From an uncultured Pseudomonadota bacterium (GTDB lineage Bacteria; Desulfobacterota; Syntrophorhabdia; Syntrophorhabdales; Syntrophorhabdaceae): a stretch of DNA of 48,900 nt. Below the pieces are notes generated by a model that saw only the letters and a list, made by a program, of their open reading frames with translations, made no database searches and was not told the DNA's origin. The translations under genes were made by a program, and so were the position numbers. How positions within the stretch are numbered: position 1 is the stretch's first letter; each line of letters starts with the position of its first letter. The stretch spans positions 1 to 48,900 of the forward strand of contig CALMFJ010000013.1 in assembly GCA_937862865.1 (NCBI GenBank), read 5' to 3'. Of this stretch, positions 1 through 48,900 are shown in pieces.

Positions 1-727
<727 letters not shown>

Positions 728-762
728 TCATGCGGCGTTATTCTGAAATCGGAGCTCAGGAG

Positions 763-1086
763 ATGAAAAAGGACAATATCTTTTCGCGGGTCCCGAAGGT
801 CATACCCGATGAAATATTCGAAACGATCGTTCTAAGCGGGAGCATAAAGATAGAACGGATCATATCGGACGGTCATACCACACCGGAGGATAGCTGGTAC
901 GACCAGGACCACGATGAATGGGTCATACTCCTGAAGGGCATCGCGGAGATAACCTTTGAAGATGAACCGCAGCCCATGACCCTCAAACCGGGCGACTACG
1001 TCCTCATCCCCGCCTTCACCCGCCACAGGGTAATCCGCACAGACAAAAAACAACCGACCATCTGGCTGGCGATCCATCTTTCGTGA
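763..1086 (+). CDS. Small cupin-domain protein
   Basis: A 107-residue single-domain cupin of unknown substrate. The beta-barrel signature is visible: DSWYDQDHDEWVILLKGIAEI for the first cupin motif region and KPGDYVLIPAFTRHRV for the second, whose His is a usual metal ligand. Small cupins of this type act as isomerases, sugar-binding proteins or regulators; nothing here singles out one role. An in-frame ATG exists at 730, but 763 is preferred because GGAG lies 8 bases upstream of it. The gene stands alone. It faces the CBS gene and shares a terminator hairpin with it. Its stop codon is immediately followed by a 7-bp repeat array. Confidence 0.85.
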   Translation: MKKDNIFSRVPKVIPDEIFETIVLSGSIKIERIISDGHTTPEDSWYDQDHDEWVILLKGIAEITFEDEPQPMTLKPGDYVLIPAFTRHRVIRTDKKQPTIWLAIHLS

Positions 1087-1087
1087 A

Positions 1088-1115
1088 ACGCAAGACGCAA
1101 GACGTAAGGAGCAAA
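1088..1115 (+). repeat. Heptamer repeat array A1
   Basis: Four consecutive 7-base units start one base after the cupin stop codon: ACGCAAG, ACGCAAG, ACGTAAG, GAGCAAA. Array A2 at 1199-1226 has the same unit type in reverse orientation, so the two can pair imperfectly around the terminator between them. Confidence 0.75.
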
Positions 1116-1152
1116 GGCGTCTCGTTCCGGATGCAGAAAGTGATGCATAAAA

Positions 1153-1185
1153 GGGCCGTGAAGAAATTCACGGCCCCTGGTTTTT
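1153..1185. terminator. Bidirectional terminator between cupin and CBS genes
   Basis: Perfect 10-bp stem GGGCCGTGAA / TTCACGGCCC with a GAAA tetraloop, followed on the plus strand by CTGGTTTTT. AAAA precedes the stem, giving a short U run on the other strand. It lies between convergent genes. Confidence 0.85.
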
Positions 1186-1198
1186 GAACACCTCATGG

Positions 1199-1226
1199 TT
1201 TGCGTTTTACGTTTTACGTCATACGT
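1199..1226 (-). repeat. Heptamer repeat array A2, overlapping the CBS gene stop
   Basis: Plus-strand units are TTTGCGT, TTTACGT, TTTACGT, CATACGT. The last unit and one base of the one before it lie inside the CBS gene (stop 1221-1219), so the repeat supplies the final codon and the stop codon. Confidence 0.75.
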
Positions 1227-1665
1227 ATCGTCCCGATATGTAGTTCGACAGGTGCTCGATCAGCATGTCCTTTTCGGAAATGATCGATTTTACGACGTCG
1301 CCGATCGAGATAAGGCCGACAAATTTATCTTTGTCGAATACCGGGACGTGGCGTATACGTTTTGCGGTAATGAGGACCATGCAGTCTTCGACGGATGTGT
1401 CCGGCTTTACCGTGAACATTTTATCGAGAGGGGTCATGATCTCCGCTACCTTCGTGTCGCGGGATGATTTGCCCTTCAGGATGACCTTCCGGGCATAGTC
1501 CCTTTCCGATATGATCCCGTATACCTTCCCTTTGGCGTCCATGACCATCAGAGCGCCGATCTCTTTTTCACCCATCAGTGCCAACGCTTCGAAAACGGTA
1601 TTTTCGGGCGTTACGGACCAGATTTCCTTGTTCTTATTCTTGAGAATTTCCTGTGCAGTCTTCAT
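1219..1665 (-). CDS. Tandem CBS-domain protein
   Basis: A 148-residue protein made only of two CBS repeats (about residues 8-65 and 75-135). CBS pairs usually bind adenine nucleotides and report energy state. Visible marks are GALMVMDAKGKVYGIISERDYARKV in the first repeat and RHVPVFDKDKFVGLISIGDVVK in the second, both with the G-x-(I/L)-(S/T)-x-x-D ending typical of the family. No effector or catalytic domain is attached, so its partner is unknown. It is transcribed alone from a good promoter at 1723-1751. A heptamer repeat array forms its last codons. Confidence 0.9.
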   Translation of the reverse strand: MKTAQEILKNKNKEIWSVTPENTVFEALALMGEKEIGALMVMDAKGKVYGIISERDYARKVILKGKSSRDTKVAEIMTPLDKMFTVKPDTSVEDCMVLITAKRIRHVPVFDKDKFVGLISIGDVVKSIISEKDMLIEHLSNYISGRYV

Positions 1666-1722
1666 ATCCCAAAGCCCCCTAAAATTATTTAGCCTTTACA
1701 ACTCAACAACCTGTCTAACTTA

Positions 1723-1751
1723 AGTATATAAAGAAACCCGGATGCAGGCAA
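1723..1751 (-). promoter_or_regulatory. Sigma-70 promoter of the CBS gene
   Basis: On the minus strand TTGCCT (1751-1746) and TATACT (1728-1723) are exactly 17 bases apart, 58 bases upstream of the CBS start codon. Confidence 0.6.
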
Positions 1752-1771
1752 GGCCATTTTGACTTAAATTA

Positions 1772-3187
1772 TCAAAAATAGAGGTCCCTCTCCCCGGCCT
1801 CGAGCCTTGCAAGCCTCTTCTTTGTCTCCTCACGCATCTTCGGGTTGGGTATCATGTCGAGATGCATGCGGATAATCTCCTCGCCTGCCGCCCTGGTCCC
1901 GGGCGACGCATAGTCCAGGATGAATTCCTTGAAGGTCAGTATCGCGTTCGGCTGGCAGATATTCTGGATCTCCCCTGTCTTTGCAAGCGCCATGAACCTG
2001 TCGCCGGTCCTTCCCTGGCGGTAGCACGCCGTGCAGAAACTGGGAAGGTAACCCGACTGGCAGACACTCAGGAGCATTTCGTCCGTCGTGCGGTGGTCCT
2101 CCACCTGGAACTGCTTGTATGACGTCTCTTCCGGTTTTTCAATGTCCCTGTGGTAGCCGCCGACGCCCGTGCAGGACCCCGCACTGATCTGCGATATGCC
2201 GAGGGCTATGACCTCGTCCCGGTAGCCCGGCGGTTCCCGTGTCGAAAGGATCATGCCGGTGTAGGGGACGGCAAGCCTGATGATCGATACCATCCTCTTG
2301 AAATCATGGTCATTCACGAGGTGCGGGAATGTTTCGAAATTTACCCCTTCTGCCGGCCTCATCCGGGGGACCGATATGGTATGGCACCCGACCCCGAAGC
2401 GCTCCTCGAGATGAAGCGAGTGGAGCAGCAATCCGAGGATCTCAAATTTATAGTCGTAGAGTCCGAAAAGAACGCCTAAACCCACGTCGTCGATACCGGC
2501 CTCCATAGCACGGTCCATTGCCGTCGCATGCCAGTCGTAATCCCCCTTGGGGCCTGACGGGTGGCACTTTTTGTACGTCTCACGATGATATGTCTCCTGA
2601 AAAAGGATGTATGTGCCAATTCCCGCTTCTTTGAGCCTGCGGTAATCCTCGACGGTGGTCGCCGCTATATTCACATTGATGCGCCGGATGCTTCCCGTCG
2701 ACTCCTTGACCGAATAGATCTTTTTCATTGCCTCCAGGACGTAATCGATCGGGCAATTCTTCGGGTCCTCGCCGACCTCGAGGGCAATGCGCTTGTGCCC
2801 CATGGCCTCGAGGGCAATGACCTCGCGTTCTATTTCTTCCATTGTCAGGCGCTGTCTCGGAATTTCGTTATGCTGCCTGTACCCGCAGTAAATGCAGTTA
2901 TTGATGCAGTAATTGCTTATGTAAAGCGGGGCAAAGAGAACAAGGCGCTTTCCGTATATCTTCTCCTTGACCTCGCGCGACGCCTTGAAAAGGGCATCCT
3001 GCGCATCTCCCTCGGCGGCATGGAGAAGCACCGCCGTTTCGTATGGATCAAGGCCCTTCGCTTCCCGCCCTTTCTCTATGATATCGAGGGCCTCCTTTAC
3101 CGAAGCCCCCTTCGCTTTTTCAAGGGCCTGATATATCTTTGCTTCATCAATAAAATCGGCCCGCTGTGCCTGATCTTTTTTATTCAT
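1772..3187 (-). CDS. hydG: [FeFe]-hydrogenase maturase HydG (radical SAM tyrosine lyase)
   Basis: HydG cleaves tyrosine to p-cresol and releases the CO and CN- that become ligands of the H-cluster. At 471 residues it has the family's normal length. The radical-SAM CX3CX2C motif is at residues 94-101 (CINNCIYC). The C-terminal CX2CX22C motif that holds the auxiliary cluster is also complete (CTAC...ICQP). It follows hydF after 63 bases in the same direction, so aspA, hydF and hydG probably form one transcript. The third maturase, HydE, is not encoded in this window. Confidence 0.97.
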   Translation of the reverse strand: MNKKDQAQRADFIDEAKIYQALEKAKGASVKEALDIIEKGREAKGLDPYETAVLLHAAEGDAQDALFKASREVKEKIYGKRLVLFAPLYISNYCINNCIYCGYRQHNEIPRQRLTMEEIEREVIALEAMGHKRIALEVGEDPKNCPIDYVLEAMKKIYSVKESTGSIRRINVNIAATTVEDYRRLKEAGIGTYILFQETYHRETYKKCHPSGPKGDYDWHATAMDRAMEAGIDDVGLGVLFGLYDYKFEILGLLLHSLHLEERFGVGCHTISVPRMRPAEGVNFETFPHLVNDHDFKRMVSIIRLAVPYTGMILSTREPPGYRDEVIALGISQISAGSCTGVGGYHRDIEKPEETSYKQFQVEDHRTTDEMLLSVCQSGYLPSFCTACYRQGRTGDRFMALAKTGEIQNICQPNAILTFKEFILDYASPGTRAAGEEIIRMHLDMIPNPKMREETKKRLARLEAGERDLYF

Positions 3188-3250
3188 GTGCGGCCTCCGT
3201 CACGTAAGTATATTGCGCGGTTCACGAAAAGTAAAGCGGCCGCGACGCCC

Positions 3251-4489
3251 TCATTTTTCTCCATTTCCCAGCACCCCCCGGACCTCGGGAAAGGGCTTTA
3301 AGGCCCTCTCGAGGATCCCCATCACGTGCGCTATCACGACCCCGTAATTCACGATCGGTATCCCGGCACGCTGCGCCACCATTATGCGGTGAAGCATCTC
3401 CTTGCGGTTTATCATACACGCCCCGCAGTGTATGATCAGCTTGTACTGCGAGATGTCCCCGGGCAGTTCAATGCCGCTGACCCACGCGTAATCCAGCGGC
3501 CCTCCCACGATCTGGTTCAGCCATCGCGGTATCTTGACCGTTCCGATGTCATCCTCAACCCTGTGATGGGTACACGCCTCCGAGATGAGCACTTTATCGC
3601 CCGGTTCGAGATCATCGATGGCCCGCACACCCTCCACAAGCATGGTGAGGTCGCCCTTCAGCCGTGCAAAGAGTATCGAAAAAGACGTCATGGGAACATC
3701 TTTAGGCGTGTCCGCGGCTACCTTGTTGAAAGCCTGGGAGTCGGTAACGACGAGGCGCGGCCTGTCCTTAAGCGCGGCCAGGGCTGCTTTCAGCTCCCTT
3801 TCCTTCACGACGAACGCCATCGCCTCGTTGTCCAGTATGTCGCGGATCGTCTGGACCTGGGGGAGGATAAGCCTTCCCTTCGGGGCGGCAAGGTCGATGG
3901 GAGTGACAAGAACGACCGTGTCACCCGGAGAGATGAGGTCCCCCAGGATCGTCGGGTTCATGAAGTCCTTCGGGGCCTCTTTGATCATGGCCATCTTGAG
4001 CTCGTCGATGCCCTGACGGGTCAGCGCGCTTACCGCGACCACGGGCCGGGCACTTAAGCGGGCCGCCTCACCGGGGTCATACCCGGGATGCCGGTCCATC
4101 TTGTTCACAACGATGATGGCGGGCACCCTGTTCTTCCCGGCCTTCTTGATTATGTCCTCCTCGAACCGCCCGAAACCGGCGGCCGGGTCGACCACGAGAA
4201 GCATGAGGTCCGTCTTGTTGAGAACGCCAAGGGCCTTTTCAATTCTGAGCCTGCCGAGGTCGCCGGTGTCGTCGATACCCGCCGTGTCGATGATGACGAC
4301 CGGCCCGATCGGCAGTATCTCCATGGATTTATAGACCGGGTCCGTGGTAGTACCGGGGACATCGGAAACGATCGCAATGTTCTGGTTTGTCAGCGCGTTA
4401 ATAAGGCTTGATTTTCCGGCATTGCGCCTTCCGAAGATCGCTATGTGAAGCCGGCTGCCCCGGGGTGTCTGGTTAAGCGTGTCGGTCAT
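3251..4489 (-). CDS. hydF: [FeFe]-hydrogenase maturase GTPase HydF
   Basis: HydF is the GTPase scaffold on which the diiron subcluster is assembled before transfer to HydA. The 412-residue protein has an N-terminal G domain with P-loop GRRNAGKS (about residues 20-27), DTAGIDD for G3 and NKMD for G4. The C-terminal cluster domain has CTHH and, about 50 residues later, CGAC, matching the CxH...CxxC ligand set. Its ATG overlaps the aspA stop codon (ATGA at 4489-4486), which suggests translational coupling. Confidence 0.96.
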   Translation of the reverse strand: MTDTLNQTPRGSRLHIAIFGRRNAGKSSLINALTNQNIAIVSDVPGTTTDPVYKSMEILPIGPVVIIDTAGIDDTGDLGRLRIEKALGVLNKTDLMLLVVDPAAGFGRFEEDIIKKAGKNRVPAIIVVNKMDRHPGYDPGEAARLSARPVVAVSALTRQGIDELKMAMIKEAPKDFMNPTILGDLISPGDTVVLVTPIDLAAPKGRLILPQVQTIRDILDNEAMAFVVKERELKAALAALKDRPRLVVTDSQAFNKVAADTPKDVPMTSFSILFARLKGDLTMLVEGVRAIDDLEPGDKVLISEACTHHRVEDDIGTVKIPRWLNQIVGGPLDYAWVSGIELPGDISQYKLIIHCGACMINRKEMLHRIMVAQRAGIPIVNYGVVIAHVMGILERALKPFPEVRGVLGNGEK

Positions 4490-5916
4490 TTTTCTTTTTC
4501 CTGCCTCTTTACCTTTTTCGATCCCGCTATGCCCGGCCGTGTCAGTTCCCGGGACGCGAAGATCGACCCTATTTCCTCGGGGGAAAAATACCCTTTTTCC
4601 GCGGCAACCTCCCCGATCGTCTTGCCTTCAGCGCGCGCCGTCCTCGATATCTCCGATGCCGCTTCGTGCCCGACGTAGGGGGCGAGGGCCGTGGCGAGGC
4701 ACAGGCTTTCCTCGAGCCATTGTCTGCAACGCCCTTCGTCCGCGGTTATCCCGTCGACAAGCTCCGTCCGGAAGATGGATACCGCGTTGACCATGATCTT
4801 AAGCGCGGTCAGGAGATTGAAAGCGATCAGCGGCATGAAGGCGTTGAGCTCCAGCTGTCCTGAAGATGCCGCAAGGGTCACCGCATGATCAAGGCTCATG
4901 ACCTGAAAGGCCACACTCGACGCCATCTCGCTGATGACGGGATTTGCCTTGTCGGGCATGATCGAGGACCCTTCCTGGCGAACGGGCAGCCGTATCTCCG
5001 CGAGGCCGCCCCCGGGGCCCATGGAAAGAAGGCGCAGGTCCGCCGAGATCTTGGCGAGATTCACGGACGCCGCCTTCACGAGCGCCGAGACCTCGGCGAA
5101 CACATCGGCGTTCTGAGTGATATCGATCATGTTCTCCGCACGCGCAATGCCGAGGCCGGTGATGCTCTGTAATTCTTCAATAGCGTACGCGATATATTCG
5201 CGGTGTGCATTAAGGCCGGTCCCGACGGCCGTTCCGCCGAGATTGACCTGCCTTAAGCGCTCTTCAGCCTTGAAGAGGCGCCACCTGTCGCGGGCAAACG
5301 CCTCCGCGTACGCACCGAACTCCTGGCCCAGCATGATGGGAACGGCATCGCGCATCTCGGTCCGCCCCAGCTTCAAGATCCCCGCAAATTCCTTTTCCTT
5401 GTCCTGGAAAGATCCTTGAAGCCGGGCAATATTCTCGCTCAAGGTTATGACAAGCCTCACCGCGGCCACCTTCAGGGCGGTCGGGTACACGTCATTGGTC
5501 GATTGGGAGAGATTCACATGGTCGAGAGGGTTAACGAGCCGGTAATCGCCCTTTTGCCCCCCGAGGACCTCGATGGCCCGGTTGGCCAGCACCTCGTTCA
5601 TGTTCATGTTGGTCGAGGTCCCGGCCCCGCCCTGAAAGGCGTCGACGACAAACTGGTCGGCGAGCGCCCCTGACGCCACTTCCTTTGCCGCAGCGACAAT
5701 CGCCTCACCGGTCCCCTTATCGAGAAGCCCGGCACGCATGTTCGCGAGTGCGCAGGCCTCCTTGACCTCTGCGAGCGCCGTGATCATCTCGCCGGGCACG
5801 CGGAAGGCAGAAACGGCAAAATTTTTCATCGCCCTTTGCGTATGGATGCCCCAATAGGCCCCGACGGGCACTTCCATCTCGCCCAGCATGTCTCTTTCGG
5901 TCCTGAAGTTGATCAT
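4486..5916 (-). CDS. aspA: Aspartate ammonia-lyase (fumarase/aspartase superfamily)
   Basis: Converts aspartate to fumarate and ammonium. The fumarase-superfamily signature GSSIMPDKANP is present, along with GGAGTSTNMNMNEVLANRA, SQSTNDVYPTALK and NLGGTAVGTGLNAH. The reading frame runs on to 5961, but the ATG at 5916 is preferred: the protein then begins MINFRTERDMLGEMEVP, where known aspartases begin, and has 476 residues. The stop overlaps the hydF start. An aspA gene beside H-cluster maturases is known from other anaerobes. The enzyme could feed ammonium into building the dithiomethylamine bridge, but that link is inference. A generic anaplerotic role is also possible. Confidence 0.92.
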   Translation of the reverse strand: MINFRTERDMLGEMEVPVGAYWGIHTQRAMKNFAVSAFRVPGEMITALAEVKEACALANMRAGLLDKGTGEAIVAAAKEVASGALADQFVVDAFQGGAGTSTNMNMNEVLANRAIEVLGGQKGDYRLVNPLDHVNLSQSTNDVYPTALKVAAVRLVITLSENIARLQGSFQDKEKEFAGILKLGRTEMRDAVPIMLGQEFGAYAEAFARDRWRLFKAEERLRQVNLGGTAVGTGLNAHREYIAYAIEELQSITGLGIARAENMIDITQNADVFAEVSALVKAASVNLAKISADLRLLSMGPGGGLAEIRLPVRQEGSSIMPDKANPVISEMASSVAFQVMSLDHAVTLAASSGQLELNAFMPLIAFNLLTALKIMVNAVSIFRTELVDGITADEGRCRQWLEESLCLATALAPYVGHEAASEISRTARAEGKTIGEVAAEKGYFSPEEIGSIFASRELTRPGIAGSKKVKRQEKEK

Positions 5917-5966
5917 CACACCCGTACCCTTGTTATAGACCCTACCACGCAAACAAACCACAAAAA

Positions 5967-5980
5967 TTGACCTGCGTCAA
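5967..5980. promoter_or_regulatory. TTGAC-N4-GTCAA palindrome, candidate operator
   Basis: A 14-bp palindrome (TTGAC, CTGC, GTCAA) lies between the divergent aspA-hydF-hydG and cupin genes. It overlaps the start of the cupin -35 element. Spacing and half-site length resemble FNR/CRP-family sites. A related palindrome sits at the hydrogenase operon promoter (20110-20128). Confidence 0.45.
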
Positions 5981-6008
5981 TGACATCCGGGTTCATCCGT
6001 TTTATGAT
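5980..6008 (+). promoter_or_regulatory. Candidate sigma-70 promoter of the second cupin gene
   Basis: ATGACA (5980-5985) and TATGAT (6003-6008) with a 17-base spacer lie 24 bases before the ATG at 6033. The palindrome above abuts the -35 box. Confidence 0.5.
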
Positions 6009-6032
6009 AAGAAGATAAAGAAGGAGGATGCC

Positions 6033-6368
6033 ATGAGCGAAAACTTTATCGCACTCGACAAAGAAACGCGGCCGTTCGGCCTTCAGGACCTCGCCGTATA
6101 CCAGGAGCATTCGGTCGTGAGCAGGGAGATTGTCCGGAAACCATCCGGGACCATGACCGTCTTCGCATTCGACAAAGGTGAGGGTCTGAGCGAGCATACC
6201 GCCCCGTTCGACGCGGCCGTTTATATCCTCGAAGGCGACGCCAGGATAACGATAGACGGCAAGCCGCACACCGTGAAGGGAGGGGAAATGATCATTATGC
6301 CGGCGAATAAGCCTCATGCCCTGAAAGCGGTAACCCGTTATAAAATGCTCCTTGTCATGATCAAGTAG
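6033..6368 (+). CDS. Small cupin-domain protein
   Basis: A 111-residue single-domain cupin. AVYILEGDARITIDGKPHTVKGGEM and IMPANKPHALKAV match the two cupin motifs, including the conserved His of the second. The substrate is unknown. The upstream in-frame ATG at 5967 is rejected because AGGAGG lies 5 bases before the ATG at 6033. The gene sits alone between the maturation operon and the hydrogenase operon. It has its own promoter and a strong terminator. Confidence 0.88.
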   Translation: MSENFIALDKETRPFGLQDLAVYQEHSVVSREIVRKPSGTMTVFAFDKGEGLSEHTAPFDAAVYILEGDARITIDGKPHTVKGGEMIIMPANKPHALKAVTRYKMLLVMIK

Positions 6369-6415
6369 CGAAGTTGCTGCGTGAGCAGCGAAGATCAGAT
6401 AGCACCGGTGTCATA

Positions 6416-6458
6416 CCCTGCGCTTCCGGTCCTTGATGACCGGAAGCGCAGGGGTTTT
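6416..6458. terminator. Strong bidirectional terminator
   Basis: Perfect 16-bp stem (6416-6431 with 6438-6453, CCCTGCGCTTCCGGTC on the left arm), loop CTTGAT, then GTTTT. It ends the cupin transcript and probably also the 13-gene hydrogenase operon arriving from the other strand. Confidence 0.9.
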
Positions 6459-6467
6459 CAGGCCGCT

Positions 6468-8192
6468 CTAGAATTTGTTTCGCGGTGTATAGTGGGTATG
6501 CAGCAGGTGATGCGATTTTTCGCCCAGCGGCGCACCCAGGAATTCTTCGTAGATCTTCTTGATCGACGGGTTCTCGTGGGATTTCCTGTACTTCAGGTGT
6601 GCGTCCTCGGTGTAAAGGGCCTTAGCCCTTAAGGTCCGGATCTCGTTGTCGACCGGGACCGGCTGACCGCCGCCGCCAACGCACCCGCCCGGACAGGCCA
6701 TGACCTCGATAAAATGATAGTCGGCCTCACCGCACTTGATCTTCTCAAGCAGCTTGCGGGCGTTGCCGAGCCCGTGGGAGACTGCGACCCTGACATCTCC
6801 TATGCCTTCAACCGGCACCGTCGCCTCTTTGATCCCTTCAAGCCCGCGCACCGCTGCAAATTCGACGTTCTCGAGGACCCTGCCTGTCGCGACCTCATAG
6901 GCCGTTCTCAACGCCGCCTCCATAACGCCGCCGGTGGCGCCGAAGATCGTGGCGGCCCCGGTGTATTCACCCATCGGGTCGTCATACATTTCGTCGGGCA
7001 GGCCCTCAAAATCAATACCCGCCTGTTTTATCATCTTGGCGAATTCCCGGGTCGTCAGGACGTAATCGACATCTTTATAACCACTGTCGTACATCTCCGG
7101 CCGGTTGCATTCGAACTTCTTGGCCGTACAGGGCATAACGGATACGACCACGATATCCTTCGGGTCGACACCCGCCTTTTTGGCGAAATACGTCTTCGCC
7201 AACGCACCCAGCATCATGTGCGGGGACTTGCAGGTGGATAGATGGTCGAGGAGCTCCGGGTAGAAATGCTCGATAAACTTGATCCAGCCGGGGCTGCAGC
7301 TCGTGATCATCGGAAGGACCCCGCCTTCCTTTACGCGCTTCAAGAGTTCGGTCCCTTCTTCGAGAATGGTCAGGTCGGCGGCGAAATTGGTATCGAAAAC
7401 CCGGTCGAAACCCAGCTTCCGGGCTGCCGCCAGCATCTTCCCGGTGACAAGGGTGCCCGGCGGATACCCGAACTCCTCGCCAAGGGCAGCCCTGACCGCC
7501 GGCGCGTCCTGGATGACAACAAACTTGGTGGGATCATAAATGGCCGCGAACACCTCATCGATATATTCTCTTTCCGTGATCGCCCCCACGGGACAGACGA
7601 TTGAGCACTGTCCGCAGGCGGTGCACGCGACATCGTTGATATCACGGTCAAACGCGGGCTCGACCCGCGTGTCGAAGCCTCTTCCCTGCGTGAAAAGGGC
7701 CGTCACGGACTGTATCTCCTGGCAAACGGTTACGCAGCGCCTGCACAGGATGCATTTGTTCTGGTCACGCCGTATAGCAGGCGAGGACTCATCGATCCTT
7801 CCGCCTGACTTGTCCCCGGTGAACCTGAGTTCCCGGATGCCGAGCTCATATGCGAGGGACTGCAGGTCGCAATGGAGGTTCTTGGCACAGCTCAAACATT
7901 CAAAAGGATGGTTCGACAGGAGCATCTCGACGGAAAACCGCCGCGCTTTGCGAACCCTGTCGGTATTTGTGTATATTACCTGGCCTTTGGCGACCGGTGA
8001 AACGCAGGCCGCCTGAAGCGTACGGTTCCCCTCGACTTCAACGAGGCAAACCCTGCATGCTCCGATCGCCTGGACCTCAGGAAGGTAGCACAGTGTCGGT
8101 ATGTGGACATTTGCCATCTTTGCCGCATCTAATATGCTGGTTCCCTCTTCGACCTCTATCGGACGCCCGTCAATTGTAAGGCTGATCTTCAT
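6468..8192 (-). CDS. hydA: [FeFe]-hydrogenase catalytic subunit, HndD/HydA type (copy 1)
   Basis: Catalytic subunit of a soluble multimeric [FeFe]-hydrogenase, 574 residues. In order: an N-terminal [2Fe-2S] domain (IPTLCYLP...GACRVC), a His/Cys3 cluster (HPFECLSCAKNLHC), two [4Fe-4S] clusters (CILCRRCVTVC and CTACGQCSIVC), then the H-cluster domain. The H-cluster motifs are TSCSPGW, MPCTAKKFE and EVMACPGGCVGGGGQP. The first differs from the canonical TSCCPxW: the second Cys, normally a cluster ligand, is Ser. It is the last gene of the operon, 28 bases after the NuoF-GltD fusion, and is its likely partner. Confidence 0.95.
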   Translation of the reverse strand: MKISLTIDGRPIEVEEGTSILDAAKMANVHIPTLCYLPEVQAIGACRVCLVEVEGNRTLQAACVSPVAKGQVIYTNTDRVRKARRFSVEMLLSNHPFECLSCAKNLHCDLQSLAYELGIRELRFTGDKSGGRIDESSPAIRRDQNKCILCRRCVTVCQEIQSVTALFTQGRGFDTRVEPAFDRDINDVACTACGQCSIVCPVGAITEREYIDEVFAAIYDPTKFVVIQDAPAVRAALGEEFGYPPGTLVTGKMLAAARKLGFDRVFDTNFAADLTILEEGTELLKRVKEGGVLPMITSCSPGWIKFIEHFYPELLDHLSTCKSPHMMLGALAKTYFAKKAGVDPKDIVVVSVMPCTAKKFECNRPEMYDSGYKDVDYVLTTREFAKMIKQAGIDFEGLPDEMYDDPMGEYTGAATIFGATGGVMEAALRTAYEVATGRVLENVEFAAVRGLEGIKEATVPVEGIGDVRVAVSHGLGNARKLLEKIKCGEADYHFIEVMACPGGCVGGGGQPVPVDNEIRTLRAKALYTEDAHLKYRKSHENPSIKKIYEEFLGAPLGEKSHHLLHTHYTPRNKF

Positions 8193-8220
8193 ATAGACAC
8201 GCTCCTTAATTCATCCTGTA

Positions 8221-11200
8221 TTATTCGCTTGTCCTCACGTAGCAGTGGAGACACCGTTTTGCTTCTTCAACGGCCGCCTTATTGTCGTAACCGAGGACAA
8301 CCTCATTGAAATTCCGCTCACGTTTTGATACCGGCAGGTGAGGCATTTTTGCCCTGCCGATCTCTTTCTGGTATTCCGCTTCATCATACGACACGGTCAT
8401 GCTGACAAGCTCATCGCGGAACGCGTTCGGCGCTATGCCGTCGCCTCCCAGGAATTCATCGATTGCCATTGCCGCATTCTTGCCGTCGCCGACCGCCTCG
8501 ACAACCGTTGCCGGGCCCCGGACGTTATCGCCTGCTGCAAATACGCCTTCAGCCCCCGTGGCGAGGGTTTTTCTGTTCACTTCAACTGTCCCTGCCCTGT
8601 CCGCCTTTACCCCGTCACCATTCACCCATGACAGGTCGGGGACCTGGCCGATCGCTGCGATGATCATATCGGCGTCGACAACGAAGTCCGACCCCGTGAT
8701 GGGCTCGGGCCTGCGCCTGCCGCCCGCGTCGAACTGGCCGAGCAGCATCCGCATGCATGAGATCCCGGCAACCTTGCCGCCTTTCTCCACGACGGACTTC
8801 GGTGCCACCAGTGTATGGATCTTGACGCCTTCGACTTCCGCCTCGTCAATCTCCTCGACATAGGCAGGCATATCCGCTCTCTCGCGCCTGTACAGGATCG
8901 ATACGTCACTTGCGCCGAGCCTCAAAGCCGACCGTGCGGCATCGATGGCGACGTTGCCGCCGCCAATTACAACGACTTTTCCTTCAACCTTCACGGTGTT
9001 GTCAAGATTCACATCGCGCAGGAATGTCACGCCGTCGACAACGCCCTTTACCTCTTCACCCGGAACACCCAGTTTCTGTCCCTTGTGCGCGCCCGTTGCG
9101 ATGAGGATCGCGCTGTAGCCATCCTTGAAGAGCTTTTCGCTCGTAATGTCCTTTCCGAACACGGTGTTGTACTTGATCTCGACGCCAAGGTCCGTGATGG
9201 ACTTTATCTCGTTGTTGAGAACATCCCGGGGGAGCCGGTAATCGGGGATGCCGACCGCCAGCATTCCGCCTGCGACCGGCAGAGACTCGAAAACTGTCAC
9301 GCCGTAGCCTTTCAGGGCGAGAAAATATGCGCCCGCAAGACCGGCAGGCCCTGCGCCGATCACGGCAACCTTCTTGCCCTTCGGCTGCTCCACCTGCGGT
9401 TTATAACGGGGGTAGGAGGCCATGTCGACGTCCGCCGCGTAACGCTTGAGCGAGCAGATCGACACCGGGGCATCTATCTGCGCCCGGCGGCATTTCGCCT
9501 CGCACGGGTGGACGCAAACCCTGCCCAGGGTGGCCGGGAACGGGTTCGCTTCCTTGATGACCGCGATGGCCTCTTTCATCCTGCCTTCGCCTATGAGTGT
9601 CACATACCCCCATGCATTCTGGTCCGCGGGGCATGCATTCTGGCACGGCGCATCGAAAAGGGCGCTGCAGACACCCGCGCGGCAGTGCTTGTCCTCGATA
9701 TGTTCCATGTATTCATCTTTGAAGAATTTGAGCGTGGACAGGACGGGATTGGGCGCCGTCTGGCCGAGGCCGCAGAGTGCGGCATCCTTGATCCGTGTCG
9801 CAAGCTCGATAAGATCGTCTATATCCGACGGTTTTCCTTCACCGTGGGTGATCCTCTTCAATATCTCCAGCATCCTCTTCGTACCGATACGGCACGGCGG
9901 GCATTTGCCGCACGACTCGTGCTGGATGAAGTCGAGGAAGAACCGGGCAAAGTCGACCATGCATGTATCTTCGTCCGCAACGATGAGACCGCCGGAGCCG
10001 ACGATCGCGCCGAGCTCCGCAACCGATTCATAATCGACCGGGACGTTCAGGTGGTTGATCGGGATACAGCCGCCGGAGGGGCCTCCCAGCTGTGCGGCCT
10101 TGTACTTCTTGCCGCCCTTGATGCCTCCGCCGATGTTGAAAACGATGTCGCCGAGCGGCGTGCCCATGGGGACCTCCACGAGGCCCGTGTTGTTGACCGC
10201 GCCGGCAAGGGCGAATACCTTCGTTCCCTTGCTCTTTTCGGTCCCGTACTGGGCGTACCAGGCGGCGCCGTTATTGATGATCGCCGCTATATTGGCGTAA
10301 GTCTCGACATTGTTGAGGAGCGTCGGTGCATCGAAGAGGCCCTTGACGACCGGGAAGGGAGGCCTCGGTCTCGGCTCGCCGCGCTTGCCCTCGATCGATA
10401 TCATGAGGGCCGTCTCCTCGCCGCACACGAACGCGCCGGCGCCGATGCGGATCTCAAGGTCGAAGTTGAAACCTGTCTCCAAAATGTTCTTGCCGAGGAA
10501 TTTGTATTCCCGCGCCTGCCCTATGGCCCAGTTGAGCCGGTCGATCGCAAGGGGATACTCCGCCCTGACATAGACGTACCCCTGCTGGGCGCCTATGGCG
10601 TATGCCGCTATGGCCATTGCCTCGATGACGCTGTGCGGGTCGCCCTCGAGGACGCTGCGGTCCATGAACGCGCCGGGATCGCCTTCGTCGGCGTTGCAGA
10701 CGACGTACTTCACGTCGCCCGGTGACTGTTGTGCGAATTTCCATTTGAGGCCTGTCGGGAACCCGCCGCCGCCGCGGCCGCGCAAACCCGATTTCAGGAC
10801 CTCGTCGACGACCTCTTCCCGCGTCATCGAGGTGAGTGCCTTGCCGAGGGCCATGTAGCCGTCCCGGGCGATATACTCCTCGATGTTCATCGGGTTGATC
10901 ACACCGCAGTTGCGCAGAACGATCTTGATCTGGTTCTTGAAGAAATCGATCTCTTTCATCGACGGTATCGTTTTCGCCGTGGTTGCTTCCTTATACAGCA
11001 GGCGGTCGACGATCCTTCCCTTAAGCAGGTGCTCCGTGACTATCTCTTCTGCATCTTCGGGTTTCAGTTTCTGGTACAGGACGCCTTCGGGATAGACAAG
11101 CGCGAGAGGGCCCAGGTCACACGAACCGATACAGCCTGTCTCGATGACCTTGATCTCATTCTGCAGACCCTGCTCGACGATCTTATTAACAATAGCGTCC

Positions 11201-11274
11201 CTGATCTGGCGACAGCCGGATGAAACGCATGCAGCTCCTGCACATACCAATATGTGAGCGCGAGATACCTCCAT
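8221..11274 (-). CDS. NuoF/HydB-like flavoprotein fused to a GltD/NfnB-like NAD(P)H module
   Basis: A 1017-residue fusion. Residues 1-90 are a thioredoxin-like [2Fe-2S] domain (Cys 11, 16, 48, 52). Residues 120-530 are the NuoF core: GRGGGGFP at 166-173 and CNADEGDPGAF for FMN/NADH, and ESCGKCPPC plus CGLGQ for a [4Fe-4S] cluster. From about residue 540 the usual C-terminal ferredoxin domain is replaced by a GltD-type part. This has an eight-Cys N-domain (Cys 531-548 and 587-607), a GAGPAGLAG dinucleotide fold near 640, and GGGNVAIDAARSA near 771 followed by YRRERADMPA. The last feature is usual in NADPH-binding GltD. NuoE and HydA genes flank it. An NADH/NADPH/ferredoxin/H2 complex is inferred, resembling Stn-type transhydrogenases joined to a hydrogenase. 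Confidence 0.93.
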   Translation of the reverse strand: MEVSRAHILVCAGAACVSSGCRQIRDAIVNKIVEQGLQNEIKVIETGCIGSCDLGPLALVYPEGVLYQKLKPEDAEEIVTEHLLKGRIVDRLLYKEATTAKTIPSMKEIDFFKNQIKIVLRNCGVINPMNIEEYIARDGYMALGKALTSMTREEVVDEVLKSGLRGRGGGGFPTGLKWKFAQQSPGDVKYVVCNADEGDPGAFMDRSVLEGDPHSVIEAMAIAAYAIGAQQGYVYVRAEYPLAIDRLNWAIGQAREYKFLGKNILETGFNFDLEIRIGAGAFVCGEETALMISIEGKRGEPRPRPPFPVVKGLFDAPTLLNNVETYANIAAIINNGAAWYAQYGTEKSKGTKVFALAGAVNNTGLVEVPMGTPLGDIVFNIGGGIKGGKKYKAAQLGGPSGGCIPINHLNVPVDYESVAELGAIVGSGGLIVADEDTCMVDFARFFLDFIQHESCGKCPPCRIGTKRMLEILKRITHGEGKPSDIDDLIELATRIKDAALCGLGQTAPNPVLSTLKFFKDEYMEHIEDKHCRAGVCSALFDAPCQNACPADQNAWGYVTLIGEGRMKEAIAVIKEANPFPATLGRVCVHPCEAKCRRAQIDAPVSICSLKRYAADVDMASYPRYKPQVEQPKGKKVAVIGAGPAGLAGAYFLALKGYGVTVFESLPVAGGMLAVGIPDYRLPRDVLNNEIKSITDLGVEIKYNTVFGKDITSEKLFKDGYSAILIATGAHKGQKLGVPGEEVKGVVDGVTFLRDVNLDNTVKVEGKVVVIGGGNVAIDAARSALRLGASDVSILYRRERADMPAYVEEIDEAEVEGVKIHTLVAPKSVVEKGGKVAGISCMRMLLGQFDAGGRRRPEPITGSDFVVDADMIIAAIGQVPDLSWVNGDGVKADRAGTVEVNRKTLATGAEGVFAAGDNVRGPATVVEAVGDGKNAAMAIDEFLGGDGIAPNAFRDELVSMTVSYDEAEYQKEIGRAKMPHLPVSKRERNFNEVVLGYDNKAAVEEAKRCLHCYVRTSE

Positions 11275-11289
11275 GATTAACCTTCCTCC

Positions 11290-11787
11290 TTACTCGTACT
11301 TTTTGAGTATATCGACAAGATGCGGCGATTTCACACGCCCGTACACATCTTCATTCACCAGCATTGCCGGTGCCAGGCCGCATGCACCGATACAGCGCAC
11401 AACGTCAAGGGAATACCGGCGGTCTTCGGTTGTCCCGCCGACCTTGATCCCGAGTTCCTTCTGGGCCTTGTCGAGGACTTCCTGGGACCCCCTGACATAG
11501 CATGCCGTGCCGAGGCATATTTTGACGCTGTTGCGTCCCTGGGGCACGGTAGAGAAGAAGTTGTAAAACGTTATGACGCCATAGACCTCATTGAGGGAGA
11601 CATTCAACCCCTCGGCAACCATTTCCTGCGCACGCCTGGGAAGATAACCAAACAGGTTCTGCGCCTTGTGAAGAACCATGATCAGGTCCTCTCCTTTACC
11701 CCTGTGTTGGTTTATCACCTCTTCCAGCCGGGGATAGAGCTCCTCCTCCTGAATTTCGGCGCACTGGCATTGTTTTTCTTCCGACAT
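11290..11787 (-). CDS. NuoE/HydC-like [2Fe-2S] subunit (copy 1)
   Basis: A 165-residue thioredoxin-like ferredoxin subunit that pairs with NuoF-type flavoproteins. A helical N-terminal part (about residues 15-80) is followed by the four ligands in CLGTACYVRG and CIGACGLAPAM. It ends 15 bases before the NuoF-GltD fusion and is probably its direct partner, passing electrons to or from the FMN. Length and cysteine pattern are normal for the family. Confidence 0.93.
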   Translation of the reverse strand: MSEEKQCQCAEIQEEELYPRLEEVINQHRGKGEDLIMVLHKAQNLFGYLPRRAQEMVAEGLNVSLNEVYGVITFYNFFSTVPQGRNSVKICLGTACYVRGSQEVLDKAQKELGIKVGGTTEDRRYSLDVVRCIGACGLAPAMLVNEDVYGRVKSPHLVDILKKYE

Positions 11788-11824
11788 CGTAATCCCTCCC
11801 TCAGAGTGACTTTTCTATCCCGTA

Positions 11825-13582
11825 TTAGCCCGGCAGAATCTTGCCGTCCACGGCACTCCGCTTAAAGTAATGTGTATGGAGAAGTTTGTGGGCCTTCTCC
11901 GAATTCGGTTTCTCAAGAAATTTTTCGTATGCCGCCTGTACCTCGGGGTTCTCGTGCGAACGCCTCATCGGCAGGCTCCTGTCCTCTGCGTAAAGGGATT
12001 CGCCGCGCCGTGCGCGTTTCGCCATATTGCTGCCCCATGACTGGCCGCCGCCGCCCACGCACCCTCCGGGGCAGGCCATGACTTCGATGAACTGGTACTC
12101 GGACTTGCCGTCCTTACGCATCTGGTCCTGCACCTTCTCGAGCAGGGCCCTTGCGTGGCCGCAGCTGTGCGCGACGGCAACCTTCACCTTTGTTCCCTCG
12201 ATATCTATTTCGGCCTCTTTTATCCCTTTGAGGCCCCTGACCGGCGTGATCTCGACATCCTCCAGTTCCTTCCCGGTGACAAGCGCGTAGGCGCTCCTGA
12301 CGGCCGCTTCCATAACGCCGCCCGTCGCACCGAAGATGGTGGCTGCACCCGTGTACTCGCCCAGGATCGGATCGGCGTGCTCATCGGGCATTTCGTTCAT
12401 ATCGATGCCCGCTTCACGCATCATCCTGCCTATCTCGCGGGACGTGAGGACGTAGTCGACATCCCGGTACCCGCTGGCGTTCATCTCGGGCCTTAAGCAC
12501 TCGAACTTCTTCGCCGTGCAGGGCATGATCGAAACGGAAACGATCTTCGCAGGATCGATCCCTTTCTCTTTCGCATAGTATGTCTTGGCAAGCGCGCCGA
12601 ACATCTGCTGCGGCGATTTTGCCGTTGACATGTGGGGTATCATGTCGTGGAAAAATGTTTCCATGAACTTTATCCACCCCGGGCTGCAGGATGTTATGAG
12701 CGGCAGGTTCTTACCGGAGGTAAGCCTGCTGATAAGCTCCGTCCCCTCCTCCATGATGGTCAGGTCGGCGGCAAAGTTCGTGTCGAGGACGGCGTCAAAG
12801 CCCATTCTCCTCAACGCCGCATGCATCTTGCCGCTCACGAGCGTCCCGACAGGCATGCCGAACTCTTCGCCGAGCATGACGCGGACGGCGGGGGCCTCCT
12901 GCACCACAACAAACTTATCGGGATCATGGAGCGCTTCCCAGACCTCCTCCGTCGCACTTCTCTCATACAATGCGCCAACGGGGCAATGGACAACGCACTG
13001 GCCGCAATTGATGCAGACACTGTTGCCGAGCCCCGCGTCGAAGGCGGTCGAGATGAGCGTCTCCGATCCCCTGTGATTAACGGCAAGGGCATTGACGGTC
13101 TGGACCTGGCTGCAGACCGTGAGGCACCGCCCGCAGAGTATGCACTTGTTCGGGTCCCGGACGATCGCCACGCTTGAATGGTCGATCGGGTGCTTTTTCC
13201 TGGATTCATTCTTGTAGTCGACCGTGTTGATGCCCACCGTCGCCGCGAGCTGCTGCAGCTCGCAATTGTTGTTCTTGACGCACGTCAGGCAGCTTGTATC
13301 GTGGTCCGACAGGATGAGTTCCACGAGCTGCCTCCGTGTCGCCTGGATCCTCGGTGTGTGCGTCTTTATCTTGAAGCCTTCACCGATGGGGGTCATGCAC
13401 GCCCTTTTTAAGCCCGGCAGGCCTTCTATCTCGACAACACAGATACCGCACTGCCCCCCCGGCGGAAGGTCGGGATGATTGCACAGCGTAGGTATCGTAA
13501 AGCCCGCTTTTTTTGCCGCCCAGAGTATCGTCGTACCCTCGGGCACCTCTATCTCAACATTATTAATTGTCGCTCTTATCAT
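11825..13582 (-). CDS. hydA: [FeFe]-hydrogenase catalytic subunit, HndD/HydA type (copy 2)
   Basis: A 585-residue HydA with the same layout as copy 1: [2Fe-2S] domain (IPTLCNHP...GQCGIC), His/Cys3 motif (HDTSCLTCVKNNNC), two [4Fe-4S] clusters (CILCGRCLTVC and CINCGQCVVHC), and the H-cluster domain. Its motifs are TSCSPGW (again Ser in place of the second Cys), MPCTAKKFE and EVMACPGGCVGGGGQS. In the operon it follows a NuoF that has lost its N-terminal cluster ligands. Copies 1 and 2 are clearly related but not near-identical, so the duplication is not recent. Confidence 0.95.
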   Translation of the reverse strand: MIRATINNVEIEVPEGTTILWAAKKAGFTIPTLCNHPDLPPGGQCGICVVEIEGLPGLKRACMTPIGEGFKIKTHTPRIQATRRQLVELILSDHDTSCLTCVKNNNCELQQLAATVGINTVDYKNESRKKHPIDHSSVAIVRDPNKCILCGRCLTVCSQVQTVNALAVNHRGSETLISTAFDAGLGNSVCINCGQCVVHCPVGALYERSATEEVWEALHDPDKFVVVQEAPAVRVMLGEEFGMPVGTLVSGKMHAALRRMGFDAVLDTNFAADLTIMEEGTELISRLTSGKNLPLITSCSPGWIKFMETFFHDMIPHMSTAKSPQQMFGALAKTYYAKEKGIDPAKIVSVSIMPCTAKKFECLRPEMNASGYRDVDYVLTSREIGRMMREAGIDMNEMPDEHADPILGEYTGAATIFGATGGVMEAAVRSAYALVTGKELEDVEITPVRGLKGIKEAEIDIEGTKVKVAVAHSCGHARALLEKVQDQMRKDGKSEYQFIEVMACPGGCVGGGGQSWGSNMAKRARRGESLYAEDRSLPMRRSHENPEVQAAYEKFLEKPNSEKAHKLLHTHYFKRSAVDGKILPG

Positions 13583-13610
13583 AAGGTATCAACCGCCTCC
13601 TGAGATGTGT

Positions 13611-15200
13611 TTACACCGCTGCCGGTACCCGGCCGTACACTTCATCTTTAAAGTATTTGAGGGCACTGGAGATCGGAAGGTTCAGGGACTGCCCCAGGGG
13701 GCAGAACGACGTGTCCCGCATTACCTCCGATATCTTGACCATTTTTTCAATATCCCCGGCCTTTCCCTTGCCGTCGGCGATCTGGTCGATTATCTCGACA
13801 AGCTCCTTCGTGCCAAGGCGGCACGGGACACAATGGCCGCACGATTCGTGCTTGAAGAAGTGAAGCACGCTCTGCAGCATATCGACGATATCCGTGTGTT
13901 CGTCCATGACAAGGATCGCGCCGGAACCGAGGACTGCCGCATATTCCCTGAGATTGACAAAATCCATCTGCGCATCGAGCATCTCGGGCCCCAGGAAGGC
14001 ACCTGCTGCCCCGCCGACGAGCGCGCCTTTGAACTGCTTGCCGGCCTTAATGCCGCCCGCATATTCATAAATGATATCGCGGAGCGTCGTGCCCATTTCG
14101 GCTTCGATAAGCCCCGGGGTCGCGACATTCCCGATGATGGTGTAGACCTTCGTGCCGGGGCACTTCTCAGTCCCGTATCCCCGGTACCACGCCGCGCCAT
14201 GGCGGATGATCTCCGGCACGTTTGCCAGCGTCTCCACGTTATTGACGACGGTCGGTTTCCCCCACAGGCCCTCAGTCACCGGGTATGGCGGCTTGTTGCG
14301 GGGATGGCCCCTCTTGCCCTCGAGCGATTCGATAAGCGCCGTCTCCTCGCCGCACACATAGGCGCCTGCGCCTTTCATCACGGCAAGGTCAAAACTGAAG
14401 CCGCTCTCGAGGATGTTATCGCCGAGGATCCCGTAGTCCCGGGCCTGCTGAATGGCCTTTTCGAGGCGTTCGATAGACAGGGCATATTCGCCGCGGATGT
14501 AGATGAAGCCCTTCGAGCCGCCAAAGGCGTATGCCGCGAGCATCATGCCCTCGATCAGCTTGTGCGGGTCGCCTTCAAGGATCAGCCTGTCCTTGAACGT
14601 CCCCGGCTCGCCTTCGTCGGCGTTGCAGATGATATATTTCGGCTGGCCGGGAGCCCTGCTCGCAAAGTCCCATTTCATGCCGGTCGTGAACGCGGCGCCG
14701 CCCCTGCCCACAAGGCCGGAATCTTTGACCTCTTTTATGACACCGGCCGGTTTGAGTTCGGTGAAGGCCCTTTCGATCGCCTCATACCCGCCGGCCGCTA
14801 TATACTCGTCGATATTCTCAGGATTGATCACGCCGCTGTTTTTGAGCACGATCCGGGGCTGTTCCTTCAAAAGGCCTGTCTTCCCCTTGCGGATGACCTG
14901 CTGCTTCGGCATCTCGGTCATCATAAGCCGCTTGACAGGCCGCCCTTTGAGAAGGTGCTCCTCAACGATCTCGTGAGCATCTTCGGGCGCAACGTTCGCA
15001 TAGTAAAGCCCCTCGGGGTACACAACGATCACAACGCCCTGTCCCGTGGCGCCTATACTGCCCGTCTCGAGTACGGCTATTTCGCCCGCAAGGCCCTGCT
15101 TGCCGATCTCGTCGACCAGCGCCTTCTCGACGGCCCTGGCTCCCGCCATGATGGTTCCTGCGTCAATGCTGATCAGTACGTGGTTTCTTACGAGGTTCAT
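13611..15200 (-). CDS. hydB: NuoF/HydB-like flavoprotein lacking both terminal Fe-S domains' ligands
   Basis: NADH-binding flavoprotein subunit, 529 residues. The core is intact: GRGGAAFTTGMKW, CNADEGEPGTF, GAGAYVCGEETALIES, ESCGHCVPC and FCPLGQ. The N-terminal thioredoxin-like domain keeps its fold pattern, but all four cluster cysteines are gone. Aligned with copy 1 they read Ser, Thr, Ser, Thr (HVLISIDAGTIMAG and ETGSIGATGQG). The protein stops soon after the core, so the C-terminal two-cluster ferredoxin domain of ordinary HydB is also missing. Its ATG overlaps the nuoE stop (ATGA, 15200-15197). With fewer clusters it may make a simpler NADH-linked enzyme; this is inference. Confidence 0.92.
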   Translation of the reverse strand: MNLVRNHVLISIDAGTIMAGARAVEKALVDEIGKQGLAGEIAVLETGSIGATGQGVVIVVYPEGLYYANVAPEDAHEIVEEHLLKGRPVKRLMMTEMPKQQVIRKGKTGLLKEQPRIVLKNSGVINPENIDEYIAAGGYEAIERAFTELKPAGVIKEVKDSGLVGRGGAAFTTGMKWDFASRAPGQPKYIICNADEGEPGTFKDRLILEGDPHKLIEGMMLAAYAFGGSKGFIYIRGEYALSIERLEKAIQQARDYGILGDNILESGFSFDLAVMKGAGAYVCGEETALIESLEGKRGHPRNKPPYPVTEGLWGKPTVVNNVETLANVPEIIRHGAAWYRGYGTEKCPGTKVYTIIGNVATPGLIEAEMGTTLRDIIYEYAGGIKAGKQFKGALVGGAAGAFLGPEMLDAQMDFVNLREYAAVLGSGAILVMDEHTDIVDMLQSVLHFFKHESCGHCVPCRLGTKELVEIIDQIADGKGKAGDIEKMVKISEVMRDTSFCPLGQSLNLPISSALKYFKDEVYGRVPAAV

Positions 15201-15655
15201 ATCTCTTTTCTCCTCTGGTCAAGGATGGAGTCGACCTTCTCAGCCGTGAGATTGCCGAACATCTCATCATTTAGCATCATGGCCGGCGCAACACCGCACG
15301 CACCAAGGCAGCTTGTGGTTTCCAGCGTGAACACGCCGTCTTTCGTCGTGCCTCCAACATCAACTTTGAGCGAGGTTTTCAGGTAATCGAGAAGCGACCT
15401 GGCCCCCATGAGATGGCATGGCGGGGATTCGCACAACCGGATGATGTTCTTCCCGCGCGGTTTGAGACTGAACATGGTGTAAAAACTCGCGACACTGTGA
15501 ACATAGCTATAAGGAACATTCAGGTACTCCGCACAGACCTCGATATCTTCTTTGGCCAGGTACCTCTGCGGGTTATTGTCCTGAAGATCGTGCATGATAT
15601 AGAGAATGTTGCTCAGGTTAGGTTCAAACTTCTTAAGAATAGCTTCTCTGTCCAA
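15197..15655 (-). CDS. NuoE/HydC-like [2Fe-2S] subunit (copy 2)
   Basis: A 152-residue NuoE-type subunit. All four ligands are kept (LCESPPCHLMG and SCLGACGVAPAM), in contrast to the Cys-less domains encoded on both sides of it. It overlaps the following NuoF gene by ATGA, which indicates coupled translation and a direct protein partnership. It follows the HndB-like gene by 20 bases. Confidence 0.92.
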   Translation of the reverse strand: MDREAILKKFEPNLSNILYIMHDLQDNNPQRYLAKEDIEVCAEYLNVPYSYVHSVASFYTMFSLKPRGKNIIRLCESPPCHLMGARSLLDYLKTSLKVDVGGTTKDGVFTLETTSCLGACGVAPAMMLNDEMFGNLTAEKVDSILDQRRKEI

Positions 15656-15675
15656 GCCGGCCTCCTTGTGATTGC

Positions 15676-16026
15676 TCAGATAGCAAACTCTGATACGGGC
15701 TGCCCGTTAACGACATGTTCCACGACCACCCTTTTTGCCTTTTCCGGATCCATATTGCCATAGACAACGGCAGGCTTACTCTCCTCAAACACCTCGACCA
15801 TCGGCTCCTGTGAAGCCAGGCCCTTTTCGCCTGTCTGCGTGACGACAACATCCGTCAGGTTCCTCTTCCCCACCTCTTCGACGAACGTCTTGAGGACATC
15901 CCGTGCGCCGGCTGCGATCCCGCTCGTGCCCATTCCGACAACGATCCTGATCCTGGCCTGCTTTTGCCTCAGTTCGACATCTTTCTGCGCTTTTTCCCTT
16001 ATTTTTTTCAGCTCTTCAAGATTCAT
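15676..16026 (-). CDS. HndB-like thioredoxin-fold protein without cluster cysteines
   Basis: A 116-residue protein with an N-terminal helical segment (residues 1-25) and a thioredoxin-like ferredoxin fold similar to the HndB subunit of NADP-reducing hydrogenases. The places that should hold [2Fe-2S] ligands read VGMGTSGIAAGA and TQTGEKGLASQEP, so no cysteine remains anywhere in the protein. A strong AGGAGG lies before the ATG. It is probably a structural subunit of the hydrogenase encoded just downstream, since it can hardly carry a Cys-ligated cluster. Confidence 0.85.
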   Translation of the reverse strand: MNLEELKKIREKAQKDVELRQKQARIRIVVGMGTSGIAAGARDVLKTFVEEVGKRNLTDVVVTQTGEKGLASQEPMVEVFEESKPAVVYGNMDPEKAKRVVVEHVVNGQPVSEFAI

Positions 16027-16063
16027 CTCATCGCCTCCTTTTGTGTTAACAATCTATATAAAA

Positions 16064-16594
16064 TCACAGATGTTCGTCAAGATAATTGCTCAAGAATCCA
16101 ATGACTTCCGGGTGATTGAGCGGCACCCCGTCAAGCTCTCTGCGCCACTCGGCGGTGTCGAGGAGAAAGTCTTTCCCGTCGACCGCGTAGCGCAGGTCAA
16201 AATCGATCTCCGGGTGGCTCACGATGAGCACAAAGAACGTGTCCCGGATGTTGCCGAGAGGCGGCAGGTCCGGGTGCCGCGAATCAAAGGTCGCCGTGAT
16301 GCTTGTACCGGCCCCCTTTTCGCTCGTAAGCGCAAATGACCCGCCGGTCGTCTCAGCCGTGCCTTTCAATAGGGGTATCCCGAGCCCCACCTTTCTTCCC
16401 GTTTTTGTCGAGAAGAACGGGTCCTGGACCTTCTGTGCCATTTCAGCATCCATACCGCGGCCGTCATCGGAGACCGAAAGGCTCATGATGGCCGTCTGCG
16501 GATCCTTCGCGATGGTTATCGCTATATGTTTTGCTCCGGCTGTCACTGAATTCATCACTATATCCATAATGTGGGATGAAAGGTCCTCCATCAT
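16064..16594 (-). CDS. GHKL-type ATPase (histidine-kinase-like ATP-binding domain)
   Basis: A 176-residue protein with a Bergerat ATP-binding fold. MDIVMNSVTAGA is the N-box, SDDGRGM is the G1 box, TKTGRKVGLGIPLLKG is the region of the ATP lid and G2 box, and GTSIT fits G3. There is no phospho-acceptor dimerisation domain, so it is not a complete sensor kinase. A C-terminal extension of about 60 residues is unassigned. Such ATPases recur in hydrogenase operons of clostridia and syntrophs, but their role there is not established. It lies between the PHP and HndB-like genes. Confidence 0.85.
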   Translation of the reverse strand: MMEDLSSHIMDIVMNSVTAGAKHIAITIAKDPQTAIMSLSVSDDGRGMDAEMAQKVQDPFFSTKTGRKVGLGIPLLKGTAETTGGSFALTSEKGAGTSITATFDSRHPDLPPLGNIRDTFFVLIVSHPEIDFDLRYAVDGKDFLLDTAEWRRELDGVPLNHPEVIGFLSNYLDEHL

Positions 16595-16622
16595 GATCGC
16601 ACGTCCATGAGGCGGGCCATTC

Positions 16623-17357
16623 TCAAGCCCGCATATTCCTTTCGCCCATGCGCTTCAAGGCGCTTTCGATGCCTGCGCAATCGGGTGCGTCCATTGTCAG
16701 GACTGTCCGCCTTTTCCCGATATCGTCCGGATAGTGCGCATCGGAGAAGGTCACGAACGGTATACCCCGTTTCATTATAAAAGGGGCAAGCTCGCCGGCC
16801 CTCTCGATATTGCGGACCTCCAGGGCATCGAGGGCGATGCCCTCCGGGATAAAGCCCAGCTGGCTGATTATGCTGAACGTGGGGCTGTCTATATGCGATG
16901 CGATCGCAATGCCTCCATGCGCCTTTATCCAGGACGCCGCTTCCTCGACCGGGATGGCGGCCGAGTTGATCAGCAGCCGGTCCTCCATCCGGACGATGTT
17001 ATCCTCCGCGTCGACGACAACCTGGTCGCCCCAGAACTCCGCATCATTGGGAACGTCGGGCAAAAGGTCGTAGATCATCGACTGCATCTCGCGGGCCCGG
17101 CCATAATCATCGAAGACAGCGATAAGGTGGATCTCCTCCTGCGTCTGCAGCTCCATGCCGGCGAGGACGACGAGCCCCAGGCGCTCGCCAAGCTCCTTCA
17201 CATACGGCGTATTTTCGGTCATGTTGTGATCGGTCACCGCTATAATATCGAGCCTCGCTTCCCTTGCCTTCTCGACGATGACCCTTGGCGACATGTCAAG
17301 GCTCCCGCACGGCGACAGGATAGAATGTATATGCAGGTCACAGGCAAAATCACGCAA
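16623..17357 (-). CDS. PHP-domain metal-dependent phosphoesterase-like protein
   Basis: A 244-residue PHP protein. Metal-binding motifs are visible in order: DLHIHS near residue 8, VTDHN near 41, a Glu in GMELQ, IASHID, and SDAHYPDDIG. PHP proteins hydrolyse phosphoesters with two or three metal ions. The substrate of this operon-embedded type is unknown. Its start overlaps the end of the upstream DRTGG gene by 8 bases, so the two are likely translated together. A dedicated role in hydrogenase regulation or assembly is inferred only from context. Confidence 0.88.
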   Translation of the reverse strand: MRDFACDLHIHSILSPCGSLDMSPRVIVEKAREARLDIIAVTDHNMTENTPYVKELGERLGLVVLAGMELQTQEEIHLIAVFDDYGRAREMQSMIYDLLPDVPNDAEFWGDQVVVDAEDNIVRMEDRLLINSAAIPVEEAASWIKAHGGIAIASHIDSPTFSIISQLGFIPEGIALDALEVRNIERAGELAPFIMKRGIPFVTFSDAHYPDDIGKRRTVLTMDAPDCAGIESALKRMGERNMRA

Positions 17358-17700
17358 CCCCCCGTCCTCGCTTCATCTCGTTGTATGTCGATGCGGAAAG
17401 CTCGAACGCGGACTGCGCCCCTCTCAGCACCGCTATCCCTTCCTCTTTCGCCTTGTTCAGGAACGCCTCTTCGAGACCGAGGTTCCGCGGTATTATGATC
17501 GCCGAAACGTCCTTGAGCTTCGCGACACCGAGAATATTGACATGACGCTGTATCGTGATCCACACGGCATCATCCCCGATATTGGCAATAACGTCGGAAA
17601 GCAGGTCCGATGTGTACCCTGAACCCACCTGCCTGTCGAGATTGATATCTCCCGTAAGTATCTCGAGGCCGAGGGTCCCGGCGAGTTCTTTAACGGTCAT
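17350..17700 (-). CDS. DRTGG-domain protein (copy 1)
   Basis: A 116-residue stand-alone DRTGG-type domain, starting MTVKELAGTLGLEILTGD and containing SDLLSDVIANIGDDAVWITIQ, typical of the family. DRTGG domains occur next to CBS domains and in phosphotransacetylase-like proteins and are thought to be ligand-binding. No catalytic residues are evident. It overlaps the PHP gene. A more divergent second copy opens the operon at 19962. Confidence 0.85.
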   Translation of the reverse strand: MTVKELAGTLGLEILTGDINLDRQVGSGYTSDLLSDVIANIGDDAVWITIQRHVNILGVAKLKDVSAIIIPRNLGLEEAFLNKAKEEGIAVLRGAQSAFELSASTYNEMKRGRGVA

Positions 17701-17762
17701 CTTCTCCTCCCCCCTTTTTTATATTCTGGCATCACGTGTGCCCGGATCACATTTCCCGCCGT

Positions 17763-19124
17763 CTAATGCCCGTCTGAATTGGGCCCGTTCTTTTTCGACC
17801 CGTCACTCATCGACGGCGGGACGATGCGCGCAAGGTCAAGGATCTCTTCCGCGAGCGTCTTGACCTTTTCCCGGAGCTTGATGACGCAATCCGACTCGTA
17901 GGCTATGCCCCGGATGATGTCCTCGGCGAGCGCACGGCAGTTCGGCGACCCGCAGGCGCCGCAGTCGAGCCCCGGCAGTTCGTTCGTTATCTGATCGAGC
18001 CGCTCCATCTTCATAAGGGCACGCGAAACATCCTCATCGAGGGTCATGATCGCCCTTGGCTCGATGGGCTCCGTAGAGCGGAACCGGTCGTCCCGGCACA
18101 GCGCCGAAAGCTCTTCTTCCGTAAAATACCGCTCCCGGGAACCGAACCTCTTGATAAGGTCGCGAAGCCGTATCCTTCCCACGAACAGGTTCTGAATGTT
18201 CAAGGGGCCGCCGACGCACCCGCCGGTGCATGCCTGGAGCTCGACGAAATCGACGTCCTTCAGCTCGCCCCTCTCTATCTCCTCGAGAAGGCTGATGACG
18301 TTGTGGATCCCGCTGACCGCGAGCGTCGTCGAGACTGCGATATTGTGCGATTCCCCGGTGACATAGCCCCATGCCATGCCCAGTCTCGTGGCGCGCTGGA
18401 GATTCTCGGTCGCCCCGCTCAGGTTCCTGTCCCCAAGGTGCTTTATAATGTCCTTATATATAAGGTTGACCCCTATGACACCGTCGACTGCAGAGGTTTT
18501 CGTTGTCATCGGGTTTCTCATCTCGGTGACCTTGGCCGGGCAGGGAGATATGAAGAACGCCCCTATTTCCTCGTACGGGATGCCGATCCTGCGTGCCGCA
18601 TCTTCCTTCGCGAGCCGTGCGGCAACTTCCATGGGCGTCAGGAATGGCGCGACCTGCTCGAGAAGTTCCGGGTATTTTATCTGCATGAGGCGCAGCACCG
18701 CCGGGCATGCCGAAGAGAATATGGGCCGTTTGCCCTTGTAATGCGCCAGGTACTCATGGACGGCATGGCCAACGATCTCCGCGGCAAGCGCAACCTCGAA
18801 CACCTCGTCAAACCCTATCCCGGCAAACGCGGCGAGCACGTCCTCGATATTGACCTGCTCCTTGAACTGGCCGAAAAAGGAGGGGGCCGGGAGCGCTATG
18901 TTGTAGTAGTAGTCCGACAGCTTCTCGAGCGTGTCCGTCACGGCCACTTTTGCGTGGTTGGGACATTCCCGGATGCATTCGCCGCAATCGATGCAGCGCT
19001 CCTGAACGATCAGCGCCTTGCCGTCACGCACCCGGATCGCCTCGACCGGGCAGCGCTTGATGCAGTTTGTACAACCCTTGCATTTTTCCTTATCAAGGGT
19101 GACGGAGTGAAAATACTGTTTCAT
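17763..19124 (-). CDS. Sensor-type [FeFe]-hydrogenase-like protein (no PAS domain)
   Basis: A 453-residue protein. Two [4Fe-4S] ferredoxin motifs (CKGCTNCIKRC, CIDCGECIREC) precede a divergent H-cluster domain with SSACPAVL, SPCPAKVTE and LQACTGGCVGGP. A CGACGSPNC cluster motif follows near residue 400. In the first H-motif the Cys that relays protons in catalytic enzymes is Ala, as reported for putative sensory hydrogenases. It overlaps the RsbW-like ATPase gene by ATGA. An H2- or redox-sensing role coupled to that ATPase is inferred. It could instead be a low-activity enzyme. Confidence 0.88.
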   Translation of the reverse strand: MKQYFHSVTLDKEKCKGCTNCIKRCPVEAIRVRDGKALIVQERCIDCGECIRECPNHAKVAVTDTLEKLSDYYYNIALPAPSFFGQFKEQVNIEDVLAAFAGIGFDEVFEVALAAEIVGHAVHEYLAHYKGKRPIFSSACPAVLRLMQIKYPELLEQVAPFLTPMEVAARLAKEDAARRIGIPYEEIGAFFISPCPAKVTEMRNPMTTKTSAVDGVIGVNLIYKDIIKHLGDRNLSGATENLQRATRLGMAWGYVTGESHNIAVSTTLAVSGIHNVISLLEEIERGELKDVDFVELQACTGGCVGGPLNIQNLFVGRIRLRDLIKRFGSRERYFTEEELSALCRDDRFRSTEPIEPRAIMTLDEDVSRALMKMERLDQITNELPGLDCGACGSPNCRALAEDIIRGIAYESDCVIKLREKVKTLAEEILDLARIVPPSMSDGSKKNGPNSDGH

Positions 19125-19591
19125 GTATCCTCAACGGCCTTCTTCTCGTTCCTGAAAAAGACCTTTGCCTCGAGGTTTGTGCCGACGCCCACTTTCGATT
19201 CTATGGACAGGCCATCGGAACATTGCTTTATGTTCGAGAGCCCCATGCCGGCCCCGAAACCCATTTCCCGGATCTCGTAGGTCGCCGTCGAATAGCCTTC
19301 CTTCATCGCAAGGTCGATATCTTCTATGCCCGCCCCGATATCCTGTGTCAGGATCGTTATCGCATCAGGATCGACGTGGACGATAAGCCGTCCCGAGGTA
19401 GCATGAATGGCGACATTCATTGCCGCCTCGTATATGATGATCGCGATCCGCTTGATAACGTCCTGTTTGAGCCCGAGTTGCTGAAGCGTCTTCTTAACAC
19501 GGGAGGCACACTCCCCGGCAATAAAAAAGTCTTTTTCACCAATCTCAAATTCAAGCGTGATCTTCGGTGTATACGTTAAACTATCGACCAT
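19121..19591 (-). CDS. RsbW/SpoIIAB-like ATP-binding regulator
   Basis: A 156-residue GHKL ATPase of the anti-sigma-factor type. IYEAAMNVAIHA is the N-box, TQDIGAGIEDI the G1 box and GFGAGMGLSNI the G2 box. Anti-sigma kinases of this group work by partner switching with STAS proteins and PP2C phosphatases. No STAS protein is encoded here, but a PP2C-like gene lies in the neighbouring operon (29517). It overlaps the sensor hydrogenase start by ATGA, so the two are probably made together. Confidence 0.87.
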   Translation of the reverse strand: MVDSLTYTPKITLEFEIGEKDFFIAGECASRVKKTLQQLGLKQDVIKRIAIIIYEAAMNVAIHATSGRLIVHVDPDAITILTQDIGAGIEDIDLAMKEGYSTATYEIREMGFGAGMGLSNIKQCSDGLSIESKVGVGTNLEAKVFFRNEKKAVEDT

Positions 19592-19611
19592 GGGCTAGGT
19601 CCCCTGACCGG

Positions 19612-19962
19612 CTAATGTTTCTCCCCCCGCACCCCGTTCTCATAAAGCCTGCCGCAGCAATCAAATGTGAGGAGCGGCGTGGTGAGAAGAGGTATCTTAT
19701 TCTGTTCCCCGCTGGCGATGACCGACGGGTCCGGCCTCCGGCCCCCGACAAAAAGGATGGATTTCGCATCCATTACCTGTGCTGTATGAATGACATGGGC
19801 ATTCGTCAGAGAGGTGATCAGAAGGGAGTGGGGCTTGAGGTACAGCAGCATCTCACTGATGAGATCACAGGCAAAACAGATCCGTACCTCGCGCTGGAGG
19901 CACTCGTCGTCCCCGCAAAGTATGTTTGCTTCGAGAAGCGTCTGGACTTCCTTCAACGTCAT
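19612..19962 (-). CDS. DRTGG-like protein (copy 2), first gene of the hydrogenase operon
   Basis: A 116-residue protein of the same length and general pattern as the DRTGG protein at 17350, starting MTLKEVQTLLEANILCGDD and containing CDLISEMLLYLKPHSLLITS. It is much more divergent and has several cysteines. It is the first gene downstream of the operon promoter and is preceded by a leader of about 130 bases. GAGG lies 8 bases before the ATG. Function unknown; ligand binding is likely. Confidence 0.8.
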   Translation of the reverse strand: MTLKEVQTLLEANILCGDDECLQREVRICFACDLISEMLLYLKPHSLLITSLTNAHVIHTAQVMDAKSILFVGGRRPDPSVIASGEQNKIPLLTTPLLTFDCCGRLYENGVRGEKH

Positions 19963-20097
19963 GAAGAAACCTCACGTGGGTGCGGTCACACTATGGCTGT
20001 ATTGCGGTCCCATTCCTGAAATGATCCCAACTGACTACAACCATTGACAAACAGGTTTACTACTTGAAATCTTTTCTCGGTTAAGTGTTGTGTGTTC

Positions 20098-20126
20098 AGT
20101 ATAATAAATTTTTGACCCGAAGTCAA
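20098..20126 (-). promoter_or_regulatory. Sigma-70 promoter of the 13-gene hydrogenase operon
   Basis: On the minus strand TTGACT (20126-20121) and TATACT (20103-20098) are exactly 17 bases apart. All 13 downstream genes have gaps under 65 bases or overlaps, so this is probably the main promoter. Confidence 0.65.
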
Positions 20127-20128
20127 AA
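20110..20128. promoter_or_regulatory. TTTTGAC-N5-GTCAAAA palindrome over the hydrogenase promoter
   Basis: Perfect 7-bp arms span the -35 box and spacer of the promoter, a repressor-type position. The core TTGAC...GTCAA matches the palindrome at 5967-5980, but with a 5-base instead of a 4-base centre. It could alternatively act as a weak terminator for the regulator gene. Confidence 0.5.
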
Positions 20129-20163
20129 GGACACTGCAGAAAATTGCCATGAAATACTATACA

Positions 20164-21720
20164 TTAATTGCTGCTCCGGGCCCGCGCCTTCCTGCCGAAT
20201 GGTATTCCCAGTTTCCGCATACGATGGCGCAGCGTCCCGGGATTCATTCCCAGGATATCCGCGGCACCCCCCTGTCCCTCTATCTTGCCCCCGGCGGTCT
20301 CGAGAACACGGCGGATATGGTCCGCTTCGACATCCCTGAGCGCCACCACGGACAGGTCCGCACCCAAGACCGGTGCGGCTATCCCCCGTCCCGATTTCGA
20401 AACACCCAGGAGGCCGTCGAACTTCAACGGTTTCCCGTCCGACAGGATGAGGGCCCTCTCCACGGCATTTTCGACCTCCCTGACATTCCCCGGCCAGTCG
20501 TACATCATAAGCGCGTCGATTGCCCCGGGAGCGAGGACGGGAACGGTGTGCCGGACCATTTCACGGCTCTTTTTACGGATGAAATGCTGGACAAGCGCCG
20601 GTATGTCGTTTTTTCGGGTCCTTAAGGGCGGTACATCGATGGGGAAAACCTTGATACGAAAATACAGGTCACCCCGGAAATCACCCTGTTCGACCATTTT
20701 TTCAAGGTTCCTGTTCGTTGCGGAGATGATCCGGATATCGACCTTGACGGGCTCGGTCCCGCCCACCCGCTCGATCTCTTTTTCCTGGAGCACGCGCAAG
20801 AGCCTTACCTGGGCATGGGGAGGCAGCTCGCTGATCTCATCGAGGAATATGGTGCCGCCGTGGGCACGTTCGAAGCGCCCCCTCTTGCGGGCGAGCGCAC
20901 CGGTGAAAGCCCCTTTTTCGTGGCCGAAGAGCTCGCTGTCGATCAGCGATTCCGGTATCGCCCCGCAGTTGACCTTGACGAACGGCCCGTTGTACCGCGG
21001 GGACAGGTTGTGTATCGCGTTCGCGATGACCTCTTTCCCTGTTCCCGTCTCGCCGATAAGGAGAACGGGGCTCGACAGGGGGGCGACCTTGCGGACGTCT
21101 TCCATAACGTCTTTCAAACCAAAGTCCGCACCAACGATCTCGACACTGTTCTTGCGAAGCTCGTCGCGCAGGTAGCGGTTGTCATCCGCCAGCATGTCCT
21201 TGAGGTCGATCACCTCGCGAAGCCGGCGGCTGTTGGCAAGAGCGATCGCGGCCGGTTCATTGACGAGCGACCACAGCCGCACATGGTCTTCGTTATACCG
21301 GCCGGTGCCGGCCGATCTGACGCCGAGCGCCCCGATGTACTTCCCGTCGATGATGAGCCTGCCGAGCATCATCGAGCAAAGCCCCCACCCGACATTCCTC
21401 GCTATCCTGCCCAGTATCGGGTCGTCAAACACATTATCAGCCACCCGGACACGGGGGTGCCGGTACGCTTCTTCTATCTCCTGCCGGAGCTCCGGGGGAA
21501 GATGGGTCTTGTCCGTACGGGTAAGGCCCCCGGAGGCATTCGCCGTTGTCACGACATCTATCGTTCCCAGCGCAGGGTCATAGGTAATGAGGTCGAGGTC
21601 GTCGGCCGGCATGATGGTACTGACATACAGGAAACACTGCCAGAGGGCCTTCTCCAAATCAAGGGTCCCGCAGATCCTTAACGTAAGTTCTCGAAAGAAT
21701 TCGTTTTCGTCGGCTATCAT
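20164..21720 (-). CDS. Sigma-54-dependent activator with GAF-like sensor domain (FhlA/NtrC family)
   Basis: A 518-residue enhancer-binding protein. Residues 1-165 look like a GAF-type sensor. The AAA+ domain follows with GETGTGKE (Walker A), the sigma-54 contact loop GAFTGA, GGTIFLDEI (Walker B) and RIISATNRNLE. A Fis-type helix-turn-helix is at the C-terminus (LGMNPGTLRHRMRKLGI). The frame extends to 21780, but AGGAG lies 5 bases before the ATG at 21720, so that start is chosen. It lies upstream of the hydrogenase operon in the same direction and is divergent from a gene with a -24/-12 promoter, its likely target. Confidence 0.93.
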   Translation of the reverse strand: MIADENEFFRELTLRICGTLDLEKALWQCFLYVSTIMPADDLDLITYDPALGTIDVVTTANASGGLTRTDKTHLPPELRQEIEEAYRHPRVRVADNVFDDPILGRIARNVGWGLCSMMLGRLIIDGKYIGALGVRSAGTGRYNEDHVRLWSLVNEPAAIALANSRRLREVIDLKDMLADDNRYLRDELRKNSVEIVGADFGLKDVMEDVRKVAPLSSPVLLIGETGTGKEVIANAIHNLSPRYNGPFVKVNCGAIPESLIDSELFGHEKGAFTGALARKRGRFERAHGGTIFLDEISELPPHAQVRLLRVLQEKEIERVGGTEPVKVDIRIISATNRNLEKMVEQGDFRGDLYFRIKVFPIDVPPLRTRKNDIPALVQHFIRKKSREMVRHTVPVLAPGAIDALMMYDWPGNVREVENAVERALILSDGKPLKFDGLLGVSKSGRGIAAPVLGADLSVVALRDVEADHIRRVLETAGGKIEGQGGAADILGMNPGTLRHRMRKLGIPFGRKARARSSN

Positions 21721-21744
21721 CAGGTCTCCTGCCACGAATGTGTG

Positions 21745-21762
21745 ACTATCGTATGCGATAGT
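21745..21762. promoter_or_regulatory. Inverted repeat ACTATCG-N4-CGATAGT at the activator promoter
   Basis: Perfect 7-bp arms overlap the -10 box of the activator's own candidate promoter, a position suited to autoregulation. Confidence 0.45.
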
Positions 21763-21788
21763 ATATGGTAAAACTGACAAATATGCCA
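21760..21788 (-). promoter_or_regulatory. Candidate promoter of the sigma-54 activator gene
   Basis: On the minus strand TGGCAT (21788-21783) and TATACT (21765-21760) are 17 bases apart. The -10 box is good and the -35 box weak. Confidence 0.4.
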
Positions 21789-21811
21789 GTAGTTTCCGTC
21801 ATATTTGTCAG
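21774..21811. promoter_or_regulatory. Candidate upstream activating sequence for the sigma-54 promoter
   Basis: Perfect 12-bp inverted repeat CTGACAAATATG / CATATTTGTCAG with a 14-base spacer. Its centre lies about 95 bases upstream of the start site expected from the -24/-12 element at 21862, a usual distance for NtrC-family enhancer sites. The left arm also overlaps the activator's own -35 region. Confidence 0.6.
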
Positions 21812-21861
21812 ACATTTTTTTATGTTTTTTCAACTATAGGAAAATACAGGATAAATTTTTC

Positions 21862-21877
21862 TGGCACGCAATGTGCT
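21862..21877 (+). promoter_or_regulatory. Sigma-54 (-24/-12) promoter
   Basis: TGGCACG, four bases, then GTGCT matches the TGGCACG-N4-TTGCT consensus with one mismatch. It lies directly upstream of the small gene at 21894 and downstream of a 12-bp inverted repeat beside a sigma-54 activator gene. Confidence 0.7.
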
Positions 21878-21893
21878 TAATGAAAACTAAGAA

Positions 21894-22208
21894 ATGATGG
21901 AATGGATAGAGATTATACGCTTAAGGACGCAACCTGATGTTGAAGCATCTGTTATAAGGTGGCTGAAAGATATGATCGGCAGCATGAACGGAACCCCCGG
22001 ACTTGATGAAGCAAAGATATACACTCATTCCGCAATCCCGGGCGACATAAGCCTCCACATCGTGTGGAACACGGTCCAGGAACTGTTCAACGAAAGCGAG
22101 GTCGGCCTGATGATAGCCGATACGTTAAGGAAATATGGCATTCTCGACCACACCGTCTGGCTCACGGAAGCCGTGAGCGGTAAAAATGGCGGGCAGGTGA
22201 CGGGATGA
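21894..22208 (+). CDS. Small protein of unknown function under a sigma-54 promoter
   Basis: A 104-residue soluble protein beginning MMEWIEIIRLRTQ and ending in a region with GILDHTVWLTEAVSG. No cysteines, signal peptide or membrane segment are seen. The N-terminal EIIRLRT and C-terminal DHSVW-like stretches recall small ferredoxin-like-fold proteins sometimes found near anaerobic metabolism genes, but I cannot name a family. The start at 21894 would leave a leader of only a few bases after the predicted sigma-54 start site and lacks a clear Shine-Dalgarno; a second Met follows at once. Its place beside the activator suggests it is the target gene. Confidence 0.72.
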   Translation: MMEWIEIIRLRTQPDVEASVIRWLKDMIGSMNGTPGLDEAKIYTHSAIPGDISLHIVWNTVQELFNESEVGLMIADTLRKYGILDHTVWLTEAVSGKNGGQVTG

Positions 22209-22230
22209 ATGCCTTTGAATATACGACACG

Positions 22231-22276
22231 GGGAAGGAAATGCGAAGGATATCAGAATCCCTCGCCTTTCCTTCCC
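22231..22276. terminator. Long hairpin after the small sigma-54 gene
   Basis: 15-bp arms (22231-22245 GGGAAGGAAATGCGA, 22262-22276 TCGCCTTTCCTTCCC) with one mismatch. No T run follows, so it may be a processing or 3'-end structure rather than a classic terminator. Confidence 0.45.
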
Positions 22277-22280
22277 AACC

Positions 22281-22498
22281 GTGAGTCGAGGGACGTGAAG
22301 GAATGCTCGATCTGACACTCAATGCTCTTATTCTCGTTCTCGTTTTCGCCGCTACCGCCGGAATATGCTCATCCCCCTCTCTTCAATCTGCCCGTACACG
22401 TTCACGCTCCTACTTCACCCCTCGCCTGCTGGCACACGATACCACCGTTGCCAGGGAAGGATCTCGAACCCGTCTTTCAGGTCATGTCCCCGACTCAC
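22281..22498. ncRNA. Candidate structured RNA closed by a 17-bp long-range stem
   Basis: Positions 22281-22298 and 22482-22498 are complementary over 17 pairs with one bulged A and one G-U pair if read as plus-strand RNA. They enclose about 180 bases that hold a further hairpin CTGGCA / TGCCAG (22429-22434 and 22449-22454). The stretch has no convincing gene. It could be a regulatory RNA, a 6S-like RNA or the remains of a small inverted-repeat element. I do not recognise the family, and the strand is uncertain. Confidence 0.35.
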
Positions 22499-22573
22499 AA
22501 AATTTACCATCCAAAAGCTCTCATGAGCTTTGACATACTGACACCATCACCCCCCCCTTATACGTTTTAACAA

Positions 22574-22600
22574 TTGCCCCCGGTCGCCTCCCGGGGGCAA
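22574..22600. terminator. GC-rich hairpin upstream of rex
   Basis: Perfect 10-bp stem TTGCCCCCGG / CCGGGGGCAA with a 7-base loop. No long T run follows on either strand. It may insulate the rex operon from upstream transcription. Confidence 0.45.
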
Positions 22601-22635
22601 CCCCCTTTCAAAGAAAGGCTAACGGCAAAAAAGTA

Positions 22636-22664
22636 TTGACTCTCCTTCCTTTATTCGATATATT
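22636..22664 (+). promoter_or_regulatory. Sigma-70 promoter of the rex-hydrogenase operon
   Basis: TTGACT (22636-22641) and TATATT (22659-22664) are exactly 17 bases apart, 55 bases upstream of the rex ATG. The -10 box lies inside an AT-rich palindromic region. Confidence 0.7.
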
Positions 22665-22702
22665 TTTATCGATATTAATTTATAGATATCGCATTATCGA
22701 AT
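22653..22702. promoter_or_regulatory. TCGATA-rich operator region of rex
   Basis: Perfect 8-bp inverted repeat ATTCGATA (22653-22660) and TATCGAAT (22695-22702), with TATCGATA (22667-22674) and GATATC (22685-22690) between. The cluster covers the -10 box and the expected start site. Autorepression by Rex is plausible, but the motif does not match the usual TTGTGA-type Rex site. Confidence 0.45.
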
Positions 22703-22718
22703 ACCATGGAGGCCTGAC

Positions 22719-23426
22719 ATGCCAAAGGTCGAAGCCCCGAAGGACCCGGTGATCAAAGCCATTCCCGAACCCACTCTGAGAAGGCTCCCGCTTTACTATC
22801 AATACCTGAAAAAGATCCGGGATGAGAAGAAAAGCGATTTCATATCGTGTACACAGATCGGCAACGCCCTCTCCATTCTTCCGATCCAGGTGCGCAAGGA
22901 CCTCGGCGTCACCGACGCGGTGGGCAAGCCGAAGCTCGGGTACTCCATCGACGAGCTCATCGCGATCATCGAGGATTTCCTTGGATGGAACAACACGAAG
23001 GACGCATACCTCGTCGGGGTCGGGCACCTGGGGACGGCCCTGCTCGGCTTTGAAAGGTTCAAGGAATACGGCCTCAACATAATAGCCGCGTTCGACATCG
23101 ACAGGGAAAAGGTCGGGAGCACGATCCACGGCGTGAAGGTCTTCCACATCGGAAAGCTCGACAACATGGTCAAGAGAATGGGCATCAAGATCGGGATCCT
23201 CACCGTCCCGTCGGCGCCCGCACAGGACCTGACGAACGAGATGGTGCACGCCGGCATAGAGGCCATCTGGAACTTTTCCCCGGTGAAGGTCGCGGTCCCG
23301 CCGGACATCATTGTCCAGCACGAGAACCTGGCGTCGTCCCTCGTTGTGCTTTCGAAGAAACTGACACTGGCAAGAACAACTCAATCGCAGGATGGGGTGA
23401 ATAATGGAAACGATAAGAAAATTTGA
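22719..23426 (+). CDS. rex: Redox-sensing transcriptional repressor Rex
   Basis: Rex senses the NADH/NAD+ ratio and represses fermentation and hydrogenase genes when NADH is low. The 235-residue protein has an N-terminal winged helix (RLPLYYQYLKKI, SCTQIGNAL, IQVRKDL) and a Rossmann domain with VGVGHLGTALLGFE near residue 92, followed by AFDIDREKVG. The C-terminal helix for domain swapping (NLASSLVVLSKKL) is present. AGG lies before the ATG. Its 3' end overlaps the next nuoE by 23 bases, so Rex heads and probably controls the NuoEF-HydA-sensor-phosphatase-ligase operon. Confidence 0.95.
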   Translation: MPKVEAPKDPVIKAIPEPTLRRLPLYYQYLKKIRDEKKSDFISCTQIGNALSILPIQVRKDLGVTDAVGKPKLGYSIDELIAIIEDFLGWNNTKDAYLVGVGHLGTALLGFERFKEYGLNIIAAFDIDREKVGSTIHGVKVFHIGKLDNMVKRMGIKIGILTVPSAPAQDLTNEMVHAGIEAIWNFSPVKVAVPPDIIVQHENLASSLVVLSKKLTLARTTQSQDGVNNGNDKKI

Positions 23427-23910
23427 ACGAGTATTCGAGATCATCGACCAGAACCAGAGGAGCGCCGCACGGCTCATACCTATCCTTCAGGCGGTACAGG
23501 CGGAATACCGGTACCTGCCCGAAGAGATATTGACGTTTGTCGCAACATCGCTCGGCATATCGCCGGCAAGGGTCTTCGGGGTAGCGACATTTTATTCCCT
23601 GTTTACCTTAAAACCAAAGGGTAAATACCTTATCCGCGTCTGCAACGGGACCGCCTGCCACGTGAAGGGATCGATGGGCCTGTATGGCGCCATCGTGAAG
23701 AAACTCGGTCTGAAGGAAGGTGAAGACTCCACCTCCGACATGCTCTTCACGGTCGAAACGGTGAACTGCCTTGGCGCCTGCGGGCTCTCCCCCGCGATGG
23801 TCATCAACGATGAGGTATACGGTCAGCTGACGCCTCAGAGGGTGTCCGACATAATCGACGAGATCGTTCTTAAGGAGGCTCACAATGAATCTGATGCTCA
23901 CGGGGCTTAA
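23404..23910 (+). CDS. NuoE/HydC-like [2Fe-2S] subunit (copy 3)
   Basis: A 168-residue NuoE-type subunit with ligands in CNGTACHVKG and CLGACGLSPAM and the expected helical N-terminal half. It overlaps rex at its start and the NuoF gene at its end (26 bases), indicating tight translational coupling. It likely forms the HydC part of the Rex-controlled hydrogenase. Confidence 0.94.
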   Translation: METIRKFERVFEIIDQNQRSAARLIPILQAVQAEYRYLPEEILTFVATSLGISPARVFGVATFYSLFTLKPKGKYLIRVCNGTACHVKGSMGLYGAIVKKLGLKEGEDSTSDMLFTVETVNCLGACGLSPAMVINDEVYGQLTPQRVSDIIDEIVLKEAHNESDAHGA

Positions 23911-25777
23911 TAAAATAAAGACCGACTTTATCGCCCGGTCGCAGGCCGCCAGCCGCAGGGTCCTCGTTTGTGCGGGGACCGGATGCCTTGTCAACGGGTC
24001 GCTCAAGGTGTACGAGGCATTCGTTCAAGCCATCAAGGACAGCGGCCTCAATGCGATCGCCGAGTTAAAAAGAGAAGAAGAGGGCGTTTTCGTCTCCCGG
24101 ACGGGATGCCAGGGATTCTGCCAGATAGGGCCGCTCGTGACCATAGAGCCGGAAGGCATCTTCTATACCCGGGTAAAACCGCTCGATGTCGGCGAGATAG
24201 TCGAAAAGACGGTCAAAAACGGCGACGTGGTCGACAGGCTTCTCTACGTCGAACCGGACAGCCAGAGGGTGTGCCGCACAAAAGACGAGATCCCGTTTTA
24301 CCGCAGGCAGCACCGGTTCGTCCTTGCCAACTGCGGCGCCATCGACCCCGAGGATATCAATGAATACATAGCGGCCGGAGGTTATCAGCAGGCCATACGT
24401 GCACATCTCGAGATGACTTCGGAAGAGATCTGCGAACTTGTCTTCGCATCGGGCCTGAGGGGGCGCGGCGGCGGCGGCTTCCCCGCGGGCAGGAAATGGG
24501 ATGTTGCCCGGCGCGAAGTGAATGAGAAGAAATATGTCATATGCAACGGCGATGAGGGCGACCCCGGGGCGTTCATGGACATGGGCATCATGGAAGGCAA
24601 TCCTCACAGTGTTATCGAGGGCATGACCATTGCCGCCCGTGCCATAGGGGCCGACGAGGGGTACATATACGTCCGGGCAGAGTACCCCCTCGCCGTGAAA
24701 AGGCTGCGCAAAGCCATAAAAGACGCGTACCGCGTGGGGCTTCTCGGAAAGGACCTGTTCGGGTCCGGACACTCTTTCGACCTCAACATCATGGAAGGTG
24801 CCGGGGCCTTTGTCTGCGGCGAGGAAACGGCACTCATCGCATCCATCGAGGGCAAGCGCGGGATGCCCTCACCGAAACCGCCCTTTCCGTCGGTCAGCGG
24901 CCTGTGGGGAAAACCGACGATAATCAACAATGTCGAAACGCTGTCGCAGGTGCCGCTCGTTCTGAAGATGGGCCCGGAAGGCTACCGGAAGGTCGGGACG
25001 AAGGACTCCCCGGGGACCAAGACATTCGCACTGACAGGCCATGTCGCCAATTCAGGCCTTATCGAGATGCCCTTCGGCTCGACGCTGCGCGAGATCATCT
25101 ACGGCGTCGCCGGCGGTATGACCTCCGATACCGGCACGGCCGTGAGCGACGGTTTCAAGGCCGTTCAGATAGGAGGCCCTTCCGGGGGCTGCCTCACGAA
25201 GGACCACCTCGACCTCCCGATCGATTTCGACTCTTTAAAGAGCGTCGGGGCGATGGTCGGCTCCGGCGGGCTTGTCGTCATGAACAAGAACACCTGCATG
25301 GTCAGTGTGGCCCGTTTCTTCATGCAGTTCACCCAGCACGAATCGTGCGGGAAATGCGTCCTGTGCCGCGAGGGCACCAAACAGATGCTGGCCCTTCTCG
25401 ACGATATCATCGAGGGCCGCGCAACGATGGAAACGCTCGACCTCCTCGAGGACCTGGCGGCGGCCGTCCAGAAGGGCTCGCTGTGCGGGCTCGGCAAGAC
25501 CGCCCCGAACCCCGTCCTCTCCACGATGAAGCATTTCCGCGACGAGTACATCGCCCACGTCCGGGACAAGAGATGTCCGACCGGCAAATGCAAGGCGCTG
25601 GTTAAACTTGTCATCGACGAAGAGCTCTGCAAGGGCTGTACGCTGTGCGCCGCCAAATGCCCGGTTGGGGCCATTTCCGGCGAAAAGGGCAAACCGCACC
25701 GCATCGACGACAAGACCTGCAGAAAATGCTACATCTGCGTCGAAGCGTGCAAATTCAAGGCGATCAAAGGAGAATGA
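23885..25777 (+). CDS. hydB: NuoF/HydB-like flavoprotein with complete Fe-S domains
   Basis: A 630-residue HydB of standard architecture. The N-terminal thioredoxin-like [2Fe-2S] domain has all four ligands (VCAGTGCLVNG, RTGCQGFCQIGP). The NuoF core has GRGGGGFPAGRKW, CNGDEGDPGAF, GAGAFVCGEETALIAS and ESCGKCVLC. The C-terminal ferredoxin domain has CKGCTLCAAKC and CRKCYICVEAC. This is the canonical electron-bifurcating HydB layout, unlike the two NuoF proteins of the minus-strand operon. AAGGAGG lies before the ATG. Confidence 0.96.
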   Translation: MNLMLTGLNKIKTDFIARSQAASRRVLVCAGTGCLVNGSLKVYEAFVQAIKDSGLNAIAELKREEEGVFVSRTGCQGFCQIGPLVTIEPEGIFYTRVKPLDVGEIVEKTVKNGDVVDRLLYVEPDSQRVCRTKDEIPFYRRQHRFVLANCGAIDPEDINEYIAAGGYQQAIRAHLEMTSEEICELVFASGLRGRGGGGFPAGRKWDVARREVNEKKYVICNGDEGDPGAFMDMGIMEGNPHSVIEGMTIAARAIGADEGYIYVRAEYPLAVKRLRKAIKDAYRVGLLGKDLFGSGHSFDLNIMEGAGAFVCGEETALIASIEGKRGMPSPKPPFPSVSGLWGKPTIINNVETLSQVPLVLKMGPEGYRKVGTKDSPGTKTFALTGHVANSGLIEMPFGSTLREIIYGVAGGMTSDTGTAVSDGFKAVQIGGPSGGCLTKDHLDLPIDFDSLKSVGAMVGSGGLVVMNKNTCMVSVARFFMQFTQHESCGKCVLCREGTKQMLALLDDIIEGRATMETLDLLEDLAAAVQKGSLCGLGKTAPNPVLSTMKHFRDEYIAHVRDKRCPTGKCKALVKLVIDEELCKGCTLCAAKCPVGAISGEKGKPHRIDDKTCRKCYICVEACKFKAIKGE

Positions 25778-25779
25778 CG

Positions 25780-27783
25780 ATGAACGGCACTTTCGTTTAC
25801 ATAGATAACAAAGAGATCCCTATCGAGAACGAACAGAACCTCCTCGAACTCATCAGGAAGGCGCGGATAGACCTGCCGACCTTCTGCTACCACTCCGAGC
25901 TCAGTATTTACGGCGCGTGCCGCCTGTGCATGGTCGAGGTCGACGGCATGGGCCTCGTGCCTGCATGCTCCACCCCGCCCAACCCCGAAATGAAGGTCAG
26001 GACCAACACCGGCGAGATACGCAGGATGCGCAAGATCATCGTCGAGCTTCTTCTCGCAAATCACAGCCAGAACTGCCCGACGTGCCAGAAAAGCACGACC
26101 TGCCAGCTCCAGGCCCTGGCAAAACGCCTCGGCATAACACATGTCCGGTTCAAGAACCAGCTCAAGGAAATGCCGGCCGACGAATCATCTCCGTCAATCG
26201 TCCGCGATCCCAACAAGTGCGTGCTTTGCGGCGACTGTGTCCGGATCTGCTCCGAGGTGCAGACTGTCGGCGCCATCGATTTCGCATACAGAGGCGCCCA
26301 GACCGTTGTCATCCCGTCTTTCGGAAAGGCGCTCGACCAGGTCGAGTGTGTCAACTGCGGCCAGTGTGCGCGCATCTGCCCTACCGGGGCCTTAACACCC
26401 AGGTCCGAAGTCGATGAGGTCTGGAGGGCGATCCACGACCCGTCGAAGGTCGTTGTCGCACAGGTGGCGCCAGCCGTGCGGGTCGCCATCGGCGAGATGT
26501 TCGGGCTTCCCCCGGGGACGACCACAACGGGGCAGATCGCAGCTGCGCTTCGGGCCATCGGGTTTGACCGGATCTATGACACCTCGTTTACGGCCGACCT
26601 TACCGTCATCGAAGAGAGCAACGAGTTCATCAAGCGCGTGACAGCCGGCGACAGGATCCCGCAGTTCACGTCCTGCTGTCCGGCATGGGTCAAGTTCGTG
26701 GAACAGTATTATCCCGAATTTGTGAACCACCTGTCGAGTTGCCGTTCCCCCCAGCAGATGTTCGGTGCGCTTGCGAAGGAGATGCTCGCCAGCGATCTCA
26801 AGGTAAAACGGGAGGATATTGTCGTCGTGTCCGTCATGCCCTGCACCGCGAAGAAATTCGAGGCAAAAAGGCCCGAATTCGAAAGCGACGGCGTGCGCGA
26901 TGTCGACAATGTCCTGACAACGCAGGAGTTCGGGCGCATGATCGAGGAGGCCGGCCTCCATTTCAAGGAACTGGGGCCGGAATCGTTCCATCTGCCTTTC
27001 GGGTTCAAGACGGGGGCCGGCGTTATCTTCGGCAACTCGGGCGGCGTGAGCGAGGCCGTCCTCCGGTATGTCAGCGAGAAGCTGACCGGCCAGAAGCACG
27101 ACGCATACGAATTCGCATCGGTCCGCGGCGAGGAGGGCATCCGTGAGGCAAAGCTCACCGTAGCGGGCAGCGAGTTCACGCTTGCCATTGTGAGCGGCCT
27201 CGGGAACGCGCGCCGGGTCCTCGAAAACATCAAGTCGGGCGAGGTCCATTATGACCTTGTCGAGGTCATGGCCTGCCCGGGCGGGTGCATCGGCGGCGCC
27301 GGCCAGCCCGTGTTCACCGATCCGCTCGTAAAACGGCAGCGTACCAAAGGCCTCTACGAAAGCGACCGCATGCTCGAGCTCCATAAGTCCCAGGACAACC
27401 CTTACATCACCGAACTCTACGACAACGTCCTCGGTGAAGCGGGCAGTCCCCGGGCACACAAGCTCCTGCATACGAGCTATTCTTCACGCAAGCGCATCGT
27501 CGACGAGGACTTAAGCATCAGCTCCGGCGCCGAGAAAAGCCTCGACATCAGCGTCTGCTTCGGCACAAGCTGTTTCCTGAAAGGTTCGCAGAAATTGCTG
27601 CGTGATATACTTGAATATATCAACGTGAAAGAGCTTGACGACAGGATAAATGTTAAGGCATCCTTCTGTTTTGAGAAATGCGACAAAGGGCCGACGATCA
27701 AGGTAGGGAGCAGGATCATCGAGGGCTGCACCACGGAAAAGGCCATCGAGGCCATCAAGCGCGAGGGCATGGGCCTCTCGTAA
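25780..27783 (+). CDS. hydA: [FeFe]-hydrogenase catalytic subunit with C-terminal [2Fe-2S] domain (copy 3)
   Basis: A 667-residue HydA: [2Fe-2S] domain (LPTFCYHS...GACRLC), His/Cys3 motif (HSQNCPTCQKSTTC), two [4Fe-4S] clusters (CVLCGDCVRIC, CVNCGQCARIC), and a canonical H-cluster domain with TSCCPAW, MPCTAKKFE and EVMACPGGCIGGAGQP. An extra thioredoxin-like [2Fe-2S] domain ends the protein (CFGTSCFLKG and SFCFEKCDKGP, residues about 585-667). Upstream in-frame starts exist. The ATG at 25780 is favoured because GGAG lies 7 bases before it; the ATG at 25774 overlaps the hydB stop but is too close to it. It is the catalytic partner of the NuoE/NuoF just upstream. Confidence 0.95.
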   Translation: MNGTFVYIDNKEIPIENEQNLLELIRKARIDLPTFCYHSELSIYGACRLCMVEVDGMGLVPACSTPPNPEMKVRTNTGEIRRMRKIIVELLLANHSQNCPTCQKSTTCQLQALAKRLGITHVRFKNQLKEMPADESSPSIVRDPNKCVLCGDCVRICSEVQTVGAIDFAYRGAQTVVIPSFGKALDQVECVNCGQCARICPTGALTPRSEVDEVWRAIHDPSKVVVAQVAPAVRVAIGEMFGLPPGTTTTGQIAAALRAIGFDRIYDTSFTADLTVIEESNEFIKRVTAGDRIPQFTSCCPAWVKFVEQYYPEFVNHLSSCRSPQQMFGALAKEMLASDLKVKREDIVVVSVMPCTAKKFEAKRPEFESDGVRDVDNVLTTQEFGRMIEEAGLHFKELGPESFHLPFGFKTGAGVIFGNSGGVSEAVLRYVSEKLTGQKHDAYEFASVRGEEGIREAKLTVAGSEFTLAIVSGLGNARRVLENIKSGEVHYDLVEVMACPGGCIGGAGQPVFTDPLVKRQRTKGLYESDRMLELHKSQDNPYITELYDNVLGEAGSPRAHKLLHTSYSSRKRIVDEDLSISSGAEKSLDISVCFGTSCFLKGSQKLLRDILEYINVKELDDRINVKASFCFEKCDKGPTIKVGSRIIEGCTTEKAIEAIKREGMGLS

Positions 27784-27796
27784 GAGGTACTGCAGA

Positions 27797-29536
27797 ATGT
27801 TCGATATAAAAAAACCGCAAATCGTCTTTACGCTTACCGCCAGGTGCCGCGACTGCTACAGGTGCCTCAGGGCATGCCCCGTAAAGGCGATCCGCATGCA
27901 GAAGGGGCAGGCGTACGTCGACGAGAAACGCTGTATCGCATGCGGGACCTGCATCCGGGAATGTCCGCAGCAGGCTAAGACATTCAGGAATGATATCGAT
28001 ATCGCGAAACGCCTCATCGACGAAGGCCATTTCGTCGCAGCGAGCATCGCGCCGTCCTTTGCGGCGGTCTTTAACAGCTGGCAGCTCTCACGGCTGCCGT
28101 CGGCCCTGCGCGCCCTGGGCATCCGGTATGTCGGGCAGACATCCCACGGCGCCTATCAGGTGTCCCTTCAGTCAAGGCGCATCGCAGAGGAAAAGACCGA
28201 GGGCGGCCCGCATATAGCGACTGCCTGCCCGGCCCTGATAAACTATATAGAGAAATACCGGCCCCAGCTTGTCAAGCATCTCCTGCCGCTCGTCTCCCCG
28301 ATGGCCGCCCATGCACGTCTCTTGAGGGAAAAGCTCGGACAGGATATCAAGGTCATCTTCATAGGGCCCTGTGTCGCGAAAAAATCGGAGCTGACAAGGC
28401 CCGAGGTCCAGGGCGTTGTGGACTGCGTGCTTACGTTCAAAGAACTCAATCAATGGTTTGCCCAGAGGGGCATCGACCTGTCTATGTGTGAAGAGAGCAA
28501 CTTCGATGAGAAACCGGTCCATGAGGCACAGTTGTACCCTTTGCCGGGCGGCCTTATCAAAACGGCGGGGCTTGAAGACGACGGCCTGAACCTGAAACTC
28601 CTCAAGGTGGACAGTATCCAGGGCGTCCGCGAGCTCTTGAACGGGATCGAAGAGGGCTCGGACCACGCGATCATCGAACCTCTTTTCTGCAGCCAGGGGT
28701 GCATCAACGGTCCGGGCGTAGACCCCGGGAAGAACCTCTTCGAGCGCAGGCGCGACCTCATAGAGTATCACAATTCGATAAGCTCGACCGCCATCACGCC
28801 CGAGCCCGCGGACGGGAGCCTTTTCACGGCATCGTTCGGCAAAGCGGATAGCGGCCCGTCTCCCCTCGACGTAACCGAGGAAGAGATACAGAAGATCCTT
28901 GCCCAGACGGGCAAACAGGACCCCGAGCAGCAGCTCAACTGCGGGGCGTGCGGGTACGACAGCTGCCGCGAAAAGGCGATAGCGGTCGCCCTTGGCATGG
29001 CGGAACCGGAAATGTGCATACCGTACATGCGCCGGCTCGCGGAGAGGCGCACGGACCAGATATTCGGGACGACCCCGAACGGGGTCATCATGCTTGACGA
29101 CGAGCTCAACATCATCGGAATGAACCCGGCGTTCAAGAAATTCTTCTCGTGCAGCGACGTGATACTGGGCCGGCACATATCGTACCTCATGGACCCGGCC
29201 CCGTTCGAGAAGCTGATATCCGGCCAGGAAGAGACCCTTGACATCACCATCTTCCACCGTCCCTACAACCTCCTGTGCAGGGAGCTCCTCTACATGCTCA
29301 AGGACGAGAGGCAGATCGTCGGCATCTTTATCAACATAACGAGCCAGCAGGAACACGAAAAGAAATTGAAGGAGATCCGTTCCCAGACTGTCGAGCAGGC
29401 GCACGAGCTCCTCGAGCACCAGATAAAGATGGCGCAAAAGATCGCGCAGTTCCTCGGGGAGAGCACTGCCCGCGGTGAGGAACTTGTCAGAAAACTTATG
29501 AGCCTGAGCGAGGGAGATGAAACCAGCCCCCGATGA
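27797..29536 (+). CDS. Sensor-type [FeFe]-hydrogenase with PAS domain
   Basis: A 579-residue protein: two ferredoxin clusters (CRDCYRCLRAC, CIACGTCIREC), an H-cluster domain (ATACPALI, GPCVAKKSE, FCSQGCINGPG), a CGACGYDSC cluster, a PAS domain at about 425-535 (RTDQIFGTTPNGVIMLDDELNIIGMN) and a C-terminal coiled coil. The proton-relay Cys of catalytic enzymes is Ala, as in putative sensory (HydS) hydrogenases. It overlaps the PP2C phosphatase gene by 20 bases. The expected role is H2 or redox sensing with output through the PAS/coiled-coil to the phosphatase. That output path is inferred. Confidence 0.92.
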   Translation: MFDIKKPQIVFTLTARCRDCYRCLRACPVKAIRMQKGQAYVDEKRCIACGTCIRECPQQAKTFRNDIDIAKRLIDEGHFVAASIAPSFAAVFNSWQLSRLPSALRALGIRYVGQTSHGAYQVSLQSRRIAEEKTEGGPHIATACPALINYIEKYRPQLVKHLLPLVSPMAAHARLLREKLGQDIKVIFIGPCVAKKSELTRPEVQGVVDCVLTFKELNQWFAQRGIDLSMCEESNFDEKPVHEAQLYPLPGGLIKTAGLEDDGLNLKLLKVDSIQGVRELLNGIEEGSDHAIIEPLFCSQGCINGPGVDPGKNLFERRRDLIEYHNSISSTAITPEPADGSLFTASFGKADSGPSPLDVTEEEIQKILAQTGKQDPEQQLNCGACGYDSCREKAIAVALGMAEPEMCIPYMRRLAERRTDQIFGTTPNGVIMLDDELNIIGMNPAFKKFFSCSDVILGRHISYLMDPAPFEKLISGQEETLDITIFHRPYNLLCRELLYMLKDERQIVGIFINITSQQEHEKKLKEIRSQTVEQAHELLEHQIKMAQKIAQFLGESTARGEELVRKLMSLSEGDETSPR

Positions 29537-30686
29537 ACCGAGAAAATATGTCGAGACCGTAAATTCGCAGGCGGCGAAGAAGCCGGGCGGGATATGCGGC
29601 GACTATATTATAACCGAGAGAACGGCCGAGGCGACGACGACGGTCCTCGCGGACGGTATCGGTACCGGCATCAAGGCGCACGTCGCGGCCGTCATGTGCG
29701 CATCCCGGCTCATGGAGCTCCTGCGCGTGGGTTTTACCCTTCGCGAGACATGCCGGAAGATCATCGACACCATGCACGCCGCCCGCACGACCGACATCCC
29801 TTTTTCCGCCTTTTCCGTGTGCCGTGTCCTCGTAAGCGGCCACGCCACGGTCATGTCATACGAGATACCGTCGCCGGTCCTCATAAACAACCGGCTGGCT
29901 GCGTACCTCCCCAAACAGAGGGTCTTCCCGATGGGGCTCGAGATGATAGGCGAGGTCAACTGCATGCTGGAGTACGGCGACGGGATCATAATGGTCAGCG
30001 ACGGTGTGAGCCAGGCGGGCCTCGGTCAGCAATACCGGATGGGGTGGGGCATTGAGGGCGCCTGCGATTTCATCAACGGACTTCTCGCACAGGGGACGCG
30101 GATACGGGACATTCCGAAAAAGGTCGTCGGAAACGTCCGCGACATATCCGGGACCACGTACGGGGATGACACGAGCTGCAGCCTTCTGTTGTGCCGCGAG
30201 GCGCAGGTCCTCAATGTTCTTACGGGGCCCCCGGCGCGAAAAACGAGCGATGAGAAGGTAGTGAAAGAATTCGTTGCGATGCGGGGCATGAAGGTCGTCT
30301 GCGGGTCTTCCACCTCGGAGATTGTCGCCCGCAGCCTCGGAAGGCCCATCGAGATCAAGACGATCTCCAACGCATACCACAAGCCGCCTTCCTATTACAT
30401 AAAAGGGATCGATTATGCGACAGAGGGCGCGATAACCCTCAACCAGGTCTACAACATCCTGGGGGAGGCGCCGGAGAAACTTGAGCCCGATTCGTCCGTT
30501 TCCGACCTGTACAGGTTCTTTCATGCCGCCGACACGATAAATTTTCTCGTCGGGACCGCGGCGAACACAGGGCATGAACATATCGTGTTCAGGCAGATGG
30601 GGATTTTCCCCCGCGAGGTGATCGTCAAGCTGCTCGCGGAAAGACTGAAGTCCATGGGAAAGCTTATCAATATCATATATGTATGA
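29517..30686 (+). CDS. SpoIIE/PP2C-type protein phosphatase
   Basis: A 389-residue protein. An N-terminal PP2C-like domain (about 1-215) has the metal-binding motifs LADGIGTGIKA, VSDGVSQAG and YGDDTSCSLL. A C-terminal domain of about 170 residues (VVCGSSTSEIVARSLGRP and following) has no family I can name. SpoIIE-type phosphatases usually dephosphorylate STAS anti-anti-sigma factors. It is translationally overlapped with the PAS-hydrogenase, as in known sensor hydrogenase/phosphatase pairs, and may act as its output. Its substrate is not visible in the window. Confidence 0.9.
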   Translation: MKPAPDEPRKYVETVNSQAAKKPGGICGDYIITERTAEATTTVLADGIGTGIKAHVAAVMCASRLMELLRVGFTLRETCRKIIDTMHAARTTDIPFSAFSVCRVLVSGHATVMSYEIPSPVLINNRLAAYLPKQRVFPMGLEMIGEVNCMLEYGDGIIMVSDGVSQAGLGQQYRMGWGIEGACDFINGLLAQGTRIRDIPKKVVGNVRDISGTTYGDDTSCSLLLCREAQVLNVLTGPPARKTSDEKVVKEFVAMRGMKVVCGSSTSEIVARSLGRPIEIKTISNAYHKPPSYYIKGIDYATEGAITLNQVYNILGEAPEKLEPDSSVSDLYRFFHAADTINFLVGTAANTGHEHIVFRQMGIFPREVIVKLLAERLKSMGKLINIIYV

Positions 30687-30692
30687 AATGGG

Positions 30693-30710
30693 GCCGGAAG
30701 GCTGTCCGGC
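30693..30710 (+). other. Small hairpin between phosphatase and ligase genes
   Basis: Stem GCCGGA / TCCGGC with a 6-base loop in the 57-base gap. No T run follows, so read-through into the ligase gene is likely. Confidence 0.3.
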
Positions 30711-30743
30711 ACCGTACCCTTAATAGAATTCAGAGGAGGTCTC

Positions 30744-32321
30744 ATGACAACAGGATTACCCGTCGATTTCTTCAACGCGGCCGATTATTTCGTGGACCGC
30801 AATATTCGCCAGGGACGGGGACATAAGATCGCCGTCTACACCGAGTACCGGCATTACACCTATAATGACATCCAGAAAATGACCAATAAGACCGCCAATG
30901 CGTTCCGCGAGGTTGGAATGACCGTGGACGACCGGATCATGATGATCATGCTCGACGTCCCTCAATTCTATGCCGTATTCTGGGGGGCCATACAGATAGG
31001 GGCCGTTCCTATCCCCGTCAACACAATGCTGACGCCCGAGGATTATGAATACTATCTGAACGATTCCCGGGCAAAGGTCCTTGTTATATCCGAGCAGCTT
31101 CTCCCGGTCCTCGCGAAGATCAAGGGCGACCTTTTATATCTCAGGGACCTCATCGTGATATCCGAGGTGCAGGGTGCCCATATCCCCTTCAAGCAGAAGT
31201 ACCGCCATGCATCGAGCGTCGTCAAAACAGAATACACAACGAAAGATGACGTGGGGTTCTGGCTTTACAGTTCCGGCTCGACCGGTTCACCGAAAGGGGC
31301 CATTCATTCCCAGTACGATATGGTCGTGACCTCGGAATCTTTCGCCAGGGGCGTCCTTGGCATAAAGGAGGACGATATAGTCTTTTCGGCGGCCCGCCTT
31401 TTTTTCTCCTACGGCCTCGGCAACGGGATGTACTTCCCGATGTCCGTCGGCGCCTCGGCCGTCCTCAATGTCAACGCGCCGAGCCCCGAAAATGTCTTCA
31501 GACATCTCGAGAAGTTCCGCCCGACCATATTCTTCGGCGTCCCGACGTTGTACGGCCAGATGCTGGAATATAAGGCGAGGCAGGACAAAGAGGCCGGGCG
31601 CGAGGGCAATCCCAACGATCAGCATGAGCTTTCCTCCGTACGGATATGCGTTTCCGCCGGTGAGGCATTACCGACCGACATCTTCGACCGGTGGAAAAAG
31701 CGCTTCGGGATCGAGATCATTGACGGCATCGGCTCGACCGAGATGCTCCATATCTTTTTGAGCAACCGTCCCGGCGACATAAGGCCCGGCTCCACAGGAA
31801 AGCCTGTCCCGGGATACGAGTTGAAGCTTGTCGACGAGAACGGGCAGGAGGTGCCCCGCGGAGAGATCGGCACGCTGCACGTGAAGGGCGACAGCGCCGC
31901 GCAGCAATACTGGCGCAAGCGTGAAAAGACCAAGATAACCATGCAGGGTGAGTGGGTCAACACGGGTGACAAATACTATATCGACGAAGAAGGTTATTAC
32001 TGGTGCGCCGGACGCGCCGACGACATGCTGAAGGTCGGCGGGATCTGGGTATCGCCCCTTGAAGTGGAGAACACCCTGAGCCAGCACCCTGCCGTGTTCG
32101 AATGCGCCGTCGTCGGGGCACCCGACGAAAAGGGCCTGACCAAACCCAAAGCGTTCGTCCTGCTCAGGGACGGCCACGGACCCTCGGATGCCCTCAAGGA
32201 AGAACTGAAACAATGGGTGCTCGACAGGCAGGCCAAGTTCAAATACCCCCGCTGGATAGAATTTGTCGATGAATTGCCTAAAAGCTCAACGGGGAAGATA
32301 CAACGGTTCAGATTGAGATAA
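30744..32321 (+). CDS. Benzoate-CoA ligase-like aryl-CoA ligase
   Basis: A 525-residue AMP-forming ligase that would activate an aromatic acid to its CoA thioester with ATP, the entry step of anaerobic aromatic degradation. The AMP-binding loop YSSGSTGSPKG is near residue 173, IGSTEMLHIFLSNRPGD near 330, then STGKPVPGYELKLVDE, the YYWCAGRADDMLKVGG hinge, and SSTGKIQR with the catalytic Lys at the end. The overall sequence resembles benzoate-CoA ligases; the exact acid (benzoate or hydroxybenzoate) cannot be read. GAGGAGG lies before the ATG. It closes the Rex operon and ends in a hairpin of heptamer repeats. Confidence 0.88.
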   Translation: MTTGLPVDFFNAADYFVDRNIRQGRGHKIAVYTEYRHYTYNDIQKMTNKTANAFREVGMTVDDRIMMIMLDVPQFYAVFWGAIQIGAVPIPVNTMLTPEDYEYYLNDSRAKVLVISEQLLPVLAKIKGDLLYLRDLIVISEVQGAHIPFKQKYRHASSVVKTEYTTKDDVGFWLYSSGSTGSPKGAIHSQYDMVVTSESFARGVLGIKEDDIVFSAARLFFSYGLGNGMYFPMSVGASAVLNVNAPSPENVFRHLEKFRPTIFFGVPTLYGQMLEYKARQDKEAGREGNPNDQHELSSVRICVSAGEALPTDIFDRWKKRFGIEIIDGIGSTEMLHIFLSNRPGDIRPGSTGKPVPGYELKLVDENGQEVPRGEIGTLHVKGDSAAQQYWRKREKTKITMQGEWVNTGDKYYIDEEGYYWCAGRADDMLKVGGIWVSPLEVENTLSQHPAVFECAVVGAPDEKGLTKPKAFVLLRDGHGPSDALKEELKQWVLDRQAKFKYPRWIEFVDELPKSSTGKIQRFRLR

Positions 32322-32325
32322 GACA

Positions 32326-32407
32326 GGCGATGGGCTATGGGCTATAGGCAATGGGGGAATTTTCCCGGTTTTCCCATAGCCCATCGCCCATAGCCCATCG
32401 CCTTTTT
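32326..32407. repeat. Heptamer-repeat hairpin B1, likely terminator
   Basis: Starts 4 bases after the ligase stop. The left arm is made of 7-base units (GGCGATG, GGCTATG, GGCTATA, GGCAATG). The first 17 bases (32326-32342) pair perfectly with 32386-32402, and a T run follows. It lies between convergent genes. The same design with a different sequence occurs at 40685-40768. Confidence 0.8.
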
Positions 32408-32415
32408 TCCATCAC

Positions 32416-32853
32416 TCACTTACCCGCTTTTTCCTTATTTATCACTTCCACGTTGAATGTTATCGTTTTTACCGGGGGGTTGTCTTTTTCCCATGGGCGC
32501 CGATAGTGAAAGGTAAGGCTTTCTTTGCCGACCGACCGTGCGGTGAATTCAAAATGCTCCCTTCCGGGCGCCCCTGCGAGCGCCGACCGGGGGGCCTCGT
32601 AGCGATGGGAATTGAGGGACACGCAGGACGTCGTCCCCGGGGCCTGCCAGGAATAGCCGGTTGTCGCGTTGGAGTCGAGGATTATGACGAATTTGTCCCC
32701 CTGTTTGACGCGTATCGTCCGGGAAGGATCCGCGAACTCACCAGCCGGCGGCCGATCGGAGGCCTGCAGATCCTCATATGCGCCCTTGTGACCGGAACAC
32801 GCACAGGCCATACAGATCAAAAAACACAAAACAAAGATTAATTTTATTTTCAT
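32416..32853 (-). CDS. Chagasin-like (I42) protease inhibitor lipoprotein
   Basis: A 145-residue secreted protein. It has a hydrophobic signal with a lipobox-like Cys (about residues 14-19, FLICMACAC). The I42 hallmarks are NATTGYSW near residue 62, the GREHFEF loop and YRRPWE near 122, which contact papain-type proteases in the family. The target protease is unknown. It is the first downstream neighbour of the ligase on the opposite strand and ends against hairpin B1. The lipoprotein gene upstream is in the same direction. Confidence 0.85.
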   Translation of the reverse strand: MKIKLIFVLCFLICMACACSGHKGAYEDLQASDRPPAGEFADPSRTIRVKQGDKFVIILDSNATTGYSWQAPGTTSCVSLNSHRYEAPRSALAGAPGREHFEFTARSVGKESLTFHYRRPWEKDNPPVKTITFNVEVINKEKAGK

Positions 32854-32890
32854 ATCTACCTGCCTTGTATCACCGTTCCCGTTTTACGAT

Positions 32891-33382
32891 TTAGTTCAGG
32901 TCCTTTATCTGCCGGTCCAGTTTCTGGAACCGCTCATCGAAATATTTCTTCGCGGTCTGACGGTCTTTCTCGCGCCGGGCCTCGTCATACCCCGGAAAAC
33001 CATAGACATTGTCGATCAGTTTTAAGATCTCGGGGATCGTCCTCTGGACCTTCTCATCCTTCGGTTCGGCGAGCGATAGCTTTCCCTGGAGCATCACCCA
33101 GGGGGAGAAAAGGGCGGTTCTCTTCTCCTGGTACTCTTTGTCCCCGAGTGCCGTTTTCGCGTCTGCCCGGATGACGGGCGACGTGCTTTCCCACAGCTTC
33201 TTCACGCGCTCGCCCGGTGTCCCGTCGGAGGGCACCACAAACCCGCCCGCTTTTTCCACCTGCGGCGCAGGAGTTTTTCCCGCCGGGGCCGCATCCTGCT
33301 TCCCGGGATCCCCGCAGCCAGATCCCACGAACAGAAAAGACGCGATGATCGCGATACAAAGTATATCTTTGCTCCGTACCAT
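32891..33382 (-). CDS. Hypothetical lipoprotein
   Basis: A 163-residue predicted lipoprotein: signal segment ILCIAIIASFLFVGSGC with a clear lipobox (VGSGC, Cys near residue 23), then a Pro/Ala-rich linker and a charged, mostly helical domain (residues 50-163). No family is recognised. It runs in the same direction as the I42 inhibitor gene, 37 bases upstream of it. Confidence 0.75.
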   Translation of the reverse strand: MVRSKDILCIAIIASFLFVGSGCGDPGKQDAAPAGKTPAPQVEKAGGFVVPSDGTPGERVKKLWESTSPVIRADAKTALGDKEYQEKRTALFSPWVMLQGKLSLAEPKDEKVQRTIPEILKLIDNVYGFPGYDEARREKDRQTAKKYFDERFQKLDRQIKDLN

Positions 33383-33424
33383 TGACCCCTCCTTCGGCTT
33401 TTGATAACGATAGCATAAATTAAG

Positions 33425-33445
33425 GGCGAGAGGCTATGGGCGAGA
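33425..33445. repeat. Heptamer repeat array B2 (three units, no hairpin)
   Basis: GGCGAGA, GGCTATG, GGCGAGA in the 141-base gap between the lipoprotein and transglycosylase genes. Same unit type as hairpins B1 and B3, but with no complementary arm close by. Confidence 0.6.
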
Positions 33446-33523
33446 GTAAGAAATTGCGCCAACCGGTTCAATCCCCAACCTGCCGCTACGAGGCCGAAGA
33501 TGGCGGGAAGGGTTTCCTGGTAT

Positions 33524-34315
33524 CTATTTTGCCAGCGCTCTGGCGTAGGCGAAGACGGCGCGGACGTAATTGTCGCAGTGGTTGTATGCGTAGACTGCCT
33601 GCCATTTCCCGGCCGCATCGTCCTTTGACCATCCGTGCGATTTAAGATAATTGGCCACGCTTGCCAGCGCATCGGACATGGTCAGAAGGTCTATTGTGCC
33701 GTCCCCGTTCCCGTCAACCGCGAAGTTTACATACGAAGAAGGGATAAACTGCGATATTCCGAACGCACCCGCCCAGGAACCGCGTATCGTAAAAGGGTCT
33801 TTGTTCTGGGCCTTGCACAGTTTCAACAGTTCGGCCACTTCCTTGCGCGCCCACTCGATGCGCCTGTTCTCGATGATCGCCATCGTCGCGAGACTGTTCA
33901 ATACCGGGTATGCCCCGGTCGCGGAACCGAAGTTTGTCTCGACCCTCAATATGGCAATGATCACCTCCTTCTGGACCCCGTAGGCGTGTTCGACATTCTT
34001 CAATGAAGCGCTGTATCGCACCAGGATGTTCTTGCCGCGCCTGATCGAGCTTTTCGACAACAGGCCGAACCTCCTGCTCATGTAATTCATCCCTTTACCG
34101 GTCCTCCCGAGAATATGGGGGTACAACTGAAAACGGCTGTCCGAAAAGATACCGGTCAATTCTTCGGCTGTGAACCCCTGTTGCTCGAGGCTTGCCTTGA
34201 GACCGTCGAGACCATTCTGATAGGCGGCGTCTATGGCCGGGTGACCGAAAACCGCCAGCGCAAAGACCCCTATGAATGCTGCTGCGAGGATAAATGGAAT
34301 GTGACGCGATCTCAT
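33524..34315 (-). CDS. Lytic murein transglycosylase, MltB type
   Basis: A 263-residue periplasmic enzyme that cleaves peptidoglycan glycan strands. An N-terminal hydrophobic segment (residues 5-24) is followed by the SLT_2 domain with the catalytic Glu in ILRVETNFGSATG near residue 128, then GSWAGAFGISQFIPSSY and the EF-hand-like DGNGDGTIDL. The C-terminal YAYNHCDNYVRAVFAYA is typical of the family. It is shorter than E. coli MltB and lacks a clear lipobox. It appears to be transcribed alone. Confidence 0.92.
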   Translation of the reverse strand: MRSRHIPFILAAAFIGVFALAVFGHPAIDAAYQNGLDGLKASLEQQGFTAEELTGIFSDSRFQLYPHILGRTGKGMNYMSRRFGLLSKSSIRRGKNILVRYSASLKNVEHAYGVQKEVIIAILRVETNFGSATGAYPVLNSLATMAIIENRRIEWARKEVAELLKLCKAQNKDPFTIRGSWAGAFGISQFIPSSYVNFAVDGNGDGTIDLLTMSDALASVANYLKSHGWSKDDAAGKWQAVYAYNHCDNYVRAVFAYARALAK

Positions 34316-34377
34316 ACCGTTACCCCCCTTCTTATTGTGATCTTATCGCCACAAGACCGGTAAATCTTTACAGATTT

Positions 34378-35091
34378 TTAAATGTGCCCTCCTGCAAGCT
34401 TTGCCAGTTCCGAACGAAGGAGTATGGAGTGAGAACTGCCGACCACGCGTGCGATCAGTATATCGGAGGGGGAAACGTTCCGCCCGTAATATGCCGTATT
34501 CAAAGATTCCCGGACGGCTATGACGGCACCTTCCAGGGAGATCCCGCCATACAGCCCTTTCGAACGGGAAAAACTTATAATATCGGCACTCAGGTTGGCC
34601 GTCGACGCCTCGGCCCCGGCACCAACCGGCCCGACGGCGACACCCACATCGGCGCCGAGTTTTACACTGCTCGAAAGGAGCGCATTGACACCGCGCTCCG
34701 TCATGGCAACGAGGACCACCTCCGATGCGTCCCCGCCGATCTGCAAACCAAAGCTGGCTTCACCGATGGTATAAAAAGCGGGCCCCGTCCAGTCTCCTTT
34801 ATGCTTATCACGAACGAGGAAAACCCCGCTGCCCCCCGATGCGCCTATGATAAAGGCGCCCCTCAATATCTGAGGGGAGATGAAAACACCGCGGGCGCTC
34901 TTCAGAAGGTCCCGCAAGGCCCCCATTTCGGGGGCGTTCGCAAAAGACTCCAGGGTCATCCGGGCCTTCTCGACAAGATGCCTCGCCTGTGTTTTATCGT
35001 CTGCCGAAACATTGTGCGGGACAAGGACCAGTGAACACAGCACCACGATCATGCAGAGCAGAACGTGCGATCTCGCGCGCATCTTTTTCAT
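34378..35091 (-). CDS. SYLF-domain (Ysc84-like) exported lipid-binding protein
   Basis: A 237-residue secreted protein with signal peptide MKKMRARSHVLLCMIVVLCS through about residue 30, then a SYLF domain covering the rest. The domain is recognisable by GVFISPQILRGAFIIGASGGSG, FYTIGEASFGLQIGGDASEVVLV and FSRSKGLYGGISLEGAV. SYLF domains bind lipids; the cellular role in bacteria is unclear. It is divergent from the FKBP gene. Confidence 0.9.
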   Translation of the reverse strand: MKKMRARSHVLLCMIVVLCSLVLVPHNVSADDKTQARHLVEKARMTLESFANAPEMGALRDLLKSARGVFISPQILRGAFIIGASGGSGVFLVRDKHKGDWTGPAFYTIGEASFGLQIGGDASEVVLVAMTERGVNALLSSSVKLGADVGVAVGPVGAGAEASTANLSADIISFSRSKGLYGGISLEGAVIAVRESLNTAYYGRNVSPSDILIARVVGSSHSILLRSELAKLAGGHI

Positions 35092-35145
35092 GTAGGGACC
35101 CCCTCCGGCCTTGGTTTTCCTACATCGTAAAGAAATACATTTCCC

Positions 35146-35174
35146 TTGTCAATGCCTGCAAAGCGTTTTATGAT
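35146..35174 (+). promoter_or_regulatory. Sigma-70 promoter upstream of the FKBP genes
   Basis: TTGTCA (35146-35151) and TATGAT (35169-35174) are 17 bases apart. The transcript would have a leader of about 145 bases containing the hairpin at 35202-35227. Confidence 0.6.
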
Positions 35175-35201
35175 AAGGATATACGCCGGGTCTCTTTCCA
35201 G

Positions 35202-35227
35202 GGGGCCGGCCCCGGTCCGTTTTTTTT
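35202..35227 (+). terminator. Terminator-like hairpin in the FKBP leader
   Basis: Palindrome GGGGCCGGCCCC (35202-35213) followed within 7 bases by eight T residues. It lies about 20 bases after the expected transcription start and 97 bases before the gene. This may be an attenuator or the end of a very short RNA. Confidence 0.45.
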
Positions 35228-35323
35228 GGGTTTTCCCTCTCTTCTCTTCGTTTCTCACGGGAAATATCTGTACATGACAGGCGGATGTATACGCTGCACG
35301 AATACACGAACAGGGAGGCCGCT

Positions 35324-35752
35324 ATGGCAGCTGCAAAACAAGGCGATACCGTCAAAGTGCACTACAGGGGAACACTTTCCGACGATACGCAGTTCGATTC
35401 CTCACGCGGGGGCGAACCCCTCGAATTTACCATAGGGCAGAACATGGTTATACCGGGGTTCGAGGACGGGGTCCTCGGTATGGAGGTAGGGCAATCGAAA
35501 AAGGTGTCCATCCCGGCAAACGAAGCATACGGCCAGTACAATAACGACCTTGTCGCTGTTGTGCCGCGCTCGCAGGTACCCCCGGAACTGGAGCTCGAAG
35601 TCGGGATGCCCCTCCATGTCCGCTCGGCTGAGGGACAGATCGCCCGTGCCATGGTACGCGACCTTACCGAAACGGATGTCACTCTTGACCTGAACCATCC
35701 CCTGGCAGGTCAGGACCTCATTTTTGAGATAGAGCTCGTGGAGATCATCTGA
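35324..35752 (+). CDS. FKBP-type peptidyl-prolyl isomerase, SlpA/SlyD-like (copy 1)
   Basis: A 142-residue isomerase that speeds proline-bond rotation during folding. The FKBP half-domain GDTVKVHYRGTLSDDTQFDSS starts at residue 6, followed by FTIGQNMVIPGFEDGVLGM. An insert-in-flap domain precedes LDLNHPLAGQDLIFEIELVEI. No His-rich SlyD tail is present. The frame extends to 35285, but GGGAGG before the ATG at 35324 and the family N-terminus fix the later start. A second copy follows at 35861. Confidence 0.93.
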   Translation: MAAAKQGDTVKVHYRGTLSDDTQFDSSRGGEPLEFTIGQNMVIPGFEDGVLGMEVGQSKKVSIPANEAYGQYNNDLVAVVPRSQVPPELELEVGMPLHVRSAEGQIARAMVRDLTETDVTLDLNHPLAGQDLIFEIELVEII

Positions 35753-35806
35753 GACAAATTTGTCCTGTGATTGACTTCAATAATCCAGTTGGGTTACAAA
35801 GATAAT

Positions 35807-35840
35807 AGCGGCGCGCCGCTCGTGCCCGGGGCAGTTTTTT
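35807..35840 (+). terminator. Candidate terminator between the two FKBP genes
   Basis: AGCGGCGCGCCGCT (35807-35820) and TGCCCGGGGCA (35823-35833) are adjacent palindromes, followed by GTTTTTT. Confidence 0.45.
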
Positions 35841-35860
35841 CATCGTCAACGGAGGCTTAA

Positions 35861-36289
35861 ATGCGGGCTAAGGCCAATGACAGGGTGAAGGTCCACTACA
35901 GGGGGTCCTTGCGGGACGGGACCGTCTTCGATACGTCCCTGGGAAAAGAACCCTTCGTTTTTATCATCGGCAAGGGCTCTGTCATCCGGGGCTTTGAGAA
36001 AAGCGTCATCGGAATGAAGACCGGCGAGAAGAAAACGGTCACCATTCAGCCCGAAGATGCTTATGGCCTCCACAGGGAGGACCTTTGCGCTGTCATCGCA
36101 CGGTCGCGGATCCCCGTCAATATCAATGTCCGGCCGGGCATGAAGCTCGATGTCCAGTCATCCCGGGGGGCATCGACCAGGGCGCTCGTTCTCGATGTAA
36201 CGGAAAGCTTCGTCACGCTTGACCTCAACCATCCGCTTGCCGGGAAAGAACTTGTCTTCGATCTCGAACTGATCGCAATATTATCGTAG
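35861..36289 (+). CDS. FKBP-type peptidyl-prolyl isomerase, SlpA/SlyD-like (copy 2)
   Basis: A 142-residue paralogue of the preceding gene, of equal length and colinear: NDRVKVHYRGSLRDGTVFDTS, FIIGKGSVIRGFEKSVIGM and LDLNHPLAGKELVFDLELIAI. The insert-in-flap region (residues 65-120) has diverged most, including NINVRPGMKLDVQS, so client preference may differ. CGGAGG precedes the ATG. A tandem duplication is the simplest origin. Confidence 0.92.
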   Translation: MRAKANDRVKVHYRGSLRDGTVFDTSLGKEPFVFIIGKGSVIRGFEKSVIGMKTGEKKTVTIQPEDAYGLHREDLCAVIARSRIPVNINVRPGMKLDVQSSRGASTRALVLDVTESFVTLDLNHPLAGKELVFDLELIAILS

Positions 36290-36378
36290 AACAGATCAGT
36301 TGGATACCGGGCCGCACCGCCGGTCCGCGCTTGACTGCAACCCCGGCAAGTGGAACATTGTGTAAGAAGGCGTACGTC

Positions 36379-37692
36379 ATGATAGCACGGATCGTGGATT
36401 TTTTGCAGAACGGCATATGGAAGACCGACATCGAAAAATACCCAGCGATCAAGGCGTGGCCCCTGCGCATATTACGGATAGTGATCATGGCGGCAGTCAG
36501 GTTCGAAAAGGACGACTGTCAGCGCAGCGCATCCGCCCTGACATATTATTCACTGCTGAACATAGTCCCACTCTTTGCCGTTCTCTTCGCGATCGCCAAG
36601 GGATTCGGCCTCGAAAAGCTCATTGTCCGCCAGATCGTACAGGCAGGAAAGGACCTCAACTGGCAGGGTGACATTACCTTGAGGATCGTGGATTCCTCGC
36701 GCTCGCTTCTTGCAAATGCAAAAGACGAGGTCATTGTCGGGTTCGGGGTCGTCATCCTCGTCTGGACAGTGATCTCGATATTGAGCCGGATCGAGGAAAG
36801 CTTCAATACGATCTGGGAGGCGCGGCAGTCCCGGACAATCGTCCGGAAATTCACCGATTATCTGTCCATGGTCGTTCTGGCCCCTGTATTATTTGCCCTG
36901 TGGAGCAGCGTCAATATATTGATAGCCGGCGAGGTCAAGGGATTTTTCAGCGACATCGCGTTCCTGGGGGGGCCTGTATTGTTTCTCCTGAGGCTCCTTC
37001 CCTACTTTTCCATCTGCCTGCTGCTCGTGATCCTGTTCCTTGTCATGCCGAATACCCGGATATCGTTCCGTTCCGCGGTCGTGGCCGCGGTCGTGGCCGG
37101 CATCCTCATCCAGATCGTGCAATGGGCATATATAAGATTTCAGATCGGTGTCGCAACCCAGAGTGCGATCTACGGCAGTTTCGCAGCCATCCCGCTCTTC
37201 CTCGCGTATCTCCAGATAAGCTGGCTCATCGTCCTGTTCGGAGCGGAAACGGCCAGTGCGGTGGAAAATTACGAAACCTACGGCTTTCATCCCGATTTTT
37301 CACGGATCGGCGCAGCGGGCAGGCGGCTTATCATGCTGCGCATATTCCACCTGCTGGCGATGAGGTTCGAAAAGGGCGAGGCTCCGGCGACGTCCGGTCA
37401 GATCTCAAAGGAGCTCGCCATCCCCGACCGTTTTGTCAGGCACATCCTTCTGAACCTTGCGGATGTCCGGCTTGTATCGGAAATAAAGGGGGGCCCGAGG
37501 CGGATGCCCGCATATCAGCCGGCGCGGGTGGTCAGCGAGACCACGGTCAGAGAAGTCGTCGATGCATACGAAAAGACCGCCCAGATGGGCGGCCTTCCCA
37601 TTGATCAGAATGATGCGTCGGCTCTGTCGCTCAGGGCCCTGTTCCAGGATACGGACGGGTCCCCGGCAAACGTAAAGATCAAAGATATCTGA
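36379..37692 (+). CDS. YihY/BrkB family inner-membrane protein
   Basis: A 437-residue membrane protein. Six hydrophobic segments lie between about residues 75 and 300, including LTYYSLLNIVPLFAVLFAIAK and VIVGFGVVILVWTVISIL. The family motifs SLLNIVPLFAVLFA and YGSFAAIPLFLAYLQISW are clear. A cytoplasmic C-terminal part (residues 315-437) has a winged-helix look (SGQISKELAIPDRFVRHILLNL), as in some long YihY proteins. The frame opens at 36331, but 36379 with AAGG upstream fits better. Transport function is unproven for the family. It ends 3 bases from the convergent ABC gene. Confidence 0.9.
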   Translation: MIARIVDFLQNGIWKTDIEKYPAIKAWPLRILRIVIMAAVRFEKDDCQRSASALTYYSLLNIVPLFAVLFAIAKGFGLEKLIVRQIVQAGKDLNWQGDITLRIVDSSRSLLANAKDEVIVGFGVVILVWTVISILSRIEESFNTIWEARQSRTIVRKFTDYLSMVVLAPVLFALWSSVNILIAGEVKGFFSDIAFLGGPVLFLLRLLPYFSICLLLVILFLVMPNTRISFRSAVVAAVVAGILIQIVQWAYIRFQIGVATQSAIYGSFAAIPLFLAYLQISWLIVLFGAETASAVENYETYGFHPDFSRIGAAGRRLIMLRIFHLLAMRFEKGEAPATSGQISKELAIPDRFVRHILLNLADVRLVSEIKGGPRRMPAYQPARVVSETTVREVVDAYEKTAQMGGLPIDQNDASALSLRALFQDTDGSPANVKIKDI

Positions 37693-37695
37693 TAT

Positions 37696-38901
37696 CTATT
37701 TTCTCGTTTTCAGCACCTCATCGCATGTGGGCAGATAGTCCTTCCCGGGAATGGTGATGATATCGGAGGCTATCAGGAAATCATACCCGGCAGCCTTTTT
37801 CGTCACGCCGAAGAACATGGGTAAAGTGGCCTGGTGATCGCACGAGCGCATCTCGATCCTGCCGACCGGTGAATTGACGGAAAGTCCGCTCAGCGCATCG
37901 ATAAATTTTTCGCGGTTCGCCGATTTTGCCTTTTCGTAAGCCTTCGCGATGAACTGGCCGGTTATGTACCCGTAGAGGGCGGTCGACCGGGGGTAGCGCT
38001 TGTACGCCTTCCGGAATTTTGCAACGAAGGCCTTGTTCTCGGGTGTCGACGGAAAATAGTAATGGTAGTTGCTCGTTCCCATTATCCCTTCGGGGGCTTC
38101 CATCCCGAGCGGCGCAAGGGCTGCGAGTTCCGTGGCGTTGTGCTGGTATGAAGGGACCTTCGTGTTAAAGCCCATGCTCTTTATCGTCTTGAGAAGGTTC
38201 ACAACACCGCTTCCGCCCGATGCATGGATCACGAAATCCGGTTTCTCCTGCAGTACCGCTGTCAGGTAAGGGACGACATCGGCCTCACCGACCTTTCGCC
38301 ACGACTGGCCGATAAGCTGTACATCCGGCTTTAAGGCCTTGAGGTTCTTCCACACCCCGTCCGCGCACGCGTGGCCGAACTCATAGTCTTCGCCGGAGAT
38401 GAAATACCTTTTGTACGGTTTCTTCGCGAGGACTATCGCCGTCGCCTTGCCGATCATGGCTGTATTTTCATTCGTGTTGAACACATACCGGTGCCCTTTC
38501 TCGCCGGTTATCTTCTCGCTCTTCGCGTCCGTAACGATGAACGGGACCTTCTCTTTTTTCACAAAATCCGATATGGCAAGAGCGGCCGCACTGTTCGTCG
38601 TGCCGATAATGAGGTCGACCCGTTCCTTCAGGACAAGGTCCTTCGCCATGGTAAGGGCGATGTCCGGTTTGAATTTATCGTCCCGGACGATAAATTCGAT
38701 CTTTCTCCCGAGCACCCCGCCTTTGGTGTTGACCTCATCGATCGCAAGCTTGAACCCGTCCAGGACATCCTGCGAATACGTCAGCGCCGGCCCGGTATAT
38801 GTGTCGACGATGCCGACCTTGATCGGGTCCGCACCGAAGGATGGCAACGCGAGGCCCAGGGCCAAACATACCGCTGCCGCGATCAGGAAAATAGTTTTCA
38901 T
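37696..38901 (-). CDS. ABC transporter substrate-binding protein, branched-chain amino acid/aromatic type
   Basis: A 401-residue periplasmic binding protein of the LivJ-like family. Signal peptide MKTIFLIAAAVCLALGLALP is cut near SFGA. The mature start ADPIKVGIVDTYTGPALTYSQDVLDG and GRKIEFIVRDDKFKPDIA are typical. Such proteins bind amino acids, but also aromatic acids and other small acids in degraders. No permease or ATPase gene is nearby, so it is an orphan in this window. CGGAGG lies before the ATG. Confidence 0.9.
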   Translation of the reverse strand: MKTIFLIAAAVCLALGLALPSFGADPIKVGIVDTYTGPALTYSQDVLDGFKLAIDEVNTKGGVLGRKIEFIVRDDKFKPDIALTMAKDLVLKERVDLIIGTTNSAAALAISDFVKKEKVPFIVTDAKSEKITGEKGHRYVFNTNENTAMIGKATAIVLAKKPYKRYFISGEDYEFGHACADGVWKNLKALKPDVQLIGQSWRKVGEADVVPYLTAVLQEKPDFVIHASGGSGVVNLLKTIKSMGFNTKVPSYQHNATELAALAPLGMEAPEGIMGTSNYHYYFPSTPENKAFVAKFRKAYKRYPRSTALYGYITGQFIAKAYEKAKSANREKFIDALSGLSVNSPVGRIEMRSCDHQATLPMFFGVTKKAAGYDFLIASDIITIPGKDYLPTCDEVLKTRK

Positions 38902-38994
38902 GGCTGCCTCCGGTGGATTGTATTTAATGTCCAGAGAATACCACAGCAGGACATTTTTGGCAAAACCATATGATGAATAATAGCACTGCGAGGC

Positions 38995-39024
38995 TTGACA
39001 CCTCCCTCAACCGCTTCGTACTAT
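38995..39024 (+). promoter_or_regulatory. Candidate sigma-70 promoter of the ribonucleotide reductase gene
   Basis: TTGACA (38995-39000) and TACTAT (39019-39024) with an 18-base spacer. The leader to the ATG at 39042 would be only about 10 bases. Confidence 0.45.
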
Positions 39025-39041
39025 GTATCAGGAAAAGCGCG

Positions 39042-40679
39042 ATGATCGACGACATTGCCCTGAAGGTTTTGCAAAGGCGATATCTCGCCAGGGACGAGGC
39101 GGGAGTTCCCGTAGAGACGGTGGAGGACATGTTCCGCCGCGTGGCCGGCCATGTTGCCGGATCGGACAGGTCCCGCGACGAGGTATCGCGCGGGAGGATA
39201 TCCGATATATATTTCCGGATGATGAACGATCTCGAATTCCTGCCGAATTCACCGACCTTGATGAACGCCGGCCGCGAACTGGGCCAGCTGGCGGCATGTT
39301 TCGTCCTCCCGGTGGAAGACTCGCTCGATTCGATCTTCGCATCGGTCAGCGACACTGCAAAGATCCACCAGAGCGGAGGCGGCACGGGGTTCTCCTTTTC
39401 CCGGCTGCGCCCGAAGGGCGACATTGTCCGGTCGACAATGGGAGCGGCGAGCGGCCCGGTCTCTTTTATCAGGGTGTTCAACATGGCGACGGAGGTCATC
39501 AAACAGGGGGGCACGCGCAGGGGTGCGAACATGGGCATCCTGCGGGTAGACCATCCCGATATAGAAGAATTTGCAGCCATCAAGACCGATCCGGGCGAGC
39601 TGACGAACTTCAATCTTTCCGTCGCCGTGACCGACGCGTTTTTCGGCAGCTGCCGGGAAGATACTCTTTTCCCGCTTGTCAACCCGCGAAACAACGAAAC
39701 CGTCCGGACGGTACGGGCCCTCAGCCTCCTTGACCTTATCGCGCAATGCGCCTGGGCATCGGGAGAACCCGGCCTCATCTTCATCGACACGATCAACAGG
39801 GCGAACCCCACACCCCATCTCGGCCCGATCGAGGCAACGAACCCGTGCGGCGAGCAGCCCCTCCTTCCCTACGAGCCCTGCTGCCTCGGCTCCATAGACT
39901 GCGCAAAAATGGTACGGCTCGGCAGGATAGACTATGACAGGCTGAAGGTCATCGTTCATGACGCGGTGCGTTTCCTCGATGACACCATCGACGCCGGACG
40001 ATATCCCATTGAGGCCATCCGGGACATGGCCCGGGCGAACCGGAAGATAGGGCTCGGCGTGATGGGTTTTGCGCATATGCTCATCAAGCTAGGCATCCCG
40101 TACGATTCCGGCGAGGCCGTAACTGCCGCGCGCGATCTGATGTACTTCATAAACAGCGAATCCAAGGCGGCTTCGCGGGAACTGGCTGAAGAGCGCGGCG
40201 TGTTCCCCAATTACCGGGGGAGCATCTGGGACAGAAAGGGCCTCCCCCTGAGGAACGCAACGACAACGACCATTGCCCCGACCGGCACGTTGAGCATTCT
40301 CGCCGGGACATCGAGCGGCATCGAACCTGTTTACGATATCGCATACTCCCGTATGCTTTTCGGGGGCCTTCGCGTGGAAGTGACCGACCCTCTTTATAAG
40401 GAAATGAACGGTATCGTGGGCCCGGACCGGCTGAAAACGCTTTTCAGAAAAGCAGGCGACGTCGCTCCGGAATGGCATTTAGCCGTCCAGAAGGCCTTCC
40501 AGGACCATGTCGACAACGCTGTGTCGAAGACGATCAACCTCGGGGCGGCGGCGGCCCCGGACGACATACGGTCCATATACTTCAAAGCCTGGGAAATGGG
40601 GCTGAAAGGGATCACCGTCTTTCGCGACACAAGCCGCGACTCCCAGGTGCTCTCCTGCCGGACACAGCAGACGTGTTGA
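39042..40679 (+). CDS. nrdJ: Adenosylcobalamin-dependent (class II) ribonucleotide reductase
   Basis: Reduces ribonucleotides to deoxyribonucleotides with a cobalamin radical, usable with or without oxygen. The 545-residue protein has SPTLMNAGRELGQLAACFVLP, QGGTRRGANMGILRVDHPDI, the catalytic NPCGEQPLLPYEPCCLGSID and APTGTLSILAGTSSGIEP. It begins at MIDDIALKVLQRRYL, where homologues begin; an upstream frame to 38970 would span the promoter and is rejected. It lacks the long C-terminal zinc or Cys-rich extension of larger NrdJ proteins, ending with CRTQQTC, whose two cysteines might serve as the reducing tail. Confidence 0.94.
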   Translation: MIDDIALKVLQRRYLARDEAGVPVETVEDMFRRVAGHVAGSDRSRDEVSRGRISDIYFRMMNDLEFLPNSPTLMNAGRELGQLAACFVLPVEDSLDSIFASVSDTAKIHQSGGGTGFSFSRLRPKGDIVRSTMGAASGPVSFIRVFNMATEVIKQGGTRRGANMGILRVDHPDIEEFAAIKTDPGELTNFNLSVAVTDAFFGSCREDTLFPLVNPRNNETVRTVRALSLLDLIAQCAWASGEPGLIFIDTINRANPTPHLGPIEATNPCGEQPLLPYEPCCLGSIDCAKMVRLGRIDYDRLKVIVHDAVRFLDDTIDAGRYPIEAIRDMARANRKIGLGVMGFAHMLIKLGIPYDSGEAVTAARDLMYFINSESKAASRELAEERGVFPNYRGSIWDRKGLPLRNATTTTIAPTGTLSILAGTSSGIEPVYDIAYSRMLFGGLRVEVTDPLYKEMNGIVGPDRLKTLFRKAGDVAPEWHLAVQKAFQDHVDNAVSKTINLGAAAAPDDIRSIYFKAWEMGLKGITVFRDTSRDSQVLSCRTQQTC

Positions 40680-40684
40680 AGACA

Positions 40685-40768
40685 GGCGACGGGCGATAGG
40701 CAACGGGAAAAACAAATTCCGGTTAGTCTTTCCTATCGCCCATTGCCTGTAGCCTATCGCCCGTCGCC
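40685..40768. repeat. Heptamer-repeat hairpin B3
   Basis: Starts 5 bases after the nrdJ stop. Left-arm units are GGCGACG, GGCGATA, GGCAACG. The first 17 bases (40685-40701) pair perfectly with 40752-40768. The arm sequence differs from hairpin B1 at several positions, yet both stems are perfect. The prefix AGACAGGCGA is shared with B1. Confidence 0.8.
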
Positions 40769-40785
40769 TCCTACCCGGTTTCTTG

Positions 40786-40794
40786 TGGTATAAT
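40786..40794 (+). promoter_or_regulatory. Extended -10 promoter of the universal stress genes
   Basis: TG-G-TATAAT (40786-40794) is a perfect extended -10 element. No clear -35 box is seen because the hairpin arm ends just upstream. Confidence 0.5.
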
Positions 40795-40837
40795 TATCGT
40801 TGAGGAGCCAAATCCGCATAGAGGAGGTTGGAACACC

Positions 40838-41299
40838 ATGTTAAGACCTACGAAGATCCTGGTACCCACCGATTTTTCACGTTACTCCAATATCGCGCTC
40901 AAACAGGCGGCTGATATCGCAGAAGAATACGGGGCTGAACTGCATATACTTCACGTTGTCGAGATGAGAATACATACGATGTACGAATATGAATTCGCAG
41001 GAAAAGAGGCATCCCCCGAAGGTATAAAGGACCTTGAGAACAGGAGGATACGTGTAGCGGAAGGCAAGATGATCGAATTCAAAGACCAGATAGGCACGGG
41101 TAAACAGTTGAAGGTTTTTCCCAGAGTCATCAAGGGGGAGCCGGTCACGGAGATACTCAAGTACCAGAAAGAAAGGGGGATTGACCTCATCGTGATCTCC
41201 TCGCTGGGCCATACCGGCCTCGCGGAATACTTCACAGGGTCTGTCGCCCGCAACGTTCTGAAAGGCGCCACCTGCCCCGTCCTTCTCACCAAGGGGTAA
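40838..41299 (+). CDS. Universal stress protein, ATP-binding type (copy 1)
   Basis: A 153-residue UspA-fold protein. KILVPTDFSRYSNIALKQA starts the fold, and the ATP-binding signature G-x2-G-x9-G-(S/T) is complete in SLGHTGLAEYFTGSVARNVL, followed by CPVLLTKG. These proteins bind ATP and help cells endure starvation or stress; the specific role is unknown. GAGGAGG lies before the ATG. A related gene follows 38 bases later, so they probably share a transcript. Confidence 0.93.
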   Translation: MLRPTKILVPTDFSRYSNIALKQAADIAEEYGAELHILHVVEMRIHTMYEYEFAGKEASPEGIKDLENRRIRVAEGKMIEFKDQIGTGKQLKVFPRVIKGEPVTEILKYQKERGIDLIVISSLGHTGLAEYFTGSVARNVLKGATCPVLLTKG

Positions 41300-41337
41300 A
41301 ACGCGCCATGCCGGCGAGCAGCCGGAAGGGGGAAACC

Positions 41338-41784
41338 ATGCTCAGGCCCGCAAAAATCCTCGTGCCGACAGATTTCTCTGAAGCCTCGGACAAAGCCCTT
41401 AAGCAGGGGATCGATATCGCACGGCAGTATAAAGCGGAGCTTCACCTGCTCCACGTTATACCCCTCGACCTCTCCTATGCGCTGGCCGATTATGCGATAC
41501 CCACGCAGGCGATCGAGGCATTCGAAAAGCAGCAGCTCGAAGGGGCATCCCGGAGCATGAAGGAGCAGATCGCCCGGAGTCCGGGGTCCGGGGATATTGA
41601 GGTGAACTGCGACATCGTAAAGGGGATCGCCTACGAAGAGATACTCAAACAGGCAAAAGACAGGGGGATAGACCTTATCGTCATAGCATCGCTGGGCAAA
41701 AGCGGGCTCGCAAAATACTTTGTCGGTTCCGTGGCGAGAAATGTGCTGAAAAAGGCCCACTGCCCGGTGCTCCTGACCAGATAG
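41338..41784 (+). CDS. Universal stress protein, ATP-binding type (copy 2)
   Basis: A 148-residue paralogue of the preceding protein, with KILVPTDFSEASDKALKQG and the same ATP signature in SLGKSGLAKYFVGSVARNVL. The frame extends to 41308, but the ATG at 41338 aligns with copy 1 (both begin MLRP) and has AAGGGGGA upstream. The ends are most alike and the middle differs (DYAIPTQAIEAFEKQQL). It converges on the MFS gene with a 14-base gap and no visible terminator. Confidence 0.92.
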   Translation: MLRPAKILVPTDFSEASDKALKQGIDIARQYKAELHLLHVIPLDLSYALADYAIPTQAIEAFEKQQLEGASRSMKEQIARSPGSGDIEVNCDIVKGIAYEEILKQAKDRGIDLIVIASLGKSGLAKYFVGSVARNVLKKAHCPVLLTR

Positions 41785-41798
41785 TCCACAGGTACGTG

Positions 41799-43181
41799 TC
41801 AGGTGCCGGTGCGGATCCTTCCCCGTGCGAGCGAGGCAAAGATACCGAGGAATGACAGAAAGGCGAAGATAAAGAAGACGGTCCGCACGCTGCTGAGGAA
41901 CGGGCCGTAGTGCTCAGGAGTGATCTGGACCTTTCCGATAAGGACCGTGAAGACAAACATCACGATGCCCATGCTCAGGGTCTGGCCGACAACCCGCATC
42001 GTTGCCATGGTGCCCGACGCAACCCCGTAAAACTTCCTGTCCACCGAACTCATGACCGCATTTGTGTTCGGCGAGACAAAAAGTGCAAACCCGCAACCGA
42101 GGAAAAGGAGATTGCCGATAACAAGCGGCAGGGGCGTACCGCTGTCGATAAAACCGAAAATGATAAGGCCGATCGTGAGCGCGGCCATCCCGCACGACGA
42201 AACGATGCGCGGCTCTATCCGGTCCGAAAGCCTGCCCGTGTAACTCGAGAGGGCCGCCTGCATCGACGGCTGGCAGACGAGTATCAGGCCTGCAGCCTGG
42301 GGGCTCAGCTGTTTTGTATATTGCAGGTAGAGGCTGATCAGGAATGTCACGGCGAAGGTCGCGCTGTAATTGATGAGTGTCGCCAGGTTGGAAAAAAGGA
42401 ACACCCTGTTGTTTAAAAAAAGCCGCATTTCGAGGACCGGGTGGCGGGCCTTGAGCTCCCAGAGACAAAAGATGAAAAGTCCCGCGCATCCGGCCGTGAG
42501 GAAGGAAAAACCGGGTACGGACGGCAGGACCGTGAGGCCATACATCGCCAGGGTGAAAGCACCGGTATAAAATACGGAACCGATGATATCGAACCCTTCG
42601 CCCCGGGCTTCGGCCCATTCCTCTTTTATCTTCCACAGGGTCACGATAACGACGATCATCCCTATCAGGACATTCAAGATAAAGAGGCTTCTCCAGCCGA
42701 GGACCGCCGTGAGCACCCCTCCTATGAAAGGGCCCGCGGAAAGGCCGACATAAACCGACGTCAGGGTTATCCCGAGGGCCTTCCCTCGTTCGTTTGCGGG
42801 ATAGACCGAGGCCACGATGGTTATACCGGTGCCAAAGATCATGGAACTGCCGACCCCCTGGATGACCCGCCACACGATGAGCCACGCACCGGATGTGGAA
42901 AACGCCGCGAAGGCCGAGGAGACTATGCTGATAACCATTCCCCAGATAAAGGTCTTTTTGCGGCCGTATATGTCGGAAGCCCTCCCTACGGGTACGAGAA
43001 AGGCTGCCGCCGAGAGAAGATAGGCTGTCGCGATCCAGCCGAGCGATATGGCATCCATGGAAAGGTCGGAACCTATCGCCGGCAGCGCGACAGTGATCGA
43101 CGAAGCAACGAAAGGCCCCAGGAATGAGCTCAGGACAGCGGCGAGGAGTGCGTTTCTTTTCAGGCTTGCGGTCTGGTCCAT
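41799..43181 (-). CDS. MFS drug/solute exporter, EmrB/QacA-like (DHA2)
   Basis: A 460-residue membrane protein with about 12-14 hydrophobic segments. MFS loops are visible: GWIATAYLLSAAAFLVPVGRASDIYGRKK for the first half and RVIQGVGSSMIFG and LTSVYVGLSAGPFIGGVL, the latter resembling the antiporter motif C. A homologous export pump would use the proton gradient. The substrate cannot be told. No periplasmic adaptor gene is adjacent. Confidence 0.9.
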   Translation of the reverse strand: MDQTASLKRNALLAAVLSSFLGPFVASSITVALPAIGSDLSMDAISLGWIATAYLLSAAAFLVPVGRASDIYGRKKTFIWGMVISIVSSAFAAFSTSGAWLIVWRVIQGVGSSMIFGTGITIVASVYPANERGKALGITLTSVYVGLSAGPFIGGVLTAVLGWRSLFILNVLIGMIVVIVTLWKIKEEWAEARGEGFDIIGSVFYTGAFTLAMYGLTVLPSVPGFSFLTAGCAGLFIFCLWELKARHPVLEMRLFLNNRVFLFSNLATLINYSATFAVTFLISLYLQYTKQLSPQAAGLILVCQPSMQAALSSYTGRLSDRIEPRIVSSCGMAALTIGLIIFGFIDSGTPLPLVIGNLLFLGCGFALFVSPNTNAVMSSVDRKFYGVASGTMATMRVVGQTLSMGIVMFVFTVLIGKVQITPEHYGPFLSSVRTVFFIFAFLSFLGIFASLARGRIRTGT

Positions 43182-43369
43182 ATCGTTGACGGTCCGGAAA
43201 AGATTACCACAACACAGCCGGTGGCGCCACGTAAGGTTTCAGGACCGGAGGCGCGTTCCCGGGAAGGCACTGCCCGCAAAAATGGTTGACTTTTCCCCGT
43301 CTCCTGAGCTAAGAAGATTCCAGCTGCTCATCAATCAGAGCAATAAATCCAGGAAAGGGGACAGACCGT

Positions 43370-43480
43370 ATGGGTAAAGGCGATAAACGGACGAAAAGAG
43401 GAAAGATATGGCGCGGATCGACAGGCAAAACACGCCTTAAAAAGAAAAAGATCAAAACAGACGAAAAAATCGACAAATAG
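43370..43480 (+). CDS. 30S ribosomal protein THX (bTHX)
   Basis: A 36-residue, very basic protein: MGKGDKRTKRGKIWRGSTGK followed by a Lys-rich stretch and a short acidic end. This matches the THX family (MGKGDxRTxxGKIxxGxxGK), which sits in the head of the 30S subunit. AAAGGGG lies about 9 bases upstream, and a possible promoter (TTGACT, 17 bases, CTAAGA) lies near 43282-43310. It is easily missed because of its size. It faces the pqiC-like gene with an 18-base gap. Confidence 0.88.
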   Translation: MGKGDKRTKRGKIWRGSTGKTRLKKKKIKTDEKIDK

Positions 43481-43498
43481 TCCGATCTTCCGCCGGAA

Positions 43499-44113
43499 CT
43501 ACTTCGTTCCAAGGAACCCTTCACAATCCCTGACAATCATCGTGGCGACATCTGCGAGCGCCCGGCTTATTGCCGTCCGGGCCGCGGCGGCGTCCCTGCC
43601 TGCGACCGGCGTGGAAAAGGAAATGTCCTTCACCGTGACAGGTGCTGTACCCGCGCCTTTATACAGGGCCCATTGCCCTTTCGTTTCAAGGGTGCTGAAC
43701 TGTGTGACATCGAGCGTGCTTATATCAACAGCGATCCTGTAATCCGCCTTTGCCCCGGTCCCGCTCGATATGACAGCAAGCCCTTTCGGCATGAGGAGCC
43801 GCTCGATGTTGACCGTGATGACCCGGGGGATCTCCCTTGCCAGATAAGCATCGTTCTGGTCGGCCGTAGAAACATTCGCCAGGCTGACCGTGGATTCCAT
43901 GATCGTGTTCGCCCGGATGATATACCCGGGGACCCCGATGGGACCGACCGCAACAACCGGTCTTACCCCCTGTGCCACAGGCATCGGCGCACCGCTCGGC
44001 GGGATAGTATCAAGCACGGAATACCCCGTACCCACGCCCACCGATGCCGCACACCCCCACACGCCGGCAACAGCGCATACAAAGATGAATGCAAGAATAC
44101 CCTTCTTCGTCAT
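43499..44113 (-). CDS. PqiC/YmbA-like outer-membrane lipoprotein
   Basis: A 204-residue predicted lipoprotein: signal segment with lipobox VWGC (Cys near residue 21), then the PqiC-type domain with [46 protein letters not shown] and [25 protein letters not shown]. PqiC works with PqiA/B in transport across the envelope, but no pqiA or pqiB gene is near. Its ATG overlaps the coaX stop (ATGA), an unusual partner. It could be a diverged stand-alone member. Confidence 0.82.
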
Positions 44114-44892
44114 TTAAATTTGTGATGGTCCTTGTTCTTCTCGTACAATATCTTGAGCCCCTCGAGCGTCAGGAACTCATCGACCACGTCTATCGTTTCC
44201 GAGCCCTTGTAAATGAGGCTTGAAAGCCCGCCTGTCGCGATGACCATGGGATCGGTCCTGACCTCCTGCTTCATCCTCTTGATGATACCGTCGACGAGGC
44301 TCACATACCCGTAAGTGATACCCGCCTGCATCGCCTGGACCGTGTTCTTGGCTATGAGCGCCTTCGGCTGGACAAGCTCGACCCGCGGCAGCTTTGACGC
44401 GCGCTCGAAGAGGGCGTCGAGTGAAATGAGGATACCCGGGGCTATGGAACCGCCGGCATACTCCCCCTTTGGCGTGATATAGTCGAATGTCGTGGCAGTG
44501 CCGAAATCCACGATGATGAGGGCTTTCTTATACTTGTCGTAACCGGCCACCGCGTTGACGATCCTATCTGCGCCGAGCTCCGTTGCGTTTTCGTACAAGA
44601 CCGGCATGCCGGTCTTGATGCCGGGCTCGACAACGATCGGCATGATACCGATATATTTCCTGCACACGATCTCGAAGGGAATGAGAAGCGGCGGGACAAC
44701 ACACGACAATATGGCGCTGTGTATCTCGGAGAGCCGTATCTTTTCAATATAAAGAAGGCTGTTGAGCAGAATGGCGTATTCGTCGACGGTCTTTGTCATG
44801 GCGGTCGACAGGCGCCAGTGGTTGACAAGCTTGCCTTCATGATAGACGCCAAATACAATGTTGGTATTTCCGATGTCAATGACGAGTAGCAT
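44110..44892 (-). CDS. coaX: Type III pantothenate kinase
   Basis: First enzyme of coenzyme A synthesis, phosphorylating pantothenate. The 260-residue protein has the ASKHA-fold motifs of type III kinases: [13 protein letters not shown] at the N-terminus, [15 protein letters not shown] near residue 105, [13 protein letters not shown] near 127, GGSIAPGI, and [18 protein letters not shown]. The start overlaps the birA stop by one base (TAATG) and the end overlaps pqiC by ATGA. birA next to coaX is a common arrangement. Confidence 0.95.
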
Positions 44893-45857
44893 TAGAAGTT
44901 CACGTCTCCTGCAAGAATTTTTTTCGTGGTGCCGTCTATATCGAGGAGGATGGCGCCGTCCCGGTCAATACCCTGGGCCACCCCCGCGTACACCTCGCCC
45001 ATCTGGTTGATCTCGAGATATTTGCCCCGGATCTGCGCTTTTTGCTCCCAGATATCACATATGGCCCGAGGGCCGTCATTTTTGAAAACCCCATAATATT
45101 GTTCAAGATTGGACAACAGAATACCACACACGCGCGGCCTTTCATACGTTTTTTTTGTCTCAACGAGAAAAGATGTCGCCTTCGCCTTGATCTCTCTGTC
45201 CATGTCCTTCATTTCCATGTTGACGTTGAGCCCGATCCCGATCACGACAAAACGGACCATGTCGGCCTCTGTCGACAGCTCGATGAGCGTTCCGGATATC
45301 TTCCTCGGGCCGACCAGCACGTCGTTCGGCCATTTGAGCGTGGGCTTCAGGCCCGTCAACTGCACTATCGTATCCGACACCGCGAGGGACGACAGGAAGG
45401 TTATCGGGTAAACCACCGACGGATGAACCGCAGGCCGCAGTATGACGGACAGGTAGATGTTCCTTCCTTCAGGCGACGACCATCTGCGGCCGAGCCTGCC
45501 CCGTCCTCTGTTCTGGGACTCCGCAACAACGCAGGTGCCTTCGGCCTCACCGGCCATGGCTTGCGCGAACCCGAGACTGTTCGTCGAGTCGAGATTGTCC
45601 CTGTGTATTATCTTTGACCCGATCGTTGCAGATGTCCGGTACCGGTCGATCTCCCACGCATAAAGCCTGTCGGGTGTGCTGACGAGCCTGTATCCCTTGC
45701 CTTTTGATTTATCGATATTGTACCCGTGGCGCTCGAGCTGGTTCATATACTTCCACACGGCGGTCCTCGATACGCCCAGCTTCCCGGCGATATGATCGCC
45801 GGATATGAACCCCCCGGTCCCGCGCAGTTCCTTGAGCGCTTCGCTGAGATTATCCAT
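44892..45857 (-). CDS. birA: Bifunctional biotin ligase/biotin operon repressor
   Basis: Attaches biotin to acyl-carrier carboxylases and may repress biotin genes. The 321-residue protein has an N-terminal winged helix (residues 1-65, [28 protein letters not shown]), which identifies the regulatory type. The catalytic domain follows with [25 protein letters not shown] and [21 protein letters not shown]-terminal SH3-like domain ends the protein. It overlaps fusA by 8 bases and coaX by 1. Confidence 0.94.
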
Positions 45858-47892
45858 TCTCTATCCTGTCGTAATGGGAGAAATACATTGTGAATGACGC
45901 CCTTCCCTGCGACAGTGAACGGATATCGGTGGAATACCCGAACATGTTCGTGAGGGGCGCATTGGCCTCGACGACAGTGTATTTATCCTTGGTCTCTATA
46001 CCGGCGATCTGGCATCTGCGGGAATTGAGGTCCGCAATTATGTCCCCGAGAAATTCGTTCGGCACCGTGACCGTGAGAGACATGATGGGGACAAGAAGGA
46101 CCGGCCCCGCCTGCAGGCATGCGTCACGAAACGCGTCGTACGCCGCCATTTTTAGAGTGAGGCGGGCAAATTCCGGGTTGTTGAACGTGGCGTTGATTAT
46201 CTCGACACGGACGTCAGTTAAGGGATACCCTTTGAGCACGCCTATGCTGGAGGCCTCCGCGATCCCTTCCTCTGCGGCGCTTACAAGCGGGAAGACCGGG
46301 TTCTCCTCGGTTATCCGGGACGCGATGATATTGCCTTCGCCGCGCCTGTTCGGCGCGATCTTGATCGATACCCAACCCTTGCAGGGAACACCGTTGATGA
46401 TCTTCTCAAAGGTATGCTCCCGGGAAATCTCGCCTTCAATACTCTCCTTGTACACGACCTGCGGTTTGCCCACGTGGACATCTATCCCGAACTCTTCCCT
46501 GACCCGGTGCATGATGACATCGAGGTGGAGCTCCCCCATGCCGGACACGACCGTCTGGTACGCGTCCTCGTCCGTTTTCATGACGAACGTGGGATCTTCC
46601 TGGGTTATCCTCTGGAGGGCAAGGAGCAGTTTGTCCTGGTCCACGTTCCGGGCCGCTTCCACCGCGACCGAGATGACGGGCTGGTAGATCTCGATGGGCT
46701 CGAGAAGTATCGGTCTCGACCCGGTCAGGGTATGGCCGGTGGAGGTTTCTTTCAGGCCGACGATGCCGACGATGGCGCCCGTCCGTGCCTCTTCGATCCT
46801 GTCTTTATGATTGGCATGCATCTTGTAGATGCGGGATATCTTCTCCTTCTTCTGGAGATTCACGTTATAAACGTCGCCGCCGACCTTGAGCGATCCGGAA
46901 TATATCCTTATATACGTCAGCTTCCTGCCCTCTTCCATCACTATCTTGAAGGCAAGTGCGGCAAGGTCTTCATCATCGCTGGCCCTGCGCTCCTCCGGTT
47001 CATGTGTTTCCGGGTTTTCGCCCGTCACCGCCGGCACGTCGAGCGGCGAAGGCAGGTAGCGGACAACAGCATCGAGGAGCGGCTGAATCCCCTTGTTCCT
47101 CAGGGCGGCGCCGCACAGGACGGGGACGCACTTGAGGGCGATGGTGCCTTTCCGTAATGCGTTGTAGATCCTCGACGGCTCTATTTCCAGTCCCTCGAGA
47201 TAGAGTTCCATCAGTTCGTCATCGAACAGCGACACCCTGTCAAAAAGCTTTTCCCGGTACACGGATGCCTGTTCCCTGTACTCGGCAGGTATGGATATTG
47301 TACGGTACGTGGCGCCGAGGTCATCGTCCTCCCAGGCGATCGCCTGCATCGTGATCAGGTCAACGATGCCGTAAAACCCGTCTTCGCGTCCAAGCGGTAT
47401 CTGAAGGGGTATCGGGTCGGCACCGAACTTTTCCGCGATCATGTCGATGACACGGAAGAAATCCGAACCGATCCGGTCGAGCTTGTTTATAAAGGCGATG
47501 CGGGGGACATGGTACTTGTCCGCCTGGTGCCAGACCGTCTCGGTCTGGGGCTCGACGCCGCCGACACCGCAGAATATCGCGACCATGCCGTCAAGGACCC
47601 TGAGCGACCTCTCGACCTCGATGGTAAAATCGACATGCCCCGGCGTGTCGATGAGCTGGACCTCGTGGTCGTCCCAGTAGAGCGTCGTCACCGCTGACGT
47701 GATCGTGATGCCCCGCTCCTGCTCCTGCGGGAGGTAATCCATCACGGCCGTGCCCTCATGCACTTCGCCGATCTTGTGCGTCCGGCCCGTATAGTACAGG
47801 ATGCGTTCCGTCACTGTTGTCTTGCCTGCATCGATATGGGCGGCAATACCAATGTTCCGAATCTTCGGAAGGCGTGTATGCTGCTTCTTCAT
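45850..47892 (-). CDS. fusA: Elongation factor G (outside a str operon)
   Basis: Translocation GTPase, 680 residues. [14 protein letters not shown] (P-loop), [16 protein letters not shown] (switch 1), [16 protein letters not shown] (G3) and NKLD (G4) begin the protein. Domains II-V follow, with [16 protein letters not shown] and [11 protein letters not shown]. The frame runs on to 48057, but the ATG at 47892 gives the proper EF-G N-terminus, [15 protein letters not shown]. It lies away from ribosomal genes and leads a birA-coaX-pqiC string. It may be a second, paralogous EF-G; that cannot be settled without the rest of the genome. Confidence 0.93.
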
Positions 47893-47903
47893 TTTCGACC
47901 TTA

Positions 47904-47933
47904 TATATAGACCTAAGATGCCCGAAAAGTCAA
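47904..47933 (-). promoter_or_regulatory. Candidate sigma-70 promoter of fusA
   Basis: On the minus strand TTGACT (47933-47928) and TATATA (47909-47904) are 18 bases apart. The predicted leader is only about 5 bases, which weakens the call. Confidence 0.35.
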
Positions 47934-47968
47934 CGAAGAACGCGGAAAGCAAAGGGTTTTCCGGCGAC

Positions 47969-47997
47969 TTGCACCTGGCTTCGGGAAATGATTTACT
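47969..47997 (+). promoter_or_regulatory. Candidate sigma-70 promoter of the hydratase gene
   Basis: TTGCAC (47969-47974) and TTTACT (47992-47997) are 17 bases apart, 44 bases before the ATG at 48042. Confidence 0.45.
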
Positions 47998-48041
47998 GTT
48001 AGGGCAAGCGCGGTTCACGGCACACCACACCGAAGGAGAGA

Positions 48042-48842
48042 ATGAATATGACGACACCCCTGCCCCACATGCTGTATGCCAGGGAAGGAAAAACTGCGGT
48101 CCTGACCATCAACAGGCCCGATGCACGCAACGCCTTCAGTCCCGACATGATAAGACTCTGGCGCGAATACCTCGAAGAGGCGAAAAAGGACGACGGGGTC
48201 ACCGTCGTCGTGGTGACCGGGGCCGGGGACACGTTCTGTTCCGGCGGCGACATCCGCGATATGGCCGAGGGAAAACTCAGGTCCTGGGACATGAAGCGAT
48301 TCCTCTGGGATGGCGTGCACCGCATAATCCTCACGCTCGAAGACCTCGACAAGCCGGTTATCGCGGCGATAAACGGAGCAGCGATGGGGGCGGGAATGGA
48401 TATGGCGATCATGTGCGACATGAGGGTCTGCTCGGACAGGGCCAGGCTGGGTGAGTCTTACATTCTCATGGGATTATGCCCCGGTGACGCCGGCGCGTGG
48501 TTCCTGCCGCGGCTTGTCGGGATTTCAAAGGCCCTCGAGCTTTTCCTCACGGCCGATGTCATCGACGCTGATGAAGCGTTATCGCTCGGTATCGTCAACC
48601 GCGTCGCCCCGCACGACAGCTTGATGGAAGAGACTATGAAACTCGCCGCAAAGATCGCCGGGATGCCTCCCCTGGCCGTCCGCATGATGAAACGGGCGGT
48701 CTACCAGGGTACGACCAGCACGCTCCGCGCCCACCTCGACTACATCTCATCGCAATTGTCACTCCTGTCGGAGACCGATGACCACGTCGAAGCGGCAAAG
48801 GCGTTCCTGGAGAAAAGGAAGCCGGTGTTTAAGGGGAAGTAA
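48042..48842 (+). CDS. Enoyl-CoA hydratase/isomerase family (crotonase fold)
   Basis: A 266-residue crotonase-fold protein acting on a CoA thioester. The oxyanion-hole segments are visible: [14 protein letters not shown] then [16 protein letters not shown] near residue 67, and [32 protein letters not shown] near 110. The [17 protein letters not shown] stretch deviates from the usual IPGAGGTQRL, so a plain short-chain hydratase activity is uncertain. It could serve fatty-acid or aromatic-ring beta-oxidation. AAGGAGA lies before the ATG. The stop is followed 3 bases later by a heptamer repeat array. Confidence 0.9.
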
Positions 48843-48845
48843 AAG

Positions 48846-48880
48846 ACGTTCTACGTTCCGCGTTCCGCGTTCTACGTTAG
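48846..48880. repeat. Heptamer repeat array A3 (five units)
   Basis: ACGTTCT, ACGTTCC, GCGTTCC, GCGTTCT, ACGTTAG directly after the hydratase gene. Any complementary arm would lie beyond the window edge. Confidence 0.75.
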
Positions 48881-48900
48881 AAAAAAGTACATTATATTCA

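Follow-up and report, generated by a model that had tools for sequence, protein, structure and literature searches.

Genes at the locus

The window is the whole 48,900-nucleotide stretch of DNA that was analyzed. Its minus strand carries a cassette that is preceded by a sigma-54-dependent (NifA/NorR-like) regulator (20164..21780) and begins with DRTGG1 (19612..19962, 116 amino acids), directly upstream of ATPase1. ATPase1 (19121..19591) is a 156-residue GHKL ATPase with a predicted SpoIIAB fold, and the next gene encodes HydS-D (17763..19124), a 453-residue [FeFe]-hydrogenase of the group D (M2e, TamHydS) type; the coordinates and strand of these two genes agree with the original prediction. 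Downstream of HydS-D, on the same strand, are DRTGG2 (17350..17700, 116 amino acids), a PHP-domain phosphoesterase (16623..17357, 244 amino acids) and a second GHKL ATPase, ATPase2 (16064..16594, 176 amino acids). These are followed by a ferredoxin-like protein of the thioredoxin-fold [2Fe-2S] type (15676..16026), a NuoE/HydC-like subunit (15197..15655), a NuoF/HydB-like subunit (13611..15200) and HydA, a group A-type catalytic [FeFe]-hydrogenase (11825..13582). The ferredoxin-like protein contains no cysteines, while 93% of 44 homologs have Cys at three aligned positions. Its [2Fe-2S] site appears to have been lost in this lineage, with the gene retained.

The minus strand continues after HydA with NuoE, a NuoF-type subunit, HydA, a small frame, an aspartate ammonia-lyase-like (AspA-like) gene, HydF and HydG, the last three spanning 1772-5961. 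The H-cluster maturases HydG and HydF (1772-4489) belong to the same strand and gene cluster, and assembly of the H-cluster is therefore probably possible. The neighboring operon is on the plus strand, outside the ATPase cassette, and encodes HydS-C, a PAS-containing [FeFe]-hydrogenase (27797..29536), and a SpoIIE-type PP2C phosphatase tied to it (29517..30686). A 265-residue minus-strand frame between the two hydrogenase operons (22680-23477) has no family match and may not be a gene.

HydS-D is a group D [FeFe]-hydrogenase

Pfam analysis divides HydS-D into N-terminal ferredoxin-type sites, an H domain and a C-terminal FeS domain (residues 383-414). The Fe_hyd_lg_C match scores 132 bits against a cut-off of 22.1, the Fer4 and C-terminal FeS models also pass, and Pfam gives no PAS match, which bears out the description of this gene product as an H-cluster protein lacking PAS. 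The H-cluster cysteines (C140, C195, C299 and C303) and the C-terminal [4Fe-4S] cysteines (C388, C391, C396 and C413) are invariant in 22 homologs. Ala139 stands where the proton-transfer cysteine is expected. This cysteine is replaced in group D [FeFe]-hydrogenases, mostly by alanine (A137 in TamHydS) (PMC10407848).

The characterized relative is TamHydS from Thermoanaerobacter mathranii (PMC8163306, PMC10407848, PMC13104023). HydS-D shares its domain order, the Cys-to-Ala replacement, the equivalents of E252 and E289, the C-terminal [4Fe-4S] site and the absence of PAS, and both genes lie upstream of a bifurcating hydrogenase and beside a histidine-kinase-like ATPase. A Thermoanaerobacter wiegelii homolog with exact TamHydS numbering (C20, A137, S249, E252, D265, E289, C379) is about 51% identical to HydS-D. 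Residues C21, A139, E258, E295 and C388 of HydS-D match C20, A137, E252, E289 and C379 of this homolog; E258 and E295 correspond to the group D proton path residues E252 and E289. V255 and S271 differ from S249 and D265 of TamHydS. Because the remaining residues match the TamHydS-numbered homolog, identity and residue evidence place HydS-D in group D (M2e). The protein probably senses hydrogen.

ATPase1 has a SpoIIAB-like fold

ATPase1 passes both the HATPase_c and HATPase_c_2 models of Pfam. It had been predicted to be RsbW-like. The NCBIfam scores are 49.9 bits against a cut-off of 135 for SpoIIAB and 20.7 against 145 for RsbW, both below the curated cut-offs, so "SpoIIAB-like" is the more exact term. 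An AlphaFold2 model of ATPase1 (pLDDT 91) has SpoIIAB as its nearest solved structure (Z 18.6, rmsd 2.2, 134 aligned residues), with UsfX (about Z 15) and RsbW (Z 14.8) next. RsbT, considered as the closest relative on the basis of motifs, is absent among the structure and sequence matches listed, though this absence is no proof against it.

Residues E55 and N59 of ATPase1 align with Glu46 and Asn50 of SpoIIAB and are invariant in 120 homologs. D84, G86, G88 and the ATP-lid glycines are likewise invariant. ATPase1 thus resembles the SpoIIAB/RsbW GHKL kinases and anti-sigma factors in its fold and its catalytic Glu/Asn/Asp/Gly residues, and it differs from them in its sub-threshold family scores, its ATP lid, the lack of an adjacent STAS or sigma factor gene and the presence of DRTGG proteins as pair mates. 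The fold and the invariant kinase-type residues support the kinase-like part of the original description. ATPase1 is most likely a serine/threonine kinase.

The predicted ATGA overlap of the two genes was confirmed. The plus strand reads TCAT at 19121-19124, so the coding strand has ATGA there, and the ATPase1 stop codon (19123-19121) overlaps the HydS-D start codon (19124-19122). Of the 70 gaps measured between the two genes, 6 equal -4, and the overlap was rejected as a conserved form of coupling.

The cassette is conserved

The neighborhood of HydS-D was surveyed at 80 named loci, mostly from Clostridia, with flanks of up to 10 kb. The order DRTGG-ATPase1-HydS-D-DRTGG-PHP is found at most of them, and NuoE, ATPase2, the ferredoxin-like protein, NuoF and HydA also belong to the cassette at most loci. 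Among the named loci with sufficient room, an ATPase gene or a fused ATPase is directly upstream of HydS-D at 73 of 75, a DRTGG gene is upstream at 64 of 75 and downstream at 50 of 56, and PHP is present at 47 of 56. The His/Asp/Glu metal-ligand pattern of the PHP protein is invariant in 102 homologs. In the host's family, each of the 26 loci with HydS-D has the order DRTGG-ATPase-HydS-D. Given the 73 of 75 named loci and 26 of 26 family loci, the pairing of ATPase1 with HydS-D does not arise by chance. The nearest named relatives are Syntrophorhabdales MAGs, and a search of viral contigs returned no relative. The sigma-54 regulator precedes the cassette only in the window and in one other genome (G011) among the loci checked.

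The pairing of HydS-D with an ATPase is already known and has been published for Thermoanaerobacter, where genome comparison places the same neighborhood across the genus (PMC3608648). The literature searched, with subscription papers mostly outside its scope, does not discuss the association with DRTGG, the gene fusions or the losses of HydS-D described below, and it mentions DRTGG together with hydrogenase once, in an unrelated context.

DRTGG proteins are recurrent partners of ATPase1

Gene fusions connect the DRTGG proteins to both ATPase1 and HydS-D. DRTGG is fused to ATPase1 at two loci (L070 and L073), and HydS-D is fused to the counterpart of DRTGG2 in four other genomes (L014, L026, L027 and L031). 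One ATPase1-HydS-D fusion was also found (L124), which could be an assembly error. Many genomes of the family carry a second copy of ATPase1, and a DRTGG gene precedes this copy in all five examined. DRTGG-ATPase1 stands as a pair alone at L267, L269 and L265, the last being near a contig end, and at L167 the contig ends just after the pair. The L167 pair (L167:3854-4667, corresponding to about 31850-32670 of G000:C2) comes from the genome that contains the window and is the second DRTGG-ATPase1 pair there.

The cassette also occurs without HydS-D. The fifth of the second-copy loci examined (L264) has DRTGG-ATPase1 with DRTGG2, PHP, ATPase2 and NuoEF and lacks both HydS-D and HydA. Four genomes, all of one genus, cleanly lack HydS-D between ATPase1 and DRTGG2 and keep the rest, and every catalytic residue of ATPase1 is retained. 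In the ATPase tree, the ATPases of these four genomes group together, and the sister branch holds the ATPase of a congener that carries HydS-D; the absence of HydS-D is therefore best read as a loss.

The DRTGG1 model has a clean DRTGG fold. It matches AF1212 (2ioj, Z 17.4), the CBS-DRTGG pyrophosphatase of Clostridium perfringens (3l2b and 3l31, Z 15.1) and the N domain of HPr kinase (1ko7, Z 10.5), and no STAS structure is among the matches listed. Unlike these three proteins, DRTGG1 is free-standing and is linked genetically to a GHKL ATPase. Residues D33, S36 and T50 of DRTGG1 are invariant, and an Asp-x-x-Ser motif plus a Thr are invariant in both the DRTGG1 and DRTGG2 families. The invariant Ser and Thr could accept phosphate or, since adenine nucleotides are ligands of other DRTGG domains such as that of the 3l2b/3l31 pyrophosphatase, could instead contact a nucleotide.

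DRTGG is not an obligatory partner everywhere, since two Spirochaetes loci (L107 and L137) have ATPase1-HydS-D without DRTGG and two other loci have different signaling neighbors. In a Clostridia MAG, a gene judged by eye from its sequence to be CheW-like precedes ATPase1-HydS-D (L081:9065-9990), and in another MAG a large ATPase2-type protein and a response regulator do so (L075:5919-9930).

STAS proteins and the PP2C phosphatase

The original prediction gave each arm of a phosphorylation switch its own H-cluster protein. This pairing holds: ATPase1 goes with HydS-D, and the PP2C adjoins a PAS-type HydS in all 43 loci. HydS-C and its phosphatase match the phosphatase-linked sensory [FeFe]-hydrogenases of HydDB group C3 (PMC5037454), and a similar pair has been described in Ruminococcus albus (PMC6776011). 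HydS-D differs from group C3 in having no PAS domain, no linked PP2C and a location in another operon.

The two pairs are correlated in the host family. Among 39 genomes, 21 have both pairs, 5 have HydS-D only, 2 have the PP2C only and 11 have neither (Fisher p 1.4e-4, with no correction for ancestry). The correlation could stem from both pairs accompanying bifurcating hydrogenases. Each pair also occurs without the other. A full-length PP2C relative is present in 28 of 50 named HydS-D carriers and absent from 22. Many of the genomes surveyed for the two pairs and for STAS proteins are drafts, and absences from them are not final. The PP2C query gave no match at the named HydS-D loci at E 1e-5. 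With the SpoIIE domains of the genome's other PP2Cs as queries, one weak match (L067, 6425-7129, E 8e-5) was obtained within 10 kb at the 80 loci, and the other matches in this flank search for STAS or PP2C partners were response-regulator domains.

STAS proteins were sought in the host genome and its relatives with PF01740 and PF13466. The genome encodes five, as a partner switch would need, but each sits with other partners. Those on contigs C90 and C1 each belong to a STAS-RsbW-PP2C set, the one on C133 is beside a CheA-like gene, the one on C157 is fused to MlaE, and the one on C139 lies inside a 749-residue frame; in the last two cases STAS is joined to, or lies within, a larger protein of membrane-transport type. 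No STAS gene was detected near the cassette at the 80 loci with flanks of up to 10 kb, using three single-sequence queries of limited sensitivity. In a relative with both pairs (G331), the only STAS match is of the MlaE type, and a HydS-D carrier (G375) has no match to PF01740 or PF13466.

A model for signaling by the cassette

Four explanations for the role of ATPase1 were weighed. The original prediction was a cross-operon partner switch in which a STAS protein receives phosphate from ATPase1 and loses it through the PP2C at 29517, with each arm gated by its own H-cluster protein. The kinase-type residues and SpoIIAB-like fold of ATPase1, a SpoIIE-type PP2C 10 kb away, the five STAS proteins of the genome and the correlation of the pairs within the family agree with this scheme. 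It is set against the lack of a detectable STAS gene at any cassette locus, the alternative partners of the genome's STAS proteins, the STAS content of G331 and G375, the separation of the pairs in both directions, including the 22 HydS-D carriers lacking the PP2C, and the recurrence of DRTGG proteins as partners of the ATPase. The cross-operon switch is not strictly refuted, but little is left in its favor; it is not supported, and we consider it very improbable. An anti-activator or anti-sigma-like role has a better, though still small, chance of being correct. ATPase1 would bind a transcription factor such as the sigma-54 regulator at 20164-21780, and HydS-D would set transcription of the hydrogenase operon. 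SpoIIAB is itself an anti-sigma factor, both the window and G011 have the regulator immediately before the cassette in the same orientation, and transcriptional regulation has also been suggested in the literature (PMC8163306). The regulator cannot be a general target, because it is not found beside the cassette in the family members L228 and L230.

ATPase1 might instead be a non-kinase, nucleotide-dependent GHKL scaffold or allosteric subunit; its own nucleotide binding and that of the DRTGG proteins would then, along with HydS-D, tune how NuoEF/HydA assembles or works. Two GHKL ATPases and two DRTGG domains share an operon with the enzyme subunits, and the cassette follows NuoEF even where HydA and HydS-D are missing (L264). 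The invariance of Glu55, the counterpart of SpoIIAB Glu46, in all 120 homologs is what phosphotransfer would predict, and a PHP phosphoesterase with invariant ligands accompanies ATPase1; both observations weigh against a non-kinase role, which is unlikely but the strongest of these three alternatives.

The favored explanation, to which we give about an even chance, is a self-contained cassette in which HydS-D controls the kinase-like ATPase1, a DRTGG protein is the likely substrate and the adjacent NuoEF hydrogenase is the output. The cassette is encoded with the NuoEF-type electron-bifurcating [FeFe]-hydrogenase and would form a regulatory set of its own. By way of the H-cluster and the [4Fe-4S] site at its C terminus, HydS-D would probably inform the adjacent SpoIIAB-fold ATPase of H2 or of the redox state, and it would be an optional input to the switch. 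ATPase1 would act on DRTGG1, DRTGG2 or both, the DRTGG proteins being its most constant partners, with the invariant Ser36 and Thr50 or their equivalents as candidate phospho-acceptors. Removal of the mark could fall to the PHP enzyme encoded in the operon, and the result would be regulation of the adjacent NADH/ferredoxin hydrogenase. The sequences themselves establish what the parts are, their order, the fusions and the persistence of ATPase1 where HydS-D has gone; H2 sensing, kinase activity, the DRTGG target, reversal by PHP and the output are inferred from them.

A broader proposal is offered tentatively, as possible rather than probable. GHKL serine/threonine kinases with a DRTGG rather than a STAS substrate would form a STAS-free switch on NADH/ferredoxin bifurcating complexes, in which the H-cluster protein would supply an exchangeable H2 input and PHP might provide reversal. 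The TamHydS literature asks how "sensory" [FeFe]-hydrogenases of groups C and D transmit their signal. The conserved gene set, the fusions and the genomes that have naturally lost HydS-D name DRTGG1, DRTGG2, PHP and ATPase2 as specific, testable partners and argue against STAS as the first substrate to seek. A DRTGG target, if confirmed, would give SpoIIAB-type kinases a new output, and would do so in many anaerobes that produce H2.

Other sensor-type hydrogenases

The host genome encodes a third sensor-type hydrogenase (G000:C88; L147:1647-5659), a 710-residue H-domain protein fused to HisKA and HATPase_c, and the gene is followed by a response-regulator/PAS/histidine-kinase hybrid. Short HydS-D paralogs of 361-384 amino acids (L231:6043-7197, L232:1166-2293 and L233:2846-3931) are 44-51% identical to HydS-D over residues 2-361 and lie away from any cassette.
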